Source of the DNA: Thalassotalea atypica
GTDB lineage: Bacteria > Pseudomonadota > Gammaproteobacteria > Enterobacterales > Alteromonadaceae
Assembly: GCF_030295975.1 (NCBI RefSeq)
Contig: NZ_AP027364.1
Coordinates: 1,240,001 to 1,304,000, forward strand
DNA: 64,000 nucleotides
Direction: 5' to 3'
In this document: positions 1 to 64,000 of the stretch, piece by piece
Layout of the letters: the number at the start of each line of letters is the position of its first letter
How positions within the stretch are numbered: the first letter of the stretch is position 1
Made by a program: the position numbers and the translations under genes
The notes under the pieces: model-generated
Told to the model about the DNA's origin: nothing
The model's input: only the letters and a program-made list of their open reading frames with translations
Databases searched by the model: none

Positions 1-665
1 CAAGCTCCGATCATAATAAATAGGCCCATTGACAAGCCGACCAATAAATTGATATGTCCCAAATATGCAAATAAAGCGAGTGAGAATATGTTGCTGACAA
101 AATTACATGAGCGAGCAATGCCACAGCTCATCAATATATTTAGTCGGTAAAGTGCGGCGTTGGACGTGGTCCAAAAAGCACCTGTACCGGGACCGGCTAC
201 ACCATCGTAAAAACCTAATGTTAATCCTTGAGCTACCTGCTTAGTCATTAGTTGTGGTGTTTTCTCGGGTAAAGTGTGCGTATGACATGGAATGCTCTTG
301 GTGAAAAAAGCATAAGCTGCTGTTGCTAATATAATGATAGGTAGTACTTTTTCGAGTAGCTCAACACTGATTAAACTAACGGCAAGTGTACCCATAATTG
401 CGCCGACTGCGGTGGCTAATAGGGAGTACTTCCAAAAGAGGGGATTGAACAGCTTTTTCTTATAATAGGTATATGACGCAGTAAAAGATCCAAATGTAGC
501 GGCTAACTTATTGGTACCCAATGCGACATGAGGAGGCAAGCCTGACGCGAGTAGCGTGGGCACGGTAAGCATACCACCACCCCCAGCAACTGCATCTATG
601 AAACCAGCTACAAAACCAACACCACAAATAATCGCCCACATTGTAATGTCTAAAACAGGTTCCAT
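1..665 (-). CDS. Sulfite exporter TauE/SafE (TSUP) family permease, YfcA-like, partial
   Basis: Inner-membrane permease of the TSUP family, which exports or imports small sulfur-containing or organic anions; the substrate cannot be read from sequence. The reading frame starts at an ATG at 663-665 and runs off the left edge, so about 221 N-terminal residues are present and the C-terminus is missing. The first TM segment contains the family signature GFIDAVAGGGGMLTVP (about residues 20-35), followed by ALGTNKLAATFGS, and the second half repeats the pattern with GFYDGVAGPGTGAFW, the internal duplication expected of TSUP proteins. The order of motifs resembles E. coli YfcA. No partner gene is visible in the window, and it is divergent from the TonB receptor that follows. 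Confidence 0.9.
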   Translation of the reverse strand, partial: MEPVLDITMWAIICGVGFVAGFIDAVAGGGGMLTVPTLLASGLPPHVALGTNKLAATFGSFTASYTYYKKKLFNPLFWKYSLLATAVGAIMGTLAVSLISVELLEKVLPIIILATAAYAFFTKSIPCHTHTLPEKTPQLMTKQVAQGLTLGFYDGVAGPGTGAFWTTSNAALYRLNILMSCGIARSCNFVSNIFSLALFAYLGHINLLVGLSMGLFIMIGA

Positions 666-926
666 TCATTAGCCTCAAAATTAATCTGAAAAGATTGTAC
701 CACAACGGCTTAAAAAGCTAATTGATATTTTAGTCTTAGTTAGAACTCAAAGCATTAGTATTAAGAGCTATTAGACAGATTCAAATCCCTTTGTCACTGC
801 TTGAAAGTTCGTTGAAAGTTTACATGCCCAGATTCAGTCTTGTCGATTTTATAAACTAGGTACCGTTATTTTGCATCGAAAAAAAGTTTCCAATATTGAA
901 ATTTTTCTAATTCCTAAAAATTAACG

Positions 927-950
927 ATATGTAAATCATTAGTTACATAT
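927..950. promoter_or_regulatory. 24-bp dyad upstream of TonB receptor, TyrR-box-like
   Basis: A perfect inverted repeat, ATATGTAA, 8-nt centre, TTACATAT. Its core at 930-947 reads TGTAAA-TCATTA-GTTACA, matching the TyrR consensus TGTAAA-N6-TTTACA at 11 of 12 positions. It lies about 400 bp before the receptor start codon. An unrelated regulator with a similar half-site is equally possible. Confidence 0.45.
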
Positions 951-1146
951 AACTTTTATTACTTAATTAGGTGAAAGTTGCTTGTGAACGAAATACAAAC
1001 ACATTGTAATGCTTTTTTGTATTAAGTTAAGTTGTTGTTATTGCGCTGTTTTATTGCTTGTTGGTTTGGTTTGTATATTCGTGAGCCTCTTTTTTTGTTC
1101 GGGTGTTACAACTTTGTGTTCGGTGAGTAGGGTAAAAAGATGTTGC

Positions 1147-1199
1147 AGTAACATGTAAATTGTTATTACTTTTTGTGAGTTATGTAACAAGAATTGTTA
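1147..1199. promoter_or_regulatory. Two further dyads upstream of TonB receptor
   Basis: An imperfect dyad at 1147-1170 pairs AGTAACA with TGTTATTACT. A perfect 6+6 dyad at 1185-1199 reads TAACAA-GAA-TTGTTA. Both sit just upstream of the proposed promoter, so they could be operators. The rest of 666-1345 is AT-rich and holds no gene that I can see. Confidence 0.35.
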
Positions 1200-1208
1200 T
1201 AAATGGTG

Positions 1209-1238
1209 TTGACGATGTAAACGAATTGAGTTTACTAT
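1209..1238 (+). promoter_or_regulatory. Candidate sigma-70 promoter of TonB receptor
   Basis: TTGACG (1209-1214), 18-bp spacer, TACTAT (1233-1238). A 6+6 dyad GTAAAC-N7-GTTTAC (1217-1235) overlaps the spacer and -10, a position suited to repression. This leaves a leader of roughly 100 nt before the start codon at 1346. Confidence 0.5.
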
Positions 1239-1345
1239 CCTATGCGACAGATCAGGTCATTGACCGATAAATAAAACAAAACAAGGCAAAATAATAGCCT
1301 TGATATTAAAAAACTAAATCACGAAAGTGATCCAGGGAGTATACA

Positions 1346-4162
1346 ATGTATCAAAATAATAAGCTCACTCGAGCTGTTAGGCTTGCTATTGCTGCTGGTG
1401 CTGCTTCAACTGCTTTTGCTATGCCTAGTGCTATGGCCTTTGCTGATGATGCTGCTGCAGAAGAAAGCGTTGAACGAATCCAAGTTACTGGTTCTCGTAT
1501 CAAGCGCCAAGAATTAACTGCTGTAACGCCAATCATCGAAGTTGACGCACAAGAATTCGCTATCTCAGGTAACTTAAACGTTGAGCAAAAGCTTGCTGAA
1601 TTACCTTCTACTCTTCCTTCATTTGGTCCTAGCTCTAACAACCCAGGTGATGGTACAGCGACAGTTAACTTACGTGGTTTAGGTACTTCTCGTACGTTAG
1701 TAATGGTTAATGGCCGTCGTTGGGTTCCTTCTCGCCAAGATGGCGTAGTTGATTTGAACACAATCCCAGCTTCTTTAATTGAAAACGTTGAAATCATCAC
1801 TGGTGGTGCTTCTGCTGTATACGGTTCTGATGCAATCGGTGGTGTTGTTAACTTCAACATGAAAGATGATTTCGAAGGTGTTGAATTCTCAACTCTTTAC
1901 GATATTACAGATGAAGGCGACGCAGAGAAGTTCAACTTCGATATGACTATGGGTGGCAACTTTGCTGATGACCGTGGTAACGCAGTTGTTTACTTAGGTT
2001 ACTCTAAGCGTGAAGCATTATTCCAAGGCGACCGTTCGTTCTCTAACGTTGCTTTAACAGAAAGCGGTGACGAGTTAGTTGCTGGTGGTTCATCAGGTGT
2101 TCCTGGTACACGTATCTGGGGTGGTCCAACTCTAGCTGACGGTACTGTTGTAGGTACATTTGGTCCAAACGGCGAAGGTTTACCGTGGGTAGAACCTGAT
2201 TCACGTTTTAACTACGCACCAGATAACTTCTTACAATTACCACAAGAACGATACTCAGCAAGTGCTTTCTCTCACTTCTACATTACTGATGAACACAGAA
2301 TTTATTCTGAAGTTTCATTCATTCGTAACTATGTACCACAAGAATTAGCACCTACTCCTGCTTTCACTACAGTAGAACTTAACCCGAACAGCGTGTTCTT
2401 CTCTCAAGAAGTTCAAGATGCATGGGGCTTACCAAGTGGCGAAACTGTTTCTGCATTCGTTGGTCGTCGTATGGTAGAGAATGGTTCACGTCAATCTATT
2501 GATACTCGTGATGCATTCCGTATCTTAGTAGGTATTGACGGTTACATTAATGACGATTGGTCATACGATGTATTCTATAGCCGCTCAATGCTTGACCAAA
2601 CTAACTTATTAAACAATGACGTTGCAGCTTCTCGTTTCCGTCAAGCAGTTTTAGTAACTGACGATGGTACAGCGTGTCAAGATCCTTCAGGTGGTTGTGT
2701 ACCAATGAACATCTTTGGTGCTGGTAACATTTCTCAAGAAGCAGTTGATTTCGTAAACGTTGGTGCATCTAACGTAACTTCAGTTATCCAAGAAGTATTC
2801 ATGGCTAACGTTGCAGGTACATTACCTTTCACTATGCCAGGCGCTCAAGAGCCAGTTGGTATCGTATTTGGTTATGAAAAACGTCAAGATGAATCTTCAT
2901 TCCGTCCAGACGAGTTCTTAGCTGGTGGTGACGTATTAGGTTTCAACGCTGGTGAAGCAACAATTGGTGACTATGCTTCTGATGAATTCTTCACAGAAAT
3001 CTCAATCCCAGTACTTGCTGGTAAAACAATGGCTGAAGACTTAAGTCTTTGGGGTGCTGCTCGTTTCGCAGATTACTCTAACATTGGTAACGTAGAATCT
3101 TTCGCTGGTGCTGTTAACTGGGCACCAACTGAGTGGATTTCAACTCGTATTGGTTACCAACAAGCTGTACGTGCTCCTAACGTTGCTGAGCTTTTCCAAG
3201 GTTCTGCTAACGGCTTCCCAGGTGCAACGGATCCATGTTCTGCTGGTGGTTTCCAACCTGGCGTAACTGATGTTGCACTTTGTGAAGCTACTGGTGTAGC
3301 TCCTGGTCAAGTTGGTGTGTTCACACAAGCTAACTCACAAATCGAAGGTTCATTCGGTGGTAATGCTAACCTTGCTGAAGAGTCTTCAGATACATTAACT
3401 GTTGGTTTAGTTATTCAACCAATGGAAGGCCTAGACGTTACAATCGATTACTTCTCAATTGAAATTGAAGATGCAATCGCTTCTTACGGTGTAAACAACA
3501 CATTAGACGTTTGTTACAACATCCAAAAAGACATCAACGATGTAACGTGTCAAAACATTACTCGTCGTGCAGACGGTAACGTTTCTTTAGTTAAATCATT
3601 AAACGAAAACATTGGTTTAATTGAAACTGCTGGTGTTGACTTTAACGTAACTTACAATACTGAGTTTGACTTTGGCTTTAACGGTAATGGTTCAAGCTTA
3701 AACGTTCAGTTCCGTTCAACGTTCTTAGACAAGTTTGATACAACTCCAATTGCTGAGTTACCAGACAATGTTAACGAATGTGCCGGTTACTTTGGTAACA
3801 CATGTGGTACGCCACGTCCTGAGTTCCAATCTAACACTCGTGTTAACTGGACAACTGGTGACTTAACGCTTTCTACATTAATCCGTTACATCGGTGAAAC
3901 TGAAGATGACCAATTAATGGTTGATGAAGATCTATCTCACAGCGACTTAGTTGTTCCTGAGTTAGATTCTAAAATCTACGTTGACTTAAGTGCTAGCTAC
4001 GTATTCAGTGATTCACTGAAAATGAACGCTGGTATCAAAAACGTATTCGATGAAGAGCCACAAGCATTAGGTGATTCACAGCAACAAGCTAACACGTTCC
4101 CTGAGTTATATGACGTTATGGGTCCACGTTACTTCGTAAGTGCTACTTACACATTCAACTAA
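1346..4162 (+). CDS. TonB-dependent outer membrane receptor (system 1)
   Basis: A 938-residue outer-membrane transporter that takes up a ligand using energy from TonB. It has a signal peptide (about residues 1-33), then a short acidic stretch and the sequence VERIQVTGSRIKR, typical of large Alteromonadales receptors. The plug domain (about 45-180) includes NLRGLGTSRTLVMVNGRR and VEIITGGASAVYGSDAIGGVVNF. The rest is a beta-barrel ending in an aromatic-rich strand, VSATYTFN. The ATG is preceded by a good ribosome site (AGGGAG). Codon use is strongly biased to GGT, GTT, GAA and AAC, suggesting very high expression. It is followed by a strong terminator, so it is probably transcribed alone. The downstream modification genes and TonB operon suggest a dedicated uptake system. 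The substrate is unknown; no Fur box was recognised. Confidence 0.93.
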   Translation: MYQNNKLTRAVRLAIAAGAASTAFAMPSAMAFADDAAAEESVERIQVTGSRIKRQELTAVTPIIEVDAQEFAISGNLNVEQKLAELPSTLPSFGPSSNNPGDGTATVNLRGLGTSRTLVMVNGRRWVPSRQDGVVDLNTIPASLIENVEIITGGASAVYGSDAIGGVVNFNMKDDFEGVEFSTLYDITDEGDAEKFNFDMTMGGNFADDRGNAVVYLGYSKREALFQGDRSFSNVALTESGDELVAGGSSGVPGTRIWGGPTLADGTVVGTFGPNGEGLPWVEPDSRFNYAPDNFLQLPQERYSASAFSHFYITDEHRIYSEVSFIRNYVPQELAPTPAFTTVELNPNSVFFSQEVQDAWGLPSGETVSAFVGRRMVENGSRQSIDTRDAFRILVGIDGYINDDWSYDVFYSRSMLDQTNLLNNDVAASRFRQAVLVTDDGTACQDPSGGCVPMNIFGAGNISQEAVDFVNVGASNVTSVIQEVFMANVAGTLPFTMPGAQEPVGIVFGYEKRQDESSFRPDEFLAGGDVLGFNAGEATIGDYASDEFFTEISIPVLAGKTMAEDLSLWGAARFADYSNIGNVESFAGAVNWAPTEWISTRIGYQQAVRAPNVAELFQGSANGFPGATDPCSAGGFQPGVTDVALCEATGVAPGQVGVFTQANSQIEGSFGGNANLAEESSDTLTVGLVIQPMEGLDVTIDYFSIEIEDAIASYGVNNTLDVCYNIQKDINDVTCQNITRRADGNVSLVKSLNENIGLIETAGVDFNVTYNTEFDFGFNGNGSSLNVQFRSTFLDKFDTTPIAELPDNVNECAGYFGNTCGTPRPEFQSNTRVNWTTGDLTLSTLIRYIGETEDDQLMVDEDLSHSDLVVPELDSKIYVDLSASYVFSDSLKMNAGIKNVFDEEPQALGDSQQQANTFPELYDVMGPRYFVSATYTFN

Positions 4163-4184
4163 GCTAAAGCTTTAGTTTGAACAA

Positions 4185-4214
4185 AATGGTCAACTTCGGT
4201 TGGCCATTTTTTTT
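4185..4214 (+). terminator. Rho-independent terminator of TonB receptor 1
   Basis: Stem of about 10 bp (AATGGTCAAC / GTTGGCCATT) with a TTCG tetraloop and a run of eight T at 4207-4214, 22 nt after the receptor stop codon. Confidence 0.9.
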
Positions 4215-4284
4215 GGCTACAGTTAAGTAACTTTGAGCTGATTGTTGTTTTTATTTATGGGCTAATTTATTACAATAAATTAAA

Positions 4285-4303
4285 AGAAGTATCGGCTAGC
4301 GTA
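4285..4303 (+). repeat. 19-bp direct repeat, copy 1
   Basis: This 19-mer immediately precedes the start codon of the first modification gene. Its partner at 11691-11709 differs only at the sixth base (T here, G there). Together they bracket the whole modification gene set. Confidence 0.5.
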
Positions 4304-6133
4304 ATGAATTTACAAAGAAAGCAGCAATTGGCAATACAGCTCCAACAATTGTCAAAGTTGTTACAGCAAAAAAGCTACCAACAAGTTATTACTGGTGCGA
4401 ACAAACTCATTCATGAATTTCCAAAGCAAAGTGATTTATACCACCTCTTAGCATTAGCTTACAAAGGGCAAAGCCAGTTTGATGCGGCAATTAAAAGTTT
4501 CGAACAAAGCCTTTCCATAAATCCAAACCAAAGCGCAGTACATAATAATTTTGCCAATTGTTTATTAGGGCTTAAACAATTTGATGAAGCACTTAATTCA
4601 TATAATAATGCATTAAAATTACAGCCTAACTTTTTTGATGCCTTGAAAAATAGTGCTTTGGCCTATTTTGAAAAAAACATGTTTAAAGAGGCTGAAGGGC
4701 GATTGCGAAAAGCACTTGCTCTTAAAAAGAACGATCCATCAGTATTAACGCAGCTTGGAAATATTTATAAAGCTCAAGAGTCATTTGAACATGCGATTAA
4801 ATATTATCAACAAGCCCTTAATATCGACCCCAATTATATTAATGCATTACATAATATGGGCTTGGCGTACAAATTATCAGAGCAGTTAAATGAAGCTTTG
4901 GTGTGCTTTAACAAGGCGCGTGCAATCAACCCAAACATTCCCGAAGTAGAGTTTAACACCGCAAACACTCTTTTCGAACAAGGGCGTTATCAGCAAGCTG
5001 AGCAGTTTTATTGGAGCGCACTCAATAAAAATCCAAAGGCAATAGATGTTCATTCCACGCTTAATGAATTTTATTGGCAGACGGGCAAGAAAGACAGTTT
5101 TGGTCATAGTTTTAGATTAGCGCTTGAGCATCTACCCACGGATATGGACATTCACTATGCCTACATCGACTCACTGATCAATGCGAATAAAGCTGAGTTG
5201 GCACAAGTGGCGTTGACTTCAGCACTGTCTATTGAAAAAACACCAAAACTTTTGAAAACAAAAGGTATCTTGCTCGCGCAAGAAAAAAATAATAGTGCCG
5301 CCATAGAAGCGTTTGAACAGTCTCTTAACATGTCCTTTAAAGTAGATGTTGCTCTTGATTTAATCGGTATTCTAATCGTCGAATATGAATATGAAAGAGC
5401 GCAAGAGTTAGTGGCGAAGGTTGAGAAAATTGCGCCCTATAACCAGTTACTTATTGCCTACAAAAGTTTGTGTTGGCGGTTAGTTGGGGACGATAGATAC
5501 CAATGGTTAATTGATTACCAGAGATTTGTTAGAGGTTATCAAATACCAACGCCGAAGGGATATCAAAGCCTGCCAGCGTTTTTAAAAGACTTAGAGCACG
5601 TGTTGTTGTCAATGCATAACACCAAGCATGAGCCTTTAAAACAAACGTTGAAACATGGCACTCAAACGCCTGGAAGATTATTGTACAAGCCACATCCTGT
5701 TATTAGCGCATTAAAACAAAGTTTGTCAGAAGTGGTTAATGAACATATCTCAAATTTACCTGACGATAACAACCATCCACTCTTGTCTCGTAAGGCTAAT
5801 GCATTTGAATTTTCTGGTTCATGGTCGGTAAAACTAAAGCCTCAAGGCTTTCATGTGAACCATGTTCACCCTGCAGGTTGGTTAAGTTCATCTTTTTACG
5901 TCAATATGCCTGATTTCACAAAAGTACAGCAAACACATCCACAAGCCGGAGCAATTAAATTTGGTGAGAGTTCACTCTTTTTAGGTGATCGTGAAAAAAT
6001 TGAACGTATTATAGAACCTAAAGCAGGTACACTGGCTTTATTTCCATCTTATGTTTGGCATGGAACTATTGCTTTTAATGGGCTCGAAAATGACTATCGT
6101 TTGACATCTCCTTTTGATGTTGTTCCAGTGTAA
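4304..6133 (+). CDS. TPR protein with C-terminal 2OG-Fe(II) oxygenase domain
   Basis: A 609-residue protein with no signal peptide, presumed cytoplasmic. Residues about 10-330 are tandem tetratricopeptide repeats (for example ALKLQPNFFDALKNSALAYF and ALNIDPNYINALHNMGLAYK), a peptide- or protein-binding scaffold. Residues about 500-606 look like the putative 2OG-Fe(II) oxygenase family (PF13759). Its HVNHVHPAGWLSSSFYVNMP stretch holds the candidate metal-binding HxH, and near the C-terminus FPSYVWHGT supplies the distal His with a following Arg. By family knowledge this fold hydroxylates protein or small-molecule substrates; the substrate here is unknown. It heads a three-gene run (gaps 9 and 11 bp) with a methyltransferase and an aspartyl-hydroxylase-like gene. 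Its ribosome site is weak. Confidence 0.85.
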   Translation: MNLQRKQQLAIQLQQLSKLLQQKSYQQVITGANKLIHEFPKQSDLYHLLALAYKGQSQFDAAIKSFEQSLSINPNQSAVHNNFANCLLGLKQFDEALNSYNNALKLQPNFFDALKNSALAYFEKNMFKEAEGRLRKALALKKNDPSVLTQLGNIYKAQESFEHAIKYYQQALNIDPNYINALHNMGLAYKLSEQLNEALVCFNKARAINPNIPEVEFNTANTLFEQGRYQQAEQFYWSALNKNPKAIDVHSTLNEFYWQTGKKDSFGHSFRLALEHLPTDMDIHYAYIDSLINANKAELAQVALTSALSIEKTPKLLKTKGILLAQEKNNSAAIEAFEQSLNMSFKVDVALDLIGILIVEYEYERAQELVAKVEKIAPYNQLLIAYKSLCWRLVGDDRYQWLIDYQRFVRGYQIPTPKGYQSLPAFLKDLEHVLLSMHNTKHEPLKQTLKHGTQTPGRLLYKPHPVISALKQSLSEVVNEHISNLPDDNNHPLLSRKANAFEFSGSWSVKLKPQGFHVNHVHPAGWLSSSFYVNMPDFTKVQQTHPQAGAIKFGESSLFLGDREKIERIIEPKAGTLALFPSYVWHGTIAFNGLENDYRLTSPFDVVPV

Positions 6134-6142
6134 GGTGAGTGT

Positions 6143-7048
6143 ATGAATGAGAATCAAGCATGGTCTTGCTATTGGCAAGATAGTCATTTAGATAGTTGTA
6201 TTGCTAGATCACAACAGCAAGATCAACAGTTGTTGATGAATTTGTGGCAGCAATTTGTAAAAAATTCGAGCCCTAATGAGCATTTATTGGATCTGGCAAC
6301 GGGTAATGGCAGTGTTATTCACGCTATTCATAATGAAAGACAAGACTTAAATTTAGTCGGAGTCGACTATGCGGCTATATCTCCTTCAACTAGTGCAAGT
6401 GAAGAAGAAATTGGTAGTGTCCGCTTTATGGGCAACACTGATATTAGTGCTCTGCCTTTTAAGAGTAACTCTTTTGATTATGTCACCAGTCAATTTGGCT
6501 TTGAATATGCTGACGTTAAAACTGCATCTAAAGAGCTTAGCCGGGTGTTAAAAAAAGGGGGCAGGTGTCAACTAGTCATACATCATCCCAACAGTGAAAT
6601 CCTAACTTCATCCTCAAAGCGTAACGACGAGCTTAATTGGCTCCTTGAGCCTGAAGGGTTGCTTGTTCATTTAACGGCTTACATTGACAACAATTTGTCA
6701 GCCGATCAATTGGATAAATGTGGTCAAGCCTATATGGATAAATACGTTGGTCAATTGACTAAAGATGTCACCGGTCAAATTTATCAAGTTATTGGACAGA
6801 TAATCTCCCTTAAAGAGCATCAAGGGAATAATGAACTCGCCAGGCTCACTGTTGAAAACTTAATGAATCGCATAAAGGCTGAACTTTCTCGCTTAAATCA
6901 GTTAAAAGCGGCAGCAATGAGTGCAGAAAACATAGAAGAATTAATCAAGCTGATTGGCTTAGTTCCAGAAAGCGCTAAAATGAAAGTGCTAAATCCGTTT
7001 AATGCGCCAGAGTTGATATTTGGTTGGCTTATCAATGGTAGAAAGTAA
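6143..7048 (+). CDS. Class I SAM-dependent methyltransferase
   Basis: A 301-residue cytoplasmic methyltransferase. Motif I is LLDLATGNGSV (about residues 48-58), followed by the acidic residue of LVGVDYA that would bind the SAM ribose, and the later motif LPFKSNSFDYVTSQFGFEYAD. This is a Methyltransf_11-type Rossmann fold. The C-terminal third (about 180-301) is helical and specific to this protein. It lies 9 bp after the TPR-oxygenase and 11 bp before the aspartyl-hydroxylase-like gene, so the three are almost certainly one operon. The acceptor is not deducible; context suggests a protein, or a metabolite handled together with the neighbouring hydroxylases. Confidence 0.85.
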   Translation: MNENQAWSCYWQDSHLDSCIARSQQQDQQLLMNLWQQFVKNSSPNEHLLDLATGNGSVIHAIHNERQDLNLVGVDYAAISPSTSASEEEIGSVRFMGNTDISALPFKSNSFDYVTSQFGFEYADVKTASKELSRVLKKGGRCQLVIHHPNSEILTSSSKRNDELNWLLEPEGLLVHLTAYIDNNLSADQLDKCGQAYMDKYVGQLTKDVTGQIYQVIGQIISLKEHQGNNELARLTVENLMNRIKAELSRLNQLKAAAMSAENIEELIKLIGLVPESAKMKVLNPFNAPELIFGWLINGRK

Positions 7049-7059
7049 TAGGTGGTTAA

Positions 7060-8220
7060 GTGTTAGATAAAATAGAGTTGCTTTTTGAAGCGAAGCAAAA
7101 CAAAGCTGCACTGACACTGCTAAGGCAATATGTACAAGCTAATCAAAACGATGCAAGTCAAAGTTACCGTTTAGCCGTTGTTGAAGAAGAAATTGGTGAA
7201 AAGTCATTGGCTGATTTAGCTTATCAACATTGTTTAAAAACGATAGAGCACAATGTATTAGTATATTTGTATGCAGGTTGCTTTTATTTGAAGCAGGGAC
7301 AGTTTGAACAAGGTGTTTCGATTTTATCGCTTGGCGTTGATCTAGATGCAAGATTGACCCAATTTCAATTTGATGAGCAAACATCATATGAAACACGTGT
7401 TAGATCTTATAATGCAGATTTGGCTTTAAGGCACCATTTTAGTTTGTTACATCAAAATAAACTGAATGAATTTATAGATATTGAGCACGTAAAGAATAGT
7501 GTTTGGCCTCAAACGCATAATGCACAATTTAAATACAAGCACGAAAAACAGCTTCCCCATTTGTTTTATTTACCTGAGCTAACAGCGACAGCAATCTGGA
7601 AAAGTGAACAATTTAGCTGGGCTGCACAGGTCAAGGAACAGTTTGAGTCAATAAAGCTAGAATACTTATCGCTAAATACACGAGTTCAAGAGCAATACCT
7701 GCCATACCTAGACGAAAGTTATACTCAGAAAGAGTTTGAAGCACTTGCTGGAAAACAAAATTGGACTGCATTGCATATTTACAAGGATGGCAAGATAAAT
7801 CACGATATTGAAGCTTATTTTCCTAAGACGCTAGCGATATTAGCACGGTTGCCACTGTATGGTTTAGGACAACACCCATTTGAAGTGTTTTTTTCTGTGT
7901 TAAAGGCTGGCCAACATATTACGCCGCATTATGGTTTATCAAATCATAGTTTAACAGTACACCTGCCAATTATTATACCTGGCGATGGTTACTTGAGTGT
8001 ATCGGGTGAACAACATCATTGGCAACAAGGTGAGCCGGTCGTCTTTGACGATTCCTTTGAACACGAAGCGATAAATTTAAGTGATAAAGATCGCGTTGTT
8101 TTAATTTTCTCCATTTGGCACCCTGAGTTGAATGACAATGAAAAACTGGCAATCCAACAAAGTTTTAACGCCAGAAATCAGTGGTTATTAAAGCGGACTA
8201 GTTATCTACCTGCCAAGTAG
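7060..8220 (+). CDS. Aspartyl/asparaginyl beta-hydroxylase domain protein with N-terminal TPRs
   Basis: A 386-residue protein starting at GTG, chosen because the frame and spacing fit and no ATG is near. Residues about 1-130 are TPR-like helices. Residues about 215-360 match the aspartyl/asparaginyl beta-hydroxylase family (PF05118), Fe(II)/2-oxoglutarate enzymes. The candidate metal ligands are His290 (in ITPHYGLSNHSLTVH) and His335 (in DDSFEHEAIN), and Arg345 follows for 2-oxoglutarate. At the position of the second 2OG-binding Arg of the mammalian enzyme (His+9) this protein has Thr299, so cofactor binding may differ. It is last in the three-gene run and its 3' end overlaps the convergent sulfotransferase gene by 19 bp. 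Confidence 0.85.
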   Translation: MLDKIELLFEAKQNKAALTLLRQYVQANQNDASQSYRLAVVEEEIGEKSLADLAYQHCLKTIEHNVLVYLYAGCFYLKQGQFEQGVSILSLGVDLDARLTQFQFDEQTSYETRVRSYNADLALRHHFSLLHQNKLNEFIDIEHVKNSVWPQTHNAQFKYKHEKQLPHLFYLPELTATAIWKSEQFSWAAQVKEQFESIKLEYLSLNTRVQEQYLPYLDESYTQKEFEALAGKQNWTALHIYKDGKINHDIEAYFPKTLAILARLPLYGLGQHPFEVFFSVLKAGQHITPHYGLSNHSLTVHLPIIIPGDGYLSVSGEQHHWQQGEPVVFDDSFEHEAINLSDKDRVVLIFSIWHPELNDNEKLAIQQSFNARNQWLLKRTSYLPAK

Positions 8221-10043
8221 TAGTGCTCATAATACCTTCTAAATTCAGCAAACTGTTCTTGATAATGCTCTGAGTAACCTATTTTACTGGTATTTATCGG
8301 CTTTCTTACTTGTATTTCACTGAATGTAAAGCTTGGTACACTTTGCTTATAAAAATCTAAGTAACTGTCGTCCCAAGTTTGCTCACAAAACTCGAATAAG
8401 GCTTTTCCTTGTTCTAAGGGCTTTTGAACAAAGTCTTGATAATTGAGATCAATGACTTGATTAGGAAACTGCGCTTTCCAAGAGTCCATCAGTTTATTCG
8501 CTTGAACAATCGCGTGTGCTATATGCTCAAGCTGGCAAGCATAATTGTGATATTCATGAAATTGGTGTGAATATATAGATAATGCCAAGTCTTGCGGATC
8601 TCTGCGCATTTGAATAATGCGCGCGTTAGGGATTGTCGCTAGTATTGCGCCAACATACCTAAAGTTATGAGGCATTTTATCGACTAATACCTGTGATTCT
8701 ATGCCAACATAATCACGGTATGCATGGTGGTGGGTTGCTCGATGTTCAGATAAAAAATCAGCAAGCTGGTCTGGATTTCGATTTGTCTTTAAAAGCGAAT
8801 TTTCAAAGCAAGTTGCTATGCCGTTACTTTCATTACAAGATTTGTTGTGCTTTGGTTGACTAAGTAAACGGTTGATTAAGGTAGTACCCGAACGAGGCAT
8901 ACCAACAATAAAGATATGCTCAACTTTTCTTGATTTACTCATCGCTTGATAGGGGATCGAGCTTAAATGTTGATATTGTTGCTCAACTTCTTGTTTATCA
9001 TACTGATTGCCGTTGTCGCAAAAACGTTGATATTGAAGTGACTTTGCTTTGGTGAATTGATCAAAAGCGAGCGCATAATTAGCGGTTTTTTCTAACGCTT
9101 TCGCATAGGTGAATAGGTTTTGCTGCAACTCAAAAGAACTTGATGAAGTGTCTTGGGTTAAGGTGGCTAATCTATTAACACAAGTTTCATTGTCTTGCTT
9201 GTCGCCAAACTCTTGTATTGCCTGCCAGGCAAAGTCTGAACTAGGCTTTAGGGCAATCGCTGCTTTTGCAGCAAGCAATGCGCCATTTCGATCGTTTTCA
9301 AATCGGCATATTTTGCACTCTGTTTCATATCTACCTAGGCTTTTATCTCCCATTGCAATAGCTGACGATATTTTCGCTCTAGCTTGAATACTGTCATGTG
9401 CGATTAGATACAAGTCTGCAAATTTGACAAAGTTACCGCTCGTGGGCTCAAGTCGAACGACCTGTTCAAATGCTTCAATAGCTGTCTCGTATTTCATTCC
9501 CTTGGAAGCTGCTATGGATAGGTTTTTGTAGAGCAGGCAATTTTGAGGTTGCTCTTTAGCCAATGACTGCCACAGCTCCATTGCTTTAAGCCATTGCTCG
9601 GTCTGCATAAAACAGGTGGCTAATAGATGGGTAGTTTTAGTCGAATTATCATTTAGTTTTTCTAATAATGTAATGCAACGGTCAAAACTGTTCATTTGGT
9701 ATGAAACAAAGGCATATGCCATCGCTATCTCGCGGTTTAGCAATGCATGCTTTTTCATTTCATCAACAACTAATAGTGCAGCTTGAATGTTACCACTTTC
9801 TTTTAAACACAGTATATAGTTGTAGCCAATATCAGCGGCATTAGGCTCTTGCTTAAGCGCCTGTTTAAATAGTGGGATGGCCAAGGCAAACTGCTTTGTT
9901 TGTAGATATATTGTCGCTAGGCCATATAGCGCGTCGGTGTGGCTTGAATGAGAAATGATCGTTTCATAAAGCTCACGCGCACGGTCAATGTTTCCACTTC
10001 TTTGTGCTTGCTCTGCTGCCTGCAATGCTTGGTCAAAATTCAT
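8202..10043 (-). CDS. TPR repeat-containing sulfotransferase
   Basis: A 613-residue cytoplasmic protein. Residues about 1-350 are TPRs. Residues about 374-600 are a PAPS-dependent sulfotransferase domain (Sulfotransferase_3 type): the 5'-phosphosulfate loop is IVGMPRSGTT (about 380-388) and the 3'-phosphate-binding stretch is IIQMRRDPQDLALSIYSHQF. It would transfer sulfate from PAPS to a hydroxyl group. The TPR+sulfotransferase architecture is common in Alteromonadales and Caulobacterales, but the acceptors are mostly unknown; tyrosine sulfation is one possibility. It is encoded opposite to its neighbours: convergent with the hydroxylase gene (19-bp overlap) and divergent from the oxygenase pair (91-bp shared region). 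Confidence 0.9.
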   Translation of the reverse strand: MNFDQALQAAEQAQRSGNIDRARELYETIISHSSHTDALYGLATIYLQTKQFALAIPLFKQALKQEPNAADIGYNYILCLKESGNIQAALLVVDEMKKHALLNREIAMAYAFVSYQMNSFDRCITLLEKLNDNSTKTTHLLATCFMQTEQWLKAMELWQSLAKEQPQNCLLYKNLSIAASKGMKYETAIEAFEQVVRLEPTSGNFVKFADLYLIAHDSIQARAKISSAIAMGDKSLGRYETECKICRFENDRNGALLAAKAAIALKPSSDFAWQAIQEFGDKQDNETCVNRLATLTQDTSSSSFELQQNLFTYAKALEKTANYALAFDQFTKAKSLQYQRFCDNGNQYDKQEVEQQYQHLSSIPYQAMSKSRKVEHIFIVGMPRSGTTLINRLLSQPKHNKSCNESNGIATCFENSLLKTNRNPDQLADFLSEHRATHHHAYRDYVGIESQVLVDKMPHNFRYVGAILATIPNARIIQMRRDPQDLALSIYSHQFHEYHNYACQLEHIAHAIVQANKLMDSWKAQFPNQVIDLNYQDFVQKPLEQGKALFEFCEQTWDDSYLDFYKQSVPSFTFSEIQVRKPINTSKIGYSEHYQEQFAEFRRYYEHYYLAGR

Positions 10044-10134
10044 ATGCTACTTGATTCTTACTAAAGGATATATGCACAGGTAGTGCTTCTCTTTGATTAG
10101 TCGAGAATGATACTATAACTGTATTGATTAATTA

Positions 10135-10905
10135 ATGATTATCTCTGGAAGTGCATTGACTTCATATAAACATAAGCTAATGCTGGCGCGTCAAGAACCG
10201 CCGAAAAATTTAGTAGATCAATTCAAAAGTAACGGCTATATCAAAGTCCCTAATGCGTTATCTAATGAAACTGCAGAATTAATCACTCAGCATATAACAA
10301 AACAAAAACAGTGGAATTTAGTTTTTGATCATAATGGTCAACATCAAGATCTAAATAACTTAGAAGTTGAACAGTGGAACTCGAAACAAAAACAAGATTT
10401 GCAATCAATAATTTATCAGCAAGCGGCTCAAGGTTTTCAGTACCACTACGAAACAATCCCTTTATACGATATTTATCACGATAATTTGCTGCCGGATCAC
10501 TTTTTCAACCATATCATGGAGTTTTTGAATCAGGATGCTACATTGTCATATTTTCGACAGTTGCTCAGTGCGCCCCATATCAGTTTTGCGGATGGACAAA
10601 TCACACGATTTAGACAAGGGCATTTTTTAAACCGACACAACGATGATGTAGATAGCAAAAATCGTATAGCAGCTTTTGTGATTAATCTAACAAAGGAATG
10701 GCGAGTTGACTGGGGTGGTGCGTTACATTTATTAGATAGCAATCAAAACATAACAAAGAGTTTTGCTCCATCTTTTAACGAAATAAACATATTTAAAATA
10801 CCAGTTGATCATTATGTCGGCTATGTCAGTCCATTTGCGGCCCAAGATCGAATTTCTATTACCGGTTGGCTGCGCTCTGGTAAAAACCCAAAAAACAAGA
10901 GGTAA
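10135..10905 (+). CDS. 2OG-Fe(II) oxygenase, prolyl-4-hydroxylase-like (copy 1)
   Basis: A 256-residue non-haem iron dioxygenase. The facial triad is legible: His168 and Asp170 (in FLNRHNDD), distal His226 (in PVDHYVGYV), and the 2OG-binding Arg239 in RISITGW. This pattern belongs to the 2OG-FeII_Oxy/P4H-like fold. An in-frame Met at residue 16 is an alternative start that would remove a non-conserved extension. The next gene begins 3 bp downstream and encodes a paralogue with the same spacing between the metal ligands, so the pair arose by duplication and is co-transcribed. Likely substrates are proteins or peptides, inferred from context; no partner is proven. Confidence 0.85.
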   Translation: MIISGSALTSYKHKLMLARQEPPKNLVDQFKSNGYIKVPNALSNETAELITQHITKQKQWNLVFDHNGQHQDLNNLEVEQWNSKQKQDLQSIIYQQAAQGFQYHYETIPLYDIYHDNLLPDHFFNHIMEFLNQDATLSYFRQLLSAPHISFADGQITRFRQGHFLNRHNDDVDSKNRIAAFVINLTKEWRVDWGGALHLLDSNQNITKSFAPSFNEINIFKIPVDHYVGYVSPFAAQDRISITGWLRSGKNPKNKR

Positions 10906-10907
10906 GA

Positions 10908-11600
10908 ATGCTCCAATTGAATCATGAACGTGACGACACATTAGCGCTGCAGCAGCAGTTTAGTGAACAAGGCATAGTTCGAATAGAGAACTTTTTAGTT
11001 GAACATGATGCGATGAAATTAGCTGATTATGTTGAAAATAGTGTTAACTTTAAAAACGCGTATTTTGTTAACAATGAGAATAAAGAAGCCTCTGATGAGG
11101 AAATCAGCCAACTGACTCCACAGCAAAGACGAGAGTTATACCTAAGTATTTATCAAAATGCGGCGCAAGGGGTGGGTTTTTTATACGGACGTCATCGACC
11201 TTCACCTGAAAGTGACACGTTACTTGGTAATTTTCTAGCGTTAGTAAATGATGATTCAACGACAGCTTTAATTAAAAGTATTACTGGGAATAGTTCATTA
11301 ACTCATGCCGACGGTCAAGTGACTCGCTATCGTGTTGGAGACTTTCTAACGCGTCACATTGATAATATACCTGGTGAAACAAGAAAATTCGCTTACGTTC
11401 TGGGACTTAATAATACATGGCACCCTGATTGGGGAGGCTTATTACAGCTTTATTCATTACAAGGAGAACCGCAAAAATCCTACGCTCCATTATTCAATAC
11501 ATTAACGCTTTTTGATGTTGATAAAGTGCATTCGGTAAGTTCGATTGCGGCGTTTGCTCCCAAGAGTAGATACTCTATTACTGGATGGTTCAGGGCATAA
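10908..11600 (+). CDS. 2OG-Fe(II) oxygenase, prolyl-4-hydroxylase-like (copy 2)
   Basis: A 230-residue paralogue of the preceding protein. His150, Asp152 (FLTRHIDN), His208 (VDKVHSVS) and Arg221 (RYSITGW) form the metal and 2-oxoglutarate site. The His-to-His distance of 58 residues is identical to copy 1, and both share DGQ(I/V)TR(F/Y)R and DWGG(A/L)L. The start codon follows the previous stop by 2 nt, implying translational coupling. The N-terminal 90 residues diverge between the copies, which may reflect different substrates. It is the last gene of the modification set; a 373-bp gap and then the TonB operon follow. Confidence 0.85.
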   Translation: MLQLNHERDDTLALQQQFSEQGIVRIENFLVEHDAMKLADYVENSVNFKNAYFVNNENKEASDEEISQLTPQQRRELYLSIYQNAAQGVGFLYGRHRPSPESDTLLGNFLALVNDDSTTALIKSITGNSSLTHADGQVTRYRVGDFLTRHIDNIPGETRKFAYVLGLNNTWHPDWGGLLQLYSLQGEPQKSYAPLFNTLTLFDVDKVHSVSSIAAFAPKSRYSITGWFRA

Positions 11601-11973
11601 ATGTTAAGAAAATGTAATTAAACGATATTAAATTTGACTTAATACGAAAGAATTAGTAAAACTTATATTAGCAAATATTTTTGATCATTAAGAAGGATCG
11701 GCTAGCGTACTTTATATTTAGTTGTCACTAAAATGGCTTCACAAAGTTTAATAAATTGTGTTCATTTTGAACAAAACGAAAATAGTTTATTAAATTTGTA
11801 GTTTTTTAATACAGTTTTTTATATTGCAGGTTGACACATTCTTTGTCGTCTGGGAGTATTGGCTAGTTGTATTCTAAATTAATAAATCCTTTTAAATGGC
11901 AAAAGTTAAATTTGCGGTAACAGTAAATTTAGATTTTTTGTTATCTTAATTAAATAGCAATTGGTTGGGAACT
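11601..11973 (+). promoter_or_regulatory. Intergenic region before TonB operon 1
   Basis: An AT-rich 373-bp stretch with no gene visible and no strong terminator for the oxygenase pair. It holds copy 2 of the 19-bp repeat (11691-11709) and a TTGACACATT sequence (11831-11840) usable as a -35 element. The same 10-mer occurs upstream of TonB operon 2 at 25678-25687. The -10 (about GAGTAT, 11854) is poor. Confidence 0.4.
11691..11709 (+). repeat. 19-bp direct repeat, copy 2
   Basis: Matches 18 of 19 bases of the sequence at 4285-4303. It lies about 90 bp after the last modification gene and before the TonB operon. Confidence 0.5.
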
Positions 11974-12753
11974 ATGTCCAAAATAAGTAAAAAAAGCCTA
12001 GTCGCTTCGACGATAGCAGGCGTATTGGCATTAGCATGTAGTAATATTGCTGCAGCTGACGCTCTAACAGATCTACAAAAAGCAGAAGCTAAGATTTTCA
12101 AAGCTTCAGCTAAGTCTCAAAGTAAAGTTGATAGCATTTACGAGCAAACTCAAGATTTATTAGCAGAGTACCGCACTACTGTTGATGAAACTGATGTATT
12201 ACGAGGCTACAACGATCACGTACAACGCATGGTTGATGACCAAAACGCAAACATTGCTTCATTACAACGTCAAATCGACGGTATTGATAAAATTAAGCAA
12301 GGTGTTGTACCACTAATGTACAAAATGATTGATACGTTAGAAAAATTCGTTGAATTAGACGTGCCAATGAACCTTGAGAATCGTAAAGAGCGTATCGCTG
12401 GTTTACGTGACGTAATGGCTGATTCAAATGTTACAACGTCTGAGCAATTCCGTTTAGTATTAGAAGCGTACGAAATCGAAGCTGGTTACGGTACGATTTT
12501 TGACGCTTATCAAGGTGAATTAGACCTTGGTGACCGTGTAATTACTGCTGACTTCGTTCATATGGGACGTATTTCATTAGTTGCACAATCATTAGACTAC
12601 AAACAAGCTTGGGTTTGGAATAATGATTCTCGTTCATGGGATGAGTTAGGTGACGAATACCTTAAATCTATTACAGATACTATTCGCATGGCACGTAAGC
12701 AGTTGCCAATGGACTTAACTAAATTACCAGTATTTGCAGCGGGAGCAAAATAA
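11974..12753 (+). CDS. DUF3450 periplasmic protein of TonB operon 1
   Basis: About 259 residues with a signal peptide (hydrophobic core TIAGVLALACSNIAAA, cleavage near ADA). The mature protein is mostly helical with coiled-coil character (about 30-120), and it carries the DUF3450 hallmark PLMYKMIDTLEKFVELDVPM. I chose the ATG at 11974 over the in-frame TTG 9 nt upstream because only the ATG has usable spacing from a purine-rich site. DUF3450 genes typically head TtpC-type TonB operons of Vibrio, Shewanella and relatives; the molecular role is not established but is probably periplasmic and tied to the TonB complex. The stop codon overlaps the next start (TAATG). A paralogue lies at 25809. Confidence 0.88.
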   Translation: MSKISKKSLVASTIAGVLALACSNIAAADALTDLQKAEAKIFKASAKSQSKVDSIYEQTQDLLAEYRTTVDETDVLRGYNDHVQRMVDDQNANIASLQRQIDGIDKIKQGVVPLMYKMIDTLEKFVELDVPMNLENRKERIAGLRDVMADSNVTTSEQFRLVLEAYEIEAGYGTIFDAYQGELDLGDRVITADFVHMGRISLVAQSLDYKQAWVWNNDSRSWDELGDEYLKSITDTIRMARKQLPMDLTKLPVFAAGAK

Positions 12754-14102
12754 TGAAGAAAGTTATTAATTTTGTATTGCTTGCTGCATCACTTTCAGCA
12801 GGTTTCGCAACTACAGCAAGTGCGAATGAACTAGACAAGCTTTTGGAACAAGTAAAAGCAGATCGTATTTCTGAAGCTAAATTAGATAAAAAGCGTGAAG
12901 CAGAGTTCTTAGCTGCACGTGCTGACAAACAAGCGCTTTTGAACAAAGCGAAAAAAGACTTAGCAGATCAAAACGCTCGTAACGACCGTTTAACTAAAGA
13001 ATACGCTGCTAATGAAATTACCTTAGCGCAAAAAGAAGTTGAACTTGACAACGCTCAAGGTACTTTAGGTGAAATGTTCGGTGTTAGCCGTGCAGCAGCT
13101 GCAAGTGCGTACGGTTCAATCTCAACGTCAATTGTAAGTGCTCAATACCCAGGTCGTGGTGAATCATTAAACCGCATTGCTAACTCTAAAGAAATTCCAG
13201 CATTGGAAGATTTAGAAGAATTATGGTTTAGCCTTCAAACAGAAATGACTGAGTCAGGTAAAGTTGCTCAATTCTCTACTGAAGTAACTAACCTAGATGG
13301 TTCAAAGTCTACTGAAAATGTTACACGTATCGGTACATTTAACATCGTATCTGACAATGGTTTCTTAAACTACAATGATGAAGTAGGTCAAGTTCAACCT
13401 CTTGCTAAGCAACCAGCTGGTTACATCTCAGGCACAGCGGCTGACTTCTTTAGCGTAAGCTCTGGTTTTGCACCGGTTTATGTTGACCCTTCACGTGGTG
13501 CTATTTTAGCGTTAGAAACACGTAAGAAAACACTAGAAGAGTTCTACCATCAAGGTGGTACTGTTGGTTACGCAATCACAGTATTACTTATCCTAGGTTT
13601 CTTAATTGCATTAGAACGTTTCATTGTTCTAGGTGCGGTGACTTCAAAAATGAAGACACAACAAAAGAACTTAGCACAGCCTAACGAAAACAACCCGCTT
13701 GGTCGCTTATTAAAAGTTTACCAAGAGAACAAAGGTGTTGATGCTGAAACGTTAGAACTTAAATTAGATGAAGCTATTTTACGTGAAACTCCTTCAGTTG
13801 ACCGTGGTATTAACTTAATCAAAATGTTCGCAGCTATTGCTCCGTTAATGGGTCTATTAGGTACTGTTATCGGTATGATCTTAACCTTCCAAACAATTAC
13901 ATTGTTCGGTACAGGTGACCCTAAAATTATGGCGGGTAACATCTCATTAGCACTAGTAACAACTGCGTTGGGTCTAATCGCTGCACTTCCTCTAATTCTT
14001 ATTCACAGCGTAGTTGCAGGTAAGAGTAAAGCTGTACTTCATAAATTAGACGAGCAAAGTGCTGGTTTGATTGCTGCAATCGCAGAGAAGGAGTCTAAAT
14101 AA
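12753..14102 (+). CDS. ttpC: TtpC-type ExbB-like proton channel component (TonB system 1)
   Basis: A 449-residue inner-membrane protein. It has a signal peptide (about 1-24), a periplasmic coiled-coil and globular region (25-265), then a MotA/TolQ/ExbB-like membrane domain: a TM segment near GYAITVLLILGFLIALERF and two more in the region from IAPLMGLLGTVIGMILTFQTITLFGTG onward. This is the layout of TtpC, the fourth component of the Vibrio TonB2 complex, needed there together with ExbB2, ExbD2 and TonB2. Start and stop overlap both neighbours by 1 nt, so it is strictly co-translated. Annotation as a flagellar MotA would be wrong. Confidence 0.9.
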   Translation: MKKVINFVLLAASLSAGFATTASANELDKLLEQVKADRISEAKLDKKREAEFLAARADKQALLNKAKKDLADQNARNDRLTKEYAANEITLAQKEVELDNAQGTLGEMFGVSRAAAASAYGSISTSIVSAQYPGRGESLNRIANSKEIPALEDLEELWFSLQTEMTESGKVAQFSTEVTNLDGSKSTENVTRIGTFNIVSDNGFLNYNDEVGQVQPLAKQPAGYISGTAADFFSVSSGFAPVYVDPSRGAILALETRKKTLEEFYHQGGTVGYAITVLLILGFLIALERFIVLGAVTSKMKTQQKNLAQPNENNPLGRLLKVYQENKGVDAETLELKLDEAILRETPSVDRGINLIKMFAAIAPLMGLLGTVIGMILTFQTITLFGTGDPKIMAGNISLALVTTALGLIAALPLILIHSVVAGKSKAVLHKLDEQSAGLIAAIAEKESK

Positions 14103-14626
14103 TGTTATTCCTGATAGAGCTTGTAGAATCTGTCAGGAGTTTTATTGCAACTGGCGGTAATGTTTTATACTTCGTCGCCGTTGCTCTCTTATTGATGTGG
14201 ATACTCATGATAGAGAGATATTGGTTCTTAGCATCTAATTATCCAACAATGCGTGATGATATTATCAAGCGTTGGGATGCTAGAGCAGATACTACCTCTT
14301 GGTATGCACATCGTATCAGAGATACATGGATCTCCGAAGCGACAGAATTACTTGAGCGAAATATGCTTACTATTAAAACCTTGGTGGCAATGTGTCCACT
14401 GATTGGGTTACTAGGTACAGTTACCGGTATGATTTCAGTATTCGAAACCATGGCTCAACAAGGTACAGGTAATCCGCGTCTAATGGCAGCTGGTATATCG
14501 ATGGCAACAATACCTACAATGGCAGGTATGGTTGCAGCATTATCAGGTGTGTTTTTTAGCACACGCTTAGACGCTAAAGTTAAACTAGCAAAGGCTAAAC
14601 TGGTTGACAGTTTACCTCATCACTAG
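14102..14626 (+). CDS. exbB: ExbB-like TonB energizing protein (system 1)
   Basis: A 174-residue short ExbB/TolQ family protein with three membrane segments: about 16-38 (ATGGNVLYFVAVALLLMWIL), about 95-120 (MCPLIGLLGTVTGMISVFETM) and about 130-155 (AGISMATIPTMAGMVAALSGVF). With ExbD it forms the proton channel driving TonB. The short cytoplasmic loop is typical of ExbB2-type proteins. Its start overlaps the ttpC stop by 1 nt. Confidence 0.92.
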   Translation: MLFLIELVESVRSFIATGGNVLYFVAVALLLMWILMIERYWFLASNYPTMRDDIIKRWDARADTTSWYAHRIRDTWISEATELLERNMLTIKTLVAMCPLIGLLGTVTGMISVFETMAQQGTGNPRLMAAGISMATIPTMAGMVAALSGVFFSTRLDAKVKLAKAKLVDSLPHH

Positions 14627-14638
14627 AGAGATATTAGA

Positions 14639-15040
14639 ATGGCACGTAAACGTTTTCGTGAAGAGGAAGAAGCAGCAATTGATATGACGCCGATGCTTGA
14701 CATCGTATTCATCATGTTGATCTTCTTCATTGTAACTACCTCATTCGTAAAAGAAGCAGGTATTGAAGTAAATAAACCAAAAGCAGCTAACCAATCTAAG
14801 CAAAAATCTGCAAATATTTTTGTTGCCGTAAAAGATACCGGTGAGATTTGGTTAGACAAGCGTCGCGTCGATGTTGAACGCGTTGCGGCTAACATTGAAA
14901 AACTATTAGCAGAGCAACCAACTGACGTTGTTATCATTCAAGCTGACAAAGACGCAAAACATGGCGTAGTTGTTAAAGTAATGGATGCTATCAAGGAAGC
15001 AGGGATTGACCGAATTTCTATCGCTGCTGCAAAGGGGTAG
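14639..15040 (+). CDS. exbD: ExbD biopolymer transport protein (system 1)
   Basis: 133 residues: a short cytoplasmic N-terminus, one TM helix (about 22-42), and a periplasmic domain. The helix begins with the conserved proton-carrying Asp in TPMLDIVFIMLIFFIVTTSF. The family motif FVKEAGIEVN follows the helix. It partners ExbB and TtpC in energizing TonB. A 12-bp gap carries its ribosome site, and tonB starts 3 bp downstream. Confidence 0.94.
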   Translation: MARKRFREEEEAAIDMTPMLDIVFIMLIFFIVTTSFVKEAGIEVNKPKAANQSKQKSANIFVAVKDTGEIWLDKRRVDVERVAANIEKLLAEQPTDVVIIQADKDAKHGVVVKVMDAIKEAGIDRISIAAAKG

Positions 15041-15043
15041 TTT

Positions 15044-15661
15044 ATGGGTCGCTTTTTAGCATCAATACTACTAGGCGCAGCGGTTACTTTCGGATTGTTT
15101 GCTTTCATGGCATTTCTTGTTTCTGGTACAGATAGAAACGATGAAGAAAAGCTTGAAAATATCATAGTCGAAGTTAACACAACTCCGCCTAAGTCGGCAG
15201 CTGAAGCACGTCGCCGTGTTCCGCCACCGCCGCCGCCGCCGCCTAAGACTCCGCCTAAGCCACAAGCGCCGGAACCTGAGACGAATAACAACCAAGGTGG
15301 TATTAGCTTTAATATGCCTGGTATACAACTTTCAGGCGCATCAACGGGGTTATCAGCTCCAGGAGCGGGCTTTGGACGTGATGGTGAGGCAACTCCTATC
15401 GTACGTATCGAGCCTAAATATCCGATACAAGCTGCTCGTGACGGTAAAGAAGGTTGGGTTCGTTTATCATTTACGATCAATGAAATTGGTGGTGTTGAAG
15501 ACGTACAAGTTATTGAAGCCGAGCCAAAACGTATTTTCGATAAAGAAGCAAAACGCGCTTTACGTAAATGGAAATACAAACCAAAAGTTGTTGACGGCAA
15601 GCCGCAAAAGCAACCTGGTTTAACGGTTCAACTTGACTTTAAAATGGACGGAGGTAAGTAA
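15044..15661 (+). CDS. tonB: TonB energy transducer (system 1)
   Basis: 205 residues. One N-terminal TM anchor (about 6-26), a proline-rich periplasmic linker containing eight consecutive Pro followed by KTPPKP, and a C-terminal TonB domain (about 120-205) with EPKYPIQAARDGKEGWV and the conserved KWKYKP. It contacts the TonB box of outer-membrane receptors. The polyproline run makes translation likely to depend on EF-P. It is short relative to E. coli TonB, as is usual for TonB2-type proteins. The likely client is the receptor at 1346, by proximity. Confidence 0.93.
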   Translation: MGRFLASILLGAAVTFGLFAFMAFLVSGTDRNDEEKLENIIVEVNTTPPKSAAEARRRVPPPPPPPPKTPPKPQAPEPETNNNQGGISFNMPGIQLSGASTGLSAPGAGFGRDGEATPIVRIEPKYPIQAARDGKEGWVRLSFTINEIGGVEDVQVIEAEPKRIFDKEAKRALRKWKYKPKVVDGKPQKQPGLTVQLDFKMDGGK

Positions 15662-15663
15662 GA

Positions 15664-16926
15664 ATGTATAAAAAACTAGTCACAGCATTAGTTATTGCAT
15701 CTACAGTTGCTGCGGCACAGCTTCCTTTATCTTTTGATGTTTCTGCGGCAGAAGCTGCTAAAAAAGAAAAGAAAAAGCGTCCAACTCAACTTGTAGGGCC
15801 TTCTGTTGGTAAGAAAGTACAAAAAGCATTTGAGCTTTATAGTACGGATGATATCGACGGTGCTTTGGTGTTACTTTTGGATATCGAGGCTAAAAAAGTC
15901 TACGATAAAGCTTACGTAGATCGCTTTATTGCGGTTATGTACGCTACTAAAGGTAATGAAGAAGCAAAAGCAATTAAGTACCTTAAATTGGCTGTTGCAC
16001 CTGACATCTTAAATGAAGGTGATCATGGCGAGTCAATTAAGTTACTTGCTGACCTTCAAATGCAAACCAAAGCTTATAAAGAGGCGCTTGTTAATTACAA
16101 AGCGTGGATGGACTTTACTGGTAAAGAAGATGCTGATACTTATGTAAAGATTGCAAATGCTTACTATTCTATCCGTCGCCTTGATAAAATTATCGAGCCA
16201 GCTGATAAAGCTATAGCGCTTTTTGGTGATAAACATAACCAAAATCCATATATCCTTAAAATTACCTCATATTATGAACGTAAGATGTATAAGGATGCTG
16301 TTGATGTTTTAGAGACGGTTGTTCAAATCTTCCCTAAAAATAAACAGTGGTGGACGCAACTGGGTATGTTTTACTTACTAATTGAAGATTATAACAAGGC
16401 CGTTCAAACACTTGATCTTGCGTACAAGCAAGGCTTTTTAGAAAAAGAGTCTGAGATCAAAACGTTAGCTAACTTATATTCTCAAAGTGGTGCACCGTTC
16501 AAAGCAGCTAAATTGCTTGAAAAGCATATAGGAACTGGTTTAGTTAAACGTGATGAGACCAATATCGGTTCACTAGCTAATGCGTACCATTCAGCTCAAA
16601 ATATTGGTATTGCAGCTAAGTATTATGGTGAGTTGGCTAAGTTGACGAACGAAGCTCAGCATTACCGTAAGCAAGGCATGTTATTAAAGCAAGACGAGCA
16701 GTTCAAATCTGCGATCGTTGTTTTAAACCAAGCAATCGATAAAGGTGCTAAGAATAAAGGCCGATTGTACATGAGCTTGGCAGAATCTCATTTCTACCTA
16801 GGTCAGTATAAAAAAGCATATGCTGAAATTAAGAAAGCAATGAAAGATCCTAAAACGCGTAAATCTGCGAAGGGTTGGGTATCATTCATTGAAGATACTG
16901 CACGTCGTAAAAACGTTGCAATCTAA
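15664..16926 (+). CDS. Periplasmic TPR protein of TonB operon 1
   Basis: 420 residues with a signal peptide (cleavage near VSAAEA) and tetratricopeptide-type helices from about residue 50 to the end (for example LDKAYVDRFIAVMYATKG and YMSLAESHFYLGQYKKAYAEI). It is the terminal gene of the operon, 3 bp after tonB; a TPR gene occupies the same place in the Vibrio TonB2 cluster. It probably scaffolds protein contacts of the TonB complex in the periplasm, but this is inference. Followed by a strong terminator. Confidence 0.88.
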   Translation: MYKKLVTALVIASTVAAAQLPLSFDVSAAEAAKKEKKKRPTQLVGPSVGKKVQKAFELYSTDDIDGALVLLLDIEAKKVYDKAYVDRFIAVMYATKGNEEAKAIKYLKLAVAPDILNEGDHGESIKLLADLQMQTKAYKEALVNYKAWMDFTGKEDADTYVKIANAYYSIRRLDKIIEPADKAIALFGDKHNQNPYILKITSYYERKMYKDAVDVLETVVQIFPKNKQWWTQLGMFYLLIEDYNKAVQTLDLAYKQGFLEKESEIKTLANLYSQSGAPFKAAKLLEKHIGTGLVKRDETNIGSLANAYHSAQNIGIAAKYYGELAKLTNEAQHYRKQGMLLKQDEQFKSAIVVLNQAIDKGAKNKGRLYMSLAESHFYLGQYKKAYAEIKKAMKDPKTRKSAKGWVSFIEDTARRKNVAI

Positions 16927-16942
16927 TCTTTAACTTTGTTCT

Positions 16943-16973
16943 AAAAAACCAGCATTTATGCTGGTTTTTTTTT
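16943..16973. terminator. Bidirectional terminator between TonB operon 1 and dusC
   Basis: Stem AACCAGCAT / ATGCTGGTT around a TT loop, with T9 on the plus side and A6 on the left arm giving T6 on the minus strand. It can serve both the TonB operon and the convergent dusC. Confidence 0.9.
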
Positions 16974-17003
16974 GTCTAAGGTTAGGTGAGCTTTAGAAGG
17001 GCA

Positions 17004-17963
17004 TCATCGCGTAGATATTTGATGTTTGATGGACTCAGTTAGCTGTTGTTTATCTGAGATGCGCTTTATCTCTTCAAAAAAATCTCCGGCCTCATGGTAT
17101 TGAATTTTTAAGTACTTCAACCACTGTTTGATTCTACTGGGCACATAATAACGATGATGTTCATCAGGTATTATGTTGATGTATTGAATGAGTAATTCAC
17201 AAACCTGTGGCCAAGTCATAGGTTGATCGTTATATTTAATGACATTTGCCAAATTTGGTAATGCTAACGCACCTCTTCCCAACATAAGATGCTTCGTCTT
17301 AGCATCGAGCATACAATTTTCCGCATCTTCTTTACTCCAAATCTCCCCATTGGCTATTGTTTTTATATTATTGATCTCATTAACATCTCCAATTGTTCGC
17401 CAATAGGCAGGAGGCTTATAACCATGCCTTTTAGTTCTTGCGTGCACAGTGAGTTGAGCAGGATTTGCTTGATTTATTGCAGCTATGATTTCCCTAAATA
17501 AATTGACTTCGTTAAAACCCAATCTGATCTTAACGGATACGTCTTGTTCTAAAGCCGTCACAGCCTCTTTCACAGCGATAATGATGCGATAGATACTATC
17601 AGGTGAATTAAGCAGTATTGCGCCTCCCATGCTCTTGTTGACAGTTGGAGCTGGGCAACCAAAATTGAGATCTATGCCCCTGGACCCTAATGAGCACGCT
17701 AAGTGAGCATTTTCAGCCATCCATTGTGGATGCTGACCAAGTAGCTGAACTCTTACAGGTGTACCATTGTCGGTGCAGCTTTCTTGCTTTAGCTCCGGGC
17801 ATGTCTTATAAAAAAGATGTTTAGGGAGCTTATAATCAACTACGCGGACAAATTCTGTTATGCATAAATCAAAGTCATTGATTTGTGTTAATAGGCGTCG
17901 CATGGTGCCGTCAACGACTCCTTCCATCGGTGCAAGAAATATGTCACTTACTTTGTTGTTCAT
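17004..17963 (-). CDS. dusC: tRNA-dihydrouridine(16) synthase DusC
   Basis: A 319-residue flavoenzyme that reduces U16 of tRNA to dihydrouridine using FMN and NADPH. Conserved stretches in order: LAPMEGVVDGTMRRLL (FMN site), DLCITEFVRVVD, PVRVQLLGQHPQW, the catalytic cysteine in LNFGCPAPTVN (about residue 104), VKIRLGF, VHARTK, ANGEIW and LMLGRGAL. The CITEFVRVVD and C-terminal IKQWLKYLK sequences match DusC rather than DusA or DusB. It stands alone, convergent with TonB operon 1. Confidence 0.93.
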   Translation of the reverse strand: MNNKVSDIFLAPMEGVVDGTMRRLLTQINDFDLCITEFVRVVDYKLPKHLFYKTCPELKQESCTDNGTPVRVQLLGQHPQWMAENAHLACSLGSRGIDLNFGCPAPTVNKSMGGAILLNSPDSIYRIIIAVKEAVTALEQDVSVKIRLGFNEVNLFREIIAAINQANPAQLTVHARTKRHGYKPPAYWRTIGDVNEINNIKTIANGEIWSKEDAENCMLDAKTKHLMLGRGALALPNLANVIKYNDQPMTWPQVCELLIQYINIIPDEHHRYYVPSRIKQWLKYLKIQYHEAGDFFEEIKRISDKQQLTESIKHQISTR

Positions 17964-18059
17964 ACTACATCCTGATCAAAATTTTCAGTATTTTAGTGAA
18001 ATGTTGTATTTAGAAACAGCTATAAAAATAAATTAAAAGCATGAAATTTTATCTCTGAC

Positions 18060-18096
18060 TTGATGGTCTCAATAAAAACACTTATAAATGTATAAG
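18060..18096 (+). promoter_or_regulatory. Candidate promoter and dyad of EGKCG precursor gene
   Basis: TTGATG (18060-18065), 17-bp spacer, TATAAA (18083-18088), about 35 nt before the start codon. The -10 lies in a perfect dyad CTTATA-AATG-TATAAG (18081-18096). No metal-regulator box was recognised with confidence. Confidence 0.5.
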
Positions 18097-18124
18097 TTAG
18101 TTACTTTTTTTAGAGGGAAATAGA

Positions 18125-18589
18125 ATGAATTTATTTAAGAAAGCTTCTGCAACAACGTTATTAGGTTTATTTACTGCTGCAATGTTTGTAACTGCACCAG
18201 CACAGGCTGAAGTCAACCCATTCGCTTCGGAAGACGTAGTTTCTATGTCTGTAGTTGCTGGCGGTGACAAATGTGGTGAAGGTAAAAAAGGCAAATGTGG
18301 CGAAGGCAAATGTGGTGAAGGTAAAGGTAAAGCCAAAGGTAAGTGCGGCGAAGGCAAATGCGGTGAAGGTAAAGCCAAAGCTAAAGGCAAATGCGGCGAA
18401 GGCAAATGTGGTGAAGGTAAAGCCAAAGCTAAAGGCAAATGTGGCGAAGGCAAATGTGGTGAAGGTAAAGCTAAAGGCAAATGCGGCGAAGGCAAATGTG
18501 GTGAAGGTAAAGCCAAAGCTAAAGGCAAATGCGGCGAAGGCAAATGTGGCGAAGGTAAAGGCAAAGGTAAAGCTAAGTGTGGTGGTTAA
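18125..18589 (+). CDS. EGKCG-repeat secreted peptide, HvfA/bufferin-like RiPP precursor candidate
   Basis: A 154-residue protein with a signal peptide (hydrophobic core to APAQA, cleavage near residue 28), a short region EVNPFASEDVVSMSVVAGG, then a Gly/Lys/Cys-only tail. The tail has one DKCGEGK, six blocks of GKCGEGKCGEGK separated by 2-4-residue KA/GK spacers, and a final AKCGG: 14 Cys in all, six in exact EGKCG context. Signal peptide, NPF motif and EGKCG repeats match the precursors (HvfA, bufferin-type) whose cysteines are converted by an MNIO (DUF692) enzyme plus partner into copper-binding groups. No MNIO, DUF2063 partner, DoxX or ECF sigma gene is visible in this window, so modification would have to act in trans, if it occurs. 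The ribosome site is AGAGGG and the gene is monocistronic. Confidence 0.8.
   Translation: MNLFKKASATTLLGLFTAAMFVTAPAQAEVNPFASEDVVSMSVVAGGDKCGEGKKGKCGEGKCGEGKGKAKGKCGEGKCGEGKAKAKGKCGEGKCGEGKAKAKGKCGEGKCGEGKAKGKCGEGKCGEGKAKAKGKCGEGKCGEGKGKGKAKCGG
18270..18580 (+). repeat. In-frame tandem repeat, mostly 48-bp period
   Basis: Six repeat units encoding GKCGEGKCGEGK plus a spacer; the period is 48 bp, shortened to 42 bp in one unit. Synonymous changes between units (TGT/TGC, GGT/GGC) are few, suggesting recent expansion and likely length variation between strains. Confidence 0.9.
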
Positions 18590-18625
18590 TTTAATAACAC
18601 ACAGCTAGAGTGTCTATTTATAAAG

Positions 18626-18663
18626 GCGAGTGACTTATAAACAAAATAGTCTCTCGCTTTTTT
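18626..18663 (+). terminator. Terminator of EGKCG precursor gene
   Basis: Stem GCGAG-T-GACT / AGTC-T-CTCGC with a 12-nt loop, followed by T6 interrupted only at the end. It lies 37 nt after the stop codon. Confidence 0.8.
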
Positions 18664-18670
18664 ATAGCAG

Positions 18671-19615
18671 CTAATTTATTTTAATATTCGCTAAGAATAT
18701 TTTGCACTTATTTTCTTGATGTTGAGAGTAGTAACTTAAAAGTAGTCTGTCCTTAGAAACGACCATGCCTGGATAACTTGTGTCTCCTTGTGAAGGAAGA
18801 GTAAATAGACGATCTAGGGTTAATCTAGCGCTATTTACTAACCAAATTGAAGTCTTACAACCTTCATCCTTATTCCAGCTTCTTCCAGCGAGTATTATTT
18901 TACCTTTTACTTTTATCAATTTGGGTGCACCTACATAGTATCCTACGTCAGTCCATGACCAATCCTTGTAGGGCGCATTTGCAACACCGATTTGTGCTGT
19001 GCAAGTATCTGCATCACGCCTTAATACACAAAGAGCTGTCCCGTCATCCATAAATAAAATGTCACTTTCATTGGGGTATCCTTTACCATTTTTATCTAAC
19101 CCAAAAATGTTATCATCTAAGAGTTCAAATGTTCGTCTTGGATCTCCATGATAGAGTTGAACACGGTTACTGGGGTAATAATACCCAATTCCGTAGGCCT
19201 TCTTATTGTGCCAGTTGAGACGCCATACCCACCAATCCGTATCGCCAAATTTCTTAGCAGTAGACCATGAAACACCATCACCACTAAAGCGAACCATATT
19301 CTCACCAATACGCTGTTTAGTATCCTCGATAGTTCGAACTGAATAATAAGAGAGTATTAATTTTCCATCAGGGGCATGAGAAAACTTTGGATCGCGAAGG
19401 TCCCTATTTGCTTCCCTTATAGTGGAGCATAAAGTCCATGATTTTCCATCTTCGGAATGTAATATTCTAATGAATCCCACATTAGAAACGTGCCTTTGTG
19501 CCTCTCTAAAAGAACAATAAAATTTACCATCGTAGAAGCAAAGATCTGTAAAGGCATTGTGCTCCCCTTTTTGCCATATGCAGTTGATTTCGGTGATGTC
19601 TAAAAAGTTTGACAT
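18671..19615 (-). CDS. Sialidase-fold (BNR-like beta-propeller) protein
   Basis: 314 residues without a recognisable signal peptide. It contains repeated beta-propeller blades with Asp-box-like turns, for example HSEDGKSWTL, FSGDGVSWS and APDGKLILSYYS, ending in GMVVSKDRLLLSYYSQH. An Arg in YCSFREAQRHVS and further Arg and Glu residues could form an active site, so a glycosidase or sialidase-family activity is possible. The absence of secretion and of sugar-metabolism neighbours leaves the substrate open. It is monocistronic and convergent with the EGKCG gene. Family assignment is moderate; exact activity unknown. Confidence 0.6.
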   Translation of the reverse strand: MSNFLDITEINCIWQKGEHNAFTDLCFYDGKFYCSFREAQRHVSNVGFIRILHSEDGKSWTLCSTIREANRDLRDPKFSHAPDGKLILSYYSVRTIEDTKQRIGENMVRFSGDGVSWSTAKKFGDTDWWVWRLNWHNKKAYGIGYYYPSNRVQLYHGDPRRTFELLDDNIFGLDKNGKGYPNESDILFMDDGTALCVLRRDADTCTAQIGVANAPYKDWSWTDVGYYVGAPKLIKVKGKIILAGRSWNKDEGCKTSIWLVNSARLTLDRLFTLPSQGDTSYPGMVVSKDRLLLSYYSQHQENKCKIFLANIKIN

Positions 19616-19775
19616 ATGCTCTCTATATAATCACTAGTAATTGAATCTAATGTTGGCGATAACTTACTCAAAAGTAAATAGTAGTAGGCGAAATCTATGA
19701 CTTAGGAATAATTGTTTCAATGTTTTGAATTTATAAATCGGACAACTCGCTGCTTGAAATATAGGCTGTCATCTC

Positions 19776-19831
19776 TTTGTCATTTTAGTTACACAAAAAA
19801 TACACATTATTTAAACATATTTGTCATTTTT
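19776..19831 (+). promoter_or_regulatory. Repeated TTTGTCATTTT motif upstream of lipoprotein gene
   Basis: TTTGTCATTTTA (19776-19787) and TTTGTCATTTTT (19820-19831) lie 44 bp apart. Related TGTCA-containing elements stand before TonB operon 2 (25661-25672 and 25699-25710). They may be operator sites of one regulator; no known consensus was recognised. Confidence 0.3.
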
Positions 19832-19903
19832 CAGCCGTAGGATTACCGCAAAAATTTCTATAACACCATGTTTATATTAAACACTGCGGAGCAGGTAACA
19901 AAG

Positions 19904-22636
19904 ATGCAAATAACAAAATTATTCAAAATAAGTGCAGTTTCAACTGCCTTGGTATTAGCGGGTTGTGGTGGTGACGTTAAGTTGTCATCAGAAGTAGATA
20001 ACTCAGTTGGCGATACCATAATTAACAACCCAGCACCGACTAACCCAGATCCGGTAGTAGAGCTTCCTGGTAAGCCAAGTTCATCACTTTCCCAAGAAGT
20101 GAGTACAGCGATAGGGTTTGATGTTGTCGTACAAATCATTGATGGTCAAATCAGTGAAGATACAGAGCTACTTGCAGTTTCTGGCTCAACGCCAGTTTTC
20201 TATGCCATTGATGGTGCATTAGAAGTGATGGCGAATGCCACTTTAACAATTAATGAAGGTACAGTGTTGTTTGGTCAGTCAGGAAATGATTATGTTGTAG
20301 TTCATCGTGACGCGAAAATCATGGCGGAAGGCTCTAAAGAGGAGCCAATTATTTTCACTTCGCTACAAGATGTTAAAGGTCAAGACGCTACAGCAGGTCA
20401 ATGGGGTGGTATTGTTATTTTGGGTAACGCTCCATCAAACAAATGTCCTACAGATGGCAGCGCATGTGCCCTTCAAATTGAAGGTGTTGCTGAAGGTGCT
20501 GTATTCGGTGGCGACAACTGGGAAGATGACTCAGGGTCACTTAAGTATGTCGTAGTTAAGTTTGCTGGTTTCGAAATCGCCCCAGATAATGAACTAAACG
20601 GTGTTACATTTGGTGGTGTTGGTTCAGGCACTACAGTTGACTACTTGCAAGTACACGCTAACGCTGATGACGGCGTTGAGTTTTTCGGTGGTGCAGCAAA
20701 TGTTAAACATTTGGTATTAACAGGCAATAAAGACGATAGCATCGATTGGGATAACGGTTTCCGTGGCCGCATACAACACGTTTTCGTGCAACACGCTGCT
20801 AACGCTGGTGAAGCTAACCGCGCTATCGAAGCAGATAACGATGGTTCATCACCTGGCAAAGAGCCAATGTCTAACCCAACGATTTCAAATATGACAATCA
20901 TGGGTAACAACTTCGATACGGCAGATAAAGATTCAGAAGGTATTTATCTGCGTGAAGGTACTTCAGCAAGCATCTACAACACAGTAGTAACTGGGCCTAC
21001 TGAAATGGGCGAGTGTTTAGAATTCGAAGTAGGTCAAACAGTTGCTAACGCTGAAGCGGGTAACATCGTTTTCCAAAGTTCAACAATGGCTTGTAACAAT
21101 GGCGAAAATTTTAAAGGCGCAGGTGATTTCGACCTTGCTACTTGGTTTTCTGCTGAAACAACGAACATGATTAGCACATCTATCTTAGTAGATGAGTCAG
21201 GTATTCCTAGTGCACAATCTCCTTTATTAGGTGCAGGCCAAGATGCATCAGCCGTAGATACGTGGTTTGACGCAACTGATTACCAAGGGGCATTCGACGG
21301 CACCAATGATTGGCGTCAAGGCTGGGCATTTGGTTTCGGTGGTGGTGTAATCACTGAACCGCCAGAAACTGAAGGTTGTCCTACAGGTACATCAGCAATT
21401 GCTCCAATCAATGGCAAAACAACGTGTGAAGTTTCAGGTGTTATCACTTCAGACTTAACGCTAACATCTGAAAACTTATACGCGCTAAGCGGTCCAGTAT
21501 TTGTTGGTAACGATAAAGCTGACTCAGCAACACTAACAATTGAAGCTGGTACAACACTCTTCGGTCGCTCAGGTGGCGACTACTTAGTGGTTAGCCGTGA
21601 TTCAAAAATTGAAGCTTTGGGCTCAGCTTCAGCGCCGATCATCATGACTTCTAGTGAAGATATCAACGGCATCGAGACGGGCTCTGGCCAATGGGGTGGT
21701 GTTGTCCTTTTAGGTAATGCACACTCTAACAAATGTCCTACAGACGGCAGCGCTTGTGCACTTCAAATTGAAGGTGTAGAAGAAGGAGCTGTATTTGGTG
21801 GTGATGATACTGAAGCTAACTGGGCAGACAATTCAGGTACATTACGCTATGTTGTCGTCAAGCACGCCGGTTTTGAAATTGCACCAGACAATGAATTAAA
21901 CGGTATCACATTCGGTGGTGTGGGCTCAGGTACAACGGTTGAGTACATCCAAGTTCACGATAACGCTGATGACGGTGTAGAGTTCTTCGGTGGTGCAGTT
22001 AATGCTAAATACGTTGTTCTTACATCGAACAAGGATGACTCAGTAGACTGGGATAACGGCTTCCGCGGTAACATGCAATACGTACTTGTTAAGCACGATG
22101 CTAACGACGGCGAAGCTAACCGTGCAATCGAAGCAGATAACGACGGCTCTAACCCAAGCAAAACACCTCAATCTAACCCTACCATTGCGAACATGACAAT
22201 CATCGGTAACGGATTTGATACAGCAGACAAAGACTCTGAAGGTATCTACTTACGTGAAGGTACTCGTGCGCAATTGCATAACTTCGTGGTAACAAACGCT
22301 GCTGGCGAATGCTTAGAGCTCGAAGCAGGTGTTACCGTTGACCAAGCAATCGCAAATCAAACAGTAATCACTAACTCGGTATTCGCGTGTGGCGAAAACT
22401 TCAAAAGCCAAGACAGTTCAACAGGCGCGTTTGACCTAATGGATTGGGTATTAAACATCAATAGTGATAACAGCACAGAAGCCGGCATTACAGACGTAAT
22501 AAACGGTATCTACACAATTGATACAACAACACCATACAGCTTCGGCGCAGATGCTTTCTTTGACAATGCTAATCACATTGGTGCGGTATCTGAAGACAAC
22601 GATTGGACTGAAGGATGGACTGTAGGTCTTGAATAG
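19904..22636 (+). CDS. Duplicated beta-helix outer lipoprotein linked to TonB receptor 2
   Basis: 910 residues when started at the ATG at 19904, which has an AGG ribosome site and places a lipoprotein signal directly at the N-terminus (lipobox LVLAGC). The mature protein begins with a Pro/Asn-rich linker, then contains two copies of a roughly 400-residue module (from about 110 and about 540). Each module has a repetitive parallel beta-helix look: LTINEGTVLFGQSGNDYVVV, GQWGGIVILGNA, CPTDGSACALQIEGV, a central GVGSGTTVDYLQVHANADDGVEFFGGA, and SIDWDNGFRG, with many Asp/Asn/Gly turns that could bind calcium. Two Cys in each CPTDGSAC motif may form a disulfide. It lies 208 bp upstream of a TonB receptor and is probably its surface partner, in the manner of SusD with SusC; that role is inference. 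Confidence 0.7.
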   Translation: MQITKLFKISAVSTALVLAGCGGDVKLSSEVDNSVGDTIINNPAPTNPDPVVELPGKPSSSLSQEVSTAIGFDVVVQIIDGQISEDTELLAVSGSTPVFYAIDGALEVMANATLTINEGTVLFGQSGNDYVVVHRDAKIMAEGSKEEPIIFTSLQDVKGQDATAGQWGGIVILGNAPSNKCPTDGSACALQIEGVAEGAVFGGDNWEDDSGSLKYVVVKFAGFEIAPDNELNGVTFGGVGSGTTVDYLQVHANADDGVEFFGGAANVKHLVLTGNKDDSIDWDNGFRGRIQHVFVQHAANAGEANRAIEADNDGSSPGKEPMSNPTISNMTIMGNNFDTADKDSEGIYLREGTSASIYNTVVTGPTEMGECLEFEVGQTVANAEAGNIVFQSSTMACNNGENFKGAGDFDLATWFSAETTNMISTSILVDESGIPSAQSPLLGAGQDASAVDTWFDATDYQGAFDGTNDWRQGWAFGFGGGVITEPPETEGCPTGTSAIAPINGKTTCEVSGVITSDLTLTSENLYALSGPVFVGNDKADSATLTIEAGTTLFGRSGGDYLVVSRDSKIEALGSASAPIIMTSSEDINGIETGSGQWGGVVLLGNAHSNKCPTDGSACALQIEGVEEGAVFGGDDTEANWADNSGTLRYVVVKHAGFEIAPDNELNGITFGGVGSGTTVEYIQVHDNADDGVEFFGGAVNAKYVVLTSNKDDSVDWDNGFRGNMQYVLVKHDANDGEANRAIEADNDGSNPSKTPQSNPTIANMTIIGNGFDTADKDSEGIYLREGTRAQLHNFVVTNAAGECLELEAGVTVDQAIANQTVITNSVFACGENFKSQDSSTGAFDLMDWVLNINSDNSTEAGITDVINGIYTIDTTTPYSFGADAFFDNANHIGAVSEDNDWTEGWTVGLE
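20252..20985 (+). repeat. Internal duplication in lipoprotein gene, copy 1
   Basis: Pairs with 21542-22287 at an offset of 1,290 bp, growing to 1,302 bp after a 4-codon insertion. Stretches such as the CPTDGSACALQIEGV coding segment are nearly identical at nucleotide level. Confidence 0.9.
21542..22287 (+). repeat. Internal duplication in lipoprotein gene, copy 2
   Basis: Second module of the duplicated beta-helix; see the copy at 20252-20985. Confidence 0.9.
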
Positions 22637-22686
22637 GTCTTCCAACTTATTGCCAGTGAATTTGTAGGCGGCATTAGAAGTACTCA

Positions 22687-22824
22687 TTTACATTTGTAAA
22701 CTCCGTGCTTCTGCTGTGTCTACGAACTCACTGACTTCAATTTGAAATACCTAACGTCTAATTCTAATGACGTGTTCATTATTAGGCGATTCTCGTTCTA
22801 TAACTAGCCCTTTTTCAGGGCTAG
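22687..22824 (+). promoter_or_regulatory. Dyad and leader hairpin upstream of TonB receptor 2
   Basis: A perfect dyad TTTACA-TT-TGTAAA (22687-22700) and, 20 nt before the start codon, a stable hairpin CTAGCCCT-TTTTC-AGGGCTAG (22804-22824) without a T-tract. The hairpin abuts the ribosome site (AGAGG, 22834) and could control translation or mRNA processing between lipoprotein and receptor. Confidence 0.4.
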
Positions 22825-22844
22825 CCATTCTAAAGAGGTTAGAA

Positions 22845-25508
22845 ATGAACACTAAATTAAAGCACTTTGGATTATCGAGTTTAGCGGTAGCCGTGCTATC
22901 GGGCTTAACCGGTGTCCAAGCCAGTGCACAAGAAGCTGACGACGAAGCGATAGAAGAAGTCGTAGTAAAAGTCAGCCGTTTAAAGGGCACTGCCAGTGCT
23001 GTTATTGAAGAGCGCAAAAACCAAGCGTTCGTAGCAGACATCTTAGGTGCAGAACAAATATCTCGTACCGGTGATAGCGACGCAGCTGCGGCATTAAGAC
23101 GTGTTACAGGTCTTACACTTGTTGACGGCAAATTTATTTACGTGCGTGGTTTAGGTGAGCGTTACTCAAGTACGCAACTAAATGGAGCAGCAGTTCCATC
23201 TCCAGATCCTACGCGAACCGTTATTCCTTTGGATTTATTCCCTTCTTCAATTATTGAGTCGTTATCTGTTCAAAAGTCGTACTCGCCTTCTATGCCTGCG
23301 CATTTTGGTGGTGGTAACGTCGATATACGCCTGAAGTCTATCCCGACTGATTTCTTGTTCAATATCGCCGGTAATATTGGCGGTAGCTCTGAAAACAGTA
23401 ACAATGGTCTGAGCTACGAAGGCGGTGACGATGATTGGTATGGTATTGATGATGGCACACGTGAAGCGCCATCTGCATTAAAGCAGTTATGGCGCAACTA
23501 CAATAATGTGGGTGAATTGTCTCAAGAAGACAACCGAGCAATCGCTGCTGATTTGTATAAGGATTATGATCCTAAGTCCGAAAATCCAGATCCTGATTTT
23601 GGTTTAGACTTAACCGTTGGCAATCGCTTTGAAGTGGCGGATTTTCGATATGGATTCTTAACCGCTCTCTCATATGATAACGAGTGGCAAGTATCTGAGG
23701 AATATGAAGGCCAAGACTACGTGCTACAACCTTCTGGCGAATACGATTTAGTGCGTGGTTTTGATGATGTTGTTTCTACTGAGCACTCAGTTAGGTGGTC
23801 AGGCATGTTCAACTTTGGTGTTGAATACATGCGTGATCATAAAATCGATTTTAGCTCGACAATACTTCATGACACACGTGATCAAATCAAAGAGAAATTT
23901 GGTAATACAAATAACGTGTTGATCAGCGATGGTTTGCGTGTTCGTGATGTTGAAGTGGCGTATGAAGAACGTGAGTTGATTGTCAATCAAGTTCGAGGCC
24001 AGCATAACTTTCCTGATTATTGGTTTATCGGTGTTGACTGGAAATATTCTGATTCACGTTCTAATCGTTATGCCCCAGGTAATATTTCAACTCGTTATAT
24101 ACTAGCGGATGAAAATGAAGACGGCATCTTTGATGTACAAAACGAAAGTTCATTAAGAAATGCGACTACGGCATCAAGGTATACCTTCCAAGATCTTGAT
24201 GATGATGTCGAAAACGCAGGCTTTAATGTCTCTTTACCGCTGACTTTTGACACTACAGAAATTGAGTTGAAGACAGGTGCTGATTATATCGAGAAAACGC
24301 GTGAAGCTTTTGCGCGTCGTATCGATGTTAACACCTTAGCATTTAATAACCTTGATTTAACGGGTTATGAAATGAACGAAATCTTAAACGATGATGTTGT
24401 GTTAAACCACCCATTAACAGGCAGTGAGCGTTTGATTCGCGATACCTCTGTTGCCGGTGATGATTACTTGTCAGCACAGAAAATTGATGCGTACTACTTT
24501 GAAGCTGACTTTTTCTTCGATAACACGTGGCGCGTAAGCGGTGGTGTTCGTTGGGAAGACTTCAGACAAGTGGTTGCGCCACTTGACCCTGCAACCGGTC
24601 AGTTTGATATTCCAGCAAACCCTACAGAAGAAGACTTGGCTGAACTTGCGTTCCAAGAAGATGATGTATTTGGTGCATTAGCCTTAACCTACATTCTTGA
24701 CGACACCATGCAATTTCGTGCGTCTTACGGTGAAACAGCTATTCGTCCTGATATTCGTGAGGTTGCACCAGCGACTTACATCGATCCATTAACTGAGTTC
24801 CCGATCGGTGGTACGCCATCGGTACGCAGCACCCGTATTAAAAACTATGATCTTCGTTGGGAATGGTATTTAGACACCGGAGAAAACGTGTCAGTAGGTT
24901 TATTCTACAAAGACATGGAAGATCCGATTGAATCAGTACAATCTCCTGCACAAGATGGTCCGCCACTTATTCGTATCGCCAATGCAGAAGAAGGTGAAGT
25001 GTATGGGATTGAAGTAGAATTCATGAAGGATTTTGCTTTTATCGGTCCTTTCTTAGGTATGGATGGTAATGACTTCTTTATGTCAGGTAACGTGACATTA
25101 AGTGATTCTGAAATCAATATCGATACGCAAAGTGTTGTTGATCAAACAGGTGTATCTACTACCATCACTAACCCAAGTCGCCGCATGACAGGTCATTCTG
25201 AATATGTCATTAACTTAAACCTTGGTTATGACCACCCAAATGGTAATCACACCGCTACACTTGCATACAACGTGTTTGGTGAGCGTATTATCATTCCTGG
25301 CATTGATGAGAAAGATGATGCTTACGAGCAACCATTCCATTCACTAGATTTGGTGTACACCTACTACCCAACGTTTGCGACAACGCTAAAGTTAAAGGTG
25401 CAAAATATCTTGGATGAGACAAAGGAAATTGAATTTGAAGATACGTTATTACGCAGTGAAACGCGTGGTATTGGTTTCGATCTTTCTTTTAAATGGGAGT
25501 TTGATTAA
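22845..25508 (+). CDS. TonB-dependent outer membrane receptor (system 2)
   Basis: 887 residues from the ATG at 22845, which has an AGAGG site and places a proper signal peptide at the start (cleavage near ASAQEA); an upstream in-frame ATG at 22767 would add an unlikely 26 residues. A candidate TonB-box region is AIEEVVVKVSR. The plug contains TGLTLVDGKFIYVRGLGERY and FPSSIIESLSVQKSYSPSMPAHFGGGNVDI; the barrel ends in GFDLSFKWEFD. This is a different subclass from the receptor at 1346, defined by the RGLGERYSSTQLNGA.VPSPDP pattern. The upstream beta-helix lipoprotein and the downstream TonB operon make a self-contained uptake locus. Ligand unknown. Confidence 0.92.
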   Translation: MNTKLKHFGLSSLAVAVLSGLTGVQASAQEADDEAIEEVVVKVSRLKGTASAVIEERKNQAFVADILGAEQISRTGDSDAAAALRRVTGLTLVDGKFIYVRGLGERYSSTQLNGAAVPSPDPTRTVIPLDLFPSSIIESLSVQKSYSPSMPAHFGGGNVDIRLKSIPTDFLFNIAGNIGGSSENSNNGLSYEGGDDDWYGIDDGTREAPSALKQLWRNYNNVGELSQEDNRAIAADLYKDYDPKSENPDPDFGLDLTVGNRFEVADFRYGFLTALSYDNEWQVSEEYEGQDYVLQPSGEYDLVRGFDDVVSTEHSVRWSGMFNFGVEYMRDHKIDFSSTILHDTRDQIKEKFGNTNNVLISDGLRVRDVEVAYEERELIVNQVRGQHNFPDYWFIGVDWKYSDSRSNRYAPGNISTRYILADENEDGIFDVQNESSLRNATTASRYTFQDLDDDVENAGFNVSLPLTFDTTEIELKTGADYIEKTREAFARRIDVNTLAFNNLDLTGYEMNEILNDDVVLNHPLTGSERLIRDTSVAGDDYLSAQKIDAYYFEADFFFDNTWRVSGGVRWEDFRQVVAPLDPATGQFDIPANPTEEDLAELAFQEDDVFGALALTYILDDTMQFRASYGETAIRPDIREVAPATYIDPLTEFPIGGTPSVRSTRIKNYDLRWEWYLDTGENVSVGLFYKDMEDPIESVQSPAQDGPPLIRIANAEEGEVYGIEVEFMKDFAFIGPFLGMDGNDFFMSGNVTLSDSEINIDTQSVVDQTGVSTTITNPSRRMTGHSEYVINLNLGYDHPNGNHTATLAYNVFGERIIIPGIDEKDDAYEQPFHSLDLVYTYYPTFATTLKLKVQNILDETKEIEFEDTLLRSETRGIGFDLSFKWEFD

Positions 25509-25533
25509 CCCATCTTAAGGTAATTGAATTTTC

Positions 25534-25559
25534 AAAAAGGCTACCTCGGTAGCCTTTTT
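25534..25559 (+). terminator. Terminator after TonB receptor 2
   Basis: Stem AAAAAGGCTACC / GGTAGCCTTTTT around a short TC loop, 25 nt after the stop codon. Confidence 0.9.
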
Positions 25560-25808
25560 CAATTTTAACTAGCAATGCAATGTGTAGTCTACTAAATGGC
25601 TATGTTCTTAAAATGGCAAGTATGACATTTATTTAAAGAGCGTAAGAAAAACGTCACCTTAATGTCATTTAATAAACTTGACACATTGCTGAAACCTATT
25701 TGTCACATTAGGTAATTAAACTTTGCTCATCTTTTATAAAGCCCCCTTTTGCTTATTGTTGATAGCTGAATAAACACGATACGCAAATAATTAAATAAAG
25801 GTTTAATT
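25560..25808 (+). promoter_or_regulatory. Promoter region of TonB operon 2
   Basis: Holds AATGTCATTTAA (25661-25672), TTGACACATT (25678-25687, shared with the TonB operon 1 upstream region) and TTTGTCACATTA (25699-25710). A -35 of TTGACA is clear; no matching -10 at 17 bp is convincing. Confidence 0.35.
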
Positions 25809-26582
25809 ATGAAATTGTCTAAACTGGCACAAGCTAGTTTGCTGATAGGCACTACTAGTCTATGGGCAGGCACTGTTGTTGCTGAAAACTCACCGCAATT
25901 AGAACAAGTTGTTAATGCGGGTCAAGAAATCAACCAATCTGCTGTTAAATCTCAGCAAAAAATTGACAAAATCGCGGATCAAATCCAATCAAAACTACAG
26001 CAATTCAACGTTGTAAACAAAGAAGTTGATGGCTTAAACGTTTATATCAGCCAAATGCAAAAACAGGTTGATAACCAACTATTAGAGCTGGCGCAAATTT
26101 CTGAATCAATGGAACAAGTCAGCATCATCGAACGCCAAATATCACCATTGATGGCACGTATGATTGATACGTTAGAAGTGTTTGTTTCACTAGATGTCCC
26201 ATTTTTACCTGAAGAACGCTCAAAACGAATTGCATCGTTAAAATCTATGATGGAAAGAGCTGATATCGCTGTATCTGAAAAGTTCAGACGCGTGCTAGAA
26301 GCCTACCAAGTGGAAGTTGATTATGGCCGTACTATCGAGGCCTACTCCGATAAATTGGCGTTAAACGGCAATGAAATGGACGTCGACTTCTTGCGTATTG
26401 GCCGCGTGGCGTTCGTCTATCAAACACGTGATGGCGCTAACTCAGGGTTATGGAATAGCAAAACTTTATCATGGGATGAGTTAGATGCTGGCTATAGAAC
26501 TGATTTGAACAAAGCGTTGCGTATTGCTCGTAAGCAGCTTGCCCCTGATTTGGTGATTGTGCCAATTAACGTTTCTGAATAG
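25809..26582 (+). CDS. DUF3450 periplasmic protein of TonB operon 2
   Basis: 257 residues, signal peptide to about VVAENS, then a long helical region. Paralogue of the protein at 11974: both carry PLMxxMIDTLExFVxLDVP, the ERxKRIAxL stretch, and the SWDEL and ARKQL C-terminal motifs. It heads the second TtpC-type operon, 15 bp before the ttpC paralogue. The function of DUF3450 is undefined; association with TonB complexes is the established fact. Confidence 0.88.
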   Translation: MKLSKLAQASLLIGTTSLWAGTVVAENSPQLEQVVNAGQEINQSAVKSQQKIDKIADQIQSKLQQFNVVNKEVDGLNVYISQMQKQVDNQLLELAQISESMEQVSIIERQISPLMARMIDTLEVFVSLDVPFLPEERSKRIASLKSMMERADIAVSEKFRRVLEAYQVEVDYGRTIEAYSDKLALNGNEMDVDFLRIGRVAFVYQTRDGANSGLWNSKTLSWDELDAGYRTDLNKALRIARKQLAPDLVIVPINVSE

Positions 26583-26596
26583 TCACGGAGTTTACA

Positions 26597-27955
26597 GTGA
26601 AAAAGTATCTATCTACCTTATTTACTACAGCGTTAGTTGTATCATCAGCGTCTGTATTTGCTCAGCAAGCTTCAACACTTGACGAATTATTAGCACAACT
26701 TGCAGAAGGAAGAGTGGCGCAAACTCGACAAAATAAGCAACGTGAAGCTGACTTTGTAGCCAGAAAATCAGATCAAGATAAGATTTTGTCTAATGCAAAA
26801 AATACGCGAAACGATCGAATTTTAGAAAGTACGCGCTTGGAAAATAAATTCCAAGTGAATGAATTGGCGTTAGCAAACAATCAAGATGCATTGAACAAGC
26901 GTTTAGGTGAATTGAAAGAGTTATTCGGTGTATTACAACAAGTCGCTGGCGATACCAAAAGCAAGTTTAAAAATTCCGTTATTTCTGCACAAATCCCAAA
27001 TCGCGGTGAATTTTTAGATGAGTTCGCACAGTCTATGGGCTCATCTTCAAAGCTAGCGTCCATTGAAGAAATTGAAAAAATCTGGTTTGAATTACAACGT
27101 GAAATGACTGAAAGCGCTAAGATTTCGAGGTTTGAACGTGAGGTTGTATTAGCTGATGGCACTAAAGAGCAAGCTCAAGTGACACGTATTGGTAATTTCA
27201 ACTTAGTTGCTAATGGAAAGTACTTAGAATACATCAACGAAACAGGCAGTGTTGCAGAGCTTATTCGTCAACCTTCAGGTCGTTATCTTGGTACTGCACA
27301 AGACATGACTAATGCAAGTAACAGCCAAGTGGCATTTGCACTAGACCCAACAGGAGGGTCAATTCTAAGCCTATTAGTGCAAGCGCCTGATACGCAAGAA
27401 CGTATCGATCAGGGTGGCCCTGTTGGTTATGTCATACTAGCAATTGGCGTTATTGGTTTACTTATCGCTATCGAACGCTTTTTTTCACTTTACCTCATTG
27501 GCGGTCGAGTTAACCGTCAGTTGAAATCAAAAACTGTCTCTAATGATAATCCGTTGGGTCGGGTGCTAGCCGTTAAAGACATTAACAAAAATGCTGATTT
27601 AGAAACACTTGAATTAAAATTGTCAGAGCGAATTTTACAGGAAGTACCTAAGCTCACTTCTCGCTTAACCATGATTAAAATCATATCGGTTGTAGCGCCG
27701 TTGATCGGCTTATTGGGAACGGTTACTGGTATGATAAATACCTTCCAAGCGATTACATTGTTTGGTACTGGCGACCCTAAACTAATGGCTGGTGGTATCT
27801 CTCAAGCACTTGTTACTACTGTACTCGGTCTAGTCGTCGCCATTCCAATGGTATTTATCTCAACCATGCTAAACACCAGAAGCCGCGGCATCATCAATAT
27901 TCTTCAGCAACAAAGTGCAGGCATCGTTGCTGAAAGAGCAGAGCAAGGAGCATAA
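26597..27955 (+). CDS. ttpC: TtpC-type ExbB-like component (TonB system 2)
   Basis: 452 residues: signal peptide (cleavage near VFAQQ), periplasmic coiled coil (about 25-115), a middle domain, and the ExbB-like membrane domain with GPVGYVILAIGVIGLLIAIE and APLIGLLGTVTGMINTFQAI. It is collinear with the system 1 protein and shares ITLFGTGDPK.MAG.IS.ALVTT. Differences are concentrated in the periplasmic half, consistent with a different partner set. Confidence 0.9.
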   Translation: MKKYLSTLFTTALVVSSASVFAQQASTLDELLAQLAEGRVAQTRQNKQREADFVARKSDQDKILSNAKNTRNDRILESTRLENKFQVNELALANNQDALNKRLGELKELFGVLQQVAGDTKSKFKNSVISAQIPNRGEFLDEFAQSMGSSSKLASIEEIEKIWFELQREMTESAKISRFEREVVLADGTKEQAQVTRIGNFNLVANGKYLEYINETGSVAELIRQPSGRYLGTAQDMTNASNSQVAFALDPTGGSILSLLVQAPDTQERIDQGGPVGYVILAIGVIGLLIAIERFFSLYLIGGRVNRQLKSKTVSNDNPLGRVLAVKDINKNADLETLELKLSERILQEVPKLTSRLTMIKIISVVAPLIGLLGTVTGMINTFQAITLFGTGDPKLMAGGISQALVTTVLGLVVAIPMVFISTMLNTRSRGIINILQQQSAGIVAERAEQGA

Positions 27956-27958
27956 CCC

Positions 27959-28486
27959 ATGACTTTATTCATCGACATGATGAATAGCATTCGTGAGTTT
28001 CTCGACACGGGCGGTCAAGTATTGACCGTCATTGCCGGTGTCATTTGCTTGATGTGGTTATTGATTTTTGAACGTGTCTATTTTTACTTGAAAACCTATC
28101 GTTCAATAAAACAAAGCATTATTGCTAACTGGAACAGCCGAACTGAACGTTATTCATGGAATGCTGAACATATTCGAATGGCCAATGTTTCAAGAGCATC
28201 TGAGCTACTCAACCAGAACGTAGCACTCATTCAATCATTAGTTGTACTTTGTCCATTACTAGGACTGCTAGGGACGGTAACGGGCATGATCCAAGTGTTT
28301 GATGTGATGGCCATATCAGGCAGTGGTAATGCCCGTTCAATGGCATCAGGCGTTTCACGGGCAACTATTCCTACGATGGCAGGTATGGTTGGTTCGTTAT
28401 CTGGTGTATTTGTTGTCACATGGTTGCAACGCACATCAAAACGAAGAACAGAGCTTCTCGAAGACAATCTTCCAATGGCTCATTGA
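27959..28486 (+). CDS. exbB: ExbB-like TonB energizing protein (system 2)
   Basis: 175 residues with three TM segments, including LCPLLGLLGTVTGMIQVFDV and ATIPTMAGMVGSLSGVFVV. Paralogue of the protein at 14102. It starts 3 bp after ttpC. With ExbD it forms the proton-conducting stator for TonB. Confidence 0.92.
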   Translation: MTLFIDMMNSIREFLDTGGQVLTVIAGVICLMWLLIFERVYFYLKTYRSIKQSIIANWNSRTERYSWNAEHIRMANVSRASELLNQNVALIQSLVVLCPLLGLLGTVTGMIQVFDVMAISGSGNARSMASGVSRATIPTMAGMVGSLSGVFVVTWLQRTSKRRTELLEDNLPMAH

Positions 28487-28515
28487 TTTAAATTTAGAAA
28501 GAACAGGAACGTAAA

Positions 28516-28929
28516 ATGCGCTCTCAATTAGCAAAAGTTTTACAAGAACAAGAAGAAGTCGAAGAAATTAACATGACGCCAATGCTGGATGTGGTCTTCA
28601 TTCTATTGATTTTCTTCATCGTGACCGCTTCATTCGTTAAAGAAGCAGGTATTGAAGTTAACCGCCCAGAAGCGGCAACCGCAGTTAAAAAAGAACGCGC
28701 CAATATTTTAGTCGCGATTAGCGATAAAGGAGAAATTTGGATCAATAAACGTCGTGTTGACGTGCGCGCCGTGCAAGCAAATATTGAACGTTTAAAGGCT
28801 GAAAATCCACAAGGTACGGTTGTTATTCAAGCGGATAAAAAAGCAACTACAGATATCTTGATCAAAGTGATGGACTCTGCAAGAGCCGCTGGTGTATTTG
28901 ATGTTTCAATCGCTGCACAAGAGGCTTAA
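28516..28929 (+). CDS. exbD: ExbD biopolymer transport protein (system 2)
   Basis: 137 residues; NMTPMLDVVFILLIFFIVTASF holds the proton-carrying Asp and the single TM helix, followed by FVKEAGIEVNRPEA and the periplasmic domain. Close paralogue of the protein at 14639. The 29-bp gap before it is the longest within the core of this operon. Confidence 0.94.
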   Translation: MRSQLAKVLQEQEEVEEINMTPMLDVVFILLIFFIVTASFVKEAGIEVNRPEAATAVKKERANILVAISDKGEIWINKRRVDVRAVQANIERLKAENPQGTVVIQADKKATTDILIKVMDSARAAGVFDVSIAAQEA

Positions 28930-28932
28930 ATC

Positions 28933-29583
28933 ATGACAACGATCGCAATGCCTGAGTCCGGAATTTCAGCCATGCTAAAACGCTACGTACCGGCATTAGC
29001 ATTTGCTATTGTCGTGACGCTGTTTTTACTCGTGGGCATGAAAACCCTAATTACTGGTGGGAATGACGTATTAACTGAGCCACCAAGAGGTAATGTGCTC
29101 GACTTTATACGTTTAAAAAGAGACGAAACGGTACAAAAGAAAGCGCGTAAACCGCAAAAGCCACCCAAGCCTGCAACACCACCACCGCAAATGCAGCCAC
29201 CACAAATGCAGCAAAGCAACCCGAATAGTGATGCGGTAAGTACATCATTTAATGCTGATATTGCTGTAGATGCAGGTTTAGCTGGTGGCTTAAGCCTTGA
29301 GAGTGGTGATGGTGACTACTTACCGATTGTTAAAGTTGCACCGGTTTACCCTCGCAGAGCACAATCGAGAGGAATTGAAGGGTACGTTATTGTTGAATTT
29401 ACCGTGTCAAAAAATGGCTCAGTAAAAGATGCTGTTGTGATTGAAGCAAGTCCTGAAAGTATTTTCGATCGTGCGGCGTTAGACGCAGCATTAAAGTTTA
29501 AATATAAGCCACGTGTTGTCGACGGTGAGCCGATGGAAGTTGCTGGCGTACAAAATAAAATCAGCTTCGAAATTGACGGTTAG
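28933..29583 (+). CDS. tonB: TonB energy transducer (system 2)
   Basis: 216 residues. TM anchor about 15-38, a Lys/Pro/Gln linker (KKARKPQKPPKPATPPPQ) instead of the octaproline of system 1, and a C-terminal TonB domain (about 135-216) with APVYPRRAQSRGIEGYVIVEF and KFKYKPRVVDGEP. Likely client is the receptor at 22845. Divergence in the linker and near the YP motif suggests the two TonBs are not simply redundant. Confidence 0.93.
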   Translation: MTTIAMPESGISAMLKRYVPALAFAIVVTLFLLVGMKTLITGGNDVLTEPPRGNVLDFIRLKRDETVQKKARKPQKPPKPATPPPQMQPPQMQQSNPNSDAVSTSFNADIAVDAGLAGGLSLESGDGDYLPIVKVAPVYPRRAQSRGIEGYVIVEFTVSKNGSVKDAVVIEASPESIFDRAALDAALKFKYKPRVVDGEPMEVAGVQNKISFEIDG

Positions 29584-29594
29584 GAGAATAGAAC

Positions 29595-30896
29595 ATGGCT
29601 AAATCTACAATAATTAACGCGTCAGTCGTTGCCATAATGCTATACACATTTCCTTTATTAACAAGTGGTGTGCTAAACAGCGGACATGTTTTTGCGGCAG
29701 AAGCTGAAAAACGCGTCGCTAAAAAAGTGCCCGCGATGAGGAATCGGGTTTATACGCAATTGGCAAGGGCGCAGCAAATTGCCGATGGCGGCGATAAAAT
29801 TCTTGGCTTTGAAATTCTTGACGAAGTGCAAGATCGTATTGAACAACTAAACAGTTACGAGAAAGCTATGCTATGGAACTTTTATGGTTTCATGTATTAC
29901 GGTAACGAAGATTTAGATAATGCCATCAGCAGTTTTGAAAATGTTATCGCACAAGAAGCAATTCCGGATACTTTGTACACCTCTACTGTATATTCGTTGG
30001 CTCAGTTAGCAATGCAACAACAAGACTATGTAAAGGCGCTGGGTTTTCTTAATCAGTGGCGTGCGAACAATGACAAAGTGTTAAAATCAAGTCAGCATAT
30101 TTTGTTTGCACAAGTTCATTATCAAAACAAAAACTATAGTGAAACGTTGGCACATGTTAACAATGCGCTTGCGCTCTCTAAACTTGAAGGTGCTCAGCCT
30201 AAAGAGAATTGGTTAATTTTGCAAAGAGCGGCTTATTTTGAGCTCAAGCAACCAGAAAAAGTAACTGAAGTGATGGAAGAATTGGTTCGATTATATCAAA
30301 AGCCAAGTTACTGGTTACAGCTTGCTGGCATGTACGGTGAAATAGGCCAAGAGCAAAAACAGCTTGGGACTATGGAAACAGCATGGCAAGCGGGCTTTGT
30401 CACCAAATCGAGTGATATTGTTATGCTTGCTCAATTGTACTTGTTTAATAAGCTACCTTATAAAGCCGCTACGCTATTAGATGATGCCATAGCGCAAGGC
30501 TTAGTTGTCGCAGACGAGAAGCGTATTCAGCTATTGGCTCAGGCATATACCATGGCCAAAGAAGATCGGAAAGCAATTCCTGTTTTAGTCAAAGGTGCCG
30601 AAATAGCGGATAACGGATTTTTTGATGAGCAACTGGCTCAAACCTATCTAAATACGCAACAATGGAAGCTAGCCATTGATAGTGCCAAATTAGCGATCAA
30701 ACGTGGTGGTTTGTCTAACGAAGGTAACATGCACTTAGCTTTGGGCATGGCACACTTTAATTTGCAAGAGTATGGAGAGTCTATTACTGCTTTTGAGTCA
30801 GCTAAAAATCACCGAGAAATCGCTAAAACAGCTACCCAGTGGGCTAACTACGTAGAAAAAGAACAGAGTAATAAACAGCGTTTAACAATGAATTGA
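29595..30896 (+). CDS. Periplasmic TPR protein of TonB operon 2
   Basis: 433 residues, N-terminal signal or anchor (about 5-35, ending near HVFAAEA), then tandem TPR-like helices across the rest. Paralogue and positional equivalent of the protein at 15664. No terminator was found directly behind it; the nearest plus-strand terminator is at 31543, beyond the DnaA-box region. Confidence 0.86.
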   Translation: MAKSTIINASVVAIMLYTFPLLTSGVLNSGHVFAAEAEKRVAKKVPAMRNRVYTQLARAQQIADGGDKILGFEILDEVQDRIEQLNSYEKAMLWNFYGFMYYGNEDLDNAISSFENVIAQEAIPDTLYTSTVYSLAQLAMQQQDYVKALGFLNQWRANNDKVLKSSQHILFAQVHYQNKNYSETLAHVNNALALSKLEGAQPKENWLILQRAAYFELKQPEKVTEVMEELVRLYQKPSYWLQLAGMYGEIGQEQKQLGTMETAWQAGFVTKSSDIVMLAQLYLFNKLPYKAATLLDDAIAQGLVVADEKRIQLLAQAYTMAKEDRKAIPVLVKGAEIADNGFFDEQLAQTYLNTQQWKLAIDSAKLAIKRGGLSNEGNMHLALGMAHFNLQEYGESITAFESAKNHREIAKTATQWANYVEKEQSNKQRLTMN

Positions 30897-31575
30897 TGGT
30901 TAGTAATGTTGAGAGAGTTCCATCGCAGGGGGAGTGTATCTGTCATGAAAGCAATACTATGGTAAATTTTATGATACTTGTTACATTCCTTGCTTTTGTC
31001 AGACATTGCTTTGGCCTGAGTTATGCCAATTAAACCGTGTTTATTGGCTATGGTACCTGAGTGCAGCACCTCTTTATTTGCATAGCATGTTGATACGTAG
31101 TAACCACGAAACTTACTTTATTATTCCAATAGCTTAGAATTGATAAAGTTGCTGCTACCGATAAGATTTTTCACAGAATTGCGTCAGCGCAATTGGCCTC
31201 GAACGAGATATACTTTAAATTTAAACTGGTATACCAGTACTTAATTTAGACATTAAAATTTTATTAAAAAAATACGAAATTTTTATGAAAAAATGATTGC
31301 AAAAACGGAGGTCGTTATTTCATTGGGGTCGCATTTGTTATCCACAGAAATTGTGGAAATGTAAATGGCGTACTTTTCTGTGGATAAGTTTGTTGAAAAA
31401 GTTCTGTAAGTGTTTGATTATCCACAATGCAGAAGAAGATATGTAAAAATACTCAGTAGTATGTTCGATAAAAAATCAATGTGTAGTCTTTTTATCCAAT
31501 ATTTTTTGAATAAAAACCGAATTATCCACTTGTTGATGGTTTAAGGGGACATTATTGCTCTGTCCCCCTTGTTTT
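30897..31575. other. Non-coding region with DnaA-box cluster
   Basis: 679 bp between the TonB operon and the yfjD-like gene with no credible gene. The right part is rich in DnaA boxes: exact TTATCCACA at 31338-31346 (+), 31379-31387 (-) and 31418-31426 (+); TTTTTCACA at 31167-31175 (+), fitting TTWTNCACA; one-mismatch boxes at 31352-31360 (-) and 31522-31530 (+). About 0.5 exact boxes would be expected in the whole 64 kb, yet three lie within 90 bp. AT-rich tracts flank them. I saw no GATC site here. It is a candidate DnaA-binding locus (titration or reactivation site, or an origin). Confidence 0.7.
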
Positions 31576-31576
31576 T
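31543..31576 (+). terminator. Terminator closing the DnaA-box region
   Basis: Stem AAGGGGACA / TGTCCCCCTT with a 9-nt loop and a GTTTTTT tail on the plus strand, abutting the stop codon of the convergent yfjD-like gene. Confidence 0.75.
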
Positions 31577-32853
31577 TAAGGGTTTTCTCGTGATATGTAC
31601 TCAGGGATGACTCTAACAGTTTTAATCATATTATCTCGAACGTCTACGATTTCAACCGGATATCCAGCGATACGGACACTCATTTTTGCTTGTGGAATAT
31701 CTTCAAGGTATTCAACTATCAAGCCGTTTAGCGTCTTCGGGCCGTCTGTGGGTAAATGCCAAGACATCTCTTTATTTATGTCTCGAATTGTCGCACTGCC
31801 ATCAATCAAATAGGTGCCATCTGGCTGTCTGTGGACCTCATCGCTAGGAGTAGGTGTCATCGTCGTCGTAAAGTCGCCTACAATCTCCTCTAGAATGTCT
31901 TCTAGTGTTACCAATCCCTGTATGTCACCATATTCGTCAACCACAATGCCTAACCTTTCTTTTGCATGCTGGAATTTAAGCAGTTGAGTATTCAAAGGCG
32001 TACCTTCTGGGATGAAGTATAGCTCTCTGACGGCACGAATTAATGTAGCTTTAGTAAATTGGTTTTTTGACAATAGTTTAAGTGCGTCTCTGACATGAAC
32101 GTAACCCACCACGTCATCAATACTGTCTCGATAAAGAAGCACGCGCGTGTGATTAGATTGTGTTAATTGTTTTTGTATTTTTTTCCAATCATCATTTATA
32201 TCAATGCCTACTAACTCACTTCGAGGGATCATGATGTCTTCGACGGTGACATTTTCTAAATCTAGAATACCAACCAGCATATTTTGATCACGCTCGGGTA
32301 AAAAGGCGCTTGATTCATTTACCACAGTTCTTAACTCTTCTGTACTCAAGCTATGTTGCTCACGTTGTTCAGAGCTGATCCCTAAAAGAGACAAAAAACC
32401 ATTGGTGATCGCATTGACCATCACCACAACGGGGTAAAGCAATTTAAGTAAAGCGCCAAGGATTATTGAGCTCGGAAATGCAACTTTCTCAGGATATAGT
32501 GCCGCGAGGGTTTTTGGTGTGACTTCAGCAAAAATCAGTACAACCAGTGTCAGTATAAAAGTTGCGTAAACAACCCCTACATCACCTAACAAACGCATGC
32601 CGATGATAGTGGCAATGGCAGATGCTGCAATGTTGACTAGATTATTACCGATTAAAATTAAGCCAATCAGCCTGTCTGGACGTTCCAGCAGTCTACTAAC
32701 CCGCTTGGCGCCTTTATGTTTTTGTTTTTCAAGATGCTTTAATCGATAACGATTAAGCGACATCATACCGGTTTCTGAGCCTGAAAAATAAGCAGAAATA
32801 AAAATGAGTATGCTTAATATTATAAAAAGCACACTAGTTGAAATGCTGTCCAA
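31576..32853 (-). CDS. CNNM/CorC-HlyC family transporter, YfjD/CorB-like
   Basis: 425 residues. N-terminal DUF21/CNNM membrane domain (about 1-185, with SAYFSGSETGMMSLNRYRLKHLE), a CBS-domain pair (about 200-330, DIMIPRSELVGID and GIVVDEYGDIQGLVTLEDILEEIVGD), and a C-terminal CorC_HlyC domain. The family is linked to magnesium or cobalt efflux and homeostasis. In E. coli the orthologue yfjD sits near ypjD and ffh, the same synteny as here. Followed on its 3' side by the DnaA-box region. Confidence 0.92.
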   Translation of the reverse strand: MDSISTSVLFIILSILIFISAYFSGSETGMMSLNRYRLKHLEKQKHKGAKRVSRLLERPDRLIGLILIGNNLVNIAASAIATIIGMRLLGDVGVVYATFILTLVVLIFAEVTPKTLAALYPEKVAFPSSIILGALLKLLYPVVVMVNAITNGFLSLLGISSEQREQHSLSTEELRTVVNESSAFLPERDQNMLVGILDLENVTVEDIMIPRSELVGIDINDDWKKIQKQLTQSNHTRVLLYRDSIDDVVGYVHVRDALKLLSKNQFTKATLIRAVRELYFIPEGTPLNTQLLKFQHAKERLGIVVDEYGDIQGLVTLEDILEEIVGDFTTTMTPTPSDEVHRQPDGTYLIDGSATIRDINKEMSWHLPTDGPKTLNGLIVEYLEDIPQAKMSVRIAGYPVEIVDVRDNMIKTVRVIPEYISRENP

Positions 32854-32933
32854 AAAAGGGATCCCATATAGCTAAACACATTGAATTTAGAATGAATTTC
32901 TAAATTCCACTCTCCGTTATACCTTAAAAAGGA

Positions 32934-33731
32934 TTACAAGAGAAACTCTTTCACAAATCTACTACCAAAGTATGACAATGTTAGTATTGCTGTGGCTACT
33001 ACCGTCAAAGTTAACACTCTATGTCCACGCCACCCTTTTCTGAAATGTCCCCAAAGTATGACGCAATACATGATTAATGCTACTAATGATAGTATCGTTT
33101 TATGCGCACTCGTTTTTGAAAAAAATGCATCGATAAAAATTATTCCGGTTATTTCAGTCGTTAATAGGCATAAAGTACCAATCCCCAAAATAATAAAGAG
33201 TTGGCGTTCTACTAGCATTAATGGAGGTAAGTGATTTAATACGGCTAGATTTTTTTCTTTCAACTTCATATTTATGTATGCCACCTGAAAGCTGTATAAA
33301 CAAGCAATAACGAGCACACAATAGGCTATTAATGAAAAAGTAATATGTGTTACAAGGCCAATTTTACCTGCGGTAAGTGGAAGGGAAGATACCTCCGGCA
33401 TAAATAACGTCGCTAGTACCCAAGTGCCGGCAAAACCGTAGGTCACTGGCATTAGTAAATTAATTCTATATTTTAATGCAGACAACGTGATTAGTAGTGT
33501 AATCACCAATGATACTAAGGTCACGACATTCGGTAGATTGAAATTCACTTGCTCTGCTGTGAACAATAAGTTTGTTGTTATCAACACATGCGGAATGATG
33601 GCACAGCAAGCAAAAAATAAGACGAGTATGTGTCGAGGACCTTTCTCATGAAACAATCGGGAAACAATTGAGAAGGTTGCTGCAAAATAGCAAATTGCCG
33701 CAATCAATGTAGTCATTTGGATAAAAGTCAC
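32934..33731 (-). CDS. ypjD: CcsA-like inner membrane protein YpjD
   Basis: 265 residues with about eight TM segments and the cytochrome c assembly (CcsA/ResC-like) pattern, including LVTHITFSLIAYCVLVIACLYS and conserved His residues of the WGHFRKGWRGHR region. Its place next to yfjD and near ffh matches E. coli ypjD. Exact function is uncertain; no other cytochrome c maturation genes are nearby. Confidence 0.85.
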   Translation of the reverse strand: MTFIQMTTLIAAICYFAATFSIVSRLFHEKGPRHILVLFFACCAIIPHVLITTNLLFTAEQVNFNLPNVVTLVSLVITLLITLSALKYRINLLMPVTYGFAGTWVLATLFMPEVSSLPLTAGKIGLVTHITFSLIAYCVLVIACLYSFQVAYINMKLKEKNLAVLNHLPPLMLVERQLFIILGIGTLCLLTTEITGIIFIDAFFSKTSAHKTILSLVALIMYCVILWGHFRKGWRGHRVLTLTVVATAILTLSYFGSRFVKEFLL

Positions 33732-33835
33732 TCAGTGCTCCTGCCTGAAAAATTTAATATTTGTCTCTGTTTTTTGGGATTTTATCAGATAAATAAATTT
33801 ACACCACGATATAACATTCAATCTTACGATCTAGA

Positions 33836-34870
33836 TCAGAAAATCTTTTTTCTTAATGGCTTAAATGACAGTATTACCAACGCTATTGCGCAGGTATAAC
33901 CAACCCAAAGCGGCACAATTTCGTGGCTATGCGCCATTTGTTTACCTATATCAATGTCGAAGACGCTGACCCCCCAATCAAGCCCGTAGCCAAATAAAAT
34001 GGCGCATGAACTAATACCAAGTAAATACCTTATTAATACGGCTTTACCCATTTCATTCTTAATCACACCAAGGGTTGATATGTTAGTTGCAGGCCCTGCC
34101 ATCATAAAAACCAATGCTGTACCGGGGGACAAACCCGCTAATATAAATCCAGCAGCTATAGGGGTCGAAGCTGTTGCACAAATGTACATGGGTATAGAAA
34201 TAGCTATCATCACTAACATGGCGATTAAACCGCTACCGTATGAAGTCAAAAAGCTTGTCGGAACAAATGTCCTAACCAAGGTAGCAAACAATAAGCCTAC
34301 GAGTAACCACTTAACCAAGTCATCTATGAGCGTTGAAAAAGCATATTTAATTCCGGTGATTGTTTTCGCCCATGCACTCGGTGGTGCAGGTTTAGTTGCA
34401 CAACAATTTGATTCTGTGATTTTTTTTTGGCTTGTGCAGCAGCTTTTGGAAGCCACAGCTTTTTTACTGAGGGTGTCATCTGTTGTTGAAACAATTAACC
34501 CTGTTGCAATTGCTGAAAATATTGCCGCAAAAGGTCTGTAAATGGCGAAAACCGGACCGAGCAATGCGTATGACACAGAAATGGAGTCAACACCCGTTTC
34601 TGGTGTAGCCACCAGAAATGAAGAGGTGGCTGGGGCTGAAGCGCCGCTGCGTCTTAATTCAGTTGCAACGGGTATGACACCACACGAACATAAGGGCAAA
34701 GGAGCACCGAAAACCGCCGCCTTAACTACAGCCATTTTTCCGCTACCTAAATGTTTGCTCAATATTTGGCTAGGTAACCAGGATTTCATTAAACCAGCAA
34801 TCAGTAGCCCTAGTAGCAGCCAAGGGCTGGCTTCTACCGCTAGCGCTATTAAATTTTCAAGCAATAACAT
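33836..34870 (-). CDS. SO_0444-type Cu/Zn efflux permease
   Basis: About 344 residues. An upstream in-frame TTG at 34894 is possible, but the ATG at 34868-34870 has a GGAAG ribosome site. It is a two-domain permease of the DUF318/ArsP-like family: each half carries a PAPS-like polar TM motif, the first as PLPLCSCGVIPVATELRRSGAS and the second as SIPMYICATASTPIAAGFILAG. The CSCGVIP motif and the cytoplasmic cysteine pairs (SKSCCTSQ, ESNCCATK) match the SO_0444 Cu/Zn exporter family. It lies between ypjD and ffh, interrupting the order known from E. coli. Confidence 0.85.
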   Translation of the reverse strand: MLLLENLIALAVEASPWLLLGLLIAGLMKSWLPSQILSKHLGSGKMAVVKAAVFGAPLPLCSCGVIPVATELRRSGASAPATSSFLVATPETGVDSISVSYALLGPVFAIYRPFAAIFSAIATGLIVSTTDDTLSKKAVASKSCCTSQKKITESNCCATKPAPPSAWAKTITGIKYAFSTLIDDLVKWLLVGLLFATLVRTFVPTSFLTSYGSGLIAMLVMIAISIPMYICATASTPIAAGFILAGLSPGTALVFMMAGPATNISTLGVIKNEMGKAVLIRYLLGISSCAILFGYGLDWGVSVFDIDIGKQMAHSHEIVPLWVGYTCAIALVILSFKPLRKKIF

Positions 34871-35048
34871 TGTAACTTCCACTACTTGCCTCAATAGATA
34901 AGGTATTATTCAATACATTGCGCTAGCGTAGCATAATTAGCTTTGCAATGTTCATTGTCAGCAATTTGAAACCTGCTTATTTTATTTATAACGTATCAAG
35001 GTATAATGCTTGCAATTATATCTTTCTATTACTTTGATTGAGACATTC

Positions 35049-36449
35049 ATGTTTGAGAATCTTTCCGATCGTTTAACCAGAACACTAAAAAATATTAGCG
35101 GCAAAGGTCGCCTAACCGAAGACAACATAAAAGAAACCTTACGAGAAGTGCGAATGGCATTACTCGAGGCGGATGTTGCCTTACCGGTAATACGTGAGTT
35201 TATCAGTAAAGTTAAAGAGAGAGCTGTAGGCCAAGAAGTTTCTAAAAGCTTAACGCCAGGCCAAGTCTTTGTGAAGATTGTTCGCACTGAACTAGAAACG
35301 GCAATGGGTGAGAAAAATGAAGCCCTTGATTTAAAAGCCACACCACCAGCAGTAGTGTTGATGGCGGGTTTACAAGGAGCGGGTAAAACTACCTCAGTAG
35401 CTAAGCTCGCTAAATTTTTAAAAGAACGTGAAAAGAAAAAAGTACTAGTTGTCAGTGCTGATGTCTATAGACCCGCGGCAATTAAGCAACTTGAAACATT
35501 GGCTACAGAAGTCGGTGTTGAGTTTTTCCCTAGTGATATCAAACAAAAACCTGTCGATATTGCTAAAGCAGCAATCGATCATGCCAAAAAAGGCTTCTTT
35601 GACGCATTAATTGTTGATACCGCAGGTCGCTTGCATGTTGATGAAGGCATGATGGGCGAAATCCAAGCGTTGCATGCGGCAATTAACCCAGTTGAAACGT
35701 TATTTACTGTTGATGCCATGACAGGTCAAGATGCGGCAAACACCGCCAAAGCCTTCAATGATGCGTTACCGCTAACTGGTGTTATCTTGACCAAAACTGA
35801 TGGTGATGCACGTGGTGGTGCTGCGCTGTCTATTCGTCATATCACAGGCAAGCCGATTAAATTTATGGGTATCGGCGAAAAAATTGATGCGCTTGAACCT
35901 TTCCACCCTGATCGCGTAGCCTCACGTATTCTTGGTATGGGCGACGTGTTGTCACTCATCGAGGAAGTTGAGCAAAAGGTTGATCGAAAGAAAGCTGAAA
36001 AACTTGCTAATAAAGTTAAATCAGGAAAAGGTTTTGATTTAGAAGATTTTCGTGAGCAGCTTGTGCAAATGAAAAACATGGGCGGCATGATGGGGATGAT
36101 GGATAAATTGCCTGGTATGGGCAATATGTCAGATCAGATCAAAGGTCAGGTCGATGACAAAGTGACTGTCCAGATGGAAGCCATCATCAATTCGATGACA
36201 CCAGCTGAAAAAGCCCGACCTGAAATTATCAAGGGCTCTCGTAAAAGACGCATTGCAGCAGGCTCTGGTACACAAATCCAAGACGTAAATAAATTGCTTA
36301 AGCAATTCACCCAAATGCAGAAAATGATGAAAAAAATGTCTGGTAAAGGCGGTATGCAAAAAATGATGCGCAGCATGAAGGGAATGATGCCTCCTGGTGG
36401 TATGGGTGGTATGGGTGGCATGGGCGGAGGCGGTATGTTCCGTCGATAG
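35049..36449 (+). CDS. ffh: Signal recognition particle GTPase Ffh
   Basis: 466 residues from the ATG at 35049; the protein then begins MFENLSDRLTRTLKNISGKG like E. coli Ffh, so a start 39 nt upstream is rejected. N domain (about 1-85), G domain with P-loop GLQGAGKTTSVAKLAK, DTAGR and TKTDGDARGG, and a methionine-rich M domain (about 300 to the end) that binds signal sequences and 4.5S RNA. It targets nascent membrane proteins to FtsY/SecYEG. Confidence 0.97.
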   Translation: MFENLSDRLTRTLKNISGKGRLTEDNIKETLREVRMALLEADVALPVIREFISKVKERAVGQEVSKSLTPGQVFVKIVRTELETAMGEKNEALDLKATPPAVVLMAGLQGAGKTTSVAKLAKFLKEREKKKVLVVSADVYRPAAIKQLETLATEVGVEFFPSDIKQKPVDIAKAAIDHAKKGFFDALIVDTAGRLHVDEGMMGEIQALHAAINPVETLFTVDAMTGQDAANTAKAFNDALPLTGVILTKTDGDARGGAALSIRHITGKPIKFMGIGEKIDALEPFHPDRVASRILGMGDVLSLIEEVEQKVDRKKAEKLANKVKSGKGFDLEDFREQLVQMKNMGGMMGMMDKLPGMGNMSDQIKGQVDDKVTVQMEAIINSMTPAEKARPEIIKGSRKRRIAAGSGTQIQDVNKLLKQFTQMQKMMKKMSGKGGMQKMMRSMKGMMPPGGMGGMGGMGGGGMFRR

Positions 36450-36469
36450 TATTTAATTGTTCAATAGTT

Positions 36470-36494
36470 AAAGGTAGCCTCTGCTGCCTTTTTT
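36470..36494 (+). terminator. Terminator of ffh
   Basis: AAAGGTAGC-CTCT-GCTGCCTTT stem with one mismatch and T6, 20 nt after the ffh stop. Confidence 0.8.
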
Positions 36495-36520
36495 AATATT
36501 CAGATATCAGTCAGGTTAAT

Positions 36521-37300
36521 ATGTGGTTTAGATACTGTGTTGCTGCTATGGCTTTAGCAGTCTCGATGAATTGTACTTCGTTTGCTGCGAGCAACAAGCC
36601 AATAAAGATAGTCGTTTCAGCATCAACTCATGAGCCATATTTATTTGAAGATGGTGATCATGGGTTAACTATTGATTTGCTCCTCGCCATGAATAACGTA
36701 CAAAGTGACTTTCGATTTGTTCTTAAACGGATCCCAGCCAAAAGAGTCTTCCAGTCAATTGAGCAAAACTGGACGGATATTGTCATGTGGGATAACCCCG
36801 TGTGGGGGTGGAAGCTGAAACATAATATTATGATCTCACACCCTTTAAATGCTGAAAAAGACAGGTTTATAGCGCTCAAATCTAGTACCCGTCAACAAGA
36901 TTACTTTGATGACTTTTCAGGGAAACGTATTGTCTTGGTCAATGGTTATCATTATCAGTTTAGAGAAAAAGATAATGATAAGTGGTTTGAAGACCCTCAG
37001 TACTTGCCAATCTTCGTAAAAACAGAGCTTGCCGCTCTAAAAATGCTTATCACAGAAAGGGGGGATATTGCAGTGGTTAGCGAAAGTACGCTGAATTGGT
37101 TTGTTTATAGTAACCCAGACAATAAAAATAAATTACTTACCTCTGAACGTTATGACAGGGAATACGAACGGTATTTTATTGTGCCGCAAAAGGCTCAAAT
37201 TTCATCAGCTCAGGTGAATGCGATATTAGAAACCTTGTCTGAGTTAAAAATCTTAAATGAGTTATATGCAAAGTATGGTTTAAATGCACCTACATATTAG
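36521..37300 (+). CDS. Periplasmic solute-binding protein family 3
   Basis: 259 residues with a signal peptide (cleavage near SFAAS). The mature part resembles the SBP_bac_3 fold used by amino-acid ABC transporters: a start of PIKIVVSASTHEPYLFEDGDHGLTIDLLLAM, a central DIVMWDNPVW and GDIAVVSESTLNWFVYS. No permease or ATPase gene adjoins, so it may act in sensing or belong to the orphan periplasmic binding-like proteins frequent in Alteromonadales. It is probably expressed separately from ffh because a terminator intervenes. Confidence 0.8.
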   Translation: MWFRYCVAAMALAVSMNCTSFAASNKPIKIVVSASTHEPYLFEDGDHGLTIDLLLAMNNVQSDFRFVLKRIPAKRVFQSIEQNWTDIVMWDNPVWGWKLKHNIMISHPLNAEKDRFIALKSSTRQQDYFDDFSGKRIVLVNGYHYQFREKDNDKWFEDPQYLPIFVKTELAALKMLITERGDIAVVSESTLNWFVYSNPDNKNKLLTSERYDREYERYFIVPQKAQISSAQVNAILETLSELKILNELYAKYGLNAPTY

Positions 37301-37496
37301 CGTTAAACATATATTAAAAAAAAGAATTCAACATAATTTTATTGGGTTCAAACGGAAACAAGTGCGTAGTTACTTTGTTGAGTCACACAATGGGCGTGTA
37401 TTGCCACCCGCCGCAATAACAAAACAGCTCTCTAGATAAAAAAGAATGAATTTAGGTCATTTATCTAAGGATTATGCTTTGATAGACATAGATAGC

Positions 37497-37554
37497 TTGC
37501 ATTTAAGCTCAAAAAGCGTAGAATACGCGAGCTTTTCTGTCCCTAAGGGAACAG
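37497..37554 (+). promoter_or_regulatory. Promoter and leader hairpin of rpsP operon
   Basis: TTGCAT (37497-37502), 16-bp spacer, TAGAAT (37519-37524). The leader then contains a stem CTGTCCC-TAA-GGG(A)ACAG (37537-37554) about 50 nt before the S16 ribosome site, which could serve in autoregulation. Nothing else was seen in 37301-37496. Confidence 0.5.
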
Positions 37555-37601
37555 GAAGTGTCTGGAAATTCGTTTTAACATTAAATTAAATAGAGGGCGA
37601 T

Positions 37602-37850
37602 ATGGTTACCATTCGTTTAGCTCGTGGTGGCGCTAAAAAGCGTCCATTCTATCAGGTAGTTGTTGCAGACAGCCGTAATTCTCGCGATGGTCGTTTCATC
37701 GAGAAAATAGGTTTCTTCAACCCTACAGCACAAGGTCAAGCAGAGAAATTACGTTTAGACCTAGATCGCGTTAACCATTGGGTTAGCCAAGGTGCTGCAG
37801 TATCTGATCGTGTGGCTAAATTAGTTAAAGATGCTTCAGTAGCAGCTTAA
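37602..37850 (+). CDS. rpsP: 30S ribosomal protein S16
   Basis: 82 residues, full length, with the invariant start [20 protein letters not shown] and [22 protein letters not shown] structural protein of the small subunit. First gene of the conserved rpsP-rimM-trmD-rplS operon; ribosome site GAGGG. Confidence 0.98.
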
Positions 37851-37878
37851 TTGATTTAGAAAGTTTTAAGGGCAGTTA

Positions 37879-38409
37879 GTGAGTAATATGGAAAAGAAAA
37901 TCCTCCTAGGTAAAGTAGGCGCTGTTTACGGCATCAAAGGTTGGCTGAAAATCCATTCATTTACTGATGTACCTGAAGCTATTTTTGACTATACACCTTG
38001 GTCATTAAAATTAGGTGGTAAAGAACAATCAATAGAAATAAGTGATTGGCGTAGACATAATAACGGTTTAATAGCTAAATTCTCTACAACAGAAGATCGT
38101 GACCAAGCTCAACGCTTTGTTGGATCTGAAGTTTTCGTTGAAGAAGATCTATTACCAGAATTACCCGAAGGGGAGTTTTACTGGCGTGACTTAATTGGCA
38201 TGGCTGTTGTTACTGATAAAGGTTACGACCTTGGTCAGGTTTCTGATGTAATGGAAACTGGCGCGAATGACGTATTGGTTGTTAAAGCGAATCGAAATGA
38301 TGGGTTTGGTAAAAAAGAAAGGTTAATCCCTTATATTTTTGACCAAGTCATTGTGTCGGTAAGCAATGAAACAAAACAAATTTGTGTTGACTGGGATCCA
38401 GGTTTTTAA
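37879..38409 (+). CDS. rimM: Ribosome maturation factor RimM
   Basis: 176 residues. The GTG at 37879 is chosen because AAGGG lies 6 nt upstream; the ATG three codons later would be too far. N-terminal RimM domain (KVGAVYGIKGWLKIHSFTD) and C-terminal PRC-barrel (about 95-170, EFYWRDLIGMAV and RLIPYIFDQVI). It assists 30S head assembly near S19 and S13. Confidence 0.96.
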   Translation: MSNMEKKILLGKVGAVYGIKGWLKIHSFTDVPEAIFDYTPWSLKLGGKEQSIEISDWRRHNNGLIAKFSTTEDRDQAQRFVGSEVFVEEDLLPELPEGEFYWRDLIGMAVVTDKGYDLGQVSDVMETGANDVLVVKANRNDGFGKKERLIPYIFDQVIVSVSNETKQICVDWDPGF

Positions 38410-38412
38410 CTC

Positions 38413-39213
38413 GTGAATGACAGCGATTTAGCTGACAGCAAGCTGTGGGTAGGGGTGATAAGCCTTTTTCCTGAAATGTTTGATGCAATCACAGAGTATG
38501 GGGTGACCGGCCGAGCTATTCGTAAAGGGTTGATTGAATTTCACAAGTGGAATCCGAGAGACTTTACCCATGATAAGCATCGTACAGTAGACGACCGACC
38601 TTATGGCGGCGGACCTGGTATGTTAATGATGGTGCAACCTTTACGTGATGCCATAAAAGCTGCGCGAGAAAAAGCTCAGTTAGCTGGCAAACAAGCAAAG
38701 GTCATTTATTTATCGCCTCAGGGACGGAAATTAGACCAAGTCGGTGTAAGTGATTTGGCACAGCATGACTGCCTGATATTCGTAGCAGGTCGTTATGAGG
38801 GCATAGATGAACGGATCATAGAGTCAGATATTGATGAAGAATGGTCGGTTGGTGATTACATTTTAAGTGGAGGAGAACTCCCCGCCATGAATGTAATCGA
38901 CGCAGTAGCGCGTTTTATACCCGGGGTGCTTGGACATGAACAATCAGCAGAGCAAGATTCTTTCTCTGATGGTTTACTCGATTGTCCACATTATACAAGG
39001 CCAGAAGTACTAGAAATTGCAGATGACGCGATGTCGGTACCGAAAGTATTGCTAAGTGGAAATCATGAACACATAAGGCAGTGGCGACAATTTCAGTCTC
39101 TAGAAAGAACTTGGCTTAGACGACCAGAACTTTTAACTGACCTAGCTCTGACGACTGAACAGTTGAATATGCTTGAGAAAATCAAGTCTTCGGCCTCAGA
39201 TCGTGAATCCTAG
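38413..39213 (+). CDS. trmD: tRNA (guanine37-N1)-methyltransferase TrmD
   Basis: 266 residues starting with GTG, 3 bp after rimM. SPOUT trefoil-knot enzyme making m1G37 in tRNA to prevent frameshifting. Motifs: [37 protein letters not shown], the SAM knot [14 protein letters not shown] and [16 protein letters not shown], then [11 protein letters not shown]. About 12 residues precede the usual TrmD start. Confidence 0.97.
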
Positions 39214-39227
39214 GAAAGAAGGTAATT

Positions 39228-39581
39228 ATGAGTAATATTATTAAACAGCTCGAACAAGAGCAAATGAAGACTGACTTACCTGCGTTCGCGCAAGGTGATA
39301 CAGTTGTAGTACAAGTTAAAGTAAAAGAAGGTGATAAAGAACGTCTTCAAGCATTTGAAGGTGTTGTAATCGCTGTTAAAAACCGTGGCTTACATTCTGC
39401 ATTCACTGTTCGTAAAATCTCGAACGGTGTTGGTGTTGAGCGTGTATTCCAGACACATAGCCCATTAGTTGACTCAATTGAAGTCAAACGCCGCGGTGAT
39501 GTTCGTCAAGCTAAACTTTACTACTTGCGTGAGCGCTCTGGTCGTTCTGCACGTATTAAAGAGAAATTGGCGAAGAAGTAA
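39228..39581 (+). CDS. rplS: 50S ribosomal protein L19
   Basis: 117 residues, full length; [20 protein letters not shown] and RAKLYYLR-like [21 protein letters not shown] are typical. Located at the subunit interface of the 50S. Last gene of the operon. Confidence 0.98.
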
Positions 39582-39617
39582 CTTTTACACTTGTAAAAAG
39601 TTTTACTTTTACCCGAG

Positions 39618-39648
39618 AAAAAGCCCAGTTTTATGCTGGGCTTTTTTA
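39618..39648 (+). terminator. Terminator of rpsP-rplS operon
   Basis: AAAAGCCCAG / CTGGGCTTTT with a 7-nt loop and T6. A smaller hairpin TTTTACA-CT-TGTAAAA (39583-39598) directly after the L19 stop may add to it. Confidence 0.92.
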
Positions 39649-40094
39649 TTGCCCGAATTTTCCGATCACTAACCATCATTCAAGTACACTTGCAGCGCAT
39701 CGCCTGCCGATTCACAAATGTGTCAAAATAAGCCTTCACGTAATCGCCGTTTTTTACCCTTTGATGTCGTTAAATATTGCTTTATTGTTTGAGCACATGA
39801 CTAAATTTCTAGGCTTATAATAATCTGTCGGCAACAATGTTGACCTAGTATTTAATATCCATTCAAAAACTACGCTCATGAATTACAACCAAATTAATTT
39901 GAAGTGGCGTAATTAGCGCAAGTAACATATTAGGTGATTTGTCGAACGCCAACTTACTTTTTAATAGCCTTTAACACTACAGCTAGGACATTCATAATCT
40001 AGGATTTTTCTATTTTTAACCATATTTAGATTTTTAATAAGATTATATTTACTTATGTTTTCATGATTAGGCTCTCTTTAAAAAGGACAGCTAA
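39649..40094. other. Intergenic region without visible features
   Basis: About 450 bp between the L19 terminator and the next gene. I see no gene, strong hairpin or recognised operator here; the ribosome site of the next gene is AAAAGGA at its right end. Confidence 0.5.
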
Positions 40095-41756
40095 ATGAAA
40101 TTAAACAAAATAATCGTCTCTCTATTCTTATCAACAAATAGTTCTGTGCTTTATGCAAATGAGAAGGGCAGCGAGTTAATTGAGCCCATGATGGTTACCA
40201 TTCCCGCAGGTAGTTTTCAAATGGGGGATATTGATGAAGAAGATGCTCAACCTATTCATAATGTGACTCTACCTGAATTCAGTTTAGGAAAATATGAAGT
40301 AACGGTAAAAGAGTTTCGCCACTTCGTCGAAGAGACTGGTTATAAAATGCCCTCTGAATGCACCCATCAACTAAATGGTTGGTTTAGTTATGGCAAGACC
40401 GATGGTACGTGGGAAAATAATTCTCTCAATACTAATGATTTTCAACCGGTAAATTGTATTGGTTGGCAAGCGGCCAATGCATATACCCAATGGCTAGCAA
40501 AAGAGACAGGTCTTCCTTATCGTTTACCGAGTGAAGCAGAGTGGGAATATGCGGCTAGGGCAGGCACCAGCAGTAAATATTATTTTGGTGATGACCCTGA
40601 ACAATCTTTAGTTTGTGAATATGAAAATACCGCCGATTTAACGGGTGAAAATATTTTGCAACGGGATAGCAATACCAGCTATGTGAATTTTTTCAATGGT
40701 AAATCAAGCTGTGTTGATCACTCGGCTTATGCAAGTATCGTTGGCATGTATAAATCTAACCCTTTTGGTTTGCATGATATGCTCAGTAACGTGGTTGAGT
40801 TTATCGCTGATTGTTATAAAGATAATTATAAAGGGGTGCAAAATAATGGTCAGCCGTGGACAGATCAAGCCTGTGAATACCGCGTTGCACGAGGTGGTAG
40901 TTGGCATTGGAATACGTTTCCTGTTGGCCGAAGAGGTGCCTTGGGTGAAGACTTTGTTGGCGCAGTGGAAGGGTTTCGAATTGCGCTAGATGGTGTGCGC
41001 CCAACTGTATCTAGCAACACTAAGAAGTTTGTCAAAGAACTAAAAATCGCTCAGCGCAGTGAACAATTAAAACGTGATGCTATGCTGCCTTACCCTGACA
41101 GCGTTAAAAACTTAACCATAAATCAAGAAAAAGGCCTTGTTATTTTGAATTGGGACAAGAGCTTGCAAACTGATATTGAGAGCTATCGTATCTACAGAAA
41201 TGCGGCTAGTGGAAGCACTTTTAAGCTATTAGCGGCAAATATAGTTGGAACGACTTTTAAAGACGCCAATATTGACCATCATCGATACGAATACACGGTT
41301 GTCGCGGTTAGACAACATCAACAAAGCGACTACAGCAACACAGTAAAAACTCAAGCGCCGTGGGTACACGCACCAGGTAGAATAGAAGCCGAAGCCGCGG
41401 CTGAGTTAAGTGGCTCTAGCGTAGCAAGAACCACTGATATTGATGGAAAGTATAATTTAACTGGGCCTGGTGGTATTGGAGATAAAGCGATAGTGGACTA
41501 TCAGCTTGAGGTAGCCCAATCAGGAAATTACAACCTCAGTTACCGTGTGGCTGCACCACGAGATACTGAGGGCTTTACTCTATTAGTCAATGGTAAAGAG
41601 TTAGCAGTAGAAAAAGTAACTAAAACCGGCGGGTACAACGAATGGCAAACTCAAACGGGCGCTGCAATTTACCTTAAAAAAGGCAAAAATAAGCTGACGT
41701 TACGTTCACGTGATAAAAACTGGAAATTAAACTGGCTAAACCTTACGCAGGCGTAG
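40095..41756 (+). CDS. SUMF1/FGE-fold protein with FN3 and carbohydrate-binding domains
   Basis: 553 residues, exported (signal peptide to about LYANEK). Residues about 30-300 are a formylglycine-generating-enzyme-sulfatase fold: MVTIPAGSFQMGDIDEEDAQP, LGKYEVTVKEFRHFVEETGY, YRLPSEAEWEYAARAG, NPFGLHDMLSNVVEF and RVARGGSWHW. The position where true FGEs carry catalytic cysteines (after RGGS) has none here, so formylglycine formation is unlikely. Residues about 340-425 look like an FN3 module and about 430-553 like a CBM6-type carbohydrate-binding domain. It may bind or process polysaccharide in the periplasm. Convergent with a CadC-like regulator; no sulfatase is nearby. Confidence 0.8.
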   Translation: MKLNKIIVSLFLSTNSSVLYANEKGSELIEPMMVTIPAGSFQMGDIDEEDAQPIHNVTLPEFSLGKYEVTVKEFRHFVEETGYKMPSECTHQLNGWFSYGKTDGTWENNSLNTNDFQPVNCIGWQAANAYTQWLAKETGLPYRLPSEAEWEYAARAGTSSKYYFGDDPEQSLVCEYENTADLTGENILQRDSNTSYVNFFNGKSSCVDHSAYASIVGMYKSNPFGLHDMLSNVVEFIADCYKDNYKGVQNNGQPWTDQACEYRVARGGSWHWNTFPVGRRGALGEDFVGAVEGFRIALDGVRPTVSSNTKKFVKELKIAQRSEQLKRDAMLPYPDSVKNLTINQEKGLVILNWDKSLQTDIESYRIYRNAASGSTFKLLAANIVGTTFKDANIDHHRYEYTVVAVRQHQQSDYSNTVKTQAPWVHAPGRIEAEAAAELSGSSVARTTDIDGKYNLTGPGGIGDKAIVDYQLEVAQSGNYNLSYRVAAPRDTEGFTLLVNGKELAVEKVTKTGGYNEWQTQTGAAIYLKKGKNKLTLRSRDKNWKLNWLNLTQA

Positions 41757-41775
41757 TTATAGCGTGGTACTAAAT

Positions 41776-41810
41776 AAAGGCAGTAATATGGCTGCCTTTA
41801 CTATTTTTTT
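41776..41810 (+). terminator. Terminator after SUMF1-fold gene
   Basis: AAAGGCAG / CTGCCTTT stem with an 8-nt loop; a T7 run follows 4 nt later (41804-41810). Confidence 0.75.
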
Positions 41811-41827
41811 CAGCTTTTAACGTGGCG

Positions 41828-43651
41828 TTATAAGTTCAATGCTAACAACTTTTCTTTATTATTACTTCGCCAATAGGATGTCGCTTTTTCATCGATGTAT
41901 TGTGAATAAAAATCATAATTTACTTGAGTGCTTTTTGTACTGCACATCAGTAACGCTATTTCTAAACTAAGATAAGTATTCCCCGCCAACTCCGCTTGCT
42001 CAAAGGTCCGTTGCGCATGATTAATAAATGCATCATTATTTTGCTGTGCTTGTGCTAACAATGTTCTCAAGTAGGAGTTCTGTGCATTATCTTTAGTAAT
42101 ACCATTGACAAGCGTTTGAGCTTCAGAGAGACGGTTTTGGCTTATATAGTATTTCATCAATTGCTGGCGACTGTTTTGTGCAGCCCAGAAATCAGGTGTT
42201 AAAGTGGCCAACGCTAATACTTGTCTTAAATGGGGTTCTTTATCTTGTATGCTTTTAGCAAAAATAGCGTAGTGGTATGGCACTATGGCAAAGTGATAAC
42301 TAGGTAATTGATAAGCCTTCATCTTATTTTCAGCTTGCCTTAAATAGAGGTATTTATCATCTTCTTGATGATTCTTATGTGCCAAAACAGATAAGTAAGT
42401 TAACGCGCTTAGTTCTCGCTGTTTATCTTTGGCCTCAAAAGCCAACTGTGATGACTTAAGGAGGCTTTCCTTGATTGCTTGATAATCAGCCTTATTATGA
42501 TCTATCCAAGATTGCGCAAACCATGCGTCTGCTTGCCGGTTTAAATCGTTAATTTTTTCAAACTGCTCAATTGCGCTGGCCAGTTTATGGGCACTTAAAT
42601 CGAATAGCTCTTTACGAGTTAAAATTTGACTTTGAAAGAGTAAAGCATTGCCTATATATTGTGTTTTACTTTTTGAAACAGAAATATTTTCCAGTTTATT
42701 CGCCATCACCATAGCTTTTTCAAGCTCTCCCATTCTTATGTAAGTCTCGATCAGTTGGCCAAGGATAATGAGATCATTTGGTGTTTGTTGGTGAGCAATA
42801 GATAAGTTTGCTTGTTTAATCTCTGGAGTTTGAGCCTTATTCAGCAGATGATAAATAACCGGTCGCTGCAAATGTTGTTGAAGCTGATTTATCACATCTT
42901 GCTGATCAACACCTGAAAGCTGACCTTGCCAATCAGCAAATGGACCTTTTAAGATAAAATCAATATACGTTTGTTTTTTTTGGGTACGAATAGAGCCAGA
43001 TAAAACTAATGGGTGTTCTTTTGCCAAAAGTGGATATTCGAACTCCGTTGATGCCTGAAATTGTGTGGTATTTAACTGAGGTAATTCGGTAAAATCAAAA
43101 TGCTCATTATCATCAAGTATAGCGGCCTTTCCTCCTTGCTGGTCAGTTATCGGGACATACGCAATTTTAATAGCAAAGCTTTTCTCTTCTTGAGCTGGCG
43201 CCAATATTAAATAAATCACAGCAATGGTAAATAAAGCTAAACTAGCTAGTGCAATGGCTAGCTGGGAATTTCGGATTTTAGGCTGTGGTAAAGTACATGC
43301 TTGTGGCTTTACTTCAGTTGAATTTATATCACTTTGCGTCCAATTAGCATCAGATTGAATAGAATAAGCTTTGAGTTGCCATTGATAACCTCGTTTCGAA
43401 AAGGTTTTAATTGCTTGGTTGCCCAAAAGACTTCTCAGATGACTAATACTCTGAAAAACAGCTTGTTCCGATACAACTTTGTCTTGCCAAACATGAGATA
43501 AAATATCTTCTTTACTAAAGACATCATCCGAATGCTCAAGCAGTAGCTTTAGTACTTTGGCTTCATTGTGTCGTATAGCCAAGGGCTCATCATGTTTTTT
43601 AAGTATTAAACTTGTACTGTCAAATTCAAAATTATCAAATTTATAACGCAT
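41828..43651 (-). CDS. CadC/ToxR-like membrane transcriptional regulator with TPRs
   Basis: 607 residues. N-terminal winged-helix Trans_reg_C domain (about 1-95, FDNFEFDSTSLILKKHDEPL, LLEHSDDVFSKEDILSHVW, ISHLRSLLG and TFSKRGYQW). A single TM segment (131-150, LAIALASLALFTIAVIYLIL) follows, then a large periplasmic part (about 155-607) with TPR-like helices. This is the CadC layout: membrane-bound DNA-binding protein with an external sensor. Its targets are unknown; candidates are the adjacent SUMF1-fold gene or itself. Confidence 0.88.
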   Translation of the reverse strand: MRYKFDNFEFDSTSLILKKHDEPLAIRHNEAKVLKLLLEHSDDVFSKEDILSHVWQDKVVSEQAVFQSISHLRSLLGNQAIKTFSKRGYQWQLKAYSIQSDANWTQSDINSTEVKPQACTLPQPKIRNSQLAIALASLALFTIAVIYLILAPAQEEKSFAIKIAYVPITDQQGGKAAILDDNEHFDFTELPQLNTTQFQASTEFEYPLLAKEHPLVLSGSIRTQKKQTYIDFILKGPFADWQGQLSGVDQQDVINQLQQHLQRPVIYHLLNKAQTPEIKQANLSIAHQQTPNDLIILGQLIETYIRMGELEKAMVMANKLENISVSKSKTQYIGNALLFQSQILTRKELFDLSAHKLASAIEQFEKINDLNRQADAWFAQSWIDHNKADYQAIKESLLKSSQLAFEAKDKQRELSALTYLSVLAHKNHQEDDKYLYLRQAENKMKAYQLPSYHFAIVPYHYAIFAKSIQDKEPHLRQVLALATLTPDFWAAQNSRQQLMKYYISQNRLSEAQTLVNGITKDNAQNSYLRTLLAQAQQNNDAFINHAQRTFEQAELAGNTYLSLEIALLMCSTKSTQVNYDFYSQYIDEKATSYWRSNNKEKLLALNL

Positions 43652-43775
43652 TGTTTTTATTAGAACGGATCCCTGATTCTTTCCTCACTCATATCTTAAC
43701 TTATTAACTGACAAAGAGAATCCTAAAATAAATTCACCGTATTAAAATGAGTATAAATATAAAGGTAGATACTTT

Positions 43776-43816
43776 TGTAATCTTTAGTTTACGAACGGTG
43801 AAATGAAAACTTTACA
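43776..43816 (+). promoter_or_regulatory. Two TyrR boxes upstream of aroF
   Basis: Box A, TGTAAT-CTTTAG-TTTACG (43776-43793), and box B, TGAAAT-GAAAAC-TTTACA (43799-43816), each match TGTAAA-N6-TTTACA at 10 of 12 positions. Centres are 23 bp apart, about two helical turns. Box B overlaps the -35 element, the arrangement for tyrosine-dependent repression by TyrR. Confidence 0.7.
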
Positions 43817-43840
43817 CTTGGTGTTTTGTTGAGTTATGAT
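43811..43840 (+). promoter_or_regulatory. Candidate promoter of aroF-tyrA
   Basis: TTTACA (43811-43816) and TTATGA (43834-43839) at 17-bp spacing, or TATGAT (43835-43840) at 18 bp. The transcript would carry a leader of about 200 nt including the tyrosine-rich ORF at 43924. Confidence 0.5.
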
Positions 43841-43923
43841 GATAGCTGAAAGTCGGTTTGGACACTTAGTTAATCAATTGCTTACTTTGACAAACCAAGA
43901 CATTGAATTAATTATTAAAGAAA

Positions 43924-43986
43924 ATGAACACATATAACCTCTACATTTCTTATCGATATCGCCTAGATACCCCATTTATTAAGTAA
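43924..43986 (+). CDS. Tyrosine-rich leader peptide candidate of aroF-tyrA
   Basis: A 20-residue ORF, MNTYNLYISYRYRLDTPFIK, with four Tyr (positions 4, 7, 10, 12), ending 60 nt before aroF. A small hairpin GTAAG-CCTTG-CTTAC (43983-43997) overlaps its stop codon. No T-tract follows, so an intrinsic-terminator attenuator is not supported; if functional, control would be translational or Rho-linked. The ribosome site is weak (AAAGA). Confidence 0.4.
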   Translation: MNTYNLYISYRYRLDTPFIK

Positions 43987-44046
43987 GCCTTGCTTACCTA
44001 AAACCTTATTCTATATTTTATTTACACACATTCACTGGAAGAAATT

Positions 44047-45129
44047 ATGGCTAGTAGTCCAATAAAAAGTACCTTAAATGATATTCACGTTAACTCCGAA
44101 GAAGTCTTAATTACCCCTGAGCAACTTCGAGCAGAACTACCACTTAGTGATGAAGGCCGAGAGTTCGTTGAATCGGCACGTGCCGTCATCTCTAATATTA
44201 TTCATAAAAAAGATCACCGTTTACTTGTTATCAGTGGCCCTTGTTCGGTTCATGATATAGAAGCTGCGAAAGCATATGCCAGAAAGCTCAAGGTGTTGCA
44301 TGATGAGCATCAAGACTCTTTATACATTGTTATGCGTGTTTATTTTGAAAAGCCAAGAACAACAGTAGGTTGGAAAGGACTGATTAATGATCCACATATG
44401 GATGGCTCATTTGACGTTACAACAGGCCTTAGAAATGCGCGTGAACTTTTGATTTACTTAACTGATTTAGGCTTGCCACTGGCAACTGAGGCGTTAGATC
44501 CTATTAGTCCACAATACTTAGCTGAGCTCTTTAGTTGGGCGGCGATTGGTGCTAGAACGACAGAATCTCAAACGCACCGTGAAATGGCGAGTGGGTTGTC
44601 GATGCCTATAGGGTTTAAAAATGGTACCAATGGCAGTTTAGATGTTGCCATCAACGCATTGCAATCAGCTGCTTCATCACATCGTTTTATGGGAATAAAC
44701 CGTCAAGGGCAAGTGGCACTGATCAAAACCTCGGGTAATCCTGATGGACACGTGATCTTACGCGGCGGCAAACAGCCAAACTATGATTCAGTCAATGTTG
44801 CTGAGTGCGAACAAGACTTGTTAAAGCAAAAGTTGGAGCCAGGTATTGTTGTTGATTGTAGTCACGGTAATTCTAATAAAGACTATAGAAGACAGCCCTT
44901 GGTGGCGGATAACGTGTTGAATCAAATATGTGAAGGGAATAAGTCCATCATAGGTATTATGCTTGAAAGTAATATTCATGCGGGTAATCAAAGCACTGAT
45001 TTACCTAGAGAAGAGCTTGCATATGGTGTTTCTGTAACGGATGCTTGTATAAACTTTGAGACCACTAAAGAATTACTTGCTAAAGCAAGTGAAAAATTAC
45101 AAAGTGCTTTAACGGCGCGCATAGGGTAA
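44047..45129 (+). CDS. aroF: 3-deoxy-7-phosphoheptulonate synthase, tyrosine-linked AroF
   Basis: 360-residue class I DAHP synthase, condensing phosphoenolpyruvate and erythrose-4-phosphate as first step of the shikimate pathway. Motifs: VISGPCSVHDIEAAKAYARKL (metal-binding Cys), VMRVYFEKPRTTVGWKGLINDP, GARTTESQTHREMASGLSMP, GFKNGTNG, ILRGG and DCSHGNSNKD. Assignment to AroF rests on the tyrA gene 10 bp downstream, as in E. coli, and the TyrR boxes upstream; feedback residues were not tested. Confidence 0.93.
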   Translation: MASSPIKSTLNDIHVNSEEVLITPEQLRAELPLSDEGREFVESARAVISNIIHKKDHRLLVISGPCSVHDIEAAKAYARKLKVLHDEHQDSLYIVMRVYFEKPRTTVGWKGLINDPHMDGSFDVTTGLRNARELLIYLTDLGLPLATEALDPISPQYLAELFSWAAIGARTTESQTHREMASGLSMPIGFKNGTNGSLDVAINALQSAASSHRFMGINRQGQVALIKTSGNPDGHVILRGGKQPNYDSVNVAECEQDLLKQKLEPGIVVDCSHGNSNKDYRRQPLVADNVLNQICEGNKSIIGIMLESNIHAGNQSTDLPREELAYGVSVTDACINFETTKELLAKASEKLQSALTARIG

Positions 45130-45139
45130 TAAACTTAGT

Positions 45140-46267
45140 ATGACAGAATTTGATAGAGCTCTGGGAGAGCTTAGAGATGAAATCGATAGTATCGACAGTG
45201 AATTGGTTGAACTTTTAGCTCGGCGCCGTCTCGTCACTTCAAAAGTTGGCGCATTAAAGAGCAAAGTAGGTATGCCGATTTATGCGCCTGATCGAGAGGA
45301 GAGTTTATTAGCGCGTCGTAGAGCACAAGCAAGAGAAGTTGGTATCGATGCTGATTTAGTGGAAGATATTCTGCGTCGCTTGATGCGAGATTCATATAAT
45401 AGCCAAGATGAAAGTGGCTATCGATGCGTAAACCCAGACGCTGGCGAGATCATTATTGTTGGAGGCCAAGGTCAACTTGGACGTATCTTTGTTGATCTGT
45501 TCAAACGTTCAAACTATCAAGTTCATATTATTGAAAAAGACGATTGGCAATTGGCCGAGAAAGTGCTTTGTAAGGCCAGTTTAGTCATAGTTGCAGTGCC
45601 TATTCGAATCACCTCAATGATCATTCAAAAGTTATCGAACCTACCAACAAATTGTGTTTTAGCAGATGTTACTAGTGTCAAAGAATCACCCGTGTATGAA
45701 ATGATGAAAGTGCATTCTGGCCCTGTGGTTGGCTTGCATCCAATGTTTGGTCCGGATGTTACTGGCTTGATTAAGCAAACAATCATTACTTGTGAAGGTC
45801 GAGAATCTGAACAATACCAGTGGCTTTTAGAGCAATTTAAAGTATGGGGAGCAACGATTTACCCAGTCAGTGCAGTTGAGCACGACAAAGCAATGTCATT
45901 GGTGCAGGTAATGCGTCACTTTTCTACCATTGCATACGGCTATCACTTGATGACTGAGGGGGCACAGCTCAATCAGCTAGTTGATATGAGTTCGCCAATC
46001 TATCGATTGGAATTGATTATGGTAGGTCGATTGTTCGCACAAGATCCTATTTTGTATGCTGATATTATTTTTGCTAATTCGGATAATATCGCTATGATGA
46101 AGCGCTTTGCTTATCGCTTCTTAGAATTATTGGATGATGTAGAACAAGGAGACAAGAGTGCTTTTGTAGCCGTGTTTGAGCAAGTTTCCTCATGGTTTGG
46201 TGATTATGCGGATACTTTCCTTAAAGAAAGCAAGGGGATGCTAGCAAAAGCAAACGAAATTAGATAA
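45140..46267 (+). CDS. tyrA: Bifunctional chorismate mutase/prephenate dehydrogenase TyrA
   Basis: 375 residues. N-terminal AroQ chorismate mutase (about 1-90: LRDEIDSIDSELVELLARRRLVTSKVG) fused to NAD-dependent prephenate dehydrogenase (about 100-375) with IIIVGGQGQLGRIFVDLF, LADVTSVKESP, GLHPMFGPDV and the later AMSLVQVMRHFSTIAYG. Converts chorismate to 4-hydroxyphenylpyruvate for tyrosine. Operon with aroF. Confidence 0.97.
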   Translation: MTEFDRALGELRDEIDSIDSELVELLARRRLVTSKVGALKSKVGMPIYAPDREESLLARRRAQAREVGIDADLVEDILRRLMRDSYNSQDESGYRCVNPDAGEIIIVGGQGQLGRIFVDLFKRSNYQVHIIEKDDWQLAEKVLCKASLVIVAVPIRITSMIIQKLSNLPTNCVLADVTSVKESPVYEMMKVHSGPVVGLHPMFGPDVTGLIKQTIITCEGRESEQYQWLLEQFKVWGATIYPVSAVEHDKAMSLVQVMRHFSTIAYGYHLMTEGAQLNQLVDMSSPIYRLELIMVGRLFAQDPILYADIIFANSDNIAMMKRFAYRFLELLDDVEQGDKSAFVAVFEQVSSWFGDYADTFLKESKGMLAKANEIR

Positions 46268-46296
46268 GACTAACCAGATACAACAAAAGAAGTAGT

Positions 46297-46779
46297 ATGA
46301 ATAAAATCAAACAATATGTCAGTGCGCTAGCGGTACTTTTAATGATTTCTGCCTGTGTAAGCACAGATAGTACAAGCAAAAAAGTTGAACATCATGTTGG
46401 TGAAATAACAAGTGTGTCATTGCTTAAAGAATATGATTCTTTTAGTACTGAGTATGAGCGATTTCAAGTTGAACAGGCTCAAATCTCAGTACTTGAGTCC
46501 TTGCCAAAAGGATTAGCACTCGATATTTATTTTGGTACATGGTGTCATGATAGTCACCGAGAAGTGCCACGAATGTTAAAGGCAATGACCTATACAAACA
46601 ATATTGAAACGACTTTAATTGCGCTGGATTTTAACAAGCAAGATCCGCAAGGGTTATCAACAAGCGCAGGTATCAAATTCACGCCTACATTTGTTGTTAA
46701 GTTAAATGGTAAAGAAATCGGACGAATTGTAGAGCGTCCGCAAATTGATTTAGTTACTGATATAAAAAATATGCTTTAG
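46297..46779 (+). CDS. Thioredoxin-fold lipoprotein with CxxS motif
   Basis: 160 residues with a lipoprotein signal (lipobox ISAC, Cys about 20). The remainder resembles a thioredoxin fold: LALDIYFGTWCHDSHREVPRML carries a CHDS site (Cys but no second Cys), and FTPTFVV supplies the cis-Pro. A CxxS site favours binding or monothiol chemistry over classical disulfide reduction. It lies 29 bp after tyrA and may be co-transcribed, but no functional link to tyrosine synthesis is evident. Confidence 0.8.
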   Translation: MNKIKQYVSALAVLLMISACVSTDSTSKKVEHHVGEITSVSLLKEYDSFSTEYERFQVEQAQISVLESLPKGLALDIYFGTWCHDSHREVPRMLKAMTYTNNIETTLIALDFNKQDPQGLSTSAGIKFTPTFVVKLNGKEIGRIVERPQIDLVTDIKNML

Positions 46780-46795
46780 TATCATCAGAGTTAAG

Positions 46796-46826
46796 AGCCC
46801 TGTACATTTGACGTGCAGGGCTTTTT
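46796..46826 (+). terminator. Terminator after thioredoxin-fold lipoprotein
   Basis: AGCCCTG(TAC) / (GTG)CAGGGCT stem with T5. Confidence 0.85.
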
Positions 46827-46850
46827 AATGGGGTAACCTTAATAGCGAGC

Positions 46851-47459
46851 TTAAAATTCGAAGACCAGCCCAAAATTGATGCTAGCATCGTAATATACGC
46901 CAGAGCCAAAATCGGCGACACAATTATCACCATCACAGAAAAAATCATCATCATCGTCAGTTAACGTTGCATAGCCTCTAAGCTCGGCAACCATCGCCGT
47001 AGTATGGGATATTTTATAACGAGCACCAGCAGCGATTGTCGCTGAAGGATATACACCTGATTCGAAGTCTGTATCGATGTACGCCCCCCCAATGCCGACC
47101 TCAACAGAAGTAGTAAACTGTTTGAATGTCATTAATTTAATACCGCTAAAATGAGTATACAGTAGGTTGAAGTCTTCACTTGCTCCTGTATTAGTATTTT
47201 TAAATTCGTGACTAACGTAGCTAATCAGCACCTGCCCCTTAGTGCTTGGTGAGATGTGCCAAGAAAATCCCAAACCTATGCTGGGGTCGTTCGACACATC
47301 CAGATTGCCACCATTAGCGTCCTCTATATCATTACCGTACACGTAACCAATATATGGCGTTAACTCATAGGGCGAACTTTTCAACGTTGAATTTGCAATA
47401 CTCGAAAATGAAAGTAACGCTAAGGTCATAGCTAATGTTGCATGATTATAATTTGTCAT
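46851..47459 (-). CDS. Small outer-membrane beta-barrel protein
   Basis: 202 residues, signal peptide (cleavage near SIANS), then alternating amphipathic strands ending in aromatic residues, with a C-terminal Phe (INFGLVFEF) typical of outer-membrane insertion. YELTPYIGYVYGNDIEDANGG and IGLGFSWHIS resemble OmpW/OmpA-like 8-stranded barrels. A loop rich in Asp (TDDDDDFFCDGDNC) holds two Cys, possibly a disulfide or cation site. Function unknown. Confidence 0.75.
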   Translation of the reverse strand: MTNYNHATLAMTLALLSFSSIANSTLKSSPYELTPYIGYVYGNDIEDANGGNLDVSNDPSIGLGFSWHISPSTKGQVLISYVSHEFKNTNTGASEDFNLLYTHFSGIKLMTFKQFTTSVEVGIGGAYIDTDFESGVYPSATIAAGARYKISHTTAMVAELRGYATLTDDDDDFFCDGDNCVADFGSGVYYDASINFGLVFEF

Positions 47460-47543
47460 ACCCTGAATGATCCTTTTGTTATTTTATATAGGCGTTTTAC
47501 TCCTTAAGTAAGTATTGCGTATATTTTCAAATTGGCAATTTCT

Positions 47544-48215
47544 TCACAATTCACTCGTCGCTAAAAGGTGTGATGCATGCTCGATGATGTCAATATTAAG
47601 CTGCGTAAAAGCCATACTAATGATGCCTTGTTGAAGCGTTGGTGTAATTTTTACTCCCTGAAATATTTGTTCTTGTTGAGGTTCACCACCTTCAAACAAT
47701 GTAACGTGTAATGTGTTGATGGTGAGCTCAATAATGTGAACTTTTGGCTCATTTTTACCCGTAATTCCACTGTTTTCGCCAGCCAATTTAGTTTGCTCAA
47801 CTATAGTTAAAAGCAATTCATTAAAGGGGGCTAGTTCTGCCAGTGCATTGTTCTTTGATAAGGATAAAGTTGCTGATTCAATAGAAATTAGCTTTATTGC
47901 GACAGCGTCTTTTTTAAAGCTCTTGGGATCGTAATTAAAACGAATATTGTCTAATTGTAATCTAGGGGTCAGTGATTGCGCTGATGGGGCAAGGATGAAT
48001 TGACTTGTACTAGCAATACCTTGCTGATTGTTTATTTCTGTTAAGCCAAATGCAATGGATAGATCAGGATGAGTTTTATTTATTTCATTCCCATATTGCG
48101 CCAAGTATGGGTTTAATGAGCTACCAGCGACATACCACAATAGACCACCTAAAATTGCTAGCATAGTAAATGCAAGTACAGCGAGTTTATTCAAGATAAC
48201 AGACCTTTTTGTCAA
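47544..48215 (-). CDS. Membrane-anchored periplasmic protein of unknown function
   Basis: 223 residues. One N-terminal TM helix (about 9-30, KLAVLAFTMLAILGGLLWYV), the rest predicted periplasmic, beta-rich, with LTPRLQLDNIRFNYDPKSF and IKLISIESATLSLS reminiscent of AsmA-like or DUF748-type anchored proteins. I do not recognise a defined family. It is divergent from the RND pump operon, sharing a 148-bp region. Confidence 0.6.
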   Translation of the reverse strand: MTKRSVILNKLAVLAFTMLAILGGLLWYVAGSSLNPYLAQYGNEINKTHPDLSIAFGLTEINNQQGIASTSQFILAPSAQSLTPRLQLDNIRFNYDPKSFKKDAVAIKLISIESATLSLSKNNALAELAPFNELLLTIVEQTKLAGENSGITGKNEPKVHIIELTINTLHVTLFEGGEPQQEQIFQGVKITPTLQQGIISMAFTQLNIDIIEHASHLLATSEL

Positions 48216-48363
48216 ATGATTGCCATAATTATATCGTACTTATCGGCAACTCACAGTGAAGAAGTTGATATACGTTTAATTACCGATATTTTCAGTCGAA
48301 CTACATCGTTATGCTATTGTAATTATTATAAAATTGCTAAGTCTTAAATAAGGTTTGGGTATT

Positions 48364-49416
48364 ATGTCTTCAAGTATTAAAAATCGTCTACCATTTTATT
48401 TTTTGTTGTTTTGTCTGCTGGCGCTCGTTGCCTATCTAAATTGGCCTGAAGCCGTATCTGAGCAGAAACAACATCAACGTATCGTGTCGGTAAAAACAGT
48501 AGTTGCACGACAAGATGAATTTAGAGACGTGATTGAAGCATTAGGAAATGTGCGTGCCAATGAGCAAGTACTTATTACATCACAGTACTCTGATATTGTT
48601 GATGAAGTCACCTTCACTGATGGACAAATGGTAAAAAAAGGTGATGTGTTGGTGAGATTAAATCATCAAGAAGAAGCCGCAAGAGTGAAAGAGTTAGAAG
48701 CAAACTTGGCGGAATCAGTGGCACAACTAAATCGATTTCAAGGGCTTTGGAAAAAGAAAGCAACGTCAAAGTCACAAGTTGATGAACAAGAAGCTAAAAC
48801 TAAAGCTATTGCTGCTCAACTATTGATTGCAAAAACAAAACTCAGCGATTTGACGATTATGGCGCCGTTTGATGGCGTGCTTGGTTTTCGAGAAATCAGT
48901 GTCGGTTCATATGTTGAATCAGGAGAAGTTATCACCAGTCTTGATGATTTAAGCGTAGTTAAAGTGGATTTTTCTGTGCCAGAACGATTCTTCACAACCA
49001 TTAAAATAGGGCAAGTCATTCAAGCCAAAAATACTGCTTATGATGGCGAAAGTTTTAATGGAAAAGTGACCTCCATCGATCCAAGAATCGACGATGTGAC
49101 ACGTATGGTTAAAGTACGCGCTGAAATCCCAAATATGGAATTTAAACTACGACCAGGTATGCTGCTTTCTATTGCGGTAGAACGAAAAATTGAGCAAGTA
49201 TTACAAATTCCAGAAAACGCTATTATCCCCATTGAAGACAGTCATTACGTTTTTGTCATCATGGACAACAAGGCAGTGCGAAAGCAAGTGCAAGTAGGGC
49301 GAAGAAAACCTGGTATTGCAGAGATCCTCGATGGGCTTACTGAACATGAAGCTGTTGTCACGGAAGGTGCGATTAAGCTTCGCGAAGGTACTCTAGTTAA
49401 TGTCTTGGAGGACTAA
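48364..49416 (+). CDS. RND efflux periplasmic adaptor (membrane fusion protein)
   Basis: About 350 residues from ATG 48364 (AAGG 10 nt upstream; an in-frame TTG at 48355 sits too close to that site). N-terminal TM anchor (about 10-28), no lipobox. Lipoyl/barrel-sandwich region ITSQYSDIVDEVTFTDGQMVKKGDVLVRL, a coiled hairpin (about 105-165), then LTIMAPFDGVLGFREISVGSYVESG and a beta-barrel domain. It bridges an inner-membrane RND pump and an outer-membrane channel. Followed 2 bp later by the pump gene; no TolC-type gene is present. Confidence 0.93.
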   Translation: MSSSIKNRLPFYFLLFCLLALVAYLNWPEAVSEQKQHQRIVSVKTVVARQDEFRDVIEALGNVRANEQVLITSQYSDIVDEVTFTDGQMVKKGDVLVRLNHQEEAARVKELEANLAESVAQLNRFQGLWKKKATSKSQVDEQEAKTKAIAAQLLIAKTKLSDLTIMAPFDGVLGFREISVGSYVESGEVITSLDDLSVVKVDFSVPERFFTTIKIGQVIQAKNTAYDGESFNGKVTSIDPRIDDVTRMVKVRAEIPNMEFKLRPGMLLSIAVERKIEQVLQIPENAIIPIEDSHYVFVIMDNKAVRKQVQVGRRKPGIAEILDGLTEHEAVVTEGAIKLREGTLVNVLED

Positions 49417-49418
49417 GC

Positions 49419-52400
49419 GTGGTTTTATCTGATCTATCTGTAAAAAGACCTGTCTTTGCAACGGTCATTAATCTGTTACTGATCACTTTTGGTATAGTGG
49501 CCTTTTTAATGCTGCCATTAAGAGAGTACCCTGATATCGATCCGCCTATAGTGAGCATCAACACCTCATATCCAGGCGCATCAGCCGCAATTGTTGAAAC
49601 CAAAATTACGCAAGTACTAGAAGACAGAATTAGCGGTGTTGAAGGTGTTAAGAATATTACCTCGACGAGCCGTGTTGGCCGCTCCAGTATCACCATTGAA
49701 TTTGAATTAGATCGTGACATAGACTCGGCCACCAATGACGTCAGAGATAGAATCTCTCGTTCATTGAGAAACCTACCTGAGCAAGCGGATCCGCCCGAGG
49801 TATCCAAAGCCAATGGCGATGAAAGTGTTATAGTTTGGTTTGTACTACAAAGCGAAACCATGAGTACATTGCAACTGACTGATTATGCTGAACGATATAT
49901 TGTCGATCGCTTTGCGGTGGTTGATGGCGTAGCGCAAGTCCATGTTGGTGGTGGCAGAACCTATGCCATGAAAATATTTCTTGATCGCGTTGCTATGGCA
50001 GCTCGGGGAATTACTGTTGACGACATTGAGTCAACATTACGTGCTCAAAACATCGAACTTCCTGCTGGCGAAATAGAGTCGATTGAGCGTGATTTTTCTA
50101 TACGGGTAGAGCGAAGCTATCGCTCGGCAACTGATTTCTCAAATATGGTCATTGCCCGAGGTGAAGACAAGGAATTAGTCAGGTTATCGGAAGTGGCGCG
50201 TGTGGAAGTGGCTGCTGAAGATGATGAAAACATGTTCCGCGGTAACGGGAAAAACATGGTTGGCCTCGGCATTATTAAACAGTCAAAGGCAAACACCCTT
50301 GATGTGGTAAAAGCGGCTCGCAAAGAGGTGGGCAATATCCGAGAATCATTACCCATTGGAACAACGATTGCCAACAGTTATGACTCATCGGTATTTATCC
50401 AAGGCTCCATTGATGAAGTCTACAGCACTTTACTTGTCGCCATGTTGATGGTGATTTTGGTCATCTTTTTGTTTTTAGGTAATATTCGAGCGACATTTAT
50501 CCCAGCGATTACGGTTCCTGTTGCGCTAATTGGCTCAATGATGGTGCTTTCTTGGCTTGATTTTTCGATCAATTTATTAACCTTACTAGCACTCGTTTTA
50601 GCAATCGGTCTAGTGGTTGATGATGCGATTGTCGTACTTGAAAATATTTACCGCCGCATCGAAAAAGGACAAGCACCACTGGTTGCGGCTTTTGAAGGTG
50701 GCCGCGAGGTAGCCTTTGCTGTGATTGCCACCACCTTGGTGTTAGTAGCGGTATTTGTACCGTTAATTTTCTTATCAGGTAATGTTGGGCGACTTTTTAC
50801 CGAATTTGCCCTCGCCATAGCTGCTGCTGTGGTATTTTCAAGCCTTACGGCGCTTTCATTAACGCCTATGCTTTGCTCTAAACTATTAAAACATAGAGAG
50901 CGGAGTTCCTCATTTGGCCAGTTGCTTGATAAGAGTTTTGCTAAGCTTGAGACGGCCTACGGTAACTCGCTTAAGCACAGTGTGCGTCAGCCCCTGTTAC
51001 TGATCTCGATTATAGGGTTATCGCTTTACTCGGTTTATATGTTATTTCAACAATTGCCCTCTGAATATACGCCAAAAGAAGATCGTGGTGATTTATTTAT
51101 TGTCATGAGAGGTGCAGAAGGGGCAAGTCATGAAAATAACGTTAAAAACATGCAGCAAATTGAAGACAAGTTAATGGCCTTTCAAACCAAAGGTGAACTT
51201 GATCGTGTCCTTGTTCGTGTTCCTGGTTTTGGCGGCACAGGCGGTATTGCCATTGTCGGTTTACCTAAGTGGGGGGAGCGATCTTTTTCTACTTTTGAGT
51301 TTGCGGGAATGATGAACAAAGAACTTCAAAGTGTTACTGATGTAAGGGCCTTTGCCATATTACGTCAAGGATTACGTGGCGGGGGCGGGAATACGCCAGT
51401 GCAATTTGTCCTGCAAGGAAACACCTACGAAGAACTAGCGAAATGGCGTGATATTATTATTGAAAAAGCGCAAGAAAATCCAAATCTCGTTGGTGTAGAC
51501 AGCGACTATCAAGAAACCTATCCGCAGTTACTGGTTGAAATTGACCATAACCGTGCTTACGATCTTGATGTACCTATAGGAGACATTGCCAAAACGCTTG
51601 AGACCATGTTGGGCCAACGTCGTGTTACCACATTTGTCGATCGCGGCGAAGAATACGATGTTATTTTAGAAGGAAATGAAGCAGACTTTGATAGCCCATC
51701 AGATATTGATAATGTCTATGTTCGCTCACGTGATTCTAAGCGTCTAATTCCTTTATCTAATCTAATTTCCGTAAGGGAAAATGCGACTTCGTCTAAGCTC
51801 AATCGTTATAACAGACTACGCAGTGTAACCATTAGCGCCAACTTGGCTGATGGCTATTCATTGGGAGAAGCACTTGATTATTTAAACAAAGCGGTTGATG
51901 AACAGTTGCCAGAACAAGCACAGGTCGATTACAAAGGTCAGTCAATGTTGTTTAAGGAGTCGGGTACATCGATACTCTTTATTTTTGGCCTAGCTTTGTT
52001 GATCACTTATCTGGTGCTTTCGGCTCAATTTGAAAGTTTTGTTCACCCTTTTGTTATCATGTTAACGGTGCCTTTAGCATTAGTTGGTGCATTACTGGGC
52101 CTTGAATATATGGGTATGAGCTTAAATATTTACAGTCAAATCGGCATTGTCATGTTAATTGGCTTAGCGGCGAAAAATGGCATTCTAATAGTTGAGTTTG
52201 CTAACCAATTACGTGACAAAGGCTTGGCATTTGAAGATGCTTTGATAGGCGGTGCCCAGCAAAGGTTACGCCCCATAGTGATGACAACCTTTACCACCGT
52301 CACCAGTGCTATACCACTTGTTTTAGCTTCAGGTCCGGGCTCTGAAAGCCGTATGGTGATAGGTGTGGTTATATTCGCTGGAGTTTCGATGGCCAGTATT

Positions 52401-52529
52401 TTTACGCTTTTTGTTGTACCTTGTGCTTATTATTGGCTTTGTCGAAACACTGGGTCACCATTGGCTATAGAGCACGAGTTACTAAAATTACGAGGTGAAC
52501 AAGTGACGAAGAACATTGCCAAGGAATAA
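49419..52529 (+). CDS. RND multidrug efflux permease
   Basis: 1,036 residues, GTG start with GGAGG upstream. AcrB/MexF-like HAE1-type pump with 12 TM segments, two large periplasmic loops and the proton-relay residues: paired Asp in TM4 (LAIGLVVDDAIVVLENIYRR) and Lys in TM10 (LAAKNGILIVEFANQLRDKG). Substrates cannot be inferred. It shares an operon with its adaptor. Confidence 0.95.
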   Translation: MVLSDLSVKRPVFATVINLLLITFGIVAFLMLPLREYPDIDPPIVSINTSYPGASAAIVETKITQVLEDRISGVEGVKNITSTSRVGRSSITIEFELDRDIDSATNDVRDRISRSLRNLPEQADPPEVSKANGDESVIVWFVLQSETMSTLQLTDYAERYIVDRFAVVDGVAQVHVGGGRTYAMKIFLDRVAMAARGITVDDIESTLRAQNIELPAGEIESIERDFSIRVERSYRSATDFSNMVIARGEDKELVRLSEVARVEVAAEDDENMFRGNGKNMVGLGIIKQSKANTLDVVKAARKEVGNIRESLPIGTTIANSYDSSVFIQGSIDEVYSTLLVAMLMVILVIFLFLGNIRATFIPAITVPVALIGSMMVLSWLDFSINLLTLLALVLAIGLVVDDAIVVLENIYRRIEKGQAPLVAAFEGGREVAFAVIATTLVLVAVFVPLIFLSGNVGRLFTEFALAIAAAVVFSSLTALSLTPMLCSKLLKHRERSSSFGQLLDKSFAKLETAYGNSLKHSVRQPLLLISIIGLSLYSVYMLFQQLPSEYTPKEDRGDLFIVMRGAEGASHENNVKNMQQIEDKLMAFQTKGELDRVLVRVPGFGGTGGIAIVGLPKWGERSFSTFEFAGMMNKELQSVTDVRAFAILRQGLRGGGGNTPVQFVLQGNTYEELAKWRDIIIEKAQENPNLVGVDSDYQETYPQLLVEIDHNRAYDLDVPIGDIAKTLETMLGQRRVTTFVDRGEEYDVILEGNEADFDSPSDIDNVYVRSRDSKRLIPLSNLISVRENATSSKLNRYNRLRSVTISANLADGYSLGEALDYLNKAVDEQLPEQAQVDYKGQSMLFKESGTSILFIFGLALLITYLVLSAQFESFVHPFVIMLTVPLALVGALLGLEYMGMSLNIYSQIGIVMLIGLAAKNGILIVEFANQLRDKGLAFEDALIGGAQQRLRPIVMTTFTTVTSAIPLVLASGPGSESRMVIGVVIFAGVSMASIFTLFVVPCAYYWLCRNTGSPLAIEHELLKLRGEQVTKNIAKE

Positions 52530-52707
52530 ATAAAATAGGCTATGTAAGTTAATTTGAAATTGAATTTATTCGATGTGGCGATTAATATAATTGTTATTTT
52601 GCCAATTTTAGCTACACTCAGTTTTGATGAAGGATGTGACTAAGGATAGTCACCTCTTGAGTCATTCATTGTACGCTTTTTCTCCTAGCTAATTAAAAGG
52701 ACTTATT

Positions 52708-53586
52708 TTGAATTTACTATCTCCTCTACTTAATCGTTTTCAACTTTACTCGTTCAGTATTTTACTTTTATCGGTCTCACCATTTTTGATGGCAAATTCA
52801 ATTTCAGCTGACAAAGACCATTCTCGTCAAATGGCTCGCTACTTCGAGTTATCAGGTATTAATGACCTATTAGAATCCATTCCTGAACAGCTTAAGTCCA
52901 TGCAATTAGATGCCGAAAATGAGTACGGTACTGATTCGCTAGATAATAAAATTATGCAATCGTTAATTGATGCTTGGGATGACAGAAAAATTAAGCATGC
53001 ATTAATGACGAAAATCAATGATTCCATAACGTCCCAGCAGCTTAGCGCGTTAATACAGTGGCAATCTAGTGCGCTGCCCCAGCTAGTTAAGCATAAAGAA
53101 GCAGAAGCTAATAATGACGATTTTGAGCAGAAGTTTGTTCAATTTGTCAGAGGCATTCCTGAGAATATGCCGGATAGAAATCATCGAGCCGCAATCAACA
53201 AAGTCATAGATGCAAAGCATATGGTCGATAATATGATTGACCTAACGCTATCGGTCAGTCGCCCTGTACTGTTGGCTTTGGTTGAAACAGAGTCGGCAAG
53301 AAAAGAAAAAATGACGGTTTCGGACGTTGAACGTCAATTGTTTGAATTGGAGCATCTGTTACAAGATGATTTATCACATCAAATTTCAATACTTTCATAT
53401 TTCCTCTATAAGAACTTATCAACTACTGAGCTAAATGAATACGCTCAGTTTTACCAGTCAGACTTAGGTTTAGTTGAATTATCTCTCTTAAATGAAGCAC
53501 TACATTACTCTATTGCACTATGGCAAACAGCGTATGCGGGCCGCTCTCCGCACTTGTTATTAACTAAGCGTACGCCTAATCAATAG
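52708..53586 (+). CDS. Secreted helical protein, DUF2059-like
   Basis: 292 residues starting at TTG (AAAAGG 7 nt upstream; no ATG near). Signal peptide to about LMANS. The mature protein is all-helical with an internal pseudo-repeat; YFELSGINDLLESIPEQLKSM resembles the start of DUF2059 domains. Function unknown. It follows the RND operon after 178 bp and is probably separate. Confidence 0.6.
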   Translation: MNLLSPLLNRFQLYSFSILLLSVSPFLMANSISADKDHSRQMARYFELSGINDLLESIPEQLKSMQLDAENEYGTDSLDNKIMQSLIDAWDDRKIKHALMTKINDSITSQQLSALIQWQSSALPQLVKHKEAEANNDDFEQKFVQFVRGIPENMPDRNHRAAINKVIDAKHMVDNMIDLTLSVSRPVLLALVETESARKEKMTVSDVERQLFELEHLLQDDLSHQISILSYFLYKNLSTTELNEYAQFYQSDLGLVELSLLNEALHYSIALWQTAYAGRSPHLLLTKRTPNQ

Positions 53587-53600
53587 TTCCCACTACAACT

Positions 53601-53626
53601 AAAAATGCCCAACTAGGTATTGGGCA
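53601..53626 (-). terminator. Terminator of pheA
   Basis: TGCCCAA / TTGGGCA stem with T5 on the minus strand (A5 at 53601-53605). Confidence 0.75.
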
Positions 53627-53652
53627 CTTTGAAGATTATGAATTTCTTGTTA

Positions 53653-54828
53653 TTAAATTGCGCTGCTTGGCACGCTTGTCGGGCTGATATGCTCAACAGG
53701 GTAGCAGCCGAGTACTTTAATAAAATTAGTTTGATCGGTGAGGGCGGTAATTGCTTCTTGCATGGGCAACGATTTTAGATTCGCTTCAACATCTAAGTAA
53801 AACATCTCTTCCCACGGTCTTCCTTGAATAGGGCGAGACTCTAGTTTGCACATATTGATGCCATTTTCCTTCAATACCAATAAACACTCCACTAACGCAC
53901 CTGGTTTTTGTCCAGTCGCTAAGATCAGTGTCGTTTTCGCAGGGATTTGCTCGGCCACATCAACAGGCTTTCTGGCGACTACAATGAACCTGCTGTGATT
54001 TTCACTTTGATTAGCAATTGATTTTTCTAACGCATGTAAATTATAAAGTTGACCACCTTCTTCACTACCGATTACGGCAACAGTTTCATCTTGAAGCTCA
54101 TAAACTTTAGCCATCGCGTCTGCTGTGCTATCGCAATACTCAATGCGGATATCCGATTGTTTATCTAAAAAGTTACTACATTGTGTAAATGGTTGACCGT
54201 GAGCATAGATGGTTTGGATTTTACTTAAGTGTGAATTTACTGCCGTTAATAAACAGTGCTCAATAGGTTGGGTAATTTCTCCAACAATGGATAAATTTGT
54301 ATGTTGAAGGACATCATAGACGTCGTTAATACTGCCTGAGCTGGTGTTTTCTATGGGGAGAACACCATAATCAACATGACCGGCTTCAACCAGCTGCATA
54401 ATATCACTAAAATTTTGACATCCCGATTCAATGATATGCTCTGCGCGTCTTGAAAAGTAACGATGACTTGCCAAGTAACTGTACGAACCTTTATTACCTA
54501 AGAACGCTACGCTAACTGCTGGCATCTGAGTATTGGGGTTGGTGAGTTGTTGTAAGTACGCTTGTTGATTAAGCACAGAGTCTTCAATAATGGTTTGAAA
54601 AATACTGGTCACATAATGAGCGTCTAAACCTAAGCTTTTGCCTTGGGTGATTAAGCGAATGAGTAACTCTTGTTCACGTTGCTGATCACGAACAGGTCTC
54701 ACTTGATGAGCTTTACTCTTTGCAACGTTTAAGGTGAGGGCGCGACGTTGGGCAAATAATTCAAGAAGTTGTTGATCTAAACTGGTAATTTGTTCGCGAA
54801 TTTTATTGAGATCTAATTCTTCGGTCAC
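53653..54828 (-). CDS. pheA: Bifunctional chorismate mutase/prephenate dehydratase PheA
   Basis: 391 residues. AroQ chorismate mutase (about 1-90), prephenate dehydratase (about 105-285; VAFLGNKGSYSYLASHRYF, YGVLPIENTSSGSINDVYD) and a C-terminal ACT domain (about 300-380) with the phenylalanine-sensing GALVE and ESRP motifs. It makes phenylpyruvate. In the catalytic TRF motif the Thr is Ser (ENHSRFIVVARK), a conservative change. Expression is probably controlled by the leader and attenuator upstream. Confidence 0.97.
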   Translation of the reverse strand: MTEELDLNKIREQITSLDQQLLELFAQRRALTLNVAKSKAHQVRPVRDQQREQELLIRLITQGKSLGLDAHYVTSIFQTIIEDSVLNQQAYLQQLTNPNTQMPAVSVAFLGNKGSYSYLASHRYFSRRAEHIIESGCQNFSDIMQLVEAGHVDYGVLPIENTSSGSINDVYDVLQHTNLSIVGEITQPIEHCLLTAVNSHLSKIQTIYAHGQPFTQCSNFLDKQSDIRIEYCDSTADAMAKVYELQDETVAVIGSEEGGQLYNLHALEKSIANQSENHSRFIVVARKPVDVAEQIPAKTTLILATGQKPGALVECLLVLKENGINMCKLESRPIQGRPWEEMFYLDVEANLKSLPMQEAITALTDQTNFIKVLGCYPVEHISPTSVPSSAI

Positions 54829-54877
54829 GGTCGCTCCTTAAGCAAAAATAATGTCATCAAAGTTAGGTAAATCAGGC

Positions 54878-54905
54878 AAAAAAAAACCTCCTTATTGAGG
54901 AGGTT
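54878..54905 (-). terminator. Attenuator terminator of pheA
   Basis: On the minus strand, AACCTCCT / AGGAGGTT stem (8 bp, 5-nt loop) followed by T9, about 50 nt before pheA and 41 nt after the leader stop. The leader segment TGAGGGG at the leader stop codon can pair with the CCTCA of the terminator arm, offering an antiterminator. Confidence 0.85.
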
Positions 54906-54946
54906 TCTTGTTAGCTCTTTAATCAGTAAAGCATACAGTCTTCCCC

Positions 54947-55003
54947 TCAGCGCACTGAAGTAAATAAGAAGATAAAGAGTGTAAAACAAGTTTTAATTTT
55001 CAT
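54947..55003 (-). CDS. pheL: Phenylalanine leader peptide (pheL)
   Basis: An 18-residue ORF, MKIKTCFTLFIFLFTSVR, with four Phe at positions 7, 10, 12 and 14. Located directly upstream of a terminator and then pheA, as in the E. coli pheL-pheA attenuator. Ribosome stalling at Phe codons would favour antitermination. There is no Shine-Dalgarno sequence, and the predicted transcription start falls at or next to the ATG, so it may be leaderless. Confidence 0.75.
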   Translation of the reverse strand: MKIKTCFTLFIFLFTSVR

Positions 55004-55009
55004 GCTAGT

Positions 55010-55038
55010 ACAATAACGAGCTAGTCCCCATAGTGCAA
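55010..55038 (-). promoter_or_regulatory. Candidate pheL-pheA promoter
   Basis: On the minus strand TTGCAC (55038-55033), 17-bp spacer, TATTGT (55015-55010). The -10 ends 6 nt before the leader start codon. Confidence 0.55.
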
Positions 55039-55076
55039 GTATTAACAAGCTTATATTTCGTTCTAGCTCATATTAT

Positions 55077-57464
55077 TTAGTAACTTAGTAGTGTTAACGT
55101 GTATTTAGTTTCGCCAGGTAATAAAGGTGATGGTTTTCCTTTCACCCAGTCACTATGGCCTACGCCAAAGTATGGGCTCCACGGATGACCCGCTTGGCTC
55201 GTTGGCATATGTAAAATGGCTTGTTCCTCATGACCTGGGGAGACGATCATACGTTCAGATGCACCAAATGAACCACCGTCAACGCGTGGCATAAACCCAT
55301 CGCCGGGCAAAGGCTCCGCTGGCATATTTAAATAGTGTCCAAAAAGCGGGATTGATGAGGCTAAAGGATGCCTAATATCCGCTTGATTTTCCTGTCCCCA
55401 AGATGCCTGTGACAAGGGTTGATTGTCAGTCATCTCCATCAAGGTATTCTCAAGTGCTTCTATAAAAATTATTGACCAAGATTCACGTGAAAGCCATTGG
55501 TAATTGGTTGGCTGCTCATTGATCATTTGCCATAGCGGCGTTTCTAGTTGGTTCCTGATGGTGTGAAAGTCAAAGTTTTCATCTTGTGCAGTTAATTGCT
55601 CAATCAATGGCTCAAAGGTTATGTTTCGCACATGCAGACGGAAGTTTCTGACAACGCGGTAGGCGACAGAATGAACCTCTGCCGACAGGCTTTCATCCTT
55701 CAATAAAGTGGCGACTTCTTGCCATTGAGGGTTCTGTGCGATGGCCGTTGGGGTTAAAACTTTCTTATTTAAGAATGCTTGCCAACGTTTCATAAAAATC
55801 GCTTCTGTGTCTAGGGCAATGTTTAGGAGCTTTTGCTCATTAAACTGATCAGATTCAAATAACCTATCTCTTATCTGTTGGCTTCTAGCGCCTATTGCAT
55901 AGCCGCCATTGCCTACCGTTCGAAGCATTTCGCCACCTACCACCCGAGAATTGGCCGTCCATAGTCGATGGTCTATTGGGTTTTTTACCTTAGGGTAACT
56001 TTCAAATTCCACATAACCATCCCAACCGTTCGCCCCAGTTGACCAGTCTTGTGGCAGTTCACCGACATTCCCATATTTATTAGGGATCCCTCCCATGATG
56101 GTCCAGCCGATGTTACCGTCTTTGTCACCGACCATTAGGTTTTGTGCTGGTATGCCTGATCTTGACGCTATTTCGAACGCTTGATCGACATTTTTTGCTG
56201 TTTCTAATTCAAGAACCGCTAAATTTACCGCACGCAAGTCATGGGCAACCCAACGATAAGCAAGCAAGTTACCGTCACCGTCTTTGCCGATAACAGGGCC
56301 CCAAATCGTTTCCATGACATCTATTTCAACAGACTTTTTATCTTTCACTGCTATGATTTGTTTAAAGTGTTCGAAATCTTTGTAGCCTTGAGGAGTCAAA
56401 TATTGGCTATTGTCTTTATTCGTTTTCAGCACAATAACGTCACTCCAGTCGCCATAACTGTTGGTAAACCCCCAAGCGATATTAGTATTGCTACCGACAA
56501 TGATATTCGGTGTGCCTGGCAATGTGACGCCTACAACATCCACGTCTTCTTCACCTTGTCGATACAGCAACCTTGCTTTGAACCACGTGTTTGGCACACG
56601 AATACCTAAATGCATGTCGTTAGCAACGATAGCACTTCCTGTGGTACTAATGTGTCCAGATACGGCCCAATTGTTCGAACCCACAAATTGCTCTTGAGCT
56701 ATTTTGGTGCTTTTTTCTGGGGTGTTAGTCGTCTGAATTTTTCTCAATAAACTCGTGGGCCACTCGCCTTCCGGCAATGATGTCGGTGAGAATTCAGTGC
56801 CATCAATTGCTGCATCCCATTGGCTACCTTTAGGGTTTAGAAAACTAAATACTTCGTCAGAAAGTGTTTTGGCCATAATGCCCAAAGTTTGCTCACGCTC
56901 ACCTTGAGCATATTGCAGATCTAAATACATGCTGAGTACGGTTAGAACGGTATCTTCTTCTTGCCAAGGCACTGGCTCTTGGCTCAGTAAAAGGTATTCA
57001 AATGGGGCGAATTTTAAATAGTCTAACCCTTGATTAACGCCTCTTGTATAGGCTTTCAACAGTAGCTCTTCTTCTTTAGACATCTGTTTGACTATAGCGC
57101 GAGCACGTTCTCTAAATCGATGTACTCTGATCTCCTTGTCATAATCTAATGCAATATCACCAAATAAACTTGATAATTCACCAGCGGAGTTCCGACGCAA
57201 TAAATCCATTTGAAAAAATCGCTCTTGCGCATGAACAAAGCCTAGTGCAACGGCAATATCAGCACGGTTTTTTGCCGTTATAGTTGGCACGCCTGAAGCG
57301 TCTCTTTCTATCACTGTTTGGGCTGATAAACCAAAAACTGTTTTCTTGCCATCGAGTATTGGCAACGAGCTATCTATACGTGAATATATCCAAGTGGCCG
57401 CAGTAGCAGCAATAAAAATAGTTATTGAAAGAAGCGTAAAGATAACTGATCTGTTAATTTTCAT
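55077..57464 (-). CDS. Penicillin acylase family protein (Ntn hydrolase)
   Basis: 795-residue precursor with an N-terminal hydrophobic segment (about 8-28), so exported or anchored in the periplasm. Family features: YGFVHAQERFFQMDLLRR-like ALGFVHAQERFFQMD, the autocleavage site before Ser263 in VGSNNWAVSG (Ser becomes the N-terminal nucleophile of the beta subunit), NDMHLGIRVPNTW, and a conserved Asn-bearing TANSRVVGG. Such enzymes hydrolyse amides including acyl-homoserine lactones, N-acyl amino acids or beta-lactams; substrate here unknown. Monocistronic. Confidence 0.92.
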   Translation of the reverse strand: MKINRSVIFTLLSITIFIAATAATWIYSRIDSSLPILDGKKTVFGLSAQTVIERDASGVPTITAKNRADIAVALGFVHAQERFFQMDLLRRNSAGELSSLFGDIALDYDKEIRVHRFRERARAIVKQMSKEEELLLKAYTRGVNQGLDYLKFAPFEYLLLSQEPVPWQEEDTVLTVLSMYLDLQYAQGEREQTLGIMAKTLSDEVFSFLNPKGSQWDAAIDGTEFSPTSLPEGEWPTSLLRKIQTTNTPEKSTKIAQEQFVGSNNWAVSGHISTTGSAIVANDMHLGIRVPNTWFKARLLYRQGEEDVDVVGVTLPGTPNIIVGSNTNIAWGFTNSYGDWSDVIVLKTNKDNSQYLTPQGYKDFEHFKQIIAVKDKKSVEIDVMETIWGPVIGKDGDGNLLAYRWVAHDLRAVNLAVLELETAKNVDQAFEIASRSGIPAQNLMVGDKDGNIGWTIMGGIPNKYGNVGELPQDWSTGANGWDGYVEFESYPKVKNPIDHRLWTANSRVVGGEMLRTVGNGGYAIGARSQQIRDRLFESDQFNEQKLLNIALDTEAIFMKRWQAFLNKKVLTPTAIAQNPQWQEVATLLKDESLSAEVHSVAYRVVRNFRLHVRNITFEPLIEQLTAQDENFDFHTIRNQLETPLWQMINEQPTNYQWLSRESWSIIFIEALENTLMEMTDNQPLSQASWGQENQADIRHPLASSIPLFGHYLNMPAEPLPGDGFMPRVDGGSFGASERMIVSPGHEEQAILHMPTSQAGHPWSPYFGVGHSDWVKGKPSPLLPGETKYTLTLLSY

Positions 57465-57731
57465 TATGATTTTGGCTTTTAAAGTGAATGTTATTGCTGT
57501 TTCGTTTAAACCATTATGGCAGCGCTAAAAAGATTACAGCATTAATTTGTCAGTTTTTAGTGATAAATTCAATGAGCTACCGTAATTCATGTGATATGTG
57601 TGATTAAACTGAGCTAAATTGAGTGGTGATTTTGTTAATCAAATGTAATAATTGCGCGCGGTTAGAATTCTATCCATTATTCCTGTTTTGTTGTCGGGGA
57701 TTTTAGGGTAAGAAAATAATAAGGTTAAGCT

Positions 57732-58073
57732 ATGTCTGATTCAGTTTCTCGATATATGCATATAGGTGAGTGGTGCTTTGAAATTAAGATGGTACGGGCA
57801 CTCAAAGTTGACAAATATGGCGAGCCATATTCATCAATAGCCAACTGTAATATCAATGGCAGCTCTATGTATATTGATGGGTTGATGACCAAGGAAGGAC
57901 ATAAGTTCACTAAAGAAGATTTCATGACTTTTTATAAGTTCACTGAAGCGTTAGGGTTGGATAATTTTTCCTACCATAGATTTCATGAAGGAAAATCAAC
58001 TAATAAAGAAGTGTCAATTCGTAAAACCAAAACGCCAAACGTGCAAGCTAAACCATCGCTCAAGCTTGTCTAA
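57732..58073 (+). CDS. Conserved-looking small protein of unknown function
   Basis: 113 residues, soluble, no signal or TM segment. Good ribosome site (AAGG, 7 nt). The sequence has an N-terminal mixed region (HIGEWCFEIKMVRALKVDKYGEPYSSIANCNINGS) and a Lys-rich tail. I recognise no family. It may precede the molybdoenzyme operon, but 242 bp separate them. Confidence 0.55.
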   Translation: MSDSVSRYMHIGEWCFEIKMVRALKVDKYGEPYSSIANCNINGSSMYIDGLMTKEGHKFTKEDFMTFYKFTEALGLDNFSYHRFHEGKSTNKEVSIRKTKTPNVQAKPSLKLV

Positions 58074-58121
58074 ATGTGATTGAGTGTTGAGTAAGCCGAT
58101 TGGAGCTTTGTAGTAGGGATA

Positions 58122-58137
58122 AACATTCTCGAATGTT
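58122..58137. promoter_or_regulatory. AACATTC-TC-GAATGTT palindrome
   Basis: A 7+7 dyad in the 242-bp gap before the cysteine desulfurase gene, about 180 bp upstream of it. Possible operator for the molybdoenzyme operon; no known consensus recognised. Confidence 0.3.
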
Positions 58138-58315
58138 CGTTGTACCCTTATCCACTTAAGTAAAGAGCAATTGGGAAATCGGCGGCATTGACCGCGACTA
58201 AATACTTTACAGAAGCCAGCAGGTGTTATGAGACAATAATTTTTACATTTGATGCTTTTAGTCCTTAAGTACTCGGGTTAAGCTGTTATGACAACAACAA
58301 ACCTTAATTAATGAC

Positions 58316-59542
58316 ATGTCACTTTCGGCACACGCTAGCCCGTGGAAAAAAGATTTCAGCCTATTTGAACAAGCAGAATATAAAGACCTTTCTTATTTAG
58401 ACTCTGCTGCGACGACGCTTGTGCCCACTGTTGTGGCTAAGGCAGTCAATGACTATCAGTTGTATCATCACGGCAACAGTCATCGGGGCTTTTATAAGCT
58501 TAGTGCTGAGTCAACCGCTATTGTTGAAAAGGTACGCTACCGAGTCTCTTCTTATATAAAGGCGTTATCTAGTGATGAAATTATTTTCACGGCGAGCACC
58601 ACAAATGCAATTAACCTCGTTGCGGATGGATTTTTAAAGCAACACCTCACGGAAAAACATAATGTATTGATCTCTGTTGCGGAGCATCATGCAAATTTAC
58701 TTCCTTGGCAACAACTCTGCTGGCAGACTGGTGCTCAGTTGCGGGTAATTTCATTATTGCCTTGTGGTGAGTTGGACCTAACACAAGTTAGAAATCAAAT
58801 AGACGGTAACACCGCTCTTGTCGCTGTTAGCCATATCTCTAACGTACTTGGCGTGAAAAATCCTATAGCAGCATTATCAAAAATAACTCAAAAATATGAC
58901 GCTAAATTGCTCGTTGATGGAGCCCAAGCTGCGGCTCATACTGCAATTGATGTTCAGCAATTGGGCTGCGACTTCTATGTTTATTCGGGACACAAAAGTT
59001 ACGCTGGCTCTGGCATCGGCGTGCTATACGCCAAGCAGGCGGTGCAAGTACACATGCAACCTTCTATTTATGGTGGAGGGATTGTTGAACAAGTGACACT
59101 TGAAGGTGTAACGTTCAGTAAAGGCCCTCAGCAATTTGAAGCGGGTAGTCGCAATGTTGCCGCTATTGTTGGACTAAAAGCAGCAATAGACTATTTACAA
59201 GACAAGGAACCCTCAAAGATATCAGCTTATATCGAAAAGTTAAGCAGCTACATGTTCGAACAGCTTAGGATGCTACCTTTTGTTGAACTAGTCACGGGCA
59301 CTAATCATTCTGGTATTGTAAGTTTTAACCTACAACATGTTCACAGCCATGACGTAGCAACGTGTCTTGATTTGGAAAATATTGCAGTGCGTGCTGGTCA
59401 CCATTGTGCTCAACCTTTACATCATTATTTGAATCTTAAAAGCTCAGTTCGTGTTTCATTAGGAATATACAATGACAAGGCTGACATTGATAAACTGATT
59501 AAAGCGCTGACTAAAACCTATGAAATAATGAAAATTGAATAA
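58316..59542 (+). CDS. Class V cysteine desulfurase (SufS/CsdA-like) in molybdoenzyme operon
   Basis: 408-residue PLP enzyme that removes sulfur from cysteine as a persulfide. AEHHANLLPWQ, DGAQAAAHTAIDV, the PLP-binding Lys227 (SGHKSYAGSGIG) and the persulfide Cys364 in VRAGHHCAQP mark a type II (SufS-like) enzyme. It is followed within 8 bp by a SufU-type scaffold and then XdhC and MobA-like genes. By analogy to the NifS4-XdhC pair of Rhodobacter, it could deliver sulfur to the molybdenum cofactor, or to clusters of the downstream enzyme; this is inference. No clear ribosome site. Confidence 0.9.
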   Translation: MSLSAHASPWKKDFSLFEQAEYKDLSYLDSAATTLVPTVVAKAVNDYQLYHHGNSHRGFYKLSAESTAIVEKVRYRVSSYIKALSSDEIIFTASTTNAINLVADGFLKQHLTEKHNVLISVAEHHANLLPWQQLCWQTGAQLRVISLLPCGELDLTQVRNQIDGNTALVAVSHISNVLGVKNPIAALSKITQKYDAKLLVDGAQAAAHTAIDVQQLGCDFYVYSGHKSYAGSGIGVLYAKQAVQVHMQPSIYGGGIVEQVTLEGVTFSKGPQQFEAGSRNVAAIVGLKAAIDYLQDKEPSKISAYIEKLSSYMFEQLRMLPFVELVTGTNHSGIVSFNLQHVHSHDVATCLDLENIAVRAGHHCAQPLHHYLNLKSSVRVSLGIYNDKADIDKLIKALTKTYEIMKIE

Positions 59543-59550
59543 GTATTTAT

Positions 59551-60006
59551 ATGTTACAAACAAACAGCAATAATAGTGTCGAGCCGTTGGCGATCAGTAA
59601 ACTTTATCATCAGGCATTATTGCGCCATCATAAAAAACCCATAGGCTTTGACGTTACTCTTTCTGGTAAACAGGTGAGATCTGCCGATGGTGAAAACCCA
59701 GAATGTGGTGATGAAATTACCGTCAACGCTAAGCTAGAAAGTGGTGCCATCAGCAATATTGTGTTTTCAGGAGAAAGCTGCGCTATCTGCAGAGCGTCCG
59801 CTTCTATGATGTGTGAAAAGTTGGTCTCTATGACAACTAAACAGGCACTTGCCGTGATCAATGATGTTGAGCAATCCTTCAACGAACAAAAATTATTTGA
59901 GGGAAATTTATCTCCGTTAAACAGTGTGTTTTCTTTACCAATTCGGCAACAATGTGCGTTGCTACCGTGGCGCACTGCGGTACAAGTGTTAGAGGCTGGT
60001 GGGTAA
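59551..60006 (+). CDS. sufU: SufU-like sulfur acceptor/iron-sulfur scaffold
   Basis: 151 residues of the SufU/IscU-like family. Ligand positions match SufU: Cys52 and Asp54 (NPECGDEI), Cys77 (GESCAICRASASMM, with an extra Cys80) and Cys135 (RQQCALLPW). In Firmicutes SufU is a zinc protein that takes persulfide from SufS; finding it here paired with a SufS-like enzyme outside a full suf operon is notable. Start 8 bp after the desulfurase. Confidence 0.88.
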   Translation: MLQTNSNNSVEPLAISKLYHQALLRHHKKPIGFDVTLSGKQVRSADGENPECGDEITVNAKLESGAISNIVFSGESCAICRASASMMCEKLVSMTTKQALAVINDVEQSFNEQKLFEGNLSPLNSVFSLPIRQQCALLPWRTAVQVLEAGG

Positions 60007-60010
60007 ATTT

Positions 60011-61093
60011 ATGCAAGAAAATTGGTTTGAGTTGGCCCGTGCTTTTTCAGCAGATAAAGAAAGTGTGCTGGCGACGATTATTGAAACACGGGGTGCTACG
60101 TATCAAAAAGTAGGGACAATGATGCACGTTAGTACCGCAGGTGAATGTACAGGACTTTTAAGCGGTGGCTGTTTAGAAGCCGATATTGCTTTACATAGCC
60201 AGCAAGTACTATCAGAGAATAAATCCAAGGTATTGCATTATGACTTAATCGGTGATGCTGACTTACTGTGGGGGCTAGGGGGCGGCTGCGAAGGCGAGAT
60301 TAAAATATTATTACAGCCTATGACACCCGCTAATCAGCATTTGGGTTTTGCTGATGTATTGACCCATGCCCTTGATGGCAAATCAGGAAATTATTTTCAA
60401 CAAACCGCTTCAGGTGAAATACCCATTGGTTATTTTATATCGACAGATGAAAGAGTTGAACGCTTCGACCAACAGGTGACTGAGACTGCGAAGATTGCAG
60501 GTAAGAGCGTATCTTCTATTTCCGCAGACGTGGAGGTTAGCTCATCGAGACGATTGATTAATATCCCAGTTTATCCCCCCATTTCAATATTGGTTTGTGG
60601 CGCTGGCCCTGATGCGGTGCCTGTCGTGCAATTTGCAAAACAATTAGGTTGGCAAGTCGCCTTATGGGATCATCGCCAAGCCTCGTTAGATAAGTCACTA
60701 TTTGGCGAAGTAAACATTAAGCGTAAGATAAGAGCTGAACAAATAAGCTCAAGTGAATTGGACCTCTATGATGCGATAGTAATAATGACGCATAATTTAG
60801 AAAACGATCAACATTATTTAAAAAATGCGATAGCGTCATCACTGCCATACATTGGCGTACTTGGGCCTGCTGCGCGTAGAGATAAATTGCTTGAAAATAT
60901 CTCTGAAGTATATGGCAATGTCGATGATCGCGTATTTGGCCCTATAGGTCTGGACCTTGGCGGAAGAAGCCCGCAAGCTATTGCTTTGTCAATAATGGCT
61001 GAAATTCAACAGCAGTTAACGAAATTTCGTGCAGCACAAAATGAAAAACCTTTGTTTATGGACATACAATTAAATGTTTCCATCACAAAATAA
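60011..61093 (+). CDS. XdhC/CoxI family molybdenum cofactor maturation protein
   Basis: About 360 residues from ATG 60011 (a GTG at 59999 overlapping the sufU stop is possible). N-terminal XdhC_CoxI domain (VLATIIETRGATYQKVGTMMHV, LLSGGCLEADI) and C-terminal Rossmann XdhC_C domain (SILVCGAGPDAVPVVQFAKQLGWQVALWDHRQ, GLDLGGRSPQAIALSIMAEI). XdhC proteins bind molybdenum cofactor, protect its sulfurated form and insert it into xanthine-dehydrogenase-type enzymes. It overlaps the next gene by 20 bp. Confidence 0.92.
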   Translation: MQENWFELARAFSADKESVLATIIETRGATYQKVGTMMHVSTAGECTGLLSGGCLEADIALHSQQVLSENKSKVLHYDLIGDADLLWGLGGGCEGEIKILLQPMTPANQHLGFADVLTHALDGKSGNYFQQTASGEIPIGYFISTDERVERFDQQVTETAKIAGKSVSSISADVEVSSSRRLINIPVYPPISILVCGAGPDAVPVVQFAKQLGWQVALWDHRQASLDKSLFGEVNIKRKIRAEQISSSELDLYDAIVIMTHNLENDQHYLKNAIASSLPYIGVLGPAARRDKLLENISEVYGNVDDRVFGPIGLDLGGRSPQAIALSIMAEIQQQLTKFRAAQNEKPLFMDIQLNVSITK

Positions 61094-61742
61094 GCGACAG
61101 GAAGATATAGAGCATCAAGCCAATGAAATAGGCAAGATAGCAATTATTGTATTGGCTGCTGGGAGTTCCTCTCGTTTAGGCCAACCTAAACAACTGGTGG
61201 AAATTGAGCACCAATCACTTATTTATCGTCAATGTCAGTTAGCATCAACACTGACACCTCATGTTTATTGTGTCATTGGTTGTCAGGCTCTTCAAATGCG
61301 TAGCGCGTTATCAGAGCTTGAGGTCAACGTCGTGGAAAATATAGCTTGGTCTGATGGTATGGGAAGTTCTATTAGTGCGGCGATCAGCCAGTTACCGGTC
61401 CATATTGAAGCGGCGATGATAGTACTTGTTGATCAATGGAAATTAACACAGGCCGATCTAAACTTACTGGTTAAACAGCACATAAATTCACCACAAATGA
61501 TTATTCAATCAAGGCAAGTAAATCGACAAGAAAAGAAAGCTAATGGGCCGCCAGTGATCTTTCCTAAACGATTTTTTACAAATTTAATTGGCCTAAAGGG
61601 GGAGCAAGGTGCTAAACCTATCGTAGAAAAATTCAAATCTTCAACTCTTATGGTAGATATTCCCAATGCGTTTGAAGATATAGATACACCAGAACAATTA
61701 GCAAAAGTAACAATGTTTTTGTCAAAAATGAAAAAAGACTAG
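61074..61742 (+). CDS. MobA-like NTP transferase (MocA-type cytidylyltransferase)
   Basis: 222 residues with the nucleotidyltransferase signature IIVLAAGSSSRLGQPKQLV and a later MIVLVDQWKLTQADL (Asp for metal). MocA-type enzymes add CMP to molybdopterin, forming MCD used by many bacterial molybdenum hydroxylases. It lies between the XdhC and [2Fe-2S] subunit genes, which fits that role. Confidence 0.9.
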   Translation: MFPSQNKRQEDIEHQANEIGKIAIIVLAAGSSSRLGQPKQLVEIEHQSLIYRQCQLASTLTPHVYCVIGCQALQMRSALSELEVNVVENIAWSDGMGSSISAAISQLPVHIEAAMIVLVDQWKLTQADLNLLVKQHINSPQMIIQSRQVNRQEKKANGPPVIFPKRFFTNLIGLKGEQGAKPIVEKFKSSTLMVDIPNAFEDIDTPEQLAKVTMFLSKMKKD

Positions 61743-61792
61743 TACTACGAACACTATCCTAGAACTATAAATATAAACAAAAGGAAGTCGCA

Positions 61793-62293
61793 ATGATCAC
61801 CTTAATGGTTAATGGAAAATCACATCAATATCAAGATGATATGGATATGCCTTTGCTTTGGGCATTACGAGATGTATTAAAGTATACCGGCACAAAATAC
61901 GGTTGTGGTAAAGGTTTGTGCGGTGCATGTACCATTCATTTAGATGGTCAACCGGTTCGTGCGTGTTTGACGCCAGTATCTGCTGTTGAAGGACAATCGA
62001 TCACCACCATTGAAGGTTTATCAGATGATGGCTCCCACCCTGTGCAACAGGCATGGCAAGCGCTCAATGTGCCACAATGCGGTTACTGTCAGTCTGGGCA
62101 GATAATGTCGGCGGTGGCCTTACTTGAACATACGCCTAATCCTACTGACAAACAAATAGACACAGCAATGAGCGGAAATATTTGCCGCTGCGGGACATAC
62201 ACACGTATTAAAGAGGCAATTCATCTTGCCAGTGAAAGCGTAGCTAAAGGCGTTAATGTTTTTGATCCTAAGGTCGAAGGAGCTGACGTATGA
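61793..62293 (+). CDS. [2Fe-2S] subunit of molybdenum hydroxylase
   Basis: 166 residues of the CoxS/IorA type. Plant-type cluster ligands Cys38, Cys43, Cys46, Cys58 ([15 protein letters not shown] and RAC) and the second cluster Cys96, Cys99, Cys131, Cys133 ([18 protein letters not shown]). It passes electrons from the molybdenum subunit. Its stop overlaps the next start by 4 nt (ATGA). It carries no signal of its own, so it is probably exported with the Tat-tagged large subunit. Confidence 0.95.
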
Positions 62294-64000
62294 AAACTAT
62301 CGAAAATGTGAGTCGTCGCGGCTTCTTAAAAGGATTAGGGATCGGTAGCACCGCTTTGGTGCTAGGCGTTAATTTTCCAACATTGTCACTGATGCCAAAA
62401 GCATTTGCCGGTAAAGCAGCAAGTAAATTTGAACCTAATGTTTATGTCCACATCAATGCTGACAGTACCGTTGGTATTGTTGTCCATCGCTCTGAAATGG
62501 GACAAGGGATCCGCACGAGTATTCCGATGATCGTTGCTGATGAACTTGAAGCTGACTGGCAAAAAATAGAGGTTATTCAAGGGCTTGGTGATAAAAAATA
62601 CGGCAGTCAAAATACCGATGGCTCACGGTCTGTTCGCAATTTCTATCAACCGTTAAGAGAAGCCGGCGCCTCAGCAAGAACGATGTTAGAACAAGCGGCA
62701 GCGCAAAAATGGCAAGTACCTGTGGATGAGTGTGTCGCCAAAAATGGAAAAATTCATCACAAAAATAGTGATAAACAAGCCAGTTTTGGTGAGTTGGTTG
62801 CCATCGCGGCAACGTTAACAGTCCCTGATGCAGCGACACTAAAATTAAAAGACAAGTCAGCGTTTAAGTTTATTGGTAAATCAGATGTCGCCTTAGTTGA
62901 TGGTCACAAAATAGCGACGGGTGACACCACCTATGGCTTTGATGTCGAGCTACCTGGCATGCGTTATGTCATGATTGAACGCCCGCCGGTGTTGGCAGGA
63001 AAGGTTAAGTCACTTGATGCAAGTGCTTCGAAGAAAATATCAGGCGTCATCGATGTGATTCAACTGGATGATTTAACCGAGCCAGCAGTTTTTAAACCAC
63101 TTGGCGGCATCGCAGTGATAGCGTCTAATACGTGGGCAGCAATGAAGGGACGTGAAGCGCTTAACGTCGTATGGGAGGACGGAGAACATGCAGTATATGA
63201 TTCCGCCGCATACAAAGAAGCCTTAAAAACCAGTTGTGATAATCCGACAAACGTTTTGCGTAATAAGGGTGATGTGGCTGTAGCATTTAAGCAATCGGCA
63301 TCAAGTATAACGGCTGATTATTATGTCCCTGAGCTAACCCATGCTCCTATGGAGCCACCTGCGGCAGCGGCACATGTTCATGATGGTATCGTTGATGTTT
63401 GGGCATGTACACAAACACCTCAATCAGCTCAAAATACGGTAGCTCAAACGTTAGGGGTACCGCCGGAAACCGTCAACGTGAATGTGACATTGCTTGGTGG
63501 CGGCTTTGGTCGAAAATCTAAACCTGATTTTGTCGCTGAAGCCGCTTTAATCTCAAAATTGATTAAAGCGCCTGTGCGTGTGATGTGGTCTCGCGAAGAT
63601 GAAATCAAAAATGGTTACTATCATGCGGTGAGTTTTCAAAAACTTAAAGCGGGGTTCGATCAAAACAACAAGGTGACAGCGTGGCAACACCATGTTGCAC
63701 TTCCTACTATTAGCTCAACCTTTAGCAAAGGAGCCGATGTTATAGGCTTTGAAGGTGACCTAGGTTTGGTTGATATGCCATATCATATTGACCATGTGCG
63801 CTGTGCAGCAGGCAAAGCGCCAGCACATACACGAATTGGTTGGATGCGCTCGGTAACTAATATTAACCAAGCATTTGCTGTGTGTTCATTTGCAGATGAA
63901 ATTGCACATCATAAAGGAGTCGACAGTAAAGCACATTTGCTTGAGTTAATAGGGCCTGATAGAACGATAGACGTTGCTAAAGAACAAGCGAAGTACGGTA
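62290..64000 (+). CDS. Molybdopterin-binding subunit, IorB-like, partial (Tat signal)
   Basis: About 570 N-terminal residues; the C-terminus lies beyond the window. A twin-arginine signal [14 protein letters not shown] (about 7-20) predicts periplasmic export of the folded enzyme with its [2Fe-2S] partner. Family features: [34 protein letters not shown], and [18 protein letters not shown] near the cofactor pocket, as in isoquinoline 1-oxidoreductase and aldehyde oxidoreductase beta subunits. No FAD subunit was seen, so a cytochrome acceptor is likely; the substrate is unknown. Confidence 0.93.

Follow-up and report, generated by a model that had tools for sequence, protein, structure and literature searches.

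What does the precursor of a cysteine-modified, copper-binding product do where no modifying enzyme is encoded beside it? The question is raised by an open reading frame at 18125-18589, on the forward strand of the window, as we call the whole 64,000-nucleotide stretch of Thalassotalea atypica DNA analysed here. The mature products of captophorins carry 5-thiooxazole on their cysteines, with a loss of 4 Da per Cys, and bind copper, and research on captophorins and bufferins has focused on this heterocycle, formed by the MNIO, as the part that makes the product active. For the gene in the window, an initial annotation had offered two outcomes: that the enzymes act on it in trans, or that it encodes an unmodified thiol-rich metal sponge. 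The reading that we favour, with rather more confidence than doubt, is that the gene is the orphan remnant of a dus//hvfABC locus, whose product most likely acts unmodified and is induced by an ECF sigma factor.

The 154-residue reading frame is real, and encodes a Sec-type signal, an NPF motif and a Cys-repeat tail. The signal peptide (18125-18208), judged by eye, has a probable cleavage site after AQA at residue 28, and is followed by the NPF motif of the mature N-terminus (residues 31-33; 18215-18223) and by the Cys-repeat domain (18269-18586), in which six exact GKCGEGKCGEGK blocks, starting at residues 56, 72, 88, 104, 118 and 134, alternate with Lys/Ala-rich spacers. All 14 cysteines of the protein lie within KCG, and the codon differences among the six blocks are synonymous only. 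These features agree with those initially described. The NCBIfam model of the HvfA family domain (NF050137) matched the protein with 71.4 bits, for a cut-off of 19.5. The full-length HvfA equivalog model (NF050188) scored it at 67.2 bits, below a cut-off of 95 that was reached in none of 43 genomes (37 MNIO-free genomes of the family, described below, and six MNIO-bearing members of the genus). No Pfam family was matched up to E = 1, including the DUF2282 domain (PF10048) that characterizes the bufferin Buf1, and the combination of a Sec-type signal with repeated EGKCG is that of the Buf_EGKCG/oxazolin group. Chance low complexity was ruled out by the presence of the gene in all seven genomes of the genus and by the occurrence of the family domain across 45 of the 52 genera. 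By its sequence, the product is a Buf_EGKCG/oxazolin (HvfA) relative. Its motif number, at first thought to be about twice the usual one, falls well inside the range of 72 precursors with a linked MNIO (median of 10 KCG, range 2-26; 10-14 in the genus), and up to 58 Cys per precursor are given in the accessible part of PMC12452194.

The gene looks monocistronic, as had been proposed. Upstream lies a divergent gene for Dus (tRNA-dihydrouridine synthase, PF01207; 17004-17963, reverse strand), which served as the synteny anchor; downstream, a hairpin followed by a T run (18622-18661, forward strand; -15.8 kcal/mol, loop of 12) probably acts as an intrinsic terminator and precedes a convergent gene. 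A consensus scan allowing only loops of 3-8 returned no terminator downstream. For the convergent gene, neither Pfam (threshold of E 0.001) nor PDB sequences (0.01) gave a match, and the sialidase-fold name once given to it found no backing there. A riboswitch was ruled out, with no Rfam match at gathering score, and no plasmid-borne relatives were found in PLSDB at 1e-5. Further out, the EGKCG gene lies between what we take to be two operons of the same order (11965-16926 and 25809-30896), each encoding, by the look of their products, a DUF3450-like protein, two MotA/TolQ/ExbB-like proteins, an ExbD-like protein, a TonB-like protein and a TPR protein. A presumably TonB-dependent-receptor-like gene (22767-25508) stands ahead of the second of these, and adjoins a reading frame (19868-22636) for a 922-residue lipoprotein-like protein that seems, by eye, to consist of two similar halves.

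The initial observation that the window encodes neither an MNIO nor its partner was upheld, and the whole-genome check proposed with it was run. A search with PF05114 of the single-contig, 4.39 Mb genome identified one MNIO (C1:2607698-2608513), 1.35 Mb from the window gene and directly followed by the only DUF2063 match of the genome (C1:2608543). Because it sits between a DUF2282 (bufferin-1 type) precursor and the sole DUF2063 gene, this MNIO appears to be the enzyme of another precursor, and the window locus lacks a linked MNIO gene and a linked DUF2063 (PME type 1) gene. Across the genus the MNIO type varies: three genomes have Buf1, one has Buf2, two have both, and no MNIO was found in the seventh, a 93%-complete assembly in which the precursor is still present.

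MNIOs were then aligned by the type of their adjoining precursor and their subtype residues were compared. EGKCG-linked MNIOs presented DF (ERDF) in 75 of 77 cases and RR (GLGLRR) in 68 of 77, with 8 not parsed, and neither RR nor DF was present in any of 19 MNIOs beside DUF2282 precursors or 25 beside Buf2 precursors. The Buf1-type MNIO of T. atypica reads GVGLRH and EWDL (RH/DL), outside the Lys-Cys subtype. ERDF and GLGLRR appear to correspond to Asp249-Phe250 and Arg15-Arg16 of FonB, a correspondence read from the motifs and not from the FonB sequence; the roles of these residues are treated in PMC13097082, as far as its text is accessible. The comparison is only indicative, since, according to the same partial text, thiooxazole is still made by FonB variants altered at these specificity positions, and the residues around Cys are poorly conserved in the case of DUF2282-type MNIOs.

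The suggested comparison of related genomes was carried out on 246 genomes of the family. The EGKCG domain was identified in 179 of them and an MNIO in 176, with 142 genomes carrying both, 37 the EGKCG domain only, 34 an MNIO only and 33 neither. The 37 EGKCG-bearing genomes (of 179) without an MNIO match cluster by genus. They are spread over 11 genera, in six of which all sampled EGKCG-bearing genomes are MNIO-free (four in g9, three each in g28 and g34, and one each in g4, g13 and g41), and they account for 6 of 11 such genomes in g8, 8 of 10 in both g38 and g52, one of two in g39 and one of seven in g1. Completeness reaches at least 99% in 31 of the 37, a set that includes 12 single-contig genomes; three of the 37 (G044, G160 and G221) were recognized by the short domain model alone, with no NF050188 match. 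DUF2063 is absent from 36 of the 37, the exception being a fragment with two stops in G221. This count stems from a separate search of the 37 genomes, and not from blastp with the T. atypica DUF2063 protein at the loci, which found no match even in linked loci. The 12 single-contig genomes and the concurrent absence of DUF2063 rule out that MNIOs were missed through assembly gaps. Furthermore, no RR/DF MNIO was seen in the 16 genomes of the same 11 genera that bear both MNIO and EGKCG: in 14, every MNIO is DUF2282- or Buf2-associated, the MNIO of G083 reads RA/DA and adjoins no recognized precursor, and G193 has only a broken piece. These sequence data lend good support to the view that the precursor needs no MNIO in this clade.

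Two of the genomes surveyed hold pieces of such genes. The broken MNIO piece of G193 (L195, contig C63) comes from a genus most of whose sampled members are without MNIO and DUF2063, and the DUF2063 fragment of G221 (C16:61344-61466) appears to be a gene remnant in a genus that mostly lacks both.

Precursor sequences were fetched for 34 of the 37 MNIO-free genomes, the three without an NF050188 match being left out of sequence work; 32 are readable in full, one is cut by a contig edge and one is N-masked. NPF is conserved in 32 of these 34, the two misses being the contig-edge and N-masked sequences, and in 51 of the 72 linked precursors. In 67 of the 72 linked precursors, NPF is followed at a distance of a few residues by GY or, rarely, GF (65 of 70 distinct precursors, as two genomes are included twice), GY alone being found in 64 of 72; it is missing from the HvfA of Haemophilus haemolyticus (L093), which is linked. 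This GY element, a criterion derived in this analysis and not a published one, was detected in none of the seven genus members and none of the 32 readable MNIO-free sequences. Among 42 further unlinked loci it was detected in 8, and of their genomes one, G041, was checked for an MNIO and has it. We suggest that the element helps the enzyme pair. Recognition of HvfA and bufferins reportedly involves the signal peptide (PMC13419390, in the portion accessible), and single Ala changes before the core are tolerated in the fon system, according to the accessible portion of PMC13097082. The two groups also differ in positive charge, with a median of 10.0 per 100 residues in 25 MNIO-free proteins versus 4.5 in 50 distinct NPF-bearing linked ones.

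The upstream region of the window gene contains an ECF-type promoter element, GAAAT-N17-GGTCT (18043-18069, forward strand), which is the sole match to GAAATN{15,18}GGTCT in the 64 kb, for a chance expectation of 0.36 in the whole window. No sigma-70 promoter was found in a scan of the upstream region on the same strand. The element, with a spacer of 16 or 17, lies upstream of the gene in all seven genus members and of 24 of 34 MNIO-free genes (20 of 25 in an earlier set), as well as of 28 of the 72 linked genes (19 of 24 from the family search and 9 of 48 from a wider named set), where 0.008 occurrences per 200 b are expected by chance. Between this element and the start codon, all seven genus loci present a palindrome, ACTTATA-N4-TATAAGT (18080-18097 in the window), a possible operator that is not reported for the other genera compared and could serve a second regulator of the EGKCG gene.

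A first, stricter promoter pattern found no match in the T. atypica genome, the window site included, and a relaxed one returned seven sites, compared to one with a reversed control pattern. The seven sites map to the window gene, the buf1A-MNIO-DUF2063 operon (with an N16 spacer), an ECF sigma gene followed by a DUF3379 gene, a DoxX gene, a GST gene, a gene for a secreted-looking AhpC/TSA protein and the interior of an unrelated reading frame (L206). The seven genus genomes together have 23 sites versus 9 control sites (2/1 in G002, 3/1 in G003, 3/2 in G004, 2/1 in G005 and 1/3 in G006, where the surplus over control is absent), and the EGKCG gene, the ECF gene and buf1A account for 6, 5 and 2 of the 23, respectively, or 13 in all. 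In T. atypica the sigma and DUF3379 genes are found at L228 1645-2920 (G000:C1:984500-989500), and the sigma gene's own GAAAT-N17-GGTCT (C1:987374-987400) falls inside its longest reading frame, just before the likely true start; the element of the window gene is hence shared with the upstream region of the sigma gene itself. All but one of the 37 MNIO-free genomes (36 of 37) contain DUF3379. In 30 loci of these genomes 26 adjacent ECF genes were seen, of which 23 have the element upstream, versus no occurrence in 181,822 background strand-bases; this arrangement looks like ECF autoregulation. We infer that the ECF sigma factor reads these promoters, with the DUF3379 protein as its likely anti-sigma factor, a pairing for which no paper naming DUF3379 with a sigma factor was found in the open-licence literature searched. 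The accessible text of PMC7907618 describes the hypochlorite-responsive RpoE2 of Haemophilus as controlling DoxX, periplasmic protein, COG3220 and DUF2063 genes, and that of PMC3511200 describes sigma-F of Caulobacter as controlling DUF2282, DUF692, DUF2063 and DoxX genes under heavy metal stress. The putative regulon outlined here resembles both in that precursor, MNIO, DUF2063 and DoxX-type genes would be under an ECF sigma factor, but differs from them in the DUF3379 gene that follows the ECF gene, and in that the element also stands ahead of the precursor in genomes where the search identified no MNIO.

The shared promoter element makes trans modification possible in T. atypica, where the product of the window gene could be an ordinary captophorin/oxazolin precursor on which the co-regulated Buf1-type MNIO-DUF2063 pair acts, with the MNIO-free relatives using the protein otherwise. 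The idea that one MNIO serves several precursors has been put forward in PMC12452194, in the part of it accessible, and an apparent in-trans layout exists in G041, where an EGKCG gene that keeps GY and an RR/DF-type MNIO are 59 kb apart. However, the T. atypica enzyme has RH/DL residues, all seven genus members lack GY, the MNIO type of the genus changes while the precursor stays, and 37 related genomes keep the protein with no MNIO found. We consequently regard trans modification as possible but unlikely. The alternative of an unmodified protein fits the 37 MNIO-free relatives and the missing GY better, even though the genome does encode an MNIO of its own. Given that this bufferin MNIO carries the same promoter element, the unmodified state of the precursor in T. 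atypica itself is put no higher than likely.

The conservation of the repeats also speaks for an unmodified protein with a function of its own. Counting strict GKxGE sites (looser GKxG counts count sites twice), Cys is kept at all 328 sites of the MNIO-free precursors (34 sequences, two of them partial) and at 509 of 513 sites of the linked ones. In five MNIO-free groups (21 loci from five genera), dN/dS of the repeat region, where defined, was 0.00-0.21, and synonymous differences were numerous; within the genus it was at most 0.05 where defined (11 of 15 pairs). Pairing the repeats with MAFFT is biased towards matches, which may lower dN in these estimates. Ten hand-picked MNIO-free pairs from the five groups showed 35 TGT/TGC differences, 5 replacements and 27 cases of Cys versus gap at aligned Cys codons, and ten linked control pairs, likewise hand-picked, showed 37, 10 and 19, respectively. 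The number of repeats does vary. As judged from these sequences, the MNIO-free precursors are under purifying selection.

The genomic context indicates how the enzymes may have come to be absent. A divergent dus gene (at least 45% identity) lies beside all seven genus precursors, 160-167 b away, and dus genes at the same threshold were found next to 14 of the 25 MNIO-free precursors, at 92-614 b, and next to 7 of the 72 linked ones, at 44-572 b, where the MNIO comes directly after the precursor (L025, L036 and L043 of Pseudoalteromonas, L040, L050 and L052 of Shewanella, and L102 of G069). In a tree of 36 Dus proteins, a single change separates the 29 orphan from the 7 linked rows (98/89, midpoint root), and this holds in 95% of bootstrap trees. 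The neighbour of many orphans, dus, is also that of seven loci with precursor and MNIO intact, so hvfBC was probably lost in place, which is the simplest reading, although it may instead have been inserted late into the linked lineages. As the orphans form essentially a single clade on the Dus tree, counts across orphan sequences are not independent. No dus gene was seen beside the g38 and g52 loci, and their inclusion hence relies on similarity of sequence and promoter. A tblastn search with eight EGKCG-type MNIOs against 21 orphan loci (7.6-12.5 kb) yielded no match to an MNIO remnant. A record named Endozoicomonas sp. G2_1 (L022), a name that may be wrong, likewise contains a dus//EGKCG orphan locus, and this locus falls among the orphan rows of the Dus tree.

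The constraint on Cys and its flanking residues, about as strong as in linked precursors, would also be expected if an enzyme of another family modified these cysteines in the MNIO-free lineages. The seven promoter matches of the T. atypica genome offer no obvious candidate for such an enzyme, dus alone recurs beside the orphans among dus, the window's downstream gene and MNIO, and the GY element is absent; we deem this explanation improbable. It is still harder to maintain that the constraint concerns Lys/Gly/Glu chemistry, such as the binding of calcium, polyanions or polysaccharides, and not Cys. The 124 residues of the window protein that start at NPF do include 33 Lys, 14 Glu and 2 Asp, and the MNIO-free proteins are the more cationic ones, but Cys within GKxGE is kept in MNIO-free genomes without exception. 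That the gene is a relic in decay after the loss of its pathway, as the near-complete absence of DUF2063 from these genomes might evoke, is scarcely credible and already contradicted by retention of the gene in several genera throughout their EGKCG-scored genomes, low dN/dS, intact GKxGE sites and a promoter element that is often kept.

The enzyme absence in relatives, the conserved place of the gene, the constraint on Cys, the shared promoter element and the absence of GY are computed observations, and the preferred reading of an orphan hvfA acting unmodified would connect them as follows. A dus//hvfABC-type locus would have lost the MNIO (hvfB) and its DUF2063 partner (hvfC) in the Colwellia/Thalassotalea lineage, and the precursor would have stayed, losing GY between NPF and the repeats and becoming more cationic. 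Because relatives have lost the enzyme while the protein remains strictly conserved, its cysteines probably work unmodified, and the precursor would now most likely act without 5-thiooxazole formation, as an exported Lys/Cys-rich protein. Thiol-oxidant or copper stress in the envelope would release the ECF sigma factor from its likely DUF3379 anti-sigma factor and the precursor would be made, its 14 cysteines binding soft metal, such as Cu(I), as thiolates, being oxidized sacrificially, or both. Export, the sigma assignment, the absence of modification and a metal or oxidant role are all inferred, and which ligand or oxidant the protein would meet is conjectured from precedent.

The precursor family itself, as well as stand-alone and enzyme-free cases, are already in print. 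With HvfA, fontiphorin, gonophorin and MmrA (the captophorins, or Lys-Cys group) the window protein shares the Sec signal, repeated EGKCG and paired motifs, but it differs from them in having no linked MNIO and DUF2063, no RR/DF-type MNIO in the genome and no GY. The Buf1 (DUF2282) operon of the same genome shares the promoter element with the window gene, but differs in combining a DUF2282 precursor with an MNIO and DUF2063 of its own. Stand-alone Buf_EGKCG precursors are documented in PMC12452194, the accessible part of which also counts EGKCG genomes without MNIO (67 of 2583 genomes) and proposes modification from another locus, no need for modification or lost function. The situation in the window, a precursor without MNIO, is the same, but goes beyond those cases in that the enzymes are missing by genus while the syntenic place, the constraint on Cys and the ECF-type promoter are kept, which disfavours loss of function. 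Among the open-licence matches listed, in the parts of them accessible, no report describes clade-wide, in-place loss of the enzymes with a constrained, ECF-controlled precursor.

Whether a RiPP precursor family has here reverted to an unmodified functional protein, an ECF-driven free-thiol buffer against copper or oxidants in a marine clade, is in our judgement evenly balanced. The GY element and the RR/DF residues suggest that the matching MNIO of a precursor is predictable. A clade that has the precursor, its cysteines and a stress-type promoter but no enzyme amounts to a natural experiment on the heterocycle-centred view of these systems, and its MNIO-free isolates, which include Thalassotalea loyana and Colwellia echini, are places to learn what the unmodified protein does. 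If the proposed reversion is true, the bare Cys repeat would be useful before, or without, thiooxazole chemistry.
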